From an archaeon (lineage in GTDB: Archaea; Nanobdellota; Nanobdellia; Pacearchaeales; GW2011-AR1): 42,119 nucleotides of DNA. Shown here piece after piece: positions 1-42,119 of the stretch. The stretch is from NCBI GenBank assembly GCA_009992175.1, contig JAACWA010000011.1:1-42119 (forward strand). Direction: 5' to 3'. Made by a program: the position numbers and the translations under genes. The notes beneath the pieces were generated by a model, which saw only the letters and a program-made list of their open reading frames with translations, ran no database searches and was not told the origin of the DNA. Within the stretch, counting starts at the first letter, position 1; every line of letters starts with the position of its first letter.

Positions 1-3000
1 TGTTTTTTCAAATTTTCTTCTAATGTTGCTCCCAAACTTGTAAGAGTGTCTCCTTTAGTTTTATCAAAATTAAAAACATCAGTACCAGAAAGACTTTGTT
101 TATCTATCCAACAACGTATATTTAAATTTCCACAATAACCAACATCAATCCATCTCTGATTTGTTCCAGGATAAAGTGGATCATTTCCTTTTCCAGGATT
201 TTCAGTTGCACAAACTCTAGTAACTCCTTCATTTGCTAAATCTGGAGAAACTGCATTAGAGATTCCTGCTTCTAAATTTGGATTCAAAAGACTAATTAAA
301 TTTGGACTTCCAGAGACACATTCTTGTTGACTTGTAATGTTAGAATTTATTGCTTGGTCTTTGATATATTGGTCACTCAAATAATCCACTGCAAAGTCTG
401 TACTTACAGTTCCAAAACCACACTCTTCTTGATTATTCACTTGAACACAGAGTTGGTTATATCCTTCAGCAGCTGTAAAGTCTTTAGTTTGAGTTTCATA
501 TTCTCCAGGAGGAATATATCCAGAATCAACTGAAATTGGGCTTGAAGAATCACTATAATATGAAGACCCATCTCCTTTCAAATAAACCCTATAATATGCC
601 CCTTGACTATTTCCAGCAAAAATATGGTAAAACACTTTATACTGAACTTGTGGGGGATTTGTTACACTTGAAAAAGGAATCACATCAAACTTAGCAGTAA
701 ATTGTGGGGGACTTCTAGATTGAGTTAAAGCATCTAGTGCTCCTTGACCTTCTGGATAAACTACTGACAAAAAGTTTTTACAAACAAGACTTCCAACTTC
801 TTCTTGACTTCTTGCTTTAAAGGCACTGTTAGCATTAAGTGAATAATATTGAACTAAGTAATCAGCTGAACTTTTGGCATTTGCAAGTGCTCCTTGTATT
901 CCTCCAACATACTCTCCTCCATTTCTTGCTCCTCCTCCAAAAATCCAACTGTCAATTTTTGGAACAGCTAAGTTTAACAAAGGTAATGCTTGTCTCCAGA
1001 AAAATTCACACATATAAATACTATTAATTTCGTCACAAATTCCAACAGTTTCTCCCTTTTCAAGACTAGTGTTTAAACATTCTCTGTAAGACTTTGCAAC
1101 TGAAAGGAAGTTATCTACTCCAGCTTTAACTCCCGTTAAACAAACAGGGACATAAATTCCTTCATCCCAATTTGGTAAACAAAGCATAACACTTCCAACA
1201 ACTCCAGATTGAATTACATCTCTTACAGTGTAGTCTCCACCATAATTACATCTAGAGCTCGGACAAATTACTGGGTCACAAGCATTAAATAAAATTTTAC
1301 AATCGGCTGGACTCATAATATCAGTACATTCTACTAATGGAACATCAACTGCAGGAGAACCAACTTTGTAAATAGTGTCATCATTGTCAAGCTTCAAATT
1401 TTTTATTCCATCTTTGTAAGCCCTTGAAACTTTTTCTATATTTTTAACAGCCCTATCAACCAAAGTTATCGCTTCCCCTCCTTTTAGTGAACCAATACTT
1501 GTGTAACTGTTAGAATTTCCTAAATTAATTAATTGACAATTGTCATTCATTGGATTGTATTCCACCACTCCATCTGAACCTGCATTACAAATCCAAAAGC
1601 TGTTTATTCTAGCGGATAAGTCATAAGTTCTCGAGGAAGAAGATGCTGAAACAGTCTGAGGAATATAAGCATACCACCCTTTTTGAGCTTCAACTGGAAC
1701 CAAAGCTGGAAGTCCTTTATAGGGATCTGTTTCATAATATTTTATTTCAGGATTTTTAATTGGAGTTCCTTCAGAAGTATCTTTCTTTTTGAATGAAGAA
1801 TATTTTGATTTAATTGATTTTGAAACTTCATCTGAAACCTTATTTTTATTTTCCCCATAAACTTCATTGATATAATACTCTCCAGAAGAAGCTGGTTTCA
1901 AAGTAACATAATATAAATTATTTTCATAAACAATTGGTTGAACCGGTTCTCCAGCTTTGAGTGAACCAAATCCATTAGGAACAACTGCTCCATCATAAAT
2001 TTCTTCAATACTATTTTTGTCTGAACGAATTCTAATTGTTGCTCCTTCTAAACCAGAATCTTTTATTTTTTGGTCCGCATTAAGTCTAACAAGGTTTTCA
2101 TTAACATTGTTTTCAACGCCCTTAAGAAGAATAAACAATCTTTCTCCATATTCTAATTCTTTATTTCCCAAATATAAATTTGCATAAAGTTCAATTTGCT
2201 TTGCATCTTCAAGGCTATAAATTCTTCCAAGGTTTTCTCCAGTTAAATATTCTTTAACCTTTTTAACATCAACAAATTCTCCTTTAGTTTTTGGATTTTC
2301 AAAATTATCTCCCAGGAAATTCAAACTCTCTTTAATTTTTTGTGAATACCCTTTGTCCATCAAAGTCTTTTGATTAACAATATCCTCTCCAAAAATTCCT
2401 CCCGAGTTTGTTACTCCATCAATTTCTTGAAGAGTTTTAAGTCCATCATTTTGTTTCTCCATTTCTTTAGTCATCTGACTAACTTGGTCTTCTATTTTTC
2501 CAGAATTGTCAAACAAACATTGTTCTTTAGTAGAATATTTTATATCAATTTGACCTTCACAATAAGAATTCCATTCCCTCATAACATTTTTTCTTGCAAG
2601 AGATTCAACTCCTGAATTAAGAAGTAAATTTTTGAGTGTCAAAACTGCTCCAGTAATTTCACAAGTTGTTTGGAAAGTTTTAACAACAGTTCCAAGGTTG
2701 TCTGAAATTCCCTGTAAAACATTAATTCTATTTGTCCAACTTTCAATTCTAGCTTTTGTTTCTTCTGGAGAAAGTTGAATAGACCTTTTTTCAATTCCAA
2801 TTGTGAAATTAAAGTCAACATTACTAATGTCTCTAACCTTTGTGTTCACTGAAACTTTAGCAACCTTTTTGAGATTAATTTTTGTAACAACAAAGATATA
2901 ATCTGTTCCTCCAATATTGAATGGAACATCTTTTTCTAAATTTGAATTTATTGAAGTTAAAAAAGATCCAGTTTTTGAAAGAATACTTCTTCCTTGCAAA

Positions 3001-5261
3001 CTAAAATCTAAACTTGCCCATTTTTCATCTTTAATTTCATTTAATTTAATGTACTCTTGATTATTTGAATTTTCCGAACTAGTTACAGAAGAAGTTCCAG
3101 TTATTTGAAGTTGTCCGTCTTGAAAATTTTTCCATTTAAGAGAATTCAAGAAAGTAATTGACTCTTGGGGAAGAGTGTAATCTTTAAAAGATCCAGAAAC
3201 AACTTTATATTCAGAGGTATCCATCCAAACCGATTTATCTGGAGACCATAACCACCCTATTTTAGGAGATTGATATGTTGTTAAAGGTTGATTTAAAGGA
3301 ACCCCATATTTAAAATATAAAACACCGGATCCTCCTGGTTTATTCATTGTAAAAATTTGATTTTGTTGGGTTGATGAACTAGTAGAAGATTTGAATAAAT
3401 TTCCTAGATAAACAATCTCTCCTTTTCTCATTTGAATTGAATTTTTAACAACCTCCTCTCCTTTTTTTATACTAATTTCAATTCCATACTCCTCGAAACT
3501 TGGTTCACGAACTCCTTCAAAAGAAATTTCTTTGTAATCTCCATCTATTAAAAAAGTCTGTCTTGAAACTCCAACATTAGAATATCTTGGAATGTTTTCA
3601 CAAGGGGATATGTCTAAATTAGAACCAGAATATTTTGATTTAAAGTCTTCACAATATTTTTTCAAGTCTTCACTTTGGTACAATTTATCTGAAAGATTAA
3701 TTAATTGTGCTAAAGCTTGTTCTCCTAAATATCCATCTAACTTTTCTTCATATTTTTGATTCGCAAAGTTTTCTTGAATTTGTTTATAATCTCTAACTGC
3801 ATTATTTTGGTATCCAATAAGAGTTTGATTCTTCAAATCTAAATTTGTTCCAACTCCAAAACTTTTAATTTGTACTTTTGTTCCAAAGGCCTCTTGAGCT
3901 GAACCATAATTAATTCTTTTAAAATTGTTTCCATCAAATAACCAATTAAATTTGGGTTCTACAAAACCAAAAATGGTTTTGAAAACATCCGAAGCTGATT
4001 TATCCTTTCTCAAATCATTTTTTGCATATCTTGCAACTTTACTTAATGTATCTGAATCTAATTTATCAACCGGTTTACCAGGAACTGTAACTAAATAAAT
4101 TAAAGAATTTTGAATGGCATCTAATTTGGATTTGGGGTCTGTTCCAACATACCCCAAGTAAACTGCCTTTTCATCATAATTAAATGGAAGACGATCTCCA
4201 ACTTGATAAGTCTTCTCTGAAGAGCCACCAATAGATAAATCAATTGTAGGTTCAATTCTTAAAGGAAAAGTTTGTGTTTTTTCATCCCCTTCACAACGAA
4301 CATCAACTGTTTGCCTTAACCCTTCCTTAATTGGATCCGAAACAACTTGACATTTATTGTCATAAAAATATTCTCCTTTTTTTACTTCAAAAGTTTCAGA
4401 ATTAACTTTCATAACTGCTCTTGTGTCTTGCCCTTCTACTGAATCTAATTTTAATGTTGAAGAAGCCATACATCCAAAACCAGGAAGGAAAAAACTAGAA
4501 GATTCTTCACCAACATTTAATTTTTTGCTTAAAACTTTTTGTTTTTCGGCTCCTCCAGAATTTGCATTGAGTCCTGAATAAATTGAAATTGAGGCAGAGG
4601 TGGTTTGAATGTCATCGGCCCTCAAGTAACCCATATGATTAAAAAAAGCATATTGACCATATAATTCTTTGAATTCGGGGTCAGTCATAAGGGAAAGGTA
4701 AAACCTATAATTTTCTAAACCAAAAGAATTTCTCAAGTCATAAATAATTCTTGCTGAAAGTCCTCCAACAATTGATTCAGGCATTGAAGACTCATTTCCA
4801 TTTCTTGCTAAAAATATTATTGCATAACCTATATTATTCCATTGTCCATTACTTAGTTGAGTATTTAATCCTAAAGCAGGATAACTCGGAATAAACCCAA
4901 CACTACTAACTCCTTCTGGTAAACTTGATCCAAAATCAATTGATTTAATTGAAGTAACTGTGATTAAAGGATTAACTTTTAATGCTTGAAGTTGGCAATA
5001 AACTGGAACATTTTGTTCTTCAAGTAAATCACTTCTAACAACTGGAGGAGTACATCCACCTGGAACAACTCTTATGATAAAATCCTGTCCACTAGAACAA
5101 ACTTCATTATTAAAATTGAAATCTTGGTTTGTTCCAAAACCAAAAGAAGAACCAGCTAATCCTGGTTGAGTAAGTTGAAAACTAGATTTTTCATAAGCAG
5201 AAGTAAAACTAAGAATAAAAATAAGAATAAAAATTCCAAGAAAAATTTTATTTATTTTCAT
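1..5261 (-). CDS. Giant secreted surface protein, C-terminus beyond the window
   Basis: Reading the minus strand from the ATG at 5261 gives 1,753 codons with no stop before base 1, so the gene is incomplete at its C-terminus. The N-terminus is a clear secretory signal peptide: MKINK, a hydrophobic stretch to about residue 20, and probable cleavage after SFTSA (residue 22). The rest is mostly polar, rich in Asn, Ser, Gly and Tyr, with scattered Cys and repeated beta-rich-looking stretches; one has LPGFGC near residue 255 followed by a second Cys. No enzymatic motif was recognised. The start overlaps the stop of the upstream membrane-protein gene (ATGA at 5258-5261), so the two are probably co-translated. 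Large secreted proteins of this kind are common in DPANN genomes, where they are thought to be surface or attachment proteins; that role is inference. Many short open frames on either strand inside it are shadows. Confidence 0.9.
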   Translation of the reverse strand, partial: MKINKIFLGIFILIFILSFTSAYEKSSFQLTQPGLAGSSFGFGTNQDFNFNNEVCSSGQDFIIRVVPGGCTPPVVRSDLLEEQNVPVYCQLQALKVNPLITVTSIKSIDFGSSLPEGVSSVGFIPSYPALGLNTQLSNGQWNNIGYAIIFLARNGNESSMPESIVGGLSARIIYDLRNSFGLENYRFYLSLMTDPEFKELYGQYAFFNHMGYLRADDIQTTSASISIYSGLNANSGGAEKQKVLSKKLNVGEESSSFFLPGFGCMASSTLKLDSVEGQDTRAVMKVNSETFEVKKGEYFYDNKCQVVSDPIKEGLRQTVDVRCEGDEKTQTFPLRIEPTIDLSIGGSSEKTYQVGDRLPFNYDEKAVYLGYVGTDPKSKLDAIQNSLIYLVTVPGKPVDKLDSDTLSKVARYAKNDLRKDKSASDVFKTIFGFVEPKFNWLFDGNNFKRINYGSAQEAFGTKVQIKSFGVGTNLDLKNQTLIGYQNNAVRDYKQIQENFANQKYEEKLDGYLGEQALAQLINLSDKLYQSEDLKKYCEDFKSKYSGSNLDISPCENIPRYSNVGVSRQTFLIDGDYKEISFEGVREPSFEEYGIEISIKKGEEVVKNSIQMRKGEIVYLGNLFKSSTSSSTQQNQIFTMNKPGGSGVLYFKYGVPLNQPLTTYQSPKIGWLWSPDKSVWMDTSEYKVVSGSFKDYTLPQESITFLNSLKWKNFQDGQLQITGTSSVTSSENSNNQEYIKLNEIKDEKWASLDFSLQGRSILSKTGSFLTSINSNLEKDVPFNIGGTDYIFVVTKINLKKVAKVSVNTKVRDISNVDFNFTIGIEKRSIQLSPEETKARIESWTNRINVLQGISDNLGTVVKTFQTTCEITGAVLTLKNLLLNSGVESLARKNVMREWNSYCEGQIDIKYSTKEQCLFDNSGKIEDQVSQMTKEMEKQNDGLKTLQEIDGVTNSGGIFGEDIVNQKTLMDKGYSQKIKESLNFLGDNFENPKTKGEFVDVKKVKEYLTGENLGRIYSLEDAKQIELYANLYLGNKELEYGERLFILLKGVENNVNENLVRLNADQKIKDSGLEGATIRIRSDKNSIEEIYDGAVVPNGFGSLKAGEPVQPIVYENNLYYVTLKPASSGEYYINEVYGENKNKVSDEVSKSIKSKYSSFKKKDTSEGTPIKNPEIKYYETDPYKGLPALVPVEAQKGWYAYIPQTVSASSSSRTYDLSARINSFWICNAGSDGVVEYNPMNDNCQLINLGNSNSYTSIGSLKGGEAITLVDRAVKNIEKVSRAYKDGIKNLKLDNDDTIYKVGSPAVDVPLVECTDIMSPADCKILFNACDPVICPSSRCNYGGDYTVRDVIQSGVVGSVMLCLPNWDEGIYVPVCLTGVKAGVDNFLSVAKSYRECLNTSLEKGETVGICDEINSIYMCEFFWRQALPLLNLAVPKIDSWIFGGGARNGGEYVGGIQGALANAKSSADYLVQYYSLNANSAFKARSQEEVGSLVCKNFLSVVYPEGQGALDALTQSRSPPQFTAKFDVIPFSSVTNPPQVQYKVFYHIFAGNSQGAYYRVYLKGDGSSYYSDSSSPISVDSGYIPPGEYETQTKDFTAAEGYNQLCVQVNNQEECGFGTVSTDFAVDYLSDQYIKDQAINSNITSQQECVSGSPNLISLLNPNLEAGISNAVSPDLANEGVTRVCATENPGKGNDPLYPGTNQRWIDVGYCGNLNIRCWIDKQSLSGTDVFNFDKTKGDTLTSLGATLEENLKK

Positions 5262-7093
5262 ATGAAACTAACCTCCACTTTTTTTGAATCAACTAAAGTA
5301 TAAACCACTTGAAGTTCCTCGAGGGAAGTTGGAGAATTATACCTATCAACATCAATCTGAAGTTTATTGTTTGAACTTAAACTTGATTCACTTACAGTAA
5401 AAGTTTCACTCCCCCCTCCAACTAAAACGTTTGAAATATTTTGTTCAGGTACAGCTACATCACTACATTCTTCATGAGTTATTCCAAAAATTCCTCCAAT
5501 TCCAGAAGGAACGTCTACACATTGTTTAATTGTTGTTGCATCAAACTTTATACTTGAATTGTCATACAAATAAACTTTAAGATTATACTCTCCAGCACTC
5601 AATTTTATTTTATTTTGTTCAGGATAAAGAAATACTTTGGAATCATCATCAGAAGAAAAATAAACTACCGCTTTTTCATTAAATTTACTGTTTTTAATTT
5701 TTAATGAAACTTGTTTTTCATATTCTTTATCTAAAATTAATGAAACACTTCCCCCATTAACTGTTGAAATTTCTTCAGATTTTTCTTTATATCCTTTTGA
5801 ATTTACAATTATTTTTCCATTTGCACATTGAGGGAAAGCGCCTTCCAGAGTTCCCCCTTTAGTTTCTCCAATTTGGCAACTTGAACCTAAACAGTCATAA
5901 CTTATATTTCCCTCGACATTTCTTAAATCTGAACTAGAAAGCTCAACTGTAAAATTAGAAAATGGACCATCACACAAAGGATAAGAATTTTCAACGAACT
6001 CTCCAGCTGTTGAAACTTTTTTTGCAACGTTTCCATCAATCACAATTGCTAAAGGAAATTGAAATGTTTCGCCATTATTTGTTAACTGTACTAAAACGGG
6101 ATATTTCAAACTATAAACAAAATGGTAAGGAGCATAACAGAACCCTAAAATTCCCAATCCTTGTTGAATTCCAACAGGTTTTGAAACTAAAACCGCAGAA
6201 CTTGCAGGTTCAACTTGATAATTACTGGGCCATTCTTGAAAATTAAGAACTTTTACTTCGGAATCTATTGGAATCTTTAAATTAAAATAATCATTCTTCT
6301 CTCCTGAATTTTTTAAAGCAAAAAAATTGTCTTGGGTTGCTCTCTTTAATGTTGAAAAAATTTCATCTGCATTCCAAATTTTTGGAGCACAAGTAAGTTC
6401 TACTCCATCAACAGGAGCATAAGTTCTTAAAACATCAACCGAATAATTTTCTAAGAAAAGTTCCTTTCTTTCCTTGTTGTCAAAACTAATTGCATCATTG
6501 TATAAATTTCCAAGTTCAGAATCAACTTCAACTTGATGTGTTGACATAGTAGCTGTCTCTGCATCTTTAGTTACTTGAATGTCCATATCCACAAAAACCT
6601 GAACTAAATTGTCCTTAATCACAACTTCTGAAGTTGGAACTCCTTTAGTAATTTTATATCCTTCTTTAACAAAAGAATCAAAATTACAATTTGGAATTTC
6701 TTGGTCTAAATAAGTTTGCATTTGATTTTGAAGTTCTTTTTTTTCAGGAACTTGATTTATTTCTAAATTGTTTTCACTAATTGAATGCCAATAAGGAATT
6801 CCGGTCCCTAAGAAATCTAACTGTGAAGAAAAAGGCATGTAACTTGAACCAGGAATAAATTCAGGATTAAAGATATACCCTCCTTTTGACTCCATAATTT
6901 TTATTCCAACTAAAGTTTTTTCCTTTACACAATTTAAAAAATTTGTTTTAATAGGTTCAAAAGTAGAAGAAACTGAACTAGGAAAAAGAGTATCTTTAAA
7001 CACAAAATAAGAAGCAATTGCAACAACTAAAACAATTGCAATAATTACAAAAAATGTAACTTGTCCTCCCTTGTTTACACCCCTCCTGGCCAT
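5258..7093 (-). CDS. Membrane-anchored surface protein with type III-like N-terminus (611 aa)
   Basis: The N-terminus is short and basic with a Lys-Gly-Gly-Gln step (NKGGQVTFF, residues 7-15), then about 20 hydrophobic residues (to about 32), resembling a prepilin-type signal or a simple N-terminal anchor. The remaining ~570 residues are extracytoplasmic in character: polar, predicted beta-rich and with about ten Cys, including a C-x4-C pair near residue 387. No catalytic motif is visible. It is the first gene of a two-gene operon with the giant secreted protein, overlapping it by four bases. A TATA-like box lies 22-34 bases upstream of the ATG. I infer a structural or assembly partner of the giant protein. 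It resembles the pilin-like proteins at 34753-38905 only in its N-terminus. Confidence 0.85.
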   Translation of the reverse strand: MARRGVNKGGQVTFFVIIAIVLVVAIASYFVFKDTLFPSSVSSTFEPIKTNFLNCVKEKTLVGIKIMESKGGYIFNPEFIPGSSYMPFSSQLDFLGTGIPYWHSISENNLEINQVPEKKELQNQMQTYLDQEIPNCNFDSFVKEGYKITKGVPTSEVVIKDNLVQVFVDMDIQVTKDAETATMSTHQVEVDSELGNLYNDAISFDNKERKELFLENYSVDVLRTYAPVDGVELTCAPKIWNADEIFSTLKRATQDNFFALKNSGEKNDYFNLKIPIDSEVKVLNFQEWPSNYQVEPASSAVLVSKPVGIQQGLGILGFCYAPYHFVYSLKYPVLVQLTNNGETFQFPLAIVIDGNVAKKVSTAGEFVENSYPLCDGPFSNFTVELSSSDLRNVEGNISYDCLGSSCQIGETKGGTLEGAFPQCANGKIIVNSKGYKEKSEEISTVNGGSVSLILDKEYEKQVSLKIKNSKFNEKAVVYFSSDDDSKVFLYPEQNKIKLSAGEYNLKVYLYDNSSIKFDATTIKQCVDVPSGIGGIFGITHEECSDVAVPEQNISNVLVGGGSETFTVSESSLSSNNKLQIDVDRYNSPTSLEELQVVYTLVDSKKVEVSFI

Positions 7094-7114
7094 GAATAGA
7101 AAATGGAAAACACG

Positions 7115-7127
7115 TATATAAATATTT
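7115..7127 (-). promoter_or_regulatory. TATA box for the 611-aa/giant-protein operon
   Basis: Read on the minus strand this is AAATATTTATATA, centred about 27 bases upstream of the ATG at 7093. That spacing fits an archaeal promoter giving a transcript with little or no leader. Confidence 0.5.
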
Positions 7128-7170
7128 GTTTAAAAAAGAAGAAATGTTCGAGATAAAAAAAAGATAAAAA

Positions 7171-7380
7171 TTAAATCCTTCTCGAAAAGAAGATTAAATA
7201 AAAAAGATTAAGAATGAATAAAATTCCTCCAAAAAGAACAAAAATTGAATCAACTGGAGCTCCAAAATTAAAATTTCCAAAAAAAGATAATTTAGAGTTT
7301 AAAAAATAAAAACCCAAAATTAAATTTAATAAAATTAAAACCCATTTTTTGCCATCTTTTTTGTAAACTCCACTTCCCAT
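7171..7380 (-). CDS. Small membrane protein, unknown (69 aa)
   Basis: A 69-residue protein with a short basic N-terminus (GVYKKDGKKW), a hydrophobic helix at about 13-28 and a second from about 46 to 65, ending in SRRI. It sits between an HTH-like gene upstream and the surface operon, all on the minus strand. The family is not recognised. Two helices and a charged tail are all that the sequence shows. Confidence 0.6.
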   Translation of the reverse strand: MGSGVYKKDGKKWVLILLNLILGFYFLNSKLSFFGNFNFGAPVDSIFVLFGGILFILNLFYLIFFSRRI

Positions 7381-7417
7381 TCCTTTTTAAATGAATTTCT
7401 AAGTATTTAATTCTTAC

Positions 7418-7696
7418 TTAATTCTTAAGGCGAGTTCTTTTTCCTCCCTTAACTTGCCCCCAATTGTTATCTAAAATTTCAAAAACTAAATCTTTCTTTT
7501 CTAGTTTTGAAAGGTTACACAAGTTTTCTACAAGGTTTAAGGTAATTACTCTTCTCTCACAGTAATAATTTTTAAGAGAATTATAATTAACATCCACTCC
7601 TCGATTAATTAATTCTTTTAAATTTGGGCAACCCAATATTTCTAACACTTTTTTGATAAAATCTCTTTGTTTTCCTAGAGGAAATTTTGCTTTCAT
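7418..7696 (-). CDS. HTH-like small protein of unknown function (92 aa)
   Basis: A basic 92-residue protein, all alpha-helical in appearance. The segment around residues 28-70 (SLKNYYCERR, then NLVENLCNLS) looks like a Cro/C1-type helix-turn-helix, and the C-terminus has a NWGQVKGGK element that I associate with DPANN proteins near homing-endonuclease or HTH domains (from memory, not searched). It is transcribed divergently from eL42 with its own TATA-like box. It could be a regulator or a leftover of a mobile intron or endonuclease family; the sequence does not settle this. Confidence 0.6.
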   Translation of the reverse strand: MKAKFPLGKQRDFIKKVLEILGCPNLKELINRGVDVNYNSLKNYYCERRVITLNLVENLCNLSKLEKKDLVFEILDNNWGQVKGGKRTRLKN

Positions 7697-7715
7697 AATT
7701 TAACTGCGACACCAA

Positions 7716-7736
7716 GCTATAAAAAACTTTATAAAG
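7716..7736. promoter_or_regulatory. Divergent promoters for the HTH-like gene and eL42
   Basis: Two TATA-like elements lie back to back in the 60-bp gap. TTTTTATAGC (minus strand, about 7716-7725) is some 20-29 bases before the ATG at 7696. CTTTATAAAG (plus strand, about 7727-7736) is some 20-30 bases before the ATG at 7757. Both spacings suit short-leader or leaderless archaeal transcripts. Confidence 0.5.
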
Positions 7737-7756
7737 CAATTTTAACAGAAAATTAT

Positions 7757-8068
7757 ATGAAGATTCCAAAAACTACAAAAAGATATTGCCCACATTGTAA
7801 AAAAAGAACTGAGCAGAAAATAAAAGCAGTTTCAACTGGAGGAAAAAGAGGAACCTTGAAAAGAGGAGGAATTGCAAGGGCAAAACTTAGGGGATTAGGA
7901 ATAGGAATTGGAAACAAAGGTAAATGGGGTTCAAGACCAGCAATTTCAAAATTCAAAAGAAAATCAAAAACAACTAAAAAGACAAACATTATGTACACTT
8001 GTAAAGTTTGTGGAAAGTCAAAATATCAAAAGAAAGGTACAAGAGCAGGGAGGGTAATACAAGAATGA
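7757..8068 (+). CDS. rpl44e: Large-subunit ribosomal protein eL42 (L44e)
   Basis: A basic 103-residue protein with the family N-terminus MKIPKTTKRYCPHC and two zinc-binding pairs, C11-x2-C14 and C82-x2-C85 (CKVCGK). Between them is the conserved Gly/Arg-rich loop that contacts the tRNA E site. Full length for the family. In most archaea this gene is followed by eS27 and aIF2-alpha; here it is followed by eS1, and eS27 is absent from the window. It starts about 22 bases after a TATA box. Confidence 0.95.
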   Translation: MKIPKTTKRYCPHCKKRTEQKIKAVSTGGKRGTLKRGGIARAKLRGLGIGIGNKGKWGSRPAISKFKRKSKTTKKTNIMYTCKVCGKSKYQKKGTRAGRVIQE

Positions 8069-8113
8069 TAGAATATCAAAAACAAACTAAGGGAAAGTTT
8101 CATAAAGAAAACC

Positions 8114-8118
8114 GGAGG
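8114..8118 (+). promoter_or_regulatory. Shine-Dalgarno sequence for eS1
   Basis: GGAGG lies 11 bases before the ATG at 8130. Most genes here appear leaderless, so a clear ribosome-binding site in the 61-bp gap between eL42 and eS1 marks eS1 as an internal operon gene. Confidence 0.7.
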
Positions 8119-8129
8119 TTGTCTTTATA

Positions 8130-8672
8130 ATGGCACAAGCAAAAAGAAAAAAAAGATTTTTTAATGTTGAAATTCCACTAATAAAAAAGACCACTCAGCT
8201 TCAAGCTTATGAAATAAAAGAGTTGGATAAAAGATTCATAAAATATGACCTTACAAGAATTTTGAAAGGAAAAGCAACAATTATCACTCTTAAAACTAAA
8301 GTAAACGGAGAGGAAGTTTTAACCTTTCCAAAAGAAATGAGACTTCTTCCATACTACTTGAGAAGAATGGTAAGACGTGGAACAAATTATGTTGAAGACT
8401 CTTTCTCTACTGAATCTAAAGATTCTCAAATAAGAATTAAACCTTTCTTAGTTACAAGAAGAAAAGTTTCAAGAGAAGTAAGAAAAACACTTCGAAACAA
8501 AGCAAGAGAAGAATTGATTTTATGGGCAAAAGAAAGTTCAACAGAGAAAATATTTGACGAGACTCTTAAAGGAAAAATCCAAAGAGAACTTAGTATCAAA
8601 TTAAAAAAGATTTATCCTCTTTCACTCTGTGAAATAAGAGTTTTGAATGTGGAAAAAGAAAAGAAGAAATAA
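8130..8672 (+). CDS. rps3ae: Small-subunit ribosomal protein eS1 (S3Ae)
   Basis: A 180-residue basic protein. The central and C-terminal parts match the archaeal S3Ae pattern: a YYLRRMVRRGTNYVEDSF segment near 75-92, the RIKPFLVTRRK strand near 102-112, then a GKIQRELSIKLKKIYPL helix and the ending CEIRVLNV. It is slightly short at both ends against the ~200-residue family. It forms an operon with eL42. In many archaea eS1 sits beside uS15 and a DHH nuclease instead; here those two lie at 22105-23856. Confidence 0.93.
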   Translation: MAQAKRKKRFFNVEIPLIKKTTQLQAYEIKELDKRFIKYDLTRILKGKATIITLKTKVNGEEVLTFPKEMRLLPYYLRRMVRRGTNYVEDSFSTESKDSQIRIKPFLVTRRKVSREVRKTLRNKAREELILWAKESSTEKIFDETLKGKIQRELSIKLKKIYPLSLCEIRVLNVEKEKKK

Positions 8673-8724
8673 TTTTCCAAGACAACAACTTTTAAAAAAC
8701 ATCGATTTCTCTAAATTTAATCAT

Positions 8725-8796
8725 GCCTGTATAGCTCAGTGATAGAGCAACTCACTTGTAATGAGTAGGTCGGGGGTTTGAATCCCTCTACAGGCT
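8725..8796 (+). tRNA. tRNA-Thr (anticodon UGU)
   Basis: A complete cloverleaf. The acceptor is GCCTGTA/TACAGGC with discriminator T; the D stem is GCTC/GAGC; the anticodon stem is ACTCA/TGAGT with loop CTTGTAA, giving anticodon TGT; the T stem is GGGGG/CCCTC. No CCA is encoded and there is no intron. Oddity: the D loop has G-A where G18-G19 is normal, and the T loop reads TTTGAAT instead of TTCGAAT. The usual G19-C56 tertiary pair thus appears replaced by A19-U56. A TTTTAAAAAAC element about 27-35 bases upstream is a likely TATA box. Confidence 0.95.
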
Positions 8797-8817
8797 TTTA
8801 TTTTTTTAAAAATAACT

Positions 8818-9141
8818 TTATTTTAATTTAACAGCTGTACCAAAAGCAAGCATTTCTGAAGCACCAGCCATTATGGTTGAAGTCATAAACCTCATCCCAA
8901 TTATTGCGTCAGCTCCTAAACTAATTGCTTCATTTACCATTCTGTTATATGCTTCATCTCTTGAGTGGCTTGCCATATCAGTATAAGTTTTTATTTCTCC
9001 ACCTACAAGATTTTTAAAAGCAGCACCAATATCTCGTCCGACATTTCTTGCTCGGACAGTGTTTCCACGAGCAACACCTAAAATTTGAACAATTTTTTTT
9101 CCAGGAATTTCTTCTCCGGTTGTAACAATCATTTCTTTCAT
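8818..9141 (-). CDS. YbjQ/UPF0145 family protein
   Basis: A 107-residue protein with the family's Gly-rich features: IVQILGVARGNTVRARN near residues 17-33, an acidic and helical middle, and the conserved LGADAIIGMRF strand near 75-85. Full length. YbjQ-type proteins form pentamers and are often labelled heavy-metal binding; no biochemical role is firmly known. The gene overlaps the stop of the upstream 64-aa membrane protein by four bases, so the pair is co-translated. Confidence 0.9.
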   Translation of the reverse strand: MKEMIVTTGEEIPGKKIVQILGVARGNTVRARNVGRDIGAAFKNLVGGEIKTYTDMASHSRDEAYNRMVNEAISLGADAIIGMRFMTSTIMAGASEMLAFGTAVKLK

Positions 9142-9332
9142 TTTTTCTTACCCCCTTTTTTGTAGACTATTTCTTCAATTTCATCTTCTTCCTTATTAAA
9201 AAAAACAATGATCCCAATAATTAAGAGGGGAATTCCATAAATTAAAGTTATAAAAGATGCCAAAGGAGAAATAACAATTAAAACAATTCCCGCCAAAGCC
9301 AAAATTAATCCTGAAACTTCTCTCTTATTCAT
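9138..9332 (-). CDS. Small two-helix membrane protein (64 aa)
   Basis: Two hydrophobic helices (about residues 7-28 and 30-45) with a hairpin at a conserved-looking Tyr-Gly-Ile-Pro, then a charged tail with acidic and Lys/Gly-rich parts. It is co-translated with YbjQ through a four-base overlap, which suggests it anchors or partners that protein (inference). The family was not recognised. Confidence 0.7.
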   Translation of the reverse strand: MNKREVSGLILALAGIVLIVISPLASFITLIYGIPLLIIGIIVFFNKEEDEIEEIVYKKGGKKK

Positions 9333-9363
9333 ATAAAAATCAACCTTCTATGATTATTAAATC

Positions 9364-9708
9364 TTACCAAACAACAATCCTCTTCTTAAAAGTTCCAACC
9401 CAATTGTCAAGAGTCTCATTAACCAATTTTCTTATATTCTCTTTATCTTTAATTCTGTATAAAAAAATATATCCTCCAACAGACTGATTTATTTGTGAAC
9501 GAAAAACTAAATTTTTTTCATGTAATTTTTTTATCGATCTTTGAATTGTTGATTTATCTAACCTTAACTTTTTTGAAAGTTCATCGGTTGTGAACTTATT
9601 TTCATGTTCTGACAAAAATTTTAATAGACGAAACTCTGACTTGCTAAGTCCAAGTACACATTTTATGACTTCTTCTAAGTCAAATTTTTTACATGCAAAG
9701 TCTATCAT
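9364..9708 (-). CDS. Winged-helix transcriptional regulator (MarR/TrmB-like)
   Basis: A 114-residue protein with an archaeal winged helix: FRLLKFLSEH (about 27-36), TTDELSKKLRLDKSTIQRS (about 40-58) as the helix-turn-helix, and the wing SQINQSVGGYIFLYRI (about 71-86). The C-terminal helix probably dimerises. Cys residues at about 6 and 17 could sense redox state, but that is speculation. It lies 17 bases downstream of thioredoxin on the same strand, and an inverted repeat overlaps the thioredoxin transcription start region, so regulation of thioredoxin is a reasonable guess. Confidence 0.8.
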   Translation of the reverse strand: MIDFACKKFDLEEVIKCVLGLSKSEFRLLKFLSEHENKFTTDELSKKLRLDKSTIQRSIKKLHEKNLVFRSQINQSVGGYIFLYRIKDKENIRKLVNETLDNWVGTFKKRIVVW

Positions 9709-9725
9709 TTTAAAAATTTAATATT

Positions 9726-10055
9726 TTAAATTTTTGAAAGAATTGAATCAATTTTTGATTTTAGTTGTTCTTCACCCATGAAACCCACAATTCTTCCAAC
9801 TTCCTTTTTATCATTAACTAAAACCAATGCAGGAATTCCTTGTATTCCAAATTGCATTGCAATCATTTCTTCGTTCTCAGTGTTAAGTCTTCTAAAATTA
9901 AGTTTCCCTTCATATTCTCCACTTAATTTTTCAAAAACAGGTTTCAACATTTGACATGGACCACACCAATCAGCAAAGAAATCAATGATTACAGGAGTCT
10001 TTGAATTCACAACTTCTTCTTCAAAATTATTCACGGTTAAATCTTTTACTACCAT
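9726..10055 (-). CDS. trx: Thioredoxin
   Basis: A 109-residue canonical thioredoxin. The active site WCGPC is at residues 30-34 after FFAD, the cis-proline is in GIQGIPAL near 74-81, and the ending is a typical amphipathic helix. It has no signal peptide, so it is cytosolic and would reduce disulfides there. It is the first gene of a pair with the winged-helix regulator, behind a strong TATA box. No thioredoxin reductase is present in the window. Confidence 0.96.
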   Translation of the reverse strand: MVVKDLTVNNFEEEVVNSKTPVIIDFFADWCGPCQMLKPVFEKLSGEYEGKLNFRRLNTENEEMIAMQFGIQGIPALVLVNDKKEVGRIVGFMGEEQLKSKIDSILSKI

Positions 10056-10078
10056 TTTTTTGTTTTTATCAATTTAAT

Positions 10079-10109
10079 TACTGCAAGAAGTTAGCAGTAC
10101 TTTATAAAC
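10079..10109 (-). promoter_or_regulatory. Thioredoxin promoter with inverted-repeat operator candidate
   Basis: On the minus strand a GTTTATAAAG TATA box occupies 10100-10109. Directly downstream, at the expected transcription start, TACTGC (10079-10084) and GCAGTA (10094-10099) form a perfect six-base inverted repeat with a nine-base spacer. The position suits a repressor site, possibly for the co-transcribed winged-helix protein. Confidence 0.45.
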
Positions 10110-10185
10110 CCTGTCAAGAACTGCAAAAAAGAACGAAAAAATCACAAAACTTAAAAAATAAAAAATAAAAAAAATTGAATTGAAT

Positions 10186-10356
10186 TTACTTTTGGTAAAA
10201 TATCAATTTTAAAAGACTTCCCAGAACAAGAACTGCTCCAACAAATCCTCCCCAACTTAAGAAAGGCCAGTAGACGTTTAAAAGAATTAAAATTCCTAAA
10301 ACAAGCATCCAAATAGACTTTCCTTTATGGTCGCAACTTTCCATCGCTTTTGCCAT
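10186..10356 (-). CDS. Small membrane protein (56 aa)
   Basis: Translation from the ATG at 10356 gives 56 residues: a short polar head with Cys8 and His10 (ESCDHKGK), a first helix WMLVLGILILLN, a turn around PFLSWGG, a second helix to about residue 52, and a YQK tail. A strong Shine-Dalgarno (GGAGGTAAAATAA before ATG, minus strand) makes this a genuine gene. The function is unknown; two-helix proteins of this type with a DHKG head are familiar from other DPANN genomes (from memory). Confidence 0.75.
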   Translation of the reverse strand: MAKAMESCDHKGKSIWMLVLGILILLNVYWPFLSWGGFVGAVLVLGSLLKLIFYQK

Positions 10357-10415
10357 TTATTTTACCTCCATAAATCTAAAGAAATGCTCATTTTTAACTT
10401 TTTCTTTTTAAAGAA

Positions 10416-10973
10416 CTATCTCTCCATACTTTCAGCTACCTTGTCTGAAAGAAAAATCTGGGCTATTTCTTTTGGAAGGTTTGAAAATTGACCAATTGCA
10501 TAAGGCCCATACTTTTCTCCTTCTGAAGATTTAAATTCATTAACGTCTTCCAAAAAAACGACAAGCATGTTATTTTGAATTTCCTCTTCACTTCCAGAAT
10601 TAAGAATATCATTCAATTTCTTGTCTGAACTCTCAATACATTTCATAAGCTCTTCAAAAAGATTTTTTTCGACTAAAAGCATATTATTAAAATCTAATTT
10701 AGAAATTCCTGTTTCACTTGCAATTAAAACCAAATTTAAAATTTTCTTTCTCCTTCTTCTTAAAAGCTCTTGAAAAAGAGTTACAGCATTCTCAAGTTGT
10801 TTTTTTGTCTTTAACAAAACATCAGAAAAAACATCATCATCCTTTGAAGCTGCGGCTTTTTTGTCCTTAAGATATCTCGAGACATCTTTTACAAAATTTT
10901 TTGAAATAGGTTGTAATTTTTCAGAATATCTCTCTTTTTTTGCTGCCTCATAAATATCTTTGTAAGTAATCAT
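10416..10973 (-). CDS. GINS-family DNA replication protein
   Basis: A 185-residue helical protein. The N-terminus (ITYKDIYEAAKKERYSEKLQ, then PISKNF) is the archaeal Gins15/51-type start, followed by a long helical region with RRRRKKILNL near 90 and a small C-terminal domain with EFKSSEGEKYGPY. GINS binds MCM helicase and the GAN nuclease in the replisome; a GAN/RecJ-like gene is present at 22501. An in-frame TTG three codons upstream could serve as a start, but the ATG at 10973 matches the family better. Confidence is limited because the family is divergent. Confidence 0.75.
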   Translation of the reverse strand: MITYKDIYEAAKKERYSEKLQPISKNFVKDVSRYLKDKKAAASKDDDVFSDVLLKTKKQLENAVTLFQELLRRRRKKILNLVLIASETGISKLDFNNMLLVEKNLFEELMKCIESSDKKLNDILNSGSEEEIQNNMLVVFLEDVNEFKSSEGEKYGPYAIGQFSNLPKEIAQIFLSDKVAESMER

Positions 10974-11043
10974 AGTTATCAAAAAATCATCTTTCTTTTT
11001 AATTATTGTTGTTCCACTTTAAAATAAAAACAAATCAAGAAAT

Positions 11044-12288
11044 TTATTTTAAAAATCCAATTTTTTTTATCAAATCCTTACCAAAAACTCTTCCAAATTT
11101 ACCTTTTCTCGCTTCAGCCTCGCTAAAATGTTTTTTTCCTTTTGGAATTTCTCCATTATAAAACAAAACTGGTACAGGGTCATCCGAATGACCTTTAAGT
11201 TTGCATGGAGTTGAATGGTCTCCTGTCACAACCACTTTTATTTTTTTCATGGGGGCTGTTCTTGCCAGAAACTTAAACAAGGTTTTATCCAAATATTCAA
11301 TCATCTCTTTTTTTTCATAAGGTTTGTTATCGTGGCCAGGTAAATCTGTTTCTTTAATATGAATATAACAATAATCTGCCTTTTTCAAATTTCTTTTTAT
11401 AACTTTTATTGAATGTTTTGATGCTTTTTTTAGTCCTTTCCAAAGGTTTTCATAGGCATCTAATCCTTTCAAAGGGGGATACTTAAAAGAAAAATTCTTC
11501 ATTGAACTTAAACTAGAAAACCCTATTTCAAGAGGCATATAATGTGCTGAAACCCAATTTGAATATTTTTTTAATTTGGGTTTTTCAGTTCCTGCTCCCC
11601 TAACAAGTAAATAATTTGCAGGAAGAAGCCCTCTTTTTTTTCTTTTGATGTTAACTGGATGATTTCTTAAAACTTCATAACTTAAAATTAAAAATTCATT
11701 TAAAACTTTAGCAGTATGAACTGCCTTTTCTTGTTTTACGGTTGCCTGACATTCTGAAAATTTTTCTATTTCTCTTGCACTTCCTTTGTGATAAGTTAAA
11801 TCATTTCCAAGAATTTTTTCTGAAAAATCCCCTTTTATGACTAAAACTGCTCTATGTTGATTTGTTGCAACAAATTCAAACTTATAGGAAAATTCTATTT
11901 TATTAATTGCAAAGGCAAGTTCTTTAGCCTCCTTAGTGGTTAAAGTTCTTCCCGCACGTCTATTTACTACTTTTCCTTCCCCTAAGGAGCTAATCGTTCC
12001 CATGTCTACCCTCAAGGCTAAATCTCCTTTCCTTAAATTTAATCCTGCCCCTCTTGCTTCAATTTCACCCCTACTTATGTTTTTAATATCATTTCCAAAT
12101 AAATTGAGTATTGATTCATCCGAACTAGGAGCATATCCTGGCTTAATAGGATACATATACCCCATTTCTCCTCGAGTTGCTAAAAAATCAAGGTGAGGGG
12201 TCTCTGCTGCTTCAAGGGGGGTCTTATCTCCGAGTTGTCTATTAGGTAAATCCCCGAGTCCATCAAGAATAACTAAAATTCCTTTCAT
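11044..12288 (-). CDS. apgM: 2,3-bisphosphoglycerate-independent phosphoglycerate mutase, archaeal type
   Basis: A 414-residue alkaline-phosphatase-superfamily enzyme that interconverts 3- and 2-phosphoglycerate. It opens with ILDGLGDLPNRQLGDKTPLE, has the catalytic Ser in PSSDESILNLFG (about S56), the RGEIEARG loop, the LLVRGAG element, and C-terminal metal ligands in IKETDLPGHD and VVTGDHSTPCKLKGHSDDP. All expected motifs are intact. It is the only glycolytic gene in the window. It stands alone, with a 34-base gap from the MgtC-type gene upstream on the same strand. Confidence 0.95.
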   Translation of the reverse strand: MKGILVILDGLGDLPNRQLGDKTPLEAAETPHLDFLATRGEMGYMYPIKPGYAPSSDESILNLFGNDIKNISRGEIEARGAGLNLRKGDLALRVDMGTISSLGEGKVVNRRAGRTLTTKEAKELAFAINKIEFSYKFEFVATNQHRAVLVIKGDFSEKILGNDLTYHKGSAREIEKFSECQATVKQEKAVHTAKVLNEFLILSYEVLRNHPVNIKRKKRGLLPANYLLVRGAGTEKPKLKKYSNWVSAHYMPLEIGFSSLSSMKNFSFKYPPLKGLDAYENLWKGLKKASKHSIKVIKRNLKKADYCYIHIKETDLPGHDNKPYEKKEMIEYLDKTLFKFLARTAPMKKIKVVVTGDHSTPCKLKGHSDDPVPVLFYNGEIPKGKKHFSEAEARKGKFGRVFGKDLIKKIGFLK

Positions 12289-12322
12289 GATTTAACAAAT
12301 TAGGACTTATTTATAAAAATTC

Positions 12323-13627
12323 CTAAAGAAAAAACAACAACCCCAGTCCAACAAGTAAAACAATTGAAAAAACTCCCACAATTGTTTTTCCATATTTTTT
12401 ACTTCCTAAAAAGAATGCAATTCCCATTTTTACAAGAGTATTTGAAATAGCAGCAAAAAGAATGGAAGTGGATGCAACAACAGAAGTAATTTCTCCAGTT
12501 TTGCTCAAACTAGACATAGATAAGGTAATTGCATCAACATCTACTAAACCGGAAAGAATACTTGCCCCATAAATTCCAAGGTGACCAAAAAGAATTTGAC
12601 CTATTTTTGAAACCAACAAAACCAAAAGAAAAAGAAGACCAAATTTAATTGCTGGACCCATTGCAAAAGGTTGTTTGAATTCTATTTCCTTTGCATGAGG
12701 ATTTTTATCTTCTGTTCTTAAAAAATAAAATGAAAAAACTAATCCTAAAACAAACATCCCCATTAAAGGCAAAAATAATTTTCCTAAAAGAATTGGATTT
12801 AAAACTGCAACTTCAAAGATAATTCTAATAAACATAATTGACATTGCAATAATTGTTGCGAGAATGTATGGTGAAACTTTTGTTTTTCCTTGACTTTCTT
12901 TTGACATTGAAAGGGTTACAGCAGTTGAAGAAACAAGTCCTCCAACAAAACCGGTAAGACCATGTCCTTTCTTTGAACCCAAAAAACGAACTAAAAAATA
13001 TCCAAAAAAACTAATTCCGGCAACAAGGATAACCATCCACCAGATATGATAAAAATTAAAAACATTTAATTGAGAAAGAAATTCATTGCTCACTCCAAAA
13101 TTATTTAATATTTCATTTAATCCGGGAAGGTCTGCAGGGGAGAAATTTTTATCTGGTAAAAGGGGTAAAACAACTAAAGAAATAATTGCAAACTTTATTA
13201 CTCCAGAAACTTCTTTTCTATTCATTTTTTTGATGAGTCCATGAAGTCTTTCTTTAAATGCTAAAAATGCCACAATTAAAATTCCAAAAATAATTGCAAG
13301 ATTCATAAACCCAGTTGTACACATCACTCCTAAAATAAATGCCATAATAGACACAACTTCAGTAATAATTGACATTACCTTAAACTTTACAAAAGTTAAA
13401 ATATATGAAAGCGCTGAAAAAAGAATAATTCCTGCAAAACCAATAATCACAGGGAGAGAATTAAAATCTCCTCCTAAAAAACCTAAAATTGCTCCAAACA
13501 ATGTAATTAAAATAAAAGTTCTAATTCCTGCAAAACGAGTAAAATTTTCTTTTTGAGGAGCAAATTCTCTTTGCATCCCAATTAATGCCCCTAAAAAGAT
13601 TGCAATCCCAAAATTGAGGAAATCCAT
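12323..13627 (-). CDS. MgtC/SapB-DUF4010 family membrane protein
   Basis: A 434-residue integral membrane protein with about 12 hydrophobic helices. The N-terminal ~140 residues match the MgtC/SapB module (FLGALIGMQREF, then FAGIRTFILITL), and the C-terminal part matches DUF4010 (GLTGFVGGLVSSTAVTLSMS, then GLVDVDAITLSMS). The two similar Ser/Thr-rich motifs suggest an internal repeat. Members are thought to be transporters or Mg-related regulators, but the substrate is not established. It is transcribed divergently from ftsY with about 50 bases between them. Confidence 0.88.
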   Translation of the reverse strand: MDFLNFGIAIFLGALIGMQREFAPQKENFTRFAGIRTFILITLFGAILGFLGGDFNSLPVIIGFAGIILFSALSYILTFVKFKVMSIITEVVSIMAFILGVMCTTGFMNLAIIFGILIVAFLAFKERLHGLIKKMNRKEVSGVIKFAIISLVVLPLLPDKNFSPADLPGLNEILNNFGVSNEFLSQLNVFNFYHIWWMVILVAGISFFGYFLVRFLGSKKGHGLTGFVGGLVSSTAVTLSMSKESQGKTKVSPYILATIIAMSIMFIRIIFEVAVLNPILLGKLFLPLMGMFVLGLVFSFYFLRTEDKNPHAKEIEFKQPFAMGPAIKFGLLFLLVLLVSKIGQILFGHLGIYGASILSGLVDVDAITLSMSSLSKTGEITSVVASTSILFAAISNTLVKMGIAFFLGSKKYGKTIVGVFSIVLLVGLGLLFFL

Positions 13628-13678
13628 AATTAAGAAAAATAAAAAAAACTATTTAAACATTTAGAATTTAGATTTTTA

Positions 13679-14887
13679 ATGTTCGGAAAGCTAAAAGACA
13701 AGTTAAAATCATGGATTGGGAAAGTTTCTGAGGAAACTCCAAAAATTGAAGAAGCAGTTGAAAAACCAAAAGAGAAAATTTCTAGAAAAGAAAAGAAAAA
13801 AACTGAAAAACAAATTAAAAAGAAAAACGAAAAAAAGAAAGTTTTTGAAAAAATTGATGAAGAAAATATTGATGAAAAATTAAAGAAAGAAGTTTCAAAA
13901 GAAAAATATGTTGAACCTGAAAAAGAATTTAATAACGGAATGGAAATGTTCCAACCTGAACCAGAAAAAACTCTTGAAAAAATAAAAGAAATCTCAAAAG
14001 AACCTGAAAAAGAAAAAAAACATTTTTTTAAAGATATTTTCTCCGGGAAAAAAAGAATTTCAAGTGAAGAATTTGAATCTTATTCTGAGGACTTAGAAAT
14101 GATTCTTTTAGAAAATAATGTTGCCCTAGAAGTTGCTGAAAAAATAATTTATGAATTAAAAGAAAAAATTGTGGGTAAAGACCTTGAAAAGAAAGAAATA
14201 GAAAATTTAATTAAAAAAAGCCTAAAAGAAATTATAGAAAATGTTCTTGTCAAACCTTTTGATATTGTTAAAGAAATAGAAGAAAAAAAGTCTCCTTATG
14301 TAATCATTTTTTGTGGAATAAATGGGGCTGGAAAAACAACTACTATTGCAAAATTTGCAAACCTCCTAAAAACAAAAAAAATAAGTTCGGTTTTGGCAGC
14401 AGGAGACACTTTTCGTGCAGCATCAATAGAACAATTAAACCAACATGGAGAAAAATTGAATTTGAAAGTAATAAGTCATGAATATGGTTCAGACCCTGCA
14501 GCAGTTGGTTTTGATGCCGTAAAATATGCTGAAAAAAATAAAATAAAAGCAGTATTAATTGATACTGCTGGAAGGATGCACACTGCAACTAACCTTTTGA
14601 AAGAGATGGAAAAAATAAAAAGAGTTTGTAAGCCTGATAGAGTAATCTTTCTGGGGGAATCAATTACAGGTAATGATTCAGTTGACCAAGTTAAAGCATT
14701 TGATGACACAATTGGAATTGATGGAATAATTTTGAGTAAAGCTGATATCGATGAAAAAGGTGGAACAGCTCTTAGTGTGGGATATATTACAAAAAAACCA
14801 ATTATATATCTAGGAACAGGACAAGAATACAAGGACTTTGAAAAGTTTGACAAAGAAAAATTTATTGAAAAATTAGGATTGGATTAA
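13679..14887 (+). CDS. ftsY: Signal recognition particle receptor FtsY
   Basis: A 402-residue SRP GTPase. The first ~110 residues are a Lys/Glu-rich acidic-basic region, likely the membrane-associating A domain. The NG domain follows: FCGINGAGKTTTIAKFANLL (P-loop, about residue 212), DTFRAASIEQL, DTAGRMHTATN (G3), SKADIDEKGG (G4) and GTGQ near the end. It docks SRP-ribosome complexes at the membrane with SRP54, which is two genes downstream. A TATA-like TATTTAAACA lies about 20-30 bases upstream. Confidence 0.97.
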   Translation: MFGKLKDKLKSWIGKVSEETPKIEEAVEKPKEKISRKEKKKTEKQIKKKNEKKKVFEKIDEENIDEKLKKEVSKEKYVEPEKEFNNGMEMFQPEPEKTLEKIKEISKEPEKEKKHFFKDIFSGKKRISSEEFESYSEDLEMILLENNVALEVAEKIIYELKEKIVGKDLEKKEIENLIKKSLKEIIENVLVKPFDIVKEIEEKKSPYVIIFCGINGAGKTTTIAKFANLLKTKKISSVLAAGDTFRAASIEQLNQHGEKLNLKVISHEYGSDPAAVGFDAVKYAEKNKIKAVLIDTAGRMHTATNLLKEMEKIKRVCKPDRVIFLGESITGNDSVDQVKAFDDTIGIDGIILSKADIDEKGGTALSVGYITKKPIIYLGTGQEYKDFEKFDKEKFIEKLGLD

Positions 14888-14889
14888 AA

Positions 14890-15183
14890 ATGAAAGAAGT
14901 AAAAACTGGAATATATAAAAGGATTATAATAAGACTTCCTGAAAAAGAATTAACAATTCCAGTAAAAAATCTTGAATCAAAAATTAAAGAATTAAATATT
15001 CTAATTAAAGAAAGGTCCCAAGATCTGGAAAAGAGAGGAAAAAGGGAAAATATTGAAAGACTTAAAAAAATTTGTAAAACGGGCAATTTATTGATGAGAG
15101 GATAATTAATAAATGAAATCACAAAAGAACTAAATTTAAAATATTCAACCGTTGAAAGTTACATTTCTTACTTAGAAAATTAA
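14890..15183 (+). pseudogene. Helix-turn-helix gene interrupted by an in-frame TAA
   Basis: An ATG two bases after ftsY opens a 71-residue frame (basic, helical, ending CKTGNLLMRG) that stops at TAA 15103-15105. The same frame continues for 25 more codons to a second stop at 15181. The continuation, INEITKELNLKYSTVESYIS plus YLEN, is a convincing helix-turn-helix, and it has no start codon of its own in frame. The simplest reading is one ~97-residue DNA-binding protein with a nonsense mutation or base error. A functional 71-aa product, or readthrough, is possible. It lies between ftsY and srp54 in the same orientation. Confidence 0.6.
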
Positions 15184-15222
15184 ACCCAAAAACTTAATAA
15201 TCAACCATTTACTTCTAAAAGA

Positions 15223-16593
15223 ATGTTAGAAAAGTTAGGAAACGCTCTGAAAAAGGCAACAGACAAAATATCCAATGCTATATTTTTGGATAAAAACTTA
15301 GTGGATACAATCGTTCGTGAACTTCAACGTGCCCTAATTGAAGCAGATGTAAATATTACCTTAATAAAAGAAATTTCTGAAAAGTTAAGAAAAGTTGCAT
15401 TTGATGAAAAAATAAAGGGAATTGAAAAAAAGGAGCACTTAATTAAAACTCTCCATGATGAACTCGTTAAAATTTTAGGAAAGAAAAAAGAATTAAAAGT
15501 TAGTGAGAAAAACCAAACAAAAATTATGTTAGTTGGGCTCTATGCTTCAGGTAAAACAACAACTGTTGCAAAATTGGGAAATTATTTTCAAAAAAGGGGT
15601 AAAAAGGTTGCACTTGTGGGGCTTGACGTTTGGAGACCTGCAGCAAAAGAACAATTAATGCAACTTGGAGACCAAAATAAATTGCACATTTTTACAGATT
15701 TGAAAGAAAAAGATCCATTGAAAATATGGAAAAAAATTAAGCCTGACTTAAAAAAGTTTGATATTATAATTGTGGACACTGCAGGAAGGCACGACTTAGA
15801 CAAAGAACTTGTTGAAGAAATTAAAAAATTGAATAAAGAAATCAAACCTGATGAAACTGTTCTTGTTATGCCAGGGGATATTGGTCAAGCAGCAAAAAAT
15901 CAATCTCAAAAATTTTCAGAAAATTTGAACATCACAGGAGTAATTGTAACCCGAATGGATTCAACTGCAAAAGGAGGGGGAGCTCTAACTGCATGTGCTG
16001 AAACAAAATCTGGAGTTTATTTTATCACCACAGGTGAAAAAATAAATGATATAGAACACTTTAATCCTGAATCATTTTTGTCACGTCTTCTTGGAATGGG
16101 GGATTTAAATGCTTTAATTGAAAAAGTAAGGTTAGCTACTGATGAAAAAACAACCAAAAAACTTGAAGAAAATCTCAAAGAGGGAAAATTAACCCTAAAA
16201 GATGTTGTTGAACAAATAAAATCAATGAATTCTATGGGAGGATTTGAAAAATTAAAATCAATGGTCCCGGGAATAAACACTGCAAAGATTCCTGAAAATG
16301 TTTTGGAAAATCAACAAAAAAAAGTTTCAAAATGGGAACACATTTTAAAATCTATGACTGAAAATGAAAAGGAAAACCCTGAAATTTTAAAAAAACAAAC
16401 AACAAGGATTGGAAGAATTGCAAAAGGAGCAGGAGTAAATTCTTCAGACGTCCGAAGCCTCTTAAAACAATATGATATGCTTGCGAGTATGGTAAAAGAT
16501 TCTGATGGACTTGACATGAGTGAAGGAATGAGCCAAAAACAAATGCAGAAACTAATGAAAAAATTTGCCCGTGGTGGCAAGATGAAACTTTAA
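15223..16593 (+). CDS. srp54: Signal recognition particle protein SRP54
   Basis: A 456-residue SRP GTPase: N domain (about 1-95), G domain with LYASGKTTTVAKLG (P-loop), DVWRPAAKEQL, DTAGRHDLDKEL and TRMDSTAKGGGALT, then the Met-rich M domain (about 300-456) with MGGFEKLKSMVPG and a final basic MSQKQMQKLMKKF helix that binds SRP RNA and signal peptides. It is slightly unusual in having Leu-Tyr-Ala-Ser instead of the common Leu-Gln-Gly-Ser in the P-loop. Full length. It works with FtsY upstream; no SRP RNA gene was found in the window. Confidence 0.97.
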   Translation: MLEKLGNALKKATDKISNAIFLDKNLVDTIVRELQRALIEADVNITLIKEISEKLRKVAFDEKIKGIEKKEHLIKTLHDELVKILGKKKELKVSEKNQTKIMLVGLYASGKTTTVAKLGNYFQKRGKKVALVGLDVWRPAAKEQLMQLGDQNKLHIFTDLKEKDPLKIWKKIKPDLKKFDIIIVDTAGRHDLDKELVEEIKKLNKEIKPDETVLVMPGDIGQAAKNQSQKFSENLNITGVIVTRMDSTAKGGGALTACAETKSGVYFITTGEKINDIEHFNPESFLSRLLGMGDLNALIEKVRLATDEKTTKKLEENLKEGKLTLKDVVEQIKSMNSMGGFEKLKSMVPGINTAKIPENVLENQQKKVSKWEHILKSMTENEKENPEILKKQTTRIGRIAKGAGVNSSDVRSLLKQYDMLASMVKDSDGLDMSEGMSQKQMQKLMKKFARGGKMKL

Positions 16594-16650
16594 ACTTCCC
16601 AAAACCCCTCTCCCCAAAACCCTTTTAAAATATATTTCCCCCCCATTAAA

Positions 16651-17049
16651 ATGAAACACAAAGTTTTAGTCTTGATATTGACCGTTTGTTTATTTGCATC
16701 TATAGTTCTTGCTTTTTTGCCTGTTGAACAAATATGTGGAATAAAGTCAGGTTGTGAAGCAGTTCAAAGTTCTCAATATAAAGATTTTTTAGGGGTTAAC
16801 AATGGTTACCTTGGAATTCTTGCATTTTTTATCCTCTTAACATTAACAATCTCCCACATTAAAGCTCCTAGAAAATATAAACATGCTTTAATTCTAATTG
16901 GAATATCTATTGGTTCATTAATTGCTCTTTTCTTTATATATCTCCAAATATTTGTGATAAAAGCATTTTGCACATATTGTCTTGTGGTTGATATTGGAAT
17001 GATTCTTGGTCTTATTTTGATATTTCCAAGAAAGAAAAAGGCAGAATGA
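16651..17049 (+). CDS. VKOR-family membrane disulfide oxidoreductase
   Basis: A 132-residue protein with four transmembrane helices. It has the two cysteine pairs of the family: C29/C35 in an external loop (QICGIKSGCEAVQSSQY) and CTYC at 107-110 at the end of helix 4, next to the quinone site. It also has the conserved NGYLGI entry to helix 2. VKOR homologues reoxidise a thioredoxin-like partner or directly drive disulfide formation outside the membrane using a quinone. No fused thioredoxin domain is present; the DipZ-like protein at 17871 is a candidate partner. The stop overlaps the start of bud32 by four bases. Confidence 0.9.
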   Translation: MKHKVLVLILTVCLFASIVLAFLPVEQICGIKSGCEAVQSSQYKDFLGVNNGYLGILAFFILLTLTISHIKAPRKYKHALILIGISIGSLIALFFIYLQIFVIKAFCTYCLVVDIGMILGLILIFPRKKKAE

Positions 17050-17657
17050 CAAAAAAAATTCTAAGTCAGGGAGCTGAAGCAATAATTTATTTAGATAAAG
17101 GAAAAATAATAAAAAAAAGAGTTTCAAAAGAATACAGAATTAAAGAATTGGATAAAAAAATAATAAAAAGAAGAACTAAAGCTGAGACAAAAATTTTAAA
17201 AAAAGCTTCTGAAATAATTAATTCTCCTTTCCCTGAATTTTCAAAGAATGAAGATACAATTTTAATGCCCCTAATTAAAGGAGATAAACTCTCTAAAGAA
17301 TTAAACAATTATTCACTAAACAAACAAAAAGCAATTACTAAAAAAATTGGAAAATCAATTGGTTTGTTACACAAAGAAGGAATAATTCATGGAGATCTCA
17401 CAACTTCAAACATTATTTTTAGAAATAATGAAATTTATGTAATAGATTTCGGATTGGGTTCATTAAATGGAAAATATGAAGAAAAGGGTGTAGATATTCA
17501 TTTGTTTAAAGAAGCCTTAGAATCAAAACATTTTGAAAATTCAAAAAAACTTTTTGAATCATTTAAATCTGGTTATGAATCAATAGATAAAAATGAATCA
17601 AACAAAGTTTTTGAACGCCTTAAAGCAATTGAAAAACGTGGGAGGTATAGGCATTAA
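17046..17657 (+). CDS. bud32: Bud32/PRPK atypical kinase-ATPase of the KEOPS complex
   Basis: A 203-residue minimal kinase. Visible motifs are the Gly-Ala-Glu nucleotide loop (SQGAEAIIYL), the catalytic loop HGDLTTSN (about 117-124), the metal-binding IDFGLGS (about 136-142), and the diagnostic basic C-terminus RGRYRH. Bud32 is the ATPase of KEOPS, which makes t6A37 on ANN-decoding tRNAs such as the tRNA-Thr here. In many archaea it is fused or adjacent to Kae1; Kae1 is not in this window. Its overlap with the VKOR gene is an unusual partnership. Confidence 0.95.
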   Translation: MTKKILSQGAEAIIYLDKGKIIKKRVSKEYRIKELDKKIIKRRTKAETKILKKASEIINSPFPEFSKNEDTILMPLIKGDKLSKELNNYSLNKQKAITKKIGKSIGLLHKEGIIHGDLTTSNIIFRNNEIYVIDFGLGSLNGKYEEKGVDIHLFKEALESKHFENSKKLFESFKSGYESIDKNESNKVFERLKAIEKRGRYRH

Positions 17658-17681
17658 TTTTTAAAATAATTAATTAAAGGT

Positions 17682-17849
17682 TCAATAAAAAAAAGAATAA
17701 ATATTATTTGAATAATTTTCAATTTTTTCATAAAAAGTATCCTTTAAAAGAAAATCTAATTCTTTATTAATTTGATTTGTAGTTGGAAAATTATCAACAA
17801 AACTATCTAAACCCAAACAACTTGAATCACAATGGTTATCTAAACTCAT
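17682..17849 (-). CDS. Possible small protein, unknown (55 aa)
   Basis: An ATG at 17849, 21 bases after the stop of the DipZ-like gene on the same strand, opens a 55-residue frame ending 24 bases from the convergent bud32 stop. The product is acidic (MSLDNHCDSSCLGLDSF, then FPTTNQINKELDFLL) with C7 and C11 spaced C-x3-C, and ends YSFFY. There is no strong ribosome-binding site. It may be a redox-operon microprotein or a chance frame. Confidence 0.35.
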   Translation of the reverse strand: MSLDNHCDSSCLGLDSFVDNFPTTNQINKELDFLLKDTFYEKIENYSNNIYSFFY

Positions 17850-17870
17850 CACCAAGAGGAATATTTAAAA

Positions 17871-18962
17871 TTATCCAAAAGTAAAAGTGTAGATTTTAAA
17901 CCCTTTTTCCACTTTAAGTTTTAAAGTATGAGAATTGTAATCTCCTTCACTAATTACATTATAGAGCTTTTGGTCTTTAACTTCTACTTCCTTTCTTTTT
18001 TCTCCATCTAAGTAAGAAGTAACTTGAACTAAAGAATTTGCTCCAGCAACAATATTTACATCCTTTGAAAAATATTTTAAATCAACTTCTCCAGTGTCAG
18101 AAACCAATTCCATACTATCTAAATTATTTTTCCAACTTCCAGATAAATAAAATTTATCTTCTTTAAGTTTTTCTGGAAGAGAATATTCCCCAACTTGTTC
18201 TGGCTTCCATCCTCCCCTGTTTCCAAGCTGTCCTCTTGAAAATTTATAACCAAAATAAATTTCAGGAGTTTTTATTCCTGAAAATTGGATAGTTGAATTT
18301 CCTTGGGTTAATCCCGAGTTTATTGTTTCATTCATTCCTAAAACTTCAAGCCTTTCCTTTAGAGCATCTTGAATTGCAGTTTCAGTTTCAGCATAACCTC
18401 CCTCTCCAATATGATCATGAACAATAAATCCATCAATATCAATTAAGTATTCTCTTGGCCAATACTGATTTCCATAAGCTTGCCAAGTTAAATAATTGTT
18501 ATCAAGAACAACTGGATATTTTATTCCAAATTCTTCAGTTGCTTTTTGCACATTATTATATTCTTTCTCAAAATTAAATTCGGGTGTGTGAATCCCTATA
18601 ATTAACAACCCCTTGTCAGAATATTTTTCATTCCAACTCTCTAAATAAGGAAAAGTTCTCTGACAATTTATACAACTGTAAGTCCAAAAATCAAGCAAGA
18701 TTACTTTTTTTCCAATGTAGTCTGACAAATTAAAAGGATTAATATTGATAAATCCATCCGGATGAACCAGTTCTTTTGCAGCAGGATAAAGTTTACTTTT
18801 CTCAAGAACTCTTTCACTTACAGAATTTGAATTTATTTTTGAAGAATTCTCTAGTTTAATAAAAGATACCTTACTAAACTGTAAAATTACAATTATTAAT
18901 ACAATTGCAATTACCACTAAGATTGAAATAATCTTTTTATTTTTTAATTTTTGTTTTTCCAT
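17871..18962 (-). CDS. DipZ/TlpA-like membrane-anchored thioredoxin with C-terminal beta domain
   Basis: A 363-residue protein: one N-terminal membrane helix (about 11-28), an extracytoplasmic thioredoxin domain (about 65-205) with active site CINC at 97-100 in LLDFWTYSCINC, and the DipZ-type ending of that domain (WPREYLIDIDGFIVHDHIGE, then GGYAETE). The C-terminal ~140 residues look like the beta-sandwich found at the end of DipZ proteins. In mycobacterial DipZ the CcdA-like and thioredoxin parts are fused; here they are separate adjacent genes two bases apart. It probably receives electrons through CcdA and reduces, or helps isomerise, disulfides in surface proteins. Confidence 0.92.
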   Translation of the reverse strand: MEKQKLKNKKIISILVVIAIVLIIVILQFSKVSFIKLENSSKINSNSVSERVLEKSKLYPAAKELVHPDGFININPFNLSDYIGKKVILLDFWTYSCINCQRTFPYLESWNEKYSDKGLLIIGIHTPEFNFEKEYNNVQKATEEFGIKYPVVLDNNYLTWQAYGNQYWPREYLIDIDGFIVHDHIGEGGYAETETAIQDALKERLEVLGMNETINSGLTQGNSTIQFSGIKTPEIYFGYKFSRGQLGNRGGWKPEQVGEYSLPEKLKEDKFYLSGSWKNNLDSMELVSDTGEVDLKYFSKDVNIVAGANSLVQVTSYLDGEKRKEVEVKDQKLYNVISEGDYNSHTLKLKVEKGFKIYTFTFG

Positions 18963-18964
18963 TT

Positions 18965-19675
18965 TTAATTTCCAATAAATAATTTATTTAATACACTGAA
19001 ATTGGCAAGTAAATTCAAATTTTGAGTAAAAACTAATATTCCAAGGATAATTAGAAATCCTCCAATCACCCAATTATAATACTTCATTTTAGGGCCTATT
19101 TTCTTTATAATTCCTTGAGACCGGTCCAAGAAAAGTCCAACAATTAAGAAAGGAATTCCAAGCCCTAATGAATAAATAAACAAAAGGATGAAACTCATTC
19201 CAGGTTGAGTAATTGCAAGAGTTAAAATGCTTCCCAGTACAACTCCAACGCAAGGAGTCCATCCAACCGCAAAAACAACTCCGAATAAGAAACTGTTTAA
19301 GTAAGTTATTTTAAATTTCTTTTTTACATCAACAGTATAACTTCTCTTTAAATAAGGAATTTCAACTAATCCTGTTAAATGCAAACCAAAAATAATTATT
19401 AAAATGCCCCCAATTCTAGCAAGCCAGGTTTGCACAATATATGAAGACCCGCTTAAGACAGTATTAAATAAAATTCCAATAAGTGAAAAAACAAGAGTGA
19501 AACCTAAAACATAAAAAAGACTATTAAAAAAAACAACCCTTCTTTGTGCCTTTTCTTTTGGGGAAATTGTTCCCGCTAAATACCCTAAAAACCCAGGAAC
19601 AATAGGTAAAATGCAAGGACTAAAAAAGGACACTATTCCTGCAAAGAAAACAATTAGAATACTTGCTTGAACCAT
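18965..19675 (-). CDS. ccdA: CcdA/DsbD-type transmembrane thiol transporter
   Basis: A 236-residue protein with six membrane helices. The two redox cysteines of the family are present: C21 in FFSPCILPIVPGFLGYLAG and C142 in GWTPCVGVVLGS, each next to proline. It carries electrons from cytosolic thioredoxin to extracytoplasmic partners. It sits directly upstream of the DipZ-like thioredoxin (two bases) and downstream of a small membrane protein, in an operon led by an ArsR-type regulator. Its likely electron source is the thioredoxin at 9726. Confidence 0.95.
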   Translation of the reverse strand: MVQASILIVFFAGIVSFFSPCILPIVPGFLGYLAGTISPKEKAQRRVVFFNSLFYVLGFTLVFSLIGILFNTVLSGSSYIVQTWLARIGGILIIIFGLHLTGLVEIPYLKRSYTVDVKKKFKITYLNSFLFGVVFAVGWTPCVGVVLGSILTLAITQPGMSFILLFIYSLGLGIPFLIVGLFLDRSQGIIKKIGPKMKYYNWVIGGFLIILGILVFTQNLNLLANFSVLNKLFIGN

Positions 19676-19681
19676 TTGAAG

Positions 19682-19966
19682 TTATCTCCAGGTAATAAAA
19701 TTTAATATTGAAAATGCAATAGTTTGAAGAATTGAAAAAACAAAAGCATAAACTTCAACACCTTGAGAATAATAAGGCATCATGGTAAAAAGAAAGTAAA
19801 GAGCAATCACATTTTGGACCAAAAACAAAAATGCAAAAATAAACAATCCAAAAGTGAAAGAAGATTTGAATTTAACTAAATTTTTTAGATAAACATAAAG
19901 AAGAGATACAATTAAAAATAAATTAAGAATTAAAATCCATTTCGAAACTTCCATCATAAATACCAT
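19682..19966 (-). CDS. Three-helix membrane protein of the redox operon (94 aa)
   Basis: A 94-residue membrane protein with hydrophobic helices at about 8-27, 37-62 and 70-92 and a basic loop (YLKNLVKFKSS) after the first. It ends six bases before ccdA. Archaeal ArsR-type regulator genes often have a small membrane protein with this layout beside them; I take it as that family. Its role is unknown, possibly a sensor for the regulator. ATGs at codons 4 and 5 are alternative starts. Confidence 0.75.
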   Translation of the reverse strand: MVFMMEVSKWILILNLFLIVSLLYVYLKNLVKFKSSFTFGLFIFAFLFLVQNVIALYFLFTMMPYYSQGVEVYAFVFSILQTIAFSILNFITWR

Positions 19967-19989
19967 AAATAAAACGAGAAAAAAGCCTT

Positions 19990-20289
19990 TTAATAACTTT
20001 TTCCCAAATCTTTACCTAATTTGTTCCATATCTCCTTAAAAAAAGAAAAATTCATTTCGAGTTCCTTGCTCAAAAAAAACATTGCTCCATAATTTCCTTT
20101 ATTTATTATTTCGAGAAATCCATGTTTCTCTAGAACTTTTAAATGATGTTTTACAGTTTTATAATCCATTCCAAGAACACTTGAAATTCTATGTGCATTC
20201 AGGGGGGTACTTTTCAAAAGATTGATTATTCTTCCCCTAGTTTCTCCACCACGGGTCCCAGTTATTAAGTACAAAATAATGTTTTTCAT
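19990..20289 (-). CDS. ArsR-type winged-helix regulator
   Basis: A 99-residue single-domain regulator with the archaeal signature TGTRGGETRGRIINLLKSTP (about 11-30), the helix-turn-helix NAHRISSVLGMDYKTVKHHL (about 32-51) and wing KGNYGAMFFLSKELE. It leads the operon for the small membrane protein, CcdA and the DipZ-like thioredoxin, and probably controls it. A TATTTAAAATT-like box lies 20-30 bases before its ATG on the minus strand. Confidence 0.9.
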   Translation of the reverse strand: MKNIILYLITGTRGGETRGRIINLLKSTPLNAHRISSVLGMDYKTVKHHLKVLEKHGFLEIINKGNYGAMFFLSKELEMNFSFFKEIWNKLGKDLGKSY

Positions 20290-20427
20290 AAGAAATAAAA
20301 AATAAAATTGTATTTAAAATTAATTATCTCTCATTATTTCAACCTAATCCACTCTAGAGGGAGAATACTCCTTAGTTACTTTTTTGTTAACACGAATCTA
20401 TTAAAAGAATTCTAAATTTTACTCCAA

Positions 20428-20529
20428 ATGGAAACTGAATTTTGTATTGTTTGTGGACTTGAAACAACTGGAATAAAATGTAAATTTACTTGTCCAAACT
20501 GTGGAACGAAAAAAGACTGCTCTAACTAA
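20428..20529 (+). CDS. Zinc-ribbon microprotein (33 aa)
   Basis: A 33-codon frame with an ATG at 20428 encodes a protein with C6-x2-C9 (FCIVCGLE) and C22-x2-C25 (TCPNCGTK), plus Cys at 18 and 31. This is the layout of archaeal CPxCG one-domain zinc-finger proteins; it recalls the HVO_2753-type family, where the pattern is CxxCG...F-CPxCG, but lacks the usual Arg-Cys tail. A TATA-like CTATTAAAAG sits 20-30 bases upstream. It ends five bases from the convergent tRNA-Gln gene. Confidence 0.7.
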   Translation: METEFCIVCGLETTGIKCKFTCPNCGTKKDCSN

Positions 20530-20534
20530 AAAAA

Positions 20535-20607
20535 TAGCCCCCCCAGGATTCGAACCTGGGTCCCTGGCTTCAAAGGCCAGTATACTTGACCACTGTACTA
20601 GGGGGCT
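20535..20607 (-). tRNA. tRNA-Gln (anticodon UUG)
   Basis: A complete cloverleaf on the minus strand. The acceptor is AGCCCCC/GGGGGCT with the A1-U72 pair typical of archaeal tRNA-Gln, discriminator A; the D loop has G18-G19; the anticodon stem is CTGGC/GCCAG with loop CTTTGAA, giving anticodon TTG; the T arm is CCAGG-TTCGAAT-CCTGG. No intron and no encoded CCA. In archaea this tRNA is usually charged with Glu and converted by GatDE. Confidence 0.95.
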
Positions 20608-20631
20608 TTAATAGAAATTTAATCTAAAAAG

Positions 20632-20643
20632 AATTTATAAGAG
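20632..20643 (-). promoter_or_regulatory. TATA box for tRNA-Gln
   Basis: CTCTTATAAATT on the minus strand, 25-36 bases upstream of the mature tRNA 5' end. Confidence 0.5.
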
Positions 20644-20901
20644 TTTTGATATTGAAAAATCAATTAAAGCCTTTTAAAAGAAAACAATTGGCCAAAGTGA
20701 CAAAATTAATGAAAAATTTTAAACTAAACCTCCTCCTTTTTTTAACAAGTAAAAAGTTCTGATAATTCATTCACATTCCTTCCTTTATGCAAGTGTCCTT
20801 TTAACTGGAGGAAAGGAACCTCTTCCTTTAACTCTTCAATCCTAACTCCTAACCCCTACTTAATAATTTTAATGAATTAATATAAAGAATTTTCAACAAA
20901 A
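20644..20901. other. Intergenic region without a recognised gene
   Basis: No open frame with coding character was found. It holds a short inverted repeat (TCCTTT at 20796-20801, AAAGGA at 20812-20817) next to several runs of CCT/TCC, which could be part of an unrecognised small RNA. A TAATATAAAG element at about 20878-20887 is the likely promoter of the next gene. No complete C/D or H/ACA box set was seen. Confidence 0.4.
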
Positions 20902-21132
20902 ATGAATATGGAAAAAGCAACACTTTATTGCCCTAGGCAAAAAGTTTTTTTCAAAAACCTGTTAATTGAGAGGTATATTGTTCCCGCAAAGGAATTTATG
21001 CTCTCAAAAACAAGTAGACTAGAAGTAAATATATTGGGAATCGTCGGAGAACAAGCTTTGGTACTCTTACCAAAGAAAACAGCTAGAGGGGAACAAAATA
21101 CGGCACTAATTGATATGAATTACTTTGTATAA
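20902..21132 (+). CDS. Hypothetical protein (76 aa)
   Basis: A 76-residue mixed protein with Cys10 and a hydrophobic centre (VNILGIVGEQALVLLPKK, about 42-59) that looks like a small beta barrel or beta sheet rather than a membrane helix. The ATG at 20908 (codon 3) is an alternative start that fits the upstream TATA-like element better. It was not recognised. It is followed by a long inverted repeat and then the convergent MinD-like gene. Confidence 0.5.
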   Translation: MNMEKATLYCPRQKVFFKNLLIERYIVPAKEFMLSKTSRLEVNILGIVGEQALVLLPKKTARGEQNTALIDMNYFV

Positions 21133-21160
21133 TTTGAAAAAAAAGTCTTGAATTTTTAGG

Positions 21161-21197
21161 GCTTTGTCAAAAGTTTATTTTCTTTTTTTGACAAAGC
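21161..21197. terminator. 12-bp perfect inverted repeat between convergent genes
   Basis: GCTTTGTCAAAA (21161-21172) and TTTTGACAAAGC (21186-21197) form a perfect 12-bp stem with a 13-base loop. T-rich sequence follows on the plus side and A-rich sequence on the minus side. It lies between convergent stops at 21132 and 21220. A bidirectional transcription end or mRNA-protecting hairpin is likely; a mobile-element footprint is less likely, as no target duplication was seen. Confidence 0.5.
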
Positions 21198-21219
21198 ACT
21201 TTATTTTTTTATCTTTCTA

Positions 21220-22011
21220 TTAAAAAATAGTTTTATAAAAAAGTTCCCGATTAACGTCTTGCCTTTTTGGAGAAACATTCTGAAATATTTCTTTTATTCT
21301 AAAAGGGGCATATTTTTCTCCAGTTAAACAAGCTGCAAGTTTTTTATATTCTATACTCAAATTGGAATTTGGTTTTAAATAAGTTGAAGGAGTAAAATAA
21401 TACTGAGCCTTTAAAACTCCCACATCATGAGGAATAACTGCAAGAACTGGTACTTCACTAGTTTTTTCAATGTCCTCTAGACTAAGTTCAAATTTATTAT
21501 TATAAACCTTATTTAAGATTAAACCTGAGATTGGAGTTCCCCTTTTTTTTGCAAGAGCAATTGCTTTTAGGGTCATAGTAAGAGTAGAATAATCTGGAGT
21601 TGAAACAACAAAAAGTTCATCTGAAGAAACTATTGCTGCAAGAGTTTCATTATTCAAAGCTGGAGAAGAATCGATTAATACAAAATCATAATCTCCCTTC
21701 AACTGTTTTATTTTTTCTTTTAATTTTAATGGATCAAATTGTTTTTTAGGATACATTGAAGCGGGAATTAAATCAAAACTATCGAGTTGATGTATTGCCT
21801 CTTTAATAGAAAAATCTCCATTCAAAACATGATGAATTGTTTTTTCTGGATTTATAACATTTAAATGAATTCCTAAGTTTGGAGCAGAAAAATTTGCATC
21901 CACTAAAAGAACCTTCTTACCAAAAGAAGCGAGTGCTGCACCAAGTGAAACAACACTAGAAGTCTTTCCAACCCCTCCTTTTAAACTTAAAATTCCAATC
22001 ACCTTGCCCAT
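21220..22011 (-). CDS. MinD/ParA-family P-loop ATPase
   Basis: From the ATG at 22011 the product is 263 residues and opens with the deviant Walker A motif LSKGGVGKT-like KGGVGKTS, preceded by GKVIGILS. Walker A' is LLVDANFSAPNLG, and Walker B is DFVLIDSSPAL. The C-terminus lacks an obvious amphipathic membrane-targeting helix. A longer frame to 22071 exists, but the TATA box (AATTTAAATA region, 22031-22040) lies inside it, so the shorter start is chosen. Archaeal MinD-like ATPases position surface structures or partition proteins; no FlhG- or ParB-like partner is adjacent, so the role is open. Confidence 0.88.
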   Translation of the reverse strand: MGKVIGILSLKGGVGKTSSVVSLGAALASFGKKVLLVDANFSAPNLGIHLNVINPEKTIHHVLNGDFSIKEAIHQLDSFDLIPASMYPKKQFDPLKLKEKIKQLKGDYDFVLIDSSPALNNETLAAIVSSDELFVVSTPDYSTLTMTLKAIALAKKRGTPISGLILNKVYNNKFELSLEDIEKTSEVPVLAVIPHDVGVLKAQYYFTPSTYLKPNSNLSIEYKKLAACLTGEKYAPFRIKEIFQNVSPKRQDVNRELFYKTIF

Positions 22012-22030
22012 ACCTAAAAGAGAAAAGAAT

Positions 22031-22040
22031 AATTTAAATA
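22031..22040 (-). promoter_or_regulatory. TATA box for the MinD-like gene
   Basis: TATTTAAATT on the minus strand, 20-29 bases upstream of the ATG at 22011. It supports the shorter start of the ATPase. Confidence 0.5.
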
Positions 22041-22104
22041 CCTTGTCTTTTAATACTAAAACACTTGCCACAAGCTTTAAAAAAGAAAATTACAACTAAA
22101 TAAC

Positions 22105-22470
22105 ATGACAAAAGAAGTTAAAGAAAAAATGAAAGAGAAAAAAAAGGAAGTTAAAGAAGAAAAAAAGCTTTCCCAAAAAAAATTTGAAGAAAAGGTAAAA
22201 AAACTCGCTAAAGAAGGATTAACCTCAGAAAAGATTGGGCAAAAATTAAGGGATGAAGGAATTCACCCAAAAGAATATTCTGGAAAAATTTCCCATATTT
22301 TGGGAGAACTTTATAAAAACCCCGATTTAAAAAATGTGGAAGAAAAACTCAACAGAATTGAAAGTCACTCAAAAAAGAATAAGCAAGATAAAAGAGCAAA
22401 AAGAGAAAAAGATAGAGTTTTCTCTCAATTAAGAAAGTTAAAAAAATATTTTGGAATAGAAATTAAATAG
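22105..22470 (+). CDS. rps15: Divergent small-subunit ribosomal protein uS15
   Basis: A basic 121-residue protein. After a Lys/Glu-rich leader, residues ~32-67 (KLAKEGLTSEKIGQKLRDEG, then SGKISHILGE) match the archaeal uS15 N-terminal domain. The C-terminal part (NRIESHSKKNKQDKRAKREK, then RVFSQLRKLKKYF) fits the His-x-Lys-Asp-x-x-Lys-Arg core helices that bind 16S rRNA. It is shorter than usual (~150) and poorly conserved. The assignment is strengthened by its neighbour: uS15 beside a DHH nuclease is a common archaeal arrangement. Confidence 0.8.
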   Translation: MTKEVKEKMKEKKKEVKEEKKLSQKKFEEKVKKLAKEGLTSEKIGQKLRDEGIHPKEYSGKISHILGELYKNPDLKNVEEKLNRIESHSKKNKQDKRAKREKDRVFSQLRKLKKYFGIEIK

Positions 22471-22500
22471 TCTTGTTTCTTTCGGAAGTTAGTAATTAAA

Positions 22501-23856
22501 ATGAAAGATGGTGAATTAGAAATAAAATTGGAAGAGACTGTGAATTCATTTTTAGAAAATTCAAAAGGAAAAAATATTGAAATTATTAGCCATTTTGACA
22601 CAGATGGAATTACTTCTGCATCAATAATTATCCAAGCATTAAAAAGGTTAGATCAAAAATTTTCATTGAGAATTATAAAAGGACTAAATAAAGAAATAAT
22701 TAATTCACTTAGCAAAGAAAAAATAATTCTTTTTTTAGATTTGGCTTCCGGAAGTTTAAAAGATATTGAAGAAAGAAATTTAAAAAAAGTTTATATAATT
22801 GATCATCACGAAATAGATTCTAAAAAAATTCCCTCAAACGTGGAAATAATTAATCCCGAGTTAACTTCTAAACAAAAAATTTCTTCCTCAGGTTTGACTT
22901 ACCTTTTTTGTAAAAAAATTGATGAAAGAAATAAAGATTTGGCTAAACTTGCTGTACTCGGAATGATTGGAGATATGCTCGAAAAAGAAATTGATGAATT
23001 AAATAACGGAATTTTAGAAGAAAGTGAAATTTTAAGAAAAAGAGGATTAACAATCTACCCTTCAACAAGACCATTAAATAGAGTTTTGGAATTTTCCTCC
23101 AACCCATTTATCCCTGGAGTAACTGGAAACCCTAAAGGAGTCTTTGAATTATTAAGGGAAGCGGGATTAAACCCTGAAGGAGGGAAATACAAAAATTTGA
23201 TTGACTTAACTGAAGAAGAAATGGAGAGACTAGTTACTTCAATAGTCTTAAGAAACCCTGAAAAAAAACATAAAGATTTAATTGGAGACCTTTTTTTACT
23301 CAAATTCTTTGGAAAACTTGAAGATGCAAGAGAAATCTCTGCAAAAATAAATGCATGTTCAAGAGAAGGAAGGCCTGAAGCAGCAATAGGCTTCTGCCTT
23401 GAAAATCTAGAATACAAAAAGAAAGCTGAATCAATACATACTAAATATAAACAACAATTAATTTCTGGAATAAAATTTGCACAAGACCAGAAAAAAATAA
23501 ATGGGAAAGGATACATCATTCTAAACGCAAAGGACAATATAAAAGACACCATGATTGGAACCATTTCAAGTATTCTTGCAAACTCTCCTGATTATGAGAA
23601 AGGAACTGTAATTATTGGAATGGGATATGATGGTAAAGAAAAAATAAAAGTTTCTGGAAGAAATTGTGGAAGAAAAGGAAGAAATTTAAGAGAACTTTTG
23701 TCAAACGTGATGGAATCCTTTAATGGAGAAGTTGGAGGACACCATTCTGCAGCAGGATGTGTTCTGGACATAAAAGATGAAGAGGAATTTATTGAAAGAA
23801 TAAAAAGAGAATTGGAACTAGAAATAGTAAAAATTGGTGAACATCAAAACCTTTAA
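22501..23856 (+). CDS. DHH-family single-strand nuclease (RecJ-like, GAN)
   Basis: A 451-residue phosphoesterase. Motif I is SHFDTDGITSAS (H31, D33, D35), motif II FLDLASG, motif III IDHHEIDS (D101-H102-H103), followed by a GMIGDML motif and the DHHA1 signature GGHHSAAGC near residue 417. All metal ligands appear present. Archaeal GAN/RecJ-like proteins trim DNA ends or join the CMG helicase through GINS, a gene for which is at 10416. It lies 30 bases after uS15 and 24 bases before aIF2-alpha in one transcription unit. Confidence 0.93.
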   Translation: MKDGELEIKLEETVNSFLENSKGKNIEIISHFDTDGITSASIIIQALKRLDQKFSLRIIKGLNKEIINSLSKEKIILFLDLASGSLKDIEERNLKKVYIIDHHEIDSKKIPSNVEIINPELTSKQKISSSGLTYLFCKKIDERNKDLAKLAVLGMIGDMLEKEIDELNNGILEESEILRKRGLTIYPSTRPLNRVLEFSSNPFIPGVTGNPKGVFELLREAGLNPEGGKYKNLIDLTEEEMERLVTSIVLRNPEKKHKDLIGDLFLLKFFGKLEDAREISAKINACSREGRPEAAIGFCLENLEYKKKAESIHTKYKQQLISGIKFAQDQKKINGKGYIILNAKDNIKDTMIGTISSILANSPDYEKGTVIIGMGYDGKEKIKVSGRNCGRKGRNLRELLSNVMESFNGEVGGHHSAAGCVLDIKDEEEFIERIKRELELEIVKIGEHQNL

Positions 23857-23880
23857 AACACAAGCTTTCTCTCTTATTTT

Positions 23881-24582
23881 ATGGAAATTGAACCAGGAGA
23901 TATCTTAATCTGTAATGTTGAAAAAATTGTTGGAACAACTGTTTTTGTTGAAATAGTTGGAACAAAAATGCCTGGAACAATCATTTTAAGTGAAATTGCA
24001 GCTGGAAGAATAAGAAATTTAAGGGATTATGTCGTTCCAAAAAAAACAATTATTTGTAAAGTATTGAGGATTATGAATGACCATATCGAACTTTCTCTAA
24101 GAAGAGTAAAAGAAAAGGAACAAAAAGAAGTTCTTGAAAAAAATAAATTAGAAAAAAGTTATATTAATATTTTAAAATCAATTTTAAAAGAAAAAACTTC
24201 AGAAATAGTAGAAAAAATTAAAGAAAAGGCTCCACTACAAGAATTTCTAAACCTCTCAAAAGAAAATCCAAAAGAACTTGAAAAATTAATCGGAAAAGAA
24301 GACTCAAAAAAAGTAATTGATATCTTAAAAAAACAAAAAGAAAAAGTTTTTTATCTGAAAAAGGAGATTAAACTCACTTCAACAAATCCAGAAGGAATTA
24401 ATTTAATCAAAAAGATCCTCTCAAATAGGAAGGGAGTGGAAGTAAAATATATTGCTGCAGGAAGATATTCCCTAATTTCAGAAGGAGAAAATTTAAAGAA
24501 AACAGATCAGAAAATAAAAGAATTTATAGAAGAAATAGAAAAAGAATGTAAGAAAGAAAATATGGAAATGATTGTTGCCTAA
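23881..24582 (+). CDS. eif2a: Translation initiation factor aIF2 subunit alpha
   Basis: A 233-residue protein with an N-terminal S1/OB domain (about 1-85) bearing the family pattern PGTIILSEIAAGRIRNLRDY and HIELSLRRV, a helical middle domain, and a C-terminal alpha/beta domain with TSTNPEGINLIKKIL and YIAAGRYSL. It lacks the Ser51-type phosphorylation site of eukaryotes, as usual for archaea. It is a subunit of the factor that delivers Met-tRNAi. Nop10 follows one gene later, the common archaeal partnership, here with a Nudix gene inserted. Confidence 0.92.
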   Translation: MEIEPGDILICNVEKIVGTTVFVEIVGTKMPGTIILSEIAAGRIRNLRDYVVPKKTIICKVLRIMNDHIELSLRRVKEKEQKEVLEKNKLEKSYINILKSILKEKTSEIVEKIKEKAPLQEFLNLSKENPKELEKLIGKEDSKKVIDILKKQKEKVFYLKKEIKLTSTNPEGINLIKKILSNRKGVEVKYIAAGRYSLISEGENLKKTDQKIKEFIEEIEKECKKENMEMIVA

Positions 24583-24637
24583 ATATCACTCAAAAAAGAA
24601 ACTAAATACTTAAATACCCGAAATTTCTAAAAAAAAT

Positions 24638-25030
24638 ATGGAAACCTCAAAATTTTATGTAAAAATTGTGGGAATAATTTTTGACCCGAAAAAGAGAAAA
24701 CTCTTAATTGGAAAAAATGTAGGAGATGAAAGATACTCTTTTTTAGAAGGGGACTTAGGGTATGAGCAAGAATTGGATGAGAAGTTAAAAGAAGTAACAA
24801 AGGAAAAAACAGGATATAAAGTTCATAATTTGGGTGCAGTTTATGCAGAAAACATGCTAAAAAACCAAGAAAAATTAAAAATTCATTTTTTATGTGAAGC
24901 TACTGAAGGAGAAGAAAAACCGGGGGAAAATGTAGAAGAACTAGTTTGGGTTAAACCTTCTGAAATAGAAGAAAAACTGGGAGTAAAACTTCCATCAAGA
25001 TTAAGGGGATACTTAATTGGGTTAGAATAA
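24638..25030 (+). CDS. Nudix-fold protein with a degenerate Nudix box
   Basis: A 130-residue protein with the Nudix alpha/beta fold: KIVGIIFDPKKRKLLIG strand, a box region GDLGYEQELDEKLKEVTKEK, and the late LVWVKPSEIEEKL element. The consensus box GX5EX7REUXEEXGU is altered: Arg is Lys, and the EE pair reads Glu-Lys. Loss of one metal-binding Glu suggests reduced or altered hydrolysis. It sits between aIF2-alpha and Nop10, with its own TATA-like ATACTTAAATAC upstream. Confidence 0.78.
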   Translation: METSKFYVKIVGIIFDPKKRKLLIGKNVGDERYSFLEGDLGYEQELDEKLKEVTKEKTGYKVHNLGAVYAENMLKNQEKLKIHFLCEATEGEEKPGENVEELVWVKPSEIEEKLGVKLPSRLRGYLIGLE

Positions 25031-25036
25031 ATTTCT

Positions 25037-25162
25037 ATGAAATTGAAAAAATGTGTGAATTGTTCTGAATATACTCTTAAAGAAATTTGTAAAAAATGTG
25101 GAAAGAAAACTTCTGAAGCCCATTATAAATTTATTAATTTGAAACCCTTTCAAAAAAAGTAA
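25037..25162 (+). CDS. nop10: H/ACA RNP protein Nop10, C-terminally short
   Basis: A 41-codon frame starts seven bases after the Nudix stop. The zinc ribbon is diagnostic: KKCVNCSEYTLKEICKKCGK (C6, C9, C18, C21), then KTSEAHY, where family members have Lys-Thr...Ala-His-Pro-Pro-Arg-Phe. After His29 the sequence loses the conserved Pro-Pro-Arg-Phe-Ser-Pro-Glu-Asp stretch and ends at residue 41 instead of about 55-60. Nop10 supports Cbf5 in guide-RNA-directed pseudouridylation. Its position after aIF2-alpha matches other archaea. Confidence 0.88.
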   Translation: MKLKKCVNCSEYTLKEICKKCGKKTSEAHYKFINLKPFQKK

Positions 25163-25203
25163 TTCTAAATGAATTATATAAACTTCAACCTCCTTAATTA
25201 ATC

Positions 25204-27024
25204 ATGGAAGATTTATTTGAAATAGATAAAGAAAAAAAAGATTTTTTTAGAGAAGCGATTGACTTTTTAGAAAAGTATAAAGAATTTTTTGATAGGGATT
25301 TGAATATTAAGGTGGGAAACTATCTCATTTTAGAAGACCATTCTAAAGAACAAATTTACGCTGGATTTTTTCAAAATCCTAAAGAAGAAATAAAAGAAGA
25401 AATAAGGAAGAAATTTGGAAAAGAAGTTCTAAAAATACTTGAAGAACAAAAAAAATTAAAAGAAATAATCAAAAAATCTAATAAAGAAAATAGTGAAATT
25501 TTAAGAAAAGTGATTATTTCTTCAATTGAAAATATTGAAGGGATTGAAATTGAAACTATATCTAAATTTATAGTCCTTTGTGAGAAAAAAGAAAAAAATC
25601 TTGCAAAGGAAATGAATGAATTCTATGCTCCTCTTTTGGGAAGATTAGGTTTAGAAAATATTAGAAAAAAAATACTAAATGAATCTTTCAAAATTTTAAA
25701 TCCCAAAAAATACTTAGAAATTTCTAATTTTCTTAAAATGTCTAAAAATGAAAGAGAAGAATTTATAAAAAAAATCATAAAAGAATTTGAGATAAGATTA
25801 AAAAAGGAATTAAAAGGAATTAAAATAAAGGGAAGAGAAAAACAAATTTATAGTATTTATGAAAAAATAACAAAAAGAAAGGTTCCATTAAACGAACAAA
25901 AAGATCAATTTGCAATAAGGATAATTACTCCAAATATTAAAGATTGTTATAGTGTATTTGAAATAATTTCTCAAGATTATGAAGTATTGGAAGAAACAAT
26001 AAAAGATTATATTAAAAATCAAAAAGAAAATGGATATCAATCCTTACACTTTTGCATTTTATTTGAAAAAAAACTTTTAGAAATACAAATAAGAACCAAA
26101 GAAATGGATGAATTTGCAGAAGAAGGAAAAGCTGCACATTGGGCATATAAAAAAATAAAGGGGGATAAAAAATTTGAAAAGAAAACAGGTTGGTTTAAAG
26201 AATTATTAAAGTTAAAAGAAAATAAGAACTCTTTAATTAATGAACTAAAAATTAATATTTTCCAGGATAAAATTTATTGTTATACTCCAAAAGGAAAAGT
26301 GATTGAATTAAAAAATGGTTCAACTGTCTTAGATTTTGCTTATAAAATTCATGCTGAAATAGGAAATCAGTCAATAGGAGGTGTAGTTGATGGAAAATTT
26401 GTTCCATTAAAAACAATTTTAAAAAACAACCAAACAATAGAAATTACCACAAATAAGTTTCAAAGACCAAGAAGAGATTGGATGAAATTTGTAAAGACTA
26501 GTTATGCCAAAAAGATTATTTCGAGGGAGGTAAAAAGATTTGAGAATATTCCTGTGCCCAGGTCAAAACCTCTTGAAAATTCTAAGGAAAACAAAACTGA
26601 AAACCCTGTAATAATGAAAGAATTTAAAAATCATTTGTTAACATTTGCAAAATGTTGTAATCCTCTCCCTGGAGAAAAAATAATTGGAATAATCAAATCC
26701 CATAAAAGGGGTTTAATACACAAAAAAGGATGTAATAGAATTAAAGAAGCAAAAAAAAACCAAGTAGAAGCATCTTGGAAAGAAACTTTTGAAAAACAAA
26801 TAAAATTAACAGTGGAGGGAAGAGATAGGCCAGGAATTTTGGCTGACATTTTGAACACCATCTCAAGAAAAGGATTTAAAGTCGTTGAAGCAAACGCAAA
26901 ATTAGCAGGAAATGAAAATACAGAATGTTATTTTATTTTAAAATTAAACTCTCTTGAAGAATTAGAAGAAATTATTGAAAGGGTTAAAAAAATAGAGGGA
27001 ATAAAAAAAATTTGGTTAGATTAA
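25204..27024 (+). CDS. Long RelA/SpoT homologue, (p)ppGpp synthetase with a decayed hydrolase domain
   Basis: A 606-residue protein with complete long-RSH architecture. Residues 1-190 match the hydrolase region only in outline (RKKFGKEVLKIL, then FYAPLLGRLGL at 140-150); the HD motif and the DRLHN-type motif are absent. The synthetase domain (about 200-320) keeps GREKQIYSIYEK (210-221), KDQFAIRI, IKDYIK (266-271), NGYQSLH (276-282), EIQIRT (293-298) and AHW (311-313). A TGS domain follows (about 351-415), then the Cys region with CCNPLPGE (484-491) and C510, and an ACT domain (about 531-606). It should make (p)ppGpp on the ribosome but not degrade it. Long RSH is rare in archaea and probably came from bacteria. 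The 3' end overlaps the convergent UDG gene by four bases. Confidence 0.92.
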   Translation: MEDLFEIDKEKKDFFREAIDFLEKYKEFFDRDLNIKVGNYLILEDHSKEQIYAGFFQNPKEEIKEEIRKKFGKEVLKILEEQKKLKEIIKKSNKENSEILRKVIISSIENIEGIEIETISKFIVLCEKKEKNLAKEMNEFYAPLLGRLGLENIRKKILNESFKILNPKKYLEISNFLKMSKNEREEFIKKIIKEFEIRLKKELKGIKIKGREKQIYSIYEKITKRKVPLNEQKDQFAIRIITPNIKDCYSVFEIISQDYEVLEETIKDYIKNQKENGYQSLHFCILFEKKLLEIQIRTKEMDEFAEEGKAAHWAYKKIKGDKKFEKKTGWFKELLKLKENKNSLINELKINIFQDKIYCYTPKGKVIELKNGSTVLDFAYKIHAEIGNQSIGGVVDGKFVPLKTILKNNQTIEITTNKFQRPRRDWMKFVKTSYAKKIISREVKRFENIPVPRSKPLENSKENKTENPVIMKEFKNHLLTFAKCCNPLPGEKIIGIIKSHKRGLIHKKGCNRIKEAKKNQVEASWKETFEKQIKLTVEGRDRPGILADILNTISRKGFKVVEANAKLAGNENTECYFILKLNSLEELEEIIERVKKIEGIKKIWLD

Positions 27025-27605
27025 AAAAATTTCTCTTGTGAAATTTCTTTTTTTACAATTTCCATATCTTTTTCCCAAAGTGGAAGTAATTTCCGATTGT
27101 AAATTATTGCGGCAGGATGAAATAAAGGAATGAGCTTAATTTCCACTCCATTAATTTTAACAAAATTAACTTTTCCATGAACTTGAGTAATTCCAGGTTG
27201 CTTACCCATCAATTCAAGATTTCCTTCACTTAAAAAAAATTTAGTTGAATAATTTCCGAGTGAACAAATTACTTTTGGTTTTATTTTTTTTATTTGTTCC
27301 AATAACCAAGGAGTGTGTGCCTTAATTTCTTCTGGTAAAGGGTCTCTGTTTTCAGGAGGTCTACATTTCAAAATATTTGCAACATAAATTTCATCCAAAC
27401 TAAGTCCAACATTACTAAGAAGTTTATCTAGATTTTTTCCTGAAGCCCCAACAAAAGGTAAACCTTGTAAATCTTCATTTTTTCCTGGAGCTTCCCCCAC
27501 AAAAAGAATATCAGAAGTAGGATTTCCCTTCCCAACAACAATGTTTGTGCAAAGCTTACAAATTTCTGTTTCTTTCACAAGACGAATATAATCTGGTTCA
27601 ACCAT
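27021..27605 (-). CDS. udg: Type-4 (Fe-S) uracil-DNA glycosylase
   Basis: From the ATG at 27605 the product is 194 residues. It has the family cysteines for a 4Fe-4S cluster (C16-x2-C19 in EICKLC, another in ILKCRPPENRDP, and one in VICSLGNYST), motif A VGEAPGKNEDLQGLPFVG, and motif B HPAAIIYNRKL. It removes uracil from deaminated DNA. A longer frame to 27647 begins with a Cys/Phe-rich 14-residue extension, but the TATA-like TTTATTTAAAAA lies about 19-35 bases before 27605 and inside that extension, so the shorter start is preferred. Confidence 0.93.
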   Translation of the reverse strand: MVEPDYIRLVKETEICKLCTNIVVGKGNPTSDILFVGEAPGKNEDLQGLPFVGASGKNLDKLLSNVGLSLDEIYVANILKCRPPENRDPLPEEIKAHTPWLLEQIKKIKPKVICSLGNYSTKFFLSEGNLELMGKQPGITQVHGKVNFVKINGVEIKLIPLFHPAAIIYNRKLLPLWEKDMEIVKKEISQEKFF

Positions 27606-27653
27606 ACAAAAAAGAAAACAAATCTTTTTAAATAAATTTTTATTCAACCAATT

Positions 27654-28109
27654 ATGGAAAGAACATTAGTTTTAATAAAACCGGATGCAGTTGCAAAAAG
27701 AATTGCTGGACATGTAATAAGTGATCTTTATTCTACTAATTTGAAGATGATTGGATTAAAAATAGTCAATGTCAAAAAAGAACTTGCTGAAAAACATTAT
27801 TATGATATTCCTCAAAAACATGGTCAAGAAGTTTTTGAAAAATTAATTAAACATCTTATAGGTGATCTTCACAACCACGCAAATGTAATTGCAATCGTTT
27901 ATGAGGGTGAAAATGCAATTAAAAAAATAAGAGAACTTGCAGGAAGCACCCATCCTGAAAAAGCAGATTTTTGCACACTACGTGGAAAGTATGGAAGAGT
28001 TAATTCTGAAACAGACTGTTTTGAAAATGTAATTCATGCCTCGGATTCTCCAGAATCTGCAGAAAAAGAGATTTCTTTATGGTTTGATGAAAAAGAATTA
28101 ATAAATTAA
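27654..28109 (+). CDS. ndk: Nucleoside diphosphate kinase
   Basis: A 151-residue NDK that balances NTP pools. It opens MERTLVLIKPDAVAKRIAG, and has GSTHPEKADFCTLRGKYG, the phospho-accepting His in VIHASDSPESAEKEI and the ending SLWF. The stretch before the active-site His (RVNSETDCFEN) is longer than the usual Asn-Val-containing turn. It is divergent from UDG, with an AT-rich gap of 48 bases serving both. Confidence 0.95.
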   Translation: MERTLVLIKPDAVAKRIAGHVISDLYSTNLKMIGLKIVNVKKELAEKHYYDIPQKHGQEVFEKLIKHLIGDLHNHANVIAIVYEGENAIKKIRELAGSTHPEKADFCTLRGKYGRVNSETDCFENVIHASDSPESAEKEISLWFDEKELIN

Positions 28110-28162
28110 AACAGCTCTTTTTCCCCAATAATACTTAAAAAACATCGAATTAATTTTAATTT

Positions 28163-29551
28163 ATGAAACTTAAAAAAAGTCTTTTACTTTTACTCTCTCC
28201 CCTCTTCCTAATAGGATGTTCAAATTTTCCAAATATTTCCAAAGAAGAAACTCCAAAACCTAAAATTGATACAGTTTATGTAACAAAAGAAATTCCAGTA
28301 AAAATAAATCCCCTTGACACTTTGAATGGACCTAATGCTTATTCAAAAGCAAAAGAATTTTTTGAAAGAGGACAAAATTTTTATGAAGAAGGAAAAGATG
28401 ATTCTTCAAAAGTTTATTTCCAAAAAGGAATGAGACTACTTTCACAATCAGCCCTTTCATTAGAAGATTATAATTTTATAGACCCTCTTGAAAATTTGTA
28501 CAACCTTGAACAATATAAATCACAAAAAGAAGCTTTAGAAAATGAAATAGAAGTTTCAAAAGAAGAGATAGCAAATGCTGAAAAAAAATTCCCAATGGGA
28601 GAAAGATTTGCAGAAAAAATTGCTTATTATAAAAAACTTTACGAAACTAGACAAAACAAATGGTTTATGAATTCCTTAGAAAAATTTTTACAATATAAAC
28701 CTTTTATAGATTCTGTCTCGAATGAAAAAGCAATTCCAAATTTGATAAAATATATGTATCCTGTAGAAAGTGGTATGGAAACCTACATAAAATCTAGAGC
28801 AGGAGCAAAAGGAATTGCTCAATTCATGACTCAAACAGCAAAATTATGGGGACTAAAAGTAATGGGAATCTGGTATGATGAGAGGATGGACCCATTAAAA
28901 GCAATCCCTGCTTCAATGGATTACATAAATTTTCTTTATTCTGATTTGGGGGATCCTAGTCTTGCAATAGCTGCTTACAACTGTGGAGAAGGAAGAGTCA
29001 TTGACAAATTAAAAAGATTTAACTCTTTTAACTTTGATGAACTTTTAAAAAAAAGAGTTTTGCCAAGAGAAACATTAGAACACCTTCCAAAAATATATGC
29101 ATATCAGGAAAAAAGCGAAGGAATAAATTTTGAAAATCCTAAAAAAGATACTATTCTAGACAATTTATTAACAAAAAATTTTGATACCTTAAATGTACAC
29201 CAACAAGCTAGTTTTGGAATTCTTGCAAAAATTTTGGGAATCTCAAAAAAAGATTTAAAAAAATATAATCCTGCATATGGGCTCGATGCAACCCCTCCAG
29301 AAAAAATAGTAAAAGGTGAATATTCTTTTGAAATAAGAGTTCCTAAAGGAACAAAAGAAAATTTAGTAAAAAAATTTTCAAAATTAAAAGAAAAGTATGT
29401 TTTTGAAGGGGGAACTTACACCATAAGAAAAGGAGATAACCTTGGAAAAATAGCAAGAAAATTTGGAGTTTCTTTATATCAATTAAAAAAAGCAAATGGA
29501 TTTCCAATAATTATTTATGCAGGACACAGATTAATTATTCCGGGAAATTAA
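28163..29551 (+). CDS. LysM lytic transglycosylase lipoprotein (MltD-like)
   Basis: A 462-residue exported protein. Residues 1-19 are a lipoprotein signal with lipobox LIGC (Cys19). A helical spacer with tetratricopeptide-like and coiled-coil character runs to about 170. The SLT/MltD domain (about 185-310) has catalytic Glu202 in YPVESGMET, AGAKGIAQFMTQTAKLWGL, DERMDP, AIAAYNCGEGRV and LPRETLEHLPKIYAY. A linker domain precedes one LysM domain (about 418-460: YTIRKGDNLGKIARKFGVS, then AGHRLIIPG). The enzyme cleaves peptidoglycan glycan strands. Archaea lack peptidoglycan, so the target is likely bacterial; the gene is probably acquired, although its base composition matches its neighbours. Confidence 0.92.
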   Translation: MKLKKSLLLLLSPLFLIGCSNFPNISKEETPKPKIDTVYVTKEIPVKINPLDTLNGPNAYSKAKEFFERGQNFYEEGKDDSSKVYFQKGMRLLSQSALSLEDYNFIDPLENLYNLEQYKSQKEALENEIEVSKEEIANAEKKFPMGERFAEKIAYYKKLYETRQNKWFMNSLEKFLQYKPFIDSVSNEKAIPNLIKYMYPVESGMETYIKSRAGAKGIAQFMTQTAKLWGLKVMGIWYDERMDPLKAIPASMDYINFLYSDLGDPSLAIAAYNCGEGRVIDKLKRFNSFNFDELLKKRVLPRETLEHLPKIYAYQEKSEGINFENPKKDTILDNLLTKNFDTLNVHQQASFGILAKILGISKKDLKKYNPAYGLDATPPEKIVKGEYSFEIRVPKGTKENLVKKFSKLKEKYVFEGGTYTIRKGDNLGKIARKFGVSLYQLKKANGFPIIIYAGHRLIIPGN

Positions 29552-29554
29552 TAT

Positions 29555-29824
29555 TCACTCTTCCTTTTTATTAAAATAAAAAAAATTTCCTTGGTTTTTA
29601 ATTTTAAAATCTCCCATTGATTTTTCATCAAATTTAGGATTTTTTTCAAAAAAGTTTTCAAGTCTTCTTCTAGTAACAAAAATTCCTGAAATATTCTTCT
29701 TCTTTTCAGCGTTAATTTTAGAAAGATAAAGAACAAAATTTTTATGATGTTGACCTAACTTCAAACTTCTTCCAAAATAATACCATCCTAAATTTGAAGA
29801 TTCCCCATAATTATTTGATTCCAT
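29555..29824 (-). CDS. Hypothetical protein downstream of radA (89 aa)
   Basis: A polar, basic 89-residue protein with an aromatic N-terminus (LGWYYFGRSLKLGQHHKNF) and a Lys/Asn/Phe-rich C-terminus. The ATG lies two bases after the radA stop, so the two are one operon. No domain was recognised; the basic and aromatic character would suit a nucleic-acid-binding protein, but this is weak. Confidence 0.6.
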   Translation of the reverse strand: MESNNYGESSNLGWYYFGRSLKLGQHHKNFVLYLSKINAEKKKNISGIFVTRRRLENFFEKNPKFDEKSMGDFKIKNQGNFFYFNKKEE

Positions 29825-29826
29825 CT

Positions 29827-30858
29827 TTATAATTTATCTTTAATTCCTTGGTTTGTCACAAAATAAACCGCTTCACCATCTGGTAAGTTTGGACTATCAA
29901 TTAATTTTGCAACACGACTTCCTTGTTTTGCTCGACGTAAATAAAGACGAAAAGTTGAAGCATGACCTACAATATTTCCTCCAATTGGAGAAGTTGGATC
30001 TCCAAAAAGTTGAGCAGGATTAGCCATCACTTGATTTGTAACATAAACTGCTAAGTTATAAGTTTCAGCAATTTTCATTAATTCATGCATATACCTATTA
30101 AGTTTTTGTTGTCTATCTGCTAATTGCCCTCTTCCTGCAAACTCTGCTCTAAAATGAGCAGTAAGTGAATCAATAACAATTAATCTGATTGGTTCCCCTG
30201 CTTTTATCATTTCCCCAATTTTTTCTAAAAGAAGAATTTGATGGTCTGAATTAAATGCTCTCGCAACTAAAATATTTTTTAAAACCATTTCAGGGTTAGC
30301 CCCAATTCCATCCGAAATTTGATTTATTCTTTCTGGTCTAAAAGTTCCTTCAGTATCAATATAAACCGATTTTCCTCCTGCTCCCCCTTGTTCAATTGGA
30401 AGTTGTGCATTTACCGCTAAGGAAAGCCCTAACTGAGTTTTACCCGAACCATAAGCCCCAAAAGCTTCTGTTATTGCCTTACTTTCAATCCCTCTTCCAC
30501 CCAGAAGTTCATCTAAACTTTTACTTCCGGTAGTAATATGTAAAACGTTAGATCTTTTTTTTGCAAATTCCATTCCATCACTAAAACCTAATTCCAAAAT
30601 ATTTCGAGCAGCTTGAATTGCCTTTCTTGCAACTGCACCACTAACTCCTGCAGCATCAGAAAGTGAAGCTGGACTCATTACTGCCAACCCCATCATGTCA
30701 TATACTCCTGCATTTTCCAATTTTGAAAGAGCAGCAGGTCCAATTCCAGGTAAATCAGTTAATTCTAAGGATTTTTCTTCTTTTTTAGATTTAGATTTTT
30801 TCTTTTCATCGTCAGAAATTGCGTCTTTAATCTCCTCAATTTCTTTTTTTGTAGCCAT
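29827..30858 (-). CDS. radA: DNA recombinase RadA
   Basis: A 343-residue recombinase: a charged N-terminus (about 1-30), the helix-hairpin-helix DNA-binding domain (DLPGIGPAALSKLENAG, about 35-51), and the ATPase core with Walker A GAYGSGKTQ, VYIDTEGTFRPERI, Walker B IRLIVIDSLTAHFRAEFAG and L2 region MANPAQLFGDPTSPIGG. It catalyses strand exchange. The family sequence is complete, with no intein. A TATA box is located 21-30 bases upstream of the start. No shared operon upstream. Confidence 0.98.
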   Translation of the reverse strand: MATKKEIEEIKDAISDDEKKKSKSKKEEKSLELTDLPGIGPAALSKLENAGVYDMMGLAVMSPASLSDAAGVSGAVARKAIQAARNILELGFSDGMEFAKKRSNVLHITTGSKSLDELLGGRGIESKAITEAFGAYGSGKTQLGLSLAVNAQLPIEQGGAGGKSVYIDTEGTFRPERINQISDGIGANPEMVLKNILVARAFNSDHQILLLEKIGEMIKAGEPIRLIVIDSLTAHFRAEFAGRGQLADRQQKLNRYMHELMKIAETYNLAVYVTNQVMANPAQLFGDPTSPIGGNIVGHASTFRLYLRRAKQGSRVAKLIDSPNLPDGEAVYFVTNQGIKDKL

Positions 30859-30878
30859 AAAAAATTAAAAGACCCTTC

Positions 30879-30888
30879 GTTTATAAAG
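30879..30888 (-). promoter_or_regulatory. TATA box for radA
   Basis: CTTTATAAACG on the minus strand, 21-31 bases before the radA ATG. Confidence 0.55.
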
Positions 30889-30898
30889 TTTATAACAA

Positions 30899-31360
30899 TT
30901 AAAGATATACTTCAAAGATTAATTTAAAAATTAAAAACAAATCAAAAATTCCAAAGAATAAAAATAAAAAACTTTCAATTTTTCCTCCTGTTTTTAAAAA
31001 TCCATGAATTCTAAATTTAAATGGATAAAACAACCTCAATCCTTGTTTGGTAACTAAATCTCCCAATAGGTGAGTTCCATAACCAACTAAAAAGCCCAAG
31101 GAAATACTTGGAAAATAAAAATAGAATAAAAAATAAAAAACTCCCAAAAAGAGTAAACTATGCATAACCCCTCTATGTTTTGTAAAAGCAGTCAAAACAC
31201 GAGAAAAAAACCTCTTTCCAAATTTTGAAGTATAAGAATCCAAATCAGGAAGAAAAGTAGAAATTAAAACAGCAATTAAAAAAATTATTGGATTTGAAAC
31301 ACTTTGAATTAAAAGAAGACCAACAAATAAAGAGAAAACTAAGTGTGTTCTTGATAACAT
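30899..31360 (-). CDS. YdjM/DUF457-type membrane-bound metal-dependent hydrolase-like protein
   Basis: A 153-residue membrane protein with about four helices. It has the conserved His/Asp set: SRTHLVFSL at the N-terminus, STFLPDLDSYTSKFGKR, TKHRGVMHSLLFL, and YGTHLLGDLVTKQGLRLFYP. These resemble zinc ligands of the phospholipase-C-like YdjM family, whose substrate is not known. It ends eleven bases before the radA promoter and starts two bases from the RPA stop on the same strand, so it is probably transcribed with RPA. Confidence 0.88.
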   Translation of the reverse strand: MLSRTHLVFSLFVGLLLIQSVSNPIIFLIAVLISTFLPDLDSYTSKFGKRFFSRVLTAFTKHRGVMHSLLFLGVFYFLFYFYFPSISLGFLVGYGTHLLGDLVTKQGLRLFYPFKFRIHGFLKTGGKIESFLFLFFGIFDLFLIFKLIFEVYL

Positions 31361-31361
31361 C

Positions 31362-32285
31362 CTAAATATCTAATTCATCAATAAGTCTTTCAACATTAAT
31401 TTCGTCTACTGAATCAACAATTAATTCTGGATTATTAAAATATGAATTGAGCCTTACATTTCCTCCAAATACAAATTCTTTCCCTAAAAGATTATTTTTT
31501 TGTTCTTTCATTTTTTGTTCATCTTCGTATTCAGTTAAACCTGTTTTTTGAACCATCTCATGAAAAAGGACTGCACGTGTGTTTTCAGTTCCATCATCAA
31601 TTACTACGTTTAGAATTGCACGTTTCTCTGTTGGAACTCCTGAAGAAACTTCTTCCTCCGTCGCTTTTCTACCTGTATCGATATTTGCATTAAAAAATCT
31701 TAAATCAAAAGCTTGAACAACAAAGGCACGAGTATTAACTTTATCCCCCACATTAAATTCTTGAATATCTTTCTTTTTTATTGGTTTTTCAGTTTTTACT
31801 TCTGGAAATTTTTCTTCACTTAATTTTAATTCGGCAAAACTTCCCATATGAACTTCTCCCTGCCTCATATTTCCTGAAGAAACCTCAATAGAAACTCCTT
31901 CTTTAATTGTCCCATCTTCAATCATTTTAATGTGGTTTGTATCCCAAAGAACAAGTTTTATGTTGGAGGTTTCATCCGCAACAATCATATTAACAACTTT
32001 TCCCTCTTCCCCTGACTTAGTAGTGAAAGTTCTTATGGGATAAACAGTTATAACCTTCCCAGAAAAATGCACTTTTCTCATTCCTGGAAGAAGTTCATCA
32101 ATTTTTAATTTTTCATTGTCAAAAGAAATACCTAACTCGGCAGCAATAACCTGAAGAGCTCCTTCACGACTAATCAAACCAGATAATTTAGACCTTTTAG
32201 CTTCAACCCTCCTATCAATTTCTCCCTCTTCTATCCCAGAAACCTTAGATAATTTAGATAAAATTTTTTCATAACTTCCTTCCAT
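31362..32285 (-). CDS. rpa: Replication protein A (single-stranded DNA-binding)
   Basis: A 307-residue protein. The N-terminal helical region (SREGALQVIAAELGIS, about 39-54) is followed by an OB fold (about 68-160: VHFSGKVITVYPIRTFTTKS, then VVNMIVADET and VLWDTNHIK) and a second OB fold (about 175-300: NTRAFVVQAFDLRFF, then AVLFHEMVQK and EFVFGGNVRLNSYF). No zinc finger is seen. It coats single-stranded DNA for replication and RadA-driven repair; radA lies two genes downstream on the same strand. Confidence 0.9.
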   Translation of the reverse strand: MEGSYEKILSKLSKVSGIEEGEIDRRVEAKRSKLSGLISREGALQVIAAELGISFDNEKLKIDELLPGMRKVHFSGKVITVYPIRTFTTKSGEEGKVVNMIVADETSNIKLVLWDTNHIKMIEDGTIKEGVSIEVSSGNMRQGEVHMGSFAELKLSEEKFPEVKTEKPIKKKDIQEFNVGDKVNTRAFVVQAFDLRFFNANIDTGRKATEEEVSSGVPTEKRAILNVVIDDGTENTRAVLFHEMVQKTGLTEYEDEQKMKEQKNNLLGKEFVFGGNVRLNSYFNNPELIVDSVDEINVERLIDELDI

Positions 32286-32408
32286 TATATTTTTCTCCCA
32301 ACAAAAATTAAATTTCTATTAATCATCTCTTAAAAAAATCAACATTCTTTTTAAGCATTTTGTAAATTTCAAAGTAACAATTCAAAAAAGATTTACCAAA
32401 ACCCTAAA

Positions 32409-32420
32409 CGTTTATAAACT
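32409..32420 (+). promoter_or_regulatory. TATA box for aEF1-beta
   Basis: CGTTTATAAACT lies 20-31 bases before the ATG at 32440, supporting that start over an in-frame TTG at 32422. Confidence 0.55.
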
Positions 32421-32439
32421 CTTGAAATTTTTAAAAAAA

Positions 32440-32712
32440 ATGACTGGAATAAACGGAGCAAAATATAAACTAATGCCTACCTCTCCAGAAGTGAGTCTAG
32501 AAAATATTTCTGAAAAAGCAAAAAAAATTGTTGAGGAATTTGGTGGAAACAATAAAGAATATTCCATTGAACCAATTGCATTTGGATTAAAATCAGTAAT
32601 TGTTTTCTTCTTTTATCCTGATGACAAGAGTACAGAAGAATTAATTGCCAAATTTGAGGGTATTGAAGATGTATCTTCAGCTGAACTTATTGATATGAGA
32701 AAGATTGCCTAA
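32440..32712 (+). CDS. ef1b: Elongation factor 1-beta
   Basis: A 90-residue protein matching the archaeal guanine-nucleotide exchange factor: KYKLMPTSPEVSLENI, then EYSIEPIAFGLKSVIVFFFY and the final SAELIDMRKIA strand. It reloads EF-1 alpha with GTP. It is full length for the family (about 88-92). A longer frame starts at a TTG at 32422, but the TATA box position makes the ATG at 32440 the likely start. Confidence 0.93.
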   Translation: MTGINGAKYKLMPTSPEVSLENISEKAKKIVEEFGGNNKEYSIEPIAFGLKSVIVFFFYPDDKSTEELIAKFEGIEDVSSAELIDMRKIA

Positions 32713-32744
32713 ATATTTATTAATAAAAATTTCTTAAAAAAAGT

Positions 32745-33014
32745 ATGAAATTAACTCTTAAAGATAAAATTGAATTAATCAATCTTTCAGAAAAGGCTTC
32801 GGATCTCTTAATAAAAGTTTTAGAAGAAAAAATTCCAAAAAAAGAAACTCCAACAAAAAATGATGTTGAATTTCAAAGAACTTTAACTTATATAAATAAA
32901 ATTTCTCCCCTTTTGTCAGAGGGATACACTAAAATGTACAATTATATTCAAGAAAAAAAATTAAATGAAAATAGCACTTATCTAAAAAAATTAACAAAAA
33001 ATGACACAAACTAA
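32745..33014 (+). CDS. Hypothetical helical protein (89 aa)
   Basis: An all-helical, charged 89-residue protein (LTLKDKIELINLSEKASDLL, then FQRTLTYINKISPLLSEGY). No domain was recognised. It overlaps the HIT-like gene by 14 bases (33001-33014), so the two are coupled. Confidence 0.65.
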   Translation: MKLTLKDKIELINLSEKASDLLIKVLEEKIPKKETPTKNDVEFQRTLTYINKISPLLSEGYTKMYNYIQEKKLNENSTYLKKLTKNDTN

Positions 33015-33660
33015 AAAAGATTTGGAAAACATTAAAGAAAAGCTAATTGAACACATAAATTCCAATTATGAAAAATCGCAAGCAGAAGAATTTATAAAAA
33101 ATATAAAAGGGATGAATGATGAAGAATTTACTAAATTTTTAAAAGAACAAGGGTTAATTGGGGGGGAAAATCAAAAATCTCAATGTATCTTTTGCTCGAT
33201 TATTTTTGGAGATATTCCTTCCACTAAAATTGGAGAAAATGAAAAAGCGATTGCAATTTTAGATATAAAACCAGCTTCATTAGGACATTCTTTAATAATT
33301 CCTAAAGAACATATTGAATCAAAAGAAAAGTTACCTGGAGAAGTAGGTAAATTGGCAATCACAATTCAGGAAAAACTAAAGAAAACTTTTAATCCTAAAA
33401 AAATAGACTTAATTTCAACAAATGTTATGGGCCATGAAGTTTTGAACGTTCTCCCTATTTATGAAGAGGAATCTCTTGAATCGGATAGAAAAAACTTAAC
33501 CCCCGAAGAATTAAAAAAAGTAAAAGAAAAAATAGAAAAAGAAACTAAAAAAGAAGAACCCAAAGTTAAAGAAAAAGATAATAACAAAGAAGATTCGGAA
33601 GAAAAAACAAAAGAAGAAATTAATGAAAAAAATACTTGGCTCCCAAAAAGGATTCCTTAA
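33001..33660 (+). CDS. Degenerate HIT-family protein
   Basis: A 219-residue protein with a helical N-terminal domain (1-58), a HIT fold (about 60-160) and a Lys/Glu-rich tail. The HIT fold starts with the zinc-type CIFCSIIFGDIPSTKIGE and LDIKPASLGHSLIIPKEHI, as in true members. Where the catalytic His-x-His-x-His triad should follow, the sequence reads GHEVLNVLPIYEE, with none of the three His. Nucleotide hydrolysis is unlikely; binding may remain. The gene ends in a four-base overlap with the convergent prepilin peptidase gene. Confidence 0.82.
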   Translation: MTQTKKDLENIKEKLIEHINSNYEKSQAEEFIKNIKGMNDEEFTKFLKEQGLIGGENQKSQCIFCSIIFGDIPSTKIGENEKAIAILDIKPASLGHSLIIPKEHIESKEKLPGEVGKLAITIQEKLKKTFNPKKIDLISTNVMGHEVLNVLPIYEEESLESDRKNLTPEELKKVKEKIEKETKKEEPKVKEKDNNKEDSEEKTKEEINEKNTWLPKRIP

Positions 33661-34511
33661 AACCCAATACTTCTAAAAAACAAATCAAAAAAAGTTGTCT
33701 CTAAAAAAATCCAAAGAAGAATAAAACTAATAAGAAAAACTGGAGCAAACTGAATTCCATAACGAATCAATACCTTTTTTCCTCTTTTCTTTAAACGATT
33801 AATTTCTTCTTCACTAAGTCCATCCCAATTTGCTCTAAAAGTTTTACCTTTAACTTTAATGTCTTCGCTTAACCAATCTCCTGGAGTCAATTTAGAGGGA
33901 ATAACTTCACGCACCATACAAAAATCATCAACAGATTTTAAGAATAAATAAAAATAAGGAAAAACAAAAATAAGAATTCCAAAATAAAAGAGATAATTGA
34001 TATAAAAACTTAACAAGATAAAAACAAAAGCAAAGAAGGTACCCCAAATTATCAATTTTTTATTTTTATTAAATAAAACTAAAAATCCTTTTTTAAATTT
34101 TTTAAAATTAATAACTCCAATTATTAAACTTAAAAATATTCCATATATTGCTCCCACAAAAAGATAAATCAAAATAAACAATAAAAATAATTTCAAATTC
34201 TGAGCAAAACTAGAAAAAATAGGAAGAACAGCTCCTAAAGAAATCATAAGTTTCATATCTCCTCCAGCAAACATTTTATTATAATAAAATAAATTTCCCA
34301 ACACTAAAAAAATTGAAAAACCTAAAATTCCTTGATAAAAAAGTGAAAAATCAGTTGAAACAAAAAGAGAGTAAAAAAACCTAAATCCAAAAGCAAAAGC
34401 AATTAAACTAAAATTAAGCCAATTTGGAATCTCTCTAGATTTGAGGTCTGAAATTACTGCAAAGATTAACCACACAAAGGCCAACCCATATAAAAAAATT
34501 ACCTCAATCAT
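33657..34511 (-). CDS. Prepilin (class III) signal peptidase, A24 family
   Basis: A 284-residue membrane protein of about eight helices. The catalytic Asp pair is present: the first in AVISDLKSREIPNWLN (about residue 22) and the second in the GxGD-type GGDMKL (about residue 84). A soluble C-terminal segment (PSKLTPGDWLSEDIKVKGK to about residue 245) followed by a last helix is an extension common in archaeal members. It cleaves prepilin leaders after Gly and is the last gene of the pilus-like locus. The ATG at 34511 is preferred over an in-frame TTG one codon upstream. Confidence 0.92.
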   Translation of the reverse strand: MIEVIFLYGLAFVWLIFAVISDLKSREIPNWLNFSLIAFAFGFRFFYSLFVSTDFSLFYQGILGFSIFLVLGNLFYYNKMFAGGDMKLMISLGAVLPIFSSFAQNLKLFLLFILIYLFVGAIYGIFLSLIIGVINFKKFKKGFLVLFNKNKKLIIWGTFFAFVFILLSFYINYLFYFGILIFVFPYFYLFLKSVDDFCMVREVIPSKLTPGDWLSEDIKVKGKTFRANWDGLSEEEINRLKKRGKKVLIRYGIQFAPVFLISFILLWIFLETTFFDLFFRSIGF

Positions 34512-34542
34512 CAAGATAAATAGGATTTAGAGTTTATAAAAA

Positions 34543-34692
34543 TTAATTTTTCTTCTTTTTCTTTTTGTCAGCCGATTCTTTCATCTTGATATTTCCAAGC
34601 CTAAACTTTCCCCCTGTTTTGTAGGGATGCTTCTTCTTCTCTCTGAGCTTATCTTTCTTCTTATTTCTTCTTTCTTCACTATCTCTTGCCAT
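34543..34692 (-). CDS. Small Lys-rich protein (49 aa)
   Basis: A 49-codon frame encodes a very basic protein: MARDSEERRNKKKDKLREKK, then HPYKTGGKFRLGNIKMKES and a Lys-only tail of six plus Asn. The central KFRLGNIKM looks like a short structured strand. Over a third of the residues are Lys or Arg. It could be a ribosome- or nucleic-acid-associated microprotein. It sits between the pilin-like genes and prepilin peptidase but has no membrane segment. Confidence 0.6.
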   Translation of the reverse strand: MARDSEERRNKKKDKLREKKKHPYKTGGKFRLGNIKMKESADKKKKKKN

Positions 34693-34752
34693 AAATATCT
34701 AAAGAAGAATAAGTTTAAAACAATTACTAATTATTAAAAAACAAATAAAAGA

Positions 34753-35196
34753 CTAATTAATAAAACACTTGTCTTCTTTTGCTAAAGAACTAACATCATA
34801 CTTTCCTGTGCTTACACTGTTAACTCCTTTCTTTCCATCAATTACAATGTCTTCACATTTTAAATCACAAGAGATTGAGGCACATGAAGGAATTTTATAT
34901 TTTGCAAAAGTTTTTTCGCTTGAAAAAACTGCACAACTAGATTTAATCTTTAAATTATCTTCATTTGATTTCAAAGTTCTCTCACCAGAACAATAACCAT
35001 ATTGATTGTTTAAAGTACATGCAACATTACAATCGTCAATAACCGAATCTACATTTGAGGGATTAAAATATTTCTGAAAAGCACTCCATCCTGTGGCAAA
35101 ACCCCAAACAAGAGCAACAAGAACAATTAAACCTAAAATTAAAAGAATTATGGTATTTGTACTCATCCCTTGTCCTTTTTTATTTTGAATTGTCAT
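34753..35196 (-). CDS. Pilin-like protein with class III signal peptide
   Basis: A 147-residue protein. The N-terminus NKKGQGMSTNTIILLILGLI is a textbook archaeal type III signal: basic leader, Gly cleavage site, then a hydrophobic alpha helix. The mature domain has 10 Cys, including CNVACTLNN, SCASISCDLKCE and a C-terminal Cys, so it is probably disulfide-rich outside the cell. The role as a pilin or minor subunit is inferred. Confidence 0.85.
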   Translation of the reverse strand: MTIQNKKGQGMSTNTIILLILGLIVLVALVWGFATGWSAFQKYFNPSNVDSVIDDCNVACTLNNQYGYCSGERTLKSNEDNLKIKSSCAVFSSEKTFAKYKIPSCASISCDLKCEDIVIDGKKGVNSVSTGKYDVSSLAKEDKCFIN

Positions 35197-35238
35197 CTCT
35201 CTTCAAGTAAATAGAGTAAAAAATATTTATAAAACTTC

Positions 35239-35598
35239 CTATGAGGGGACCTGGTACTGAACTGAAAACAAAAGAACCTTTTTACCTCCAAAAAATAAGA
35301 CTCCCCCCTTGGTCTCAAACTTTTCTTCATAAAAATAATTTCTCCCGTACTCCTCTGTAATATTAAAAAAAGTTTTTAATTTGTCCTCCTTCATTCCATT
35401 ATTTTTATAAAAAGAATATTCATCCGCATTTGAATTAACCTTTTGTAAGATACTTATTCCTACAAAAGAATTACCTGCCCTAAAATCTGAAATAAAAAAG
35501 GTGAGAAGGGCAAATCCACAAAGAGCAAAAATTCCAATAACTAAAAGAGTTACTGGAAGGTCTCCTTTCTTATTAAAAGTTTTAATTTTTTTAATCAT
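35239..35598 (-). CDS. Pilin-like protein, short (119 aa)
   Basis: N-terminus MIKKIKTFNKKGDLPVTLLV carries the Lys-Lys-Gly step followed by a hydrophobic helix with a Cys. The rest is a small polar domain ending in strands (GGVLFFGGKKVLLFSVQYQ). It overlaps the upstream 122-aa frame's stop by four bases (ATGA at 35595-35598), so translation is coupled. Confidence 0.8.
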   Translation of the reverse strand: MIKKIKTFNKKGDLPVTLLVIGIFALCGFALLTFFISDFRAGNSFVGISILQKVNSNADEYSFYKNNGMKEDKLKTFFNITEEYGRNYFYEEKFETKGGVLFFGGKKVLLFSVQYQVPS

Positions 35599-35930
35599 TT
35601 TTTACTATATCTCAAAGCAACCTCCGCTTTTGTTTGATTATAATCTAAATTAAATTTATCTTCACTTGCCATTTTAGAAAGAGTTTTTTCCATAATCAGT
35701 CTTTTTGTTTCAGAACCAATTGAAACATAAGTGAAAAGAGATTTTTTCAAAAAAGGGTCTCCTCCCTCAAATGAAGATTTTCCAGTAATTCCTGGACGGA
35801 AATTTCCTATCTTTTTTGTTCCCCCCAAAAGAGAAGCTCCAAAAATAAAAAAAACCATCATAATTACAATTAAAATAGTTGCAACTAACCAAGTTAGAGT
35901 CTCACCTATTTGTGCTTTTTTAGTTTTCAT
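35595..35930 (-). CDS. Pilin-like membrane protein (111 aa)
   Basis: From the ATG at 35930 the protein starts MKTKKAQIGETLTWLVATIL, with a basic leader, a likely cleavage region at Lys-Lys-Ala-Gln-Ile-Gly and a hydrophobic helix. The domain that follows is small and lacks Cys. A start 11 codons upstream (35963) overlaps the preceding gene; the ATG at 35930 follows that gene's stop at 35932-35934 almost directly and gives a more normal leader. Confidence 0.75.
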   Translation of the reverse strand: MKTKKAQIGETLTWLVATILIVIMMVFFIFGASLLGGTKKIGNFRPGITGKSSFEGGDPFLKKSLFTYVSIGSETKRLIMEKTLSKMASEDKFNLDYNQTKAEVALRYSKK

Positions 35931-35931
35931 T

Positions 35932-36606
35932 TTAATTTGTGTTTTCTTCAACTTTCCCCACAATTGAAAGAACCTTAATCAAATAAACTGAATCTGAATT
36001 TAATTTCGCAAAAAATTCCTGATTAAAACAAGTTGCAAGTTTACTTTTTCCTGAAACGGAAACATCACAATCAGATTTCCAATTTTTATTCCCTTCTGAA
36101 ATTAAAAGAGAAGATTTTCTTAAATCTTCCTCTAAAAAAAATTCAACTTCGAAGTAATAAGGGGGCCTTTTAAATTCTTCATTAATTGTTAAATTTAAAG
36201 AACATTTTTCTAAAAAATTATCTTTAAAGTCTTCTCTGAATCCTCCTTGGTTATTTAATAAAAGAGGATTAAATTCCCCCCCAAAATAAATACAATCTGC
36301 AACTTTTTGACCTAAAATTTCGGATTCTTGCTTTCTTACATCATAATTTTTTCCATAAAAAGAATTTACCATTAACACTACTCCTACTGCAACAATAACA
36401 AGAATTGCAAACCAGTAAATAGAAAGAAGTTTATCTCCCTTTTTATTTATGCCCTTGGGAGTATTTATGCCCTTGGGGGTATTTATGCCCTTGGGAGTAT
36501 TTATGCCCTTTAGGGTATTTATGCCCTTGGGAGTATTTATGCCCTTTAGGGTATTTATGCCCTTGGGAGTATTTATGCCCTTTAGGGTATTTATTTTTTT
36601 TATCAT
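35932..36606 (-). CDS. Pilin-like protein with 6-aa repeats in its leader (224 aa)
   Basis: After MIKKIN the protein holds eight six-residue units of the form Thr-Leu/Pro-Lys-Gly-Ile-Asn (residues 7-54). The pilin-type sequence NKKGDKLLSIYWFAIL and a hydrophobic helix follow. Without the array the leader would read MIKKINKKGDKLL, close to the next pilin-like protein's MIKKIKTFNKKGDL, so the repeat has expanded a normal leader. The mature domain has four Cys. The DNA is a matching 18-bp tandem array. It overlaps the upstream pilin-like gene by four bases. Confidence 0.85.
   Translation of the reverse strand: MIKKINTLKGINTPKGINTLKGINTPKGINTLKGINTPKGINTPKGINTPKGINKKGDKLLSIYWFAILVIVAVGVVLMVNSFYGKNYDVRKQESEILGQKVADCIYFGGEFNPLLLNNQGGFREDFKDNFLEKCSLNLTINEEFKRPPYYFEVEFFLEEDLRKSSLLISEGNKNWKSDCDVSVSGKSKLATCFNQEFFAKLNSDSVYLIKVLSIVGKVEENTN
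36445..36588 (-). repeat. 18-bp tandem repeat array, eight units
   Basis: Eight in-frame 18-bp units with plus-strand form ATTTATGCCCTTGGGAGT or the variant ATTTATGCCCTTTAGGGT. The first three and alternate later units are the GGGAGT/GGGGGT type; units four, six and eight are the TTTAGGGT type, giving a 36-bp higher-order pattern over most of the array. In protein they read Thr-Pro-Lys-Gly-Ile-Asn or Thr-Leu-Lys-Gly-Ile-Asn. Length change would keep the frame. Confidence 0.97.
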
Positions 36607-37016
36607 TTTATTTTTGAAAAAGTTAAGATATAAAATCCTTCACGGCCAGGATCAGTATCCTTGTACGCGGTCACATTTATATCATTAAAGAAGTGATACT
36701 TTGTTCCTCCTTTTTCGCTTAATTTAATTGTAACATCATTTCCTTCAATTTTTAAAATATCTGAAAAATCAATTCCATTTTTATCTGAAACTTCTTTTAA
36801 ATCTTGAAGATTCACATACATTTTCATTGTGGGTCTTGCTGAATCAATCAAAAGAGCTATATTCTTAGAATATGCATCTTCAAGTAAAACTGCTCCACTT
36901 CCTTGTTTAATAAGAAATAAAACAAGAATCATTAAAAAAAGAATATTTAGAACAATAAAGATTATATTCTCCACCAAAAACTCTCCTCTTTTATTTTTAC
37001 CTTTGAATGAGTTCAT
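36603..37016 (-). CDS. Pilin-like protein (137 aa)
   Basis: N-terminus GKNKRGEFLVENIIFIVLNI has the Arg-Gly cleavage site and Glu five residues after Gly, the classic type IV pilin E+5, followed by a long hydrophobic helix. The mature domain is polar with a mixed alpha/beta look and no Cys. It overlaps the downstream gene by four bases. Confidence 0.85.
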   Translation of the reverse strand: MNSFKGKNKRGEFLVENIIFIVLNILFLMILVLFLIKQGSGAVLLEDAYSKNIALLIDSARPTMKMYVNLQDLKEVSDKNGIDFSDILKIEGNDVTIKLSEKGGTKYHFFNDINVTAYKDTDPGREGFYILTFSKIK

Positions 37017-37051
37017 AACTTAGAGAAGAAAAAAGGAATTAATAAAGTTTT

Positions 37052-37960
37052 TTAACTTGAAGTTAAAATTTGATCACAATTTAAAGCCTTAAATTCAGGA
37101 GAATTTACTTCAACAATCCAGGAAGGAACATATTCATTTCCACTTTGTCCTCTTACAACCGCAGCAACCAAAACTCCTCCAGTAAGCCCGGTAACAACTC
37201 CTCCAGCAACTGCAACCTTTGCTCCAGTTAGTAATGCTGCTGCACCAAATCCACTCGCTCCTCCTGTTAAAGGAGTCAAAGCAAGACCTCCTGCAACGAG
37301 ACCTGCACCCGCTCCAATTCTCCAAATCCATCCCCAAGTACTAACATCACTAGTAATTCCCATCAAAGAATAATATTGTTTATCCAAATTTATTTTTCCA
37401 TAATCTCCAGAATAAGAACTAAGAAAGTTTCTTAAATTTAAATAATCTAGATAAGTCTGGCCATCAGCTCTTTTTGTTTTATCAAGATAATTATAAAGTT
37501 CCTTTTTATCAAATTCTCCAGTTCCATTAAAAATTTCTTTTTTAACCGAATCATCAAAAGCTATCATGTCACAAATTGAACATTGCAAATCAGGAATTAC
37601 TTCCGAACCCACATAATTTACCTTACCCTCACCAAACATCCACCAACATTCTGCTAATTGGTCCGCAAGAGCTTGATAAATTTCATCCTTTGTCTCAACT
37701 TTAATGACATCTGGTTTAGTCATTACTTCACAACTTCCATCCACACTTAAACAAAGATACTCTCTTTTACATTGTAATGGAAAAGTGTCAGTGGGTAAAA
37801 TTGATTTTCCCCGGGTTATAACAGAATTGTGACATATATCTTGTTCAGTTTCTTTTCCTAAATTCAACCTAAAAATAAAAAATAAAATAACTGCAAAACT
37901 TACAACTAAAATTATTAAAATAACAATTTGTTGTGTTGTAAGTTCTCCTTTTTTAAACAT
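37052..37960 (-). CDS. Pilin-like protein with a C-terminal glycine-rich hydrophobic region (302 aa)
   Basis: N-terminus MFKKGELTTQQIVILIILVV is a pilin-type signal and helix. The middle (about 43-135) has eight Cys. Residues about 214-271 are extremely Gly/Ala/Val-rich (GAGAGLVAGGLALTPLTGG, then GFGAAALLTGAKVAVAGGVV), a glycine-zipper type membrane-hairpin unusual in pilins. A short polar tail with one Cys ends the protein. It may be membrane-inserting at the far end. Confidence 0.82.
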   Translation of the reverse strand: MFKKGELTTQQIVILIILVVSFAVILFFIFRLNLGKETEQDICHNSVITRGKSILPTDTFPLQCKREYLCLSVDGSCEVMTKPDVIKVETKDEIYQALADQLAECWWMFGEGKVNYVGSEVIPDLQCSICDMIAFDDSVKKEIFNGTGEFDKKELYNYLDKTKRADGQTYLDYLNLRNFLSSYSGDYGKINLDKQYYSLMGITSDVSTWGWIWRIGAGAGLVAGGLALTPLTGGASGFGAAALLTGAKVAVAGGVVTGLTGGVLVAAVVRGQSGNEYVPSWIVEVNSPEFKALNCDQILTSS

Positions 37961-38062
37961 CTAAATTACCCCCAGATTTCTAAACAAAGTATAAAGTCCT
38001 ATTAAAGCTATCGAAAAAAATACAATCCAGATAAGATATTTTATGAATTCATCTAAATTCAT
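37961..38062 (-). CDS. One-helix membrane microprotein (33 aa)
   Basis: An ATG at 38062 overlaps the stop of the upstream gene (ATGA) and encodes MNLDEFIKYLIWIVFFSIAL plus IGLYTLFRNLGVI, a single membrane helix. Its TAG is immediately followed by the ATG of the next gene. The exact packing makes it a likely real gene of the pilus-like operon. Confidence 0.65.
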   Translation of the reverse strand: MNLDEFIKYLIWIVFFSIALIGLYTLFRNLGVI

Positions 38063-38565
38063 TTTTTCTTAACCTCAATTTTATCTTCAGATTTGGAAAT
38101 TTCAACATTTGTTCCCCCATTAGATGGTTTTTCTATTTCGAAAGTAGTAAATTTGTTTAAATTTTCTACTATCAAGCAAACTCCTGAATTGTCACACTCA
38201 CTAATTTGTCTGTCTTTAAACCATAAAGCATTGTCAAAACTAACTTCATCACAAATACATAAACAATTTTCTCCTGCACAAGAATTAGGTTTGGTTTCTC
38301 CCCCTACAAAACTAAAAATGCTCCATGAAGAAGGAGTAATGTCTGTTAATTTTTCACTAGAAATATCTCCTGAATTAACCCTTTGAAGAATCTCTTTCAT
38401 TCTTCCAATCGTTGACTTTGCCTCATTTAATTTTTGATCCTGAGAACTTGAATAATAGATAGAAAATAAAAGATAAATTAAAAGAGAAATTCCAATTAAA
38501 GCAATAACTAATTTTACTACTTCTGTTGCGAGAAACATCCCTTTTTTATTCTTTTTTTTATCCAT
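38059..38565 (-). CDS. Pilin-like protein (168 aa)
   Basis: N-terminus KKNKKGMFLATEVVKLVIAL is a pilin-type signal and helix. The outer domain has a clustered Cys group (SCAGENCLCICDEVSF) and later C and C, about six Cys in all, and ends in a Lys-rich tail. It overlaps both neighbours by a few bases. Confidence 0.85.
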   Translation of the reverse strand: MDKKKNKKGMFLATEVVKLVIALIGISLLIYLLFSIYYSSSQDQKLNEAKSTIGRMKEILQRVNSGDISSEKLTDITPSSWSIFSFVGGETKPNSCAGENCLCICDEVSFDNALWFKDRQISECDNSGVCLIVENLNKFTTFEIEKPSNGGTNVEISKSEDKIEVKKK

Positions 38566-38728
38566 AAAAAATTCTCCAAAAGTTTCCTAAGCTAGCGTTC
38601 GTTGGAAGAAGATTAAAAAATTCCAAAATTCTATCTTTAAAAATAAAATAAACTCCTAAAACTACAGCGACAACTACAAGAGCTCCAACAATTAATTTAA
38701 TTATTTGTTCTACCGTTAATTCCGACAT
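38558..38728 (-). CDS. One-helix membrane protein (56 aa)
   Basis: MSELTVEQIIKLIVGALVVV and a basic stop-transfer (FIFKDRILEFF) give a single helix with a short tail. There is no Lys-Lys-Gly cleavage site. It overlaps the next gene's start by eight bases, so it belongs to the operon. Confidence 0.7.
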   Translation of the reverse strand: MSELTVEQIIKLIVGALVVVAVVLGVYFIFKDRILEFFNLLPTNASLGNFWRIFYG

Positions 38729-38734
38729 TTTATT

Positions 38735-38905
38735 TTATCCTCCCCTAAAAATTCCTTTTAATCCATCTAAAACGGAAATCCCCTTTCCCTTTAAGAAAAA
38801 AATTGAAATCATTAAAACAGTAAGGATAGCAAGAGAAATTAAAATCCATGGAAGATACTCTGAAACAATTCCTTTTTTACCAAAAAATCTCCTCTTTCTA
38901 TTCAT
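38735..38905 (-). CDS. Short pilin-like protein (56 aa)
   Basis: MNRKRRFFGKKGIVSEYLPW is a basic leader with Lys-Lys-Gly, then a hydrophobic helix (about 18-38) and a short Gly-rich tail ending FRGG. Glu is four residues after Gly. At 56 residues it is nearly all signal and helix, possibly a minor initiator subunit. Confidence 0.75.
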   Translation of the reverse strand: MNRKRRFFGKKGIVSEYLPWILISLAILTVLMISIFFLKGKGISVLDGLKGIFRGG

Positions 38906-38948
38906 AAAATTAAGAAGTTAAATGGATTTAATAAAGATTACTAAAACC

Positions 38949-41099
38949 TTATCCTAGTAAACCACTAAGCACAGTTCCACTTAAAATTGAAAGGGCAAGA
39001 ACACTTAAAAGTGCAACAATGAAATAAAGAATCATTCCTTTCTTTAAATTAATTCCAATTTTATTTGTCATTTCTAATTTGTCTTCCCCTGAATCAATTG
39101 TTACAAGTGTTGAAGTTAAAATAAAAATTATTTCAATTAAATAAATTCCAACAGAAATTTGTAAAAAATATGGAGGAATCATGTCCTTATATTTAAAAAT
39201 ATCAACCAAATTTCCAATGGAACCTAAACTACTTGCCCCCACCCCGGAGAGGTCAGCAACATTTAACATCCCCAAAATTGAAGTAATCATCGCTGCAAGA
39301 CCAACAACAATTCCTGAAAGAAGAGGAGCTAAAAAAGTCATATTACTTTTCATGTCACTAGTAATTTCTGCGAGTAAATCTCTTAACCTCATCGTAATCT
39401 TATCTAAATTTTTTATATATTCAGAAATACTCATTAAACTCACAGCTGCAATTTTTAATCCTTTTTTACTTGATTCAATTAAAACCCTCATTGAAGTTGA
39501 AATCAAATCCGAGGGGAAAAATCTTATTGCTCCCCTAGTTTTGTCAAAGATTGCTTTTTCGACACTCATTCCCATTTGTCGAATATTATAATTTACTTTT
39601 CCAAAAAATTCTCCAGTCATAAGGCCTCTATTTGATTCTGCAACTTTACCAAAAACCAATTCCGGAGGAACTCCATTTCCAAGTCTATTCCCCAATTGAA
39701 ATAATGAATTATTGAATTCACTCTCAAGTTCTTTTGTTTTCTTTCTCTCTTTAATTAAATCTTTTGTTTTTTCTTTATACGCGATTGAAAAATAAAGAGC
39801 AATTGAAATTGGAAAAAGCATTCCTAAAAGAAGTGCTCCAAGTCCAAAGGGACCTTTAACTCCCGTAGGAGTTTCAATAAAATCAAAAAAGTTTCCATTT
39901 CCTAAAAAACTAAGTCCAACTTGACTAAAAGAAAAATCTTTTGCAATTCCGAGTGATTCTGGAATAGGTGTAAACTGAAAGATTAAGGGAATTAAACTTA
40001 AAATTATGAATGGCAATACTATCCAAAAAGCTTTTCTGTAGGGGGCACTACTTTTATACTTAGGATAAAGAGGATTTTTTTCAAGCAAAGTTGTTTCTCC
40101 ATATCCTCCTGGACGCATATTCAAAACTTTATCTGTTAAGTAATAAACCATAAAAGGAACAATTAAGTTAAACAAAATAAAAACATGAACATAAGTTAAA
40201 ATTCCTCCAATCATTGCTGAAGCAAGAGGAATTAAAGCTAAACCTAAAGTGGGTAAAACTACTCCCAACATATACACATTTGTTAATGGACTTCTAACCG
40301 AATGACTAAATTTAAGCATCTTCTCATAAACTCCATCAAGAACAACTTGTAATCCTTTTTCTAAAGTTGAAATACGACGTGAAGAATCTGGTTCAAATAA
40401 ACTAGATTCAATTAAGTGAAAACCTTCAATAAATTCTGTAGAATATCCTCTCCAACTTTCTAAGTAGTGATCTAAACTTTCTTTAATTGTGGAATATTTC
40501 CCTATTTCAACATTATAGAATATTTTTTTGAAATCAAGTGCAAGAGGATATTGTAAATGTTCTGATGCAAACTGAATTGCTTTTTCTAAATTGGGAGTGT
40601 GTCTCATATAAACCACAATATAAAGAATTGCAGGTACCATTTGACTTGATGCCTTAAGCCTCCATTTGTTAGCAAGTCTCTCAGGATATTGATTCAAAAA
40701 ATAAAAAAGAAAAATTGAAAAAATAACCATTAAAAAAAAGAAAAGAAAAGGAAACTCACTTCCAATTAAAGTTACACCAACTGAAAACAAAAGTCCAATT
40801 AAAAAAACTGCTAAAAATGCAGTAACTGAAAGCCCTATCGCTTGCCAAGGTTCAACAGAAAGGTGAGCAGATTCTAAACTTTTAACAATTTTCTCTTCAT
40901 CTTTTTTAGAAGGTTTTATATGAATAAAATTTCCAAGGCTGTTAGCCCATCTTTCATAAGTTGTATACTCTCTTGAAATTTCTCCCTTAAATTTGTCATA
41001 TGAACTACTGTAATCACTAACACTACCAGAAGAATTCATTTGACCTTCTATTTTAGCTCCATATTTTTTCAAAACCTCATCTACACTTTCTCTTTTCAA
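38949..41099 (-). CDS. Tandem type II secretion F/FlaJ/TadC-like platform protein
   Basis: A 716-residue polytopic protein with an N-terminal cytosolic region (1-85) and two copies of the GSPII-F domain. The first is about 130-300 (QMVPAILYIVVYMRHTPNLE and a cytosolic helical bundle), the second about 450-620 (LFQLGNRLGNGVPPELVFGK, then LLSGIVVGLAAMITSILGML). Membrane helices flank each. This is the inner-membrane core of archaeal type IV pilus and archaellum machines. The start is TTG at 41099, backed by a strong Shine-Dalgarno. No ATPase (FlaI/PilB type) is visible in the window; it may lie beyond the right edge. Confidence 0.9.
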   Translation of the reverse strand: MKRESVDEVLKKYGAKIEGQMNSSGSVSDYSSSYDKFKGEISREYTTYERWANSLGNFIHIKPSKKDEEKIVKSLESAHLSVEPWQAIGLSVTAFLAVFLIGLLFSVGVTLIGSEFPFLFFFLMVIFSIFLFYFLNQYPERLANKWRLKASSQMVPAILYIVVYMRHTPNLEKAIQFASEHLQYPLALDFKKIFYNVEIGKYSTIKESLDHYLESWRGYSTEFIEGFHLIESSLFEPDSSRRISTLEKGLQVVLDGVYEKMLKFSHSVRSPLTNVYMLGVVLPTLGLALIPLASAMIGGILTYVHVFILFNLIVPFMVYYLTDKVLNMRPGGYGETTLLEKNPLYPKYKSSAPYRKAFWIVLPFIILSLIPLIFQFTPIPESLGIAKDFSFSQVGLSFLGNGNFFDFIETPTGVKGPFGLGALLLGMLFPISIALYFSIAYKEKTKDLIKERKKTKELESEFNNSLFQLGNRLGNGVPPELVFGKVAESNRGLMTGEFFGKVNYNIRQMGMSVEKAIFDKTRGAIRFFPSDLISTSMRVLIESSKKGLKIAAVSLMSISEYIKNLDKITMRLRDLLAEITSDMKSNMTFLAPLLSGIVVGLAAMITSILGMLNVADLSGVGASSLGSIGNLVDIFKYKDMIPPYFLQISVGIYLIEIIFILTSTLVTIDSGEDKLEMTNKIGINLKKGMILYFIVALLSVLALSILSGTVLSGLLG

Positions 41100-41105
41100 A
41101 ATTGC

Positions 41106-41112
41106 TCACCTC
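41106..41112 (-). promoter_or_regulatory. Shine-Dalgarno sequence deciding a TTG start
   Basis: GAGGTGA on the minus strand, six bases before the TTG at 41099. The match to the 16S rRNA 3' end is strong and supports the TTG as start of the platform protein. Confidence 0.7.
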
Positions 41113-41159
41113 TGAAATAACAGTTAAAAATAATTAATAAATGTTTAGAAAACCAAGTT

Positions 41160-42119
41160 TTACGGAGAAGGGTTTGTGGCATTATCTCCTAAAATACATT
41201 TTCTATAATTAACAGAGCCAAGAGAAACAATATTTAGAATTCTACACCCTATAGATTTGAAGAGTCCTGTTTGGGTGTCTATTTGAGCTCCTAAACCAAT
41301 ACAAATTCCATTTGAACATTGATTACTAGAACACTCATAATTATTTTGACATTTGATTAAAACATCTTTAACTCCCTCTTTTTGGGGTTTTACAGTCCCA
41401 TCAATATCACAATAAGCATTAATTGTATCTGCAACTCTTCCTAGAGCAGTATAGGTTAAAGTGAGACGAATATAACTGTTCTCATAATTTTCAGAATCAT
41501 AAAAAACTTCATCAACAAAGAAACTTAAGTTTGTGATTTCATTTTGCCATCCTTCAACATTCACTTTAACTGTATCTCCCTTAACAAAAGTATAGTTCTG
41601 GTTCCCCCAATCTTTAACATTAAATTTCACAACTCCCTTTGGAGAAATAGAAAAACTGACTCCTTCGTCTTGAGTATCATTTATTCTTAAAGTTACAGAT
41701 TGTTTTCCATCTTGTAATTCAAGATTCCATCCAATTTGACTCTCAAACCTAAATCCATAAGGGATACACCTGTTATCTCCAATTGCATTACTTTCAAACC
41801 ACTTTGGAACCAAACATCCAGAACAAATTCCTGGATTACAAGAAATCTGACTCTTTATTTCTTGATTTTCACAACCATAATCTTTACAAGTTTGAGTTTG
41901 ATATCCATATTCTGGACAAATAGTAGGTTCAGTTATACAAATCCATTGAGGACTACAAAAATCTTGAGGAATTTCAGAAGGACAAATATTTATTGAATTA
42001 AAAACTTGATTCGAAAAAAGCCATTCAAGATCGAAATGTTTCCAATCTAAATATTTGGCTCGATTGTCTTCTAAAGAATATGACGTCCTCCGCACCCTGA
42101 AGGTTTGATGCTTCGCATC
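41160..42119 (-). CDS. Cys-rich surface protein, N-terminus beyond the window
   Basis: The frame is open from the window edge (319 codons); a GTG at 42095 is only a possible start, and no signal peptide is visible, so the true start probably lies outside. Residues near the start hold about 14 Cys in 60 positions (ICPSEIPQDFCSPQWICITE, then CPEYGYQTQTCKDYGCENQ). A middle beta-rich domain follows, and the end has CSSNQCSNGICIGLG. No enzyme motif was seen. It lies 60 bases upstream of the platform protein, and I infer a surface component of the pilus-like locus. Confidence 0.75.
   Translation of the reverse strand, partial: DAKHQTFRVRRTSYSLEDNRAKYLDWKHFDLEWLFSNQVFNSINICPSEIPQDFCSPQWICITEPTICPEYGYQTQTCKDYGCENQEIKSQISCNPGICSGCLVPKWFESNAIGDNRCIPYGFRFESQIGWNLELQDGKQSVTLRINDTQDEGVSFSISPKGVVKFNVKDWGNQNYTFVKGDTVKVNVEGWQNEITNLSFFVDEVFYDSENYENSYIRLTLTYTALGRVADTINAYCDIDGTVKPQKEGVKDVLIKCQNNYECSSNQCSNGICIGLGAQIDTQTGLFKSIGCRILNIVSLGSVNYRKCILGDNATNPSP
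42081..42119. other. GC-rich terminal segment with a 5-bp hairpin at the window edge
   Basis: The last 39 bases are clearly richer in G+C than anything nearby, and the final 13 are a perfect hairpin, GATGC-TTC-GCATC. The coding frame passes through but uses unusual codons (CGG, AGG, ACG). It may be an assembly or amplification artefact at a contig end, or the start of a different sequence. Confidence 0.6.

Follow-up and report, generated by a model that had tools for sequence, protein, structure and literature searches.

Organization of the locus

The window analyzed in this work is a stretch of 42,119 nucleotides that corresponds to one entire contig (G000:C26) of a draft genome of 609 kb, which is distributed over 45 contigs and about 84% complete. 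Its left end is occupied by the gene for a giant secreted protein (3..5261, minus strand), the reading frame of which stays open for 1,753 codons from the ATG to the contig edge, with the 3' end lying beyond the contig. An earlier note on this DNA had pointed to an uninterrupted frame running off the left edge and taking up more than 12% of the window. This description holds: a frame break or stop near the left boundary was looked for and none is present, and the frame covers 5,259 of the 42,119 bases (12.5%). At the local GC content, 1,753 codons would stay open by chance with a probability of around 10^-61, and this value together with the existence of homologues rules out a chance open frame. 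A contaminant origin is likewise ruled out by homologues in near-relative genomes that show the same two-gene arrangement. Searches of the 45-contig, 84%-complete assembly with the core, the SLT family and the tail of the nearest relative did not recover the 3' end of the gene. Of this very large secreted protein, the first two-thirds are present in the window. Gene callers that permit open ends would report such a frame. In fragmented genomes, genes of this kind turn into 5-kb "hypothetical" blanks, and the informative domain is lost at the cut.

The N-terminus of the giant protein, MKINKIFLGIFILIFILSFTSA-YE, reads by eye as a Sec-type signal peptide (residues 1-22; 5196..5261, minus strand), in agreement with the secretion originally proposed, and a hydrophobic start is common to all full-length homologues. 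The gene is coupled to that for a 611-aa partner protein (5258..7093, minus strand) by a four-nucleotide stop/start overlap (ATGA, 5258..5261). Translation and alignment assign to the partner a prepilin-like N-terminus, one membrane helix and a large, cysteine-containing ectodomain. Its class III (prepilin-type) signal motif KGGQVTFFVI (residues 8-17; 7043..7072, minus strand) recurs in 21 of 22 partner proteins, the N-termini of which consist of a charged stretch followed by G or A and then by Q.T.F and a hydrophobic helix, a pattern that we take to match archaeal prepilin-type signals. A comparison of the partner profile with solved structures did not yield a credible match; an actin-like match of the partner (E=0.028) is weak and was judged to be due to chance.

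Two further genes of the window deserve mention. A type IV leader (prepilin) peptidase (33657..34514, minus strand; Peptidase_A24, E=1.9e-13) is a candidate for processing the partner. It belongs to a type IV pilus-like cluster (33657-42095, minus strand), in which it is the sole Pfam match. The cluster further encodes some seven small proteins that bear KKG-type signals, a TadC/FlaJ-like protein of 716 aa with multiple membrane spans and a cysteine-rich protein of 311 aa. A 224-aa protein encoded at 35932-36606 on the same strand starts with about nine tandem GINT[PL]KG repeats that are followed by a pilin-like signal. The second gene encodes an MltD-like lipoprotein with lipobox, SLT and LysM (28163..29551, plus strand), the only SLT protein in the assembly, which may act alongside the giant protein. 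This lipoprotein is bacterial-looking despite its residence in an archaeal genome, and SLT frames of 459-464 aa are likewise present in two related genomes (G005 and G010).

Distribution and inheritance of the two-gene unit

The giant protein is not an orphan but belongs to a family that is near-universal within its order. Homologues of 1,657-3,246 aa are encoded in 49 of 55 near-relative genomes, as a rule in single copy and in some cases split across contigs, with the longest open frame at 3,247 aa. A profile of the conserved C-terminal core region (C-core), built from 25 alignment rows, is matched in 156 of the 371 genomes that sample the phylum and, by our count, in 67 of the 72 that sample the order; in other orders of the class the family is present in divergent form. 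Named relatives are mostly Candidatus Pacearchaeota, which bears out the DPANN affiliation suggested in the earlier note. Two genomes of one genus that belong to the same taxonomic family (G386 and G392) are devoid of the giant protein and contain only weak partner matches, possibly as a result of secondary loss. In G017 the giant gene is broken by a TAA within the N-terminal core region (N-core), upstream of the SLT domain in slot A (L060, 513-7307).

Giant and partner genes are adjacent in 25 of the 27 loci compared, and the identical ATGA overlap occurs in about half of the relatives' pairs in these loci. A core is listed for 114 genomes, and in 102 of these the partner gene immediately precedes the giant gene on the same strand; nine of the remaining 12 carry the two genes on separate contigs and three are without a partner among the matches listed. 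The partner profile matches 314 of the 371 phylum genomes, often several times per genome, and the partner family is therefore broader than that of the giant protein. The neighbors common to the window and its close relatives are housekeeping genes (named by eye), e.g. those for ribosomal proteins, FtsY/SRP54 and a phosphoglycerate-mutase-like protein, which points to vertical inheritance of the pair. Pilus genes were not found beside the pair in the loci compared.

Architecture of the core

The architecture was read from an alignment of 42 rows. The N-core (residues 23-600; 3462..5195, minus strand) contains conserved cysteines and the motif VRSDLLEEQ.VPV.C. It is followed by a variable region that we term slot A (residues ~626-775), in which column occupancy is low and about a quarter of the 42 rows align with the window protein. 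In the window protein slot A contains one WxWS module of about 90 aa (residues 626-723; 3093..3386, minus strand) that was delineated by an iterated profile. The module is present once in the window and in up to five copies in close relatives, where most copies reside in the tails. In two relatives (G017 and G024) an SLT domain takes the place of the WxWS module in slot A, and in a third (G037) an M23 domain lies between N-core and C-core. A conserved, mostly helical stretch (residues 790-1070; 2052..2894, minus strand), for which the structural model locally reaches pLDDT values of 70-87, leads to the C-core (residues 1165-1735; 57..1769, minus strand), the most conserved part of the protein, which is rich in cysteines (CDPVICPSSRC, LCLPN, PVCL, GICD). 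The contig stops right after the C-core, and relatives continue for another 70 to 1,540 residues.

The earlier note had stated that no known domain is recognizable. This is correct for the visible part, in which neither Pfam nor NCBIfam domains were detected, but is largely an effect of truncation, as complete relatives in most cases have peptidoglycan hydrolase domains past the position of the cut or in the core slot. Structure prediction in pieces did not reveal a recognizable fold. AlphaFold models of residues 780-1753 and 22-780 (based on seven and six sequences, respectively) had a mean pLDDT of 51-52 and a pTM of about 0.3, searches with these models returned no match at E<=0.001 and only weak matches to Ig/FN3-like sandwiches, and comparison of the C-core profile with solved structures gave no credible match. 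In view of the low-confidence models and the lack of a fold match we make no claim about the fold of the core.

Exchangeable peptidoglycan hydrolases

Hydrolase domains were surveyed in 40 relatives from the same order by Pfam searches of tails and whole frames, complemented by genome-wide positions of SLT, Amidase_3 and M23 domains. A peptidoglycan hydrolase is part of the giant frame in 27 of the 40, mostly in the tail and sometimes inside the core. These domains are of the SLT (17 relatives), M23 (7), Amidase_3 (5) and Glucosaminidase (2, one of them with NlpC/P60) classes, with several relatives combining two hydrolase domains in one giant frame. Wherever SLT motifs could be matched, the catalytic Glu (ES) and the G[LV]MQI motif are retained. 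One relative of the 40 has an OmpA domain only; a tail of this kind, of the peptidoglycan-binding type and free of any recognized hydrolase, is encoded at L071, 7974-8942. A 3,246-aa relative (L045, 3755-13495) joins M23, Amidase_3 and an SGNH-esterase-like stretch, and its gene is followed by a second gene of the partner family (2347-3600).

A tree of the core with 58 rows shows at least 20 switches of domain class, a count that is approximate because the tree was calculated by a quick method and contains many open forks. Even sister rows differ in class, as is the case for L048 (M23) and L067 (Amidase_3). The window protein groups with that of its nearest relative (G006) at 100% support within a clade of eight rows, the other seven of which are all of the SLT class. 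The giant copy of this nearest relative is also cut at a contig end. A separate contig of 3.2 kb from the same genome encodes an open 922-aa tail with WxWS repeats, an SLT domain, an NlpC-like region and ankyrin repeats and, judged from this architecture, presumably represents the relative's own missing part. It is therefore probable that the tail missing from the window carried an SLT domain, most likely as a lytic transglycosylase, possibly together with a domain of the NlpC/P60-like type. The ankyrin repeats that end the probable secreted tail of the nearest relative continue in the next small frame (L059, 32-349 and 407-3175), and such repeats are also found at the end of L032.

For the remaining 12 of the 40 same-order relatives Pfam did not report a hydrolase. 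Three members of this set (L053, L054 and L055) resemble NlpC or SLT proteins on visual inspection. The NlpC-like regions of L059 and L053 bear this label by eye, and sequence searches gave no related solved structure for them. Outside the order but within the class, three of 17 tails contain a canonical hydrolase, and one further tail has GDSL and 3D domains. Since 12 of 40 tails in the order and most of those from other orders are without a recognized hydrolase, the core must itself perform some function. It is from these tails that an alternative view draws its strength, according to which the core is mainly structural, that is a giant surface or envelope protein (S-layer-like or an adhesin) the essential job of which is unrelated to bacteria and to which hydrolases were later added as accessories in some lineages. 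The core is near-universal and single-copy while many tails lack a recognized hydrolase, and its chromosomal context beside housekeeping genes is conserved. We nevertheless consider this view unlikely as a full account, because at least five hydrolase classes as well as OmpA and 3D domains have been recruited independently and repeatedly, all of which act on or bind one and the same polymer. This is hard to explain unless a function connected with peptidoglycan has been under selection in most of the order. As an ancestral role, a structural function is compatible with the reading that we favor below.

A probable scaffold directed against bacterial walls

Whose peptidoglycan is cut? The penicillin-binding transpeptidase domain (PF00905) was not detected in any of the 55 genomes and the Mur ligase domain (PF08245) in only one of them, with bacterial controls responding as expected in both cases. 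Without transpeptidase and almost without Mur ligase, the producers very probably do not make the substrate of the hydrolases themselves. The substrate would thus be foreign, with bacterial walls as the natural target.

We therefore favor the reading that the giant protein is a surface-displayed scaffold with exchangeable peptidoglycan-cutting domains that acts on bacterial walls, and put its probability at roughly 0.6. Core and pilin-like partner would be inherited as a two-gene unit, in which the partner would either anchor the scaffold or seat it on a type IV filament. The variable slots would provide the cutting enzymes, and the walls concerned would be those of bacteria that serve these archaea, themselves without peptidoglycan, as attachment sites, as food or as targets of attack.

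Cutting of foreign peptidoglycan could also serve nutrition, in that the walls of dead bacteria or detritus are degraded as food without any contact with living cells. The genomes are very small and their owners presumably auxotrophic, muramoyltetrapeptide carboxypeptidase is reported to be common in Pacearchaeota (PMC11537232), and the MltD-like lipoprotein is a separate putative enzyme of the same genome that would suit such a purpose. The giant size, the strict pilin-like anchor and the rapid swapping of enzyme classes, however, speak for a device that is held at the surface and matched to its target, and less for a soluble digestive enzyme, and scavenging appears improbable to us.

A more specific form of the favored scaffold reading, and not its opposite, is a pilus-tip complex, in which the partner, as a minor pilin, would prime a type IV filament whose tip is capped by the giant protein, in the manner of PilY1 with minor pilins, such that the hydrolases are pushed against the bacterial wall. 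The operon of a prepilin-like protein and a giant Sec-secreted protein, the genome's prepilin peptidase and pilus-like genes and the analogy with interchangeable Tad pilus tips in predation (PMC12075869) are consistent with this arrangement. On the other hand, the pair does not adjoin pilus genes, 611 aa is large for a pilin and the prepilin-type signal could also yield a plain membrane anchor, so that we advance the pilus tip only tentatively. Somewhat more doubtful still is the extension to a class-wide archaeal contact device that would consist of an inherited pilin-like anchor and a giant scaffold at the tip, with two slots into which different wall-cutters have repeatedly been plugged. 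If this extension were true, the pair would constitute a polymorphic, pilus-displayed drill against bacteria, and most Pacearchaeota would live on or prey upon bacteria and not archaea. Hosts are known for only a minority of uncultured DPANN archaea, and a near-universal chassis that repeatedly recruits different bacterial wall-cutters is a testable sign of bacterial partners or prey. The family supplies concrete proteins for expression, localization and assay.

Comparison with known systems

A family of extracellular proteins that reach 3,000 aa and contain a murein-like transglycosylase domain has been described for Pacearchaeota and Woesearchaeota, and contact with bacteria has been suggested for it (Castelle et al. 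2021, PMC8204110). These fam00969-type proteins resemble the family studied here in lineages, size, extracellular location and SLT-type domain and were proposed to bind or degrade bacterial walls, just as we propose. Compared by description, the two are very probably the same. The point about transglycosylase and bacterial contact is repeated in later work (PMC9723730, PMC10936187, PMC11537232), and chimney Pacearchaeota without the transglycosylase have been reported (PMC11537232). The main text of PMC8204110 deals with the transglycosylase domain only, the words "amidase" and "pilin" are absent from it, and the other hydrolase classes, their swapping, the internal slot and the partner found here are not described there. 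More generally, the open-access main texts do not describe a swapping of several hydrolase classes, a slot inside the core, a pilin-like partner that strictly accompanies the protein or a chassis that is near-universal, whereas giant transglycosylase proteins of this lineage are a kind already known since 2021.

Archaeal peptidoglycan hydrolases that kill bacteria have been established for other archaea (PLoS Biol 2025, PMC12352652). They share with the giant family their archaeal origin, the direction against bacteria that we presume for the latter and the shuffling of domains, and Nanoarchaeota are named as a group rich in them. Their distribution is patchy, with an enrichment on plasmids, whereas the giant protein is encoded by a near-universal chromosomal core gene in which turnover is confined to the catalytic domain.

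Polymorphic toxin systems feature a large secreted protein in which a conserved part is joined to a C-terminal enzymatic domain that varies. The giant family shares the conserved part and the variable C-terminal catalytic domain with its at least 20 changes of class, and differs by the second variable slot inside the core. No gene common to the loci compared directly follows the giant gene as an immunity gene would, and such a gene is not needed if the producer has no peptidoglycan. Delivery or processing domains were found neither in the window protein (Pfam, NCBIfam) nor in the tails (Pfam). Polymorphic toxin systems have been mentioned for archaea (PMC6393860).

With regard to the presumed mode of action, the closest parallels are the Tad (Kil) pili of Myxococcus, which bear interchangeable minor-pilin tips and are used in predation (PMC12075869), and PilY1, which acts with minor pilins (PMC5979040). 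The likeness is one of arrangement, and a tip location of the archaeal pair is presumptive. As a works-like analogy, all of these systems have large, exposed and variable domains that are tied to pilin-like proteins and come into contact with prey or surfaces.
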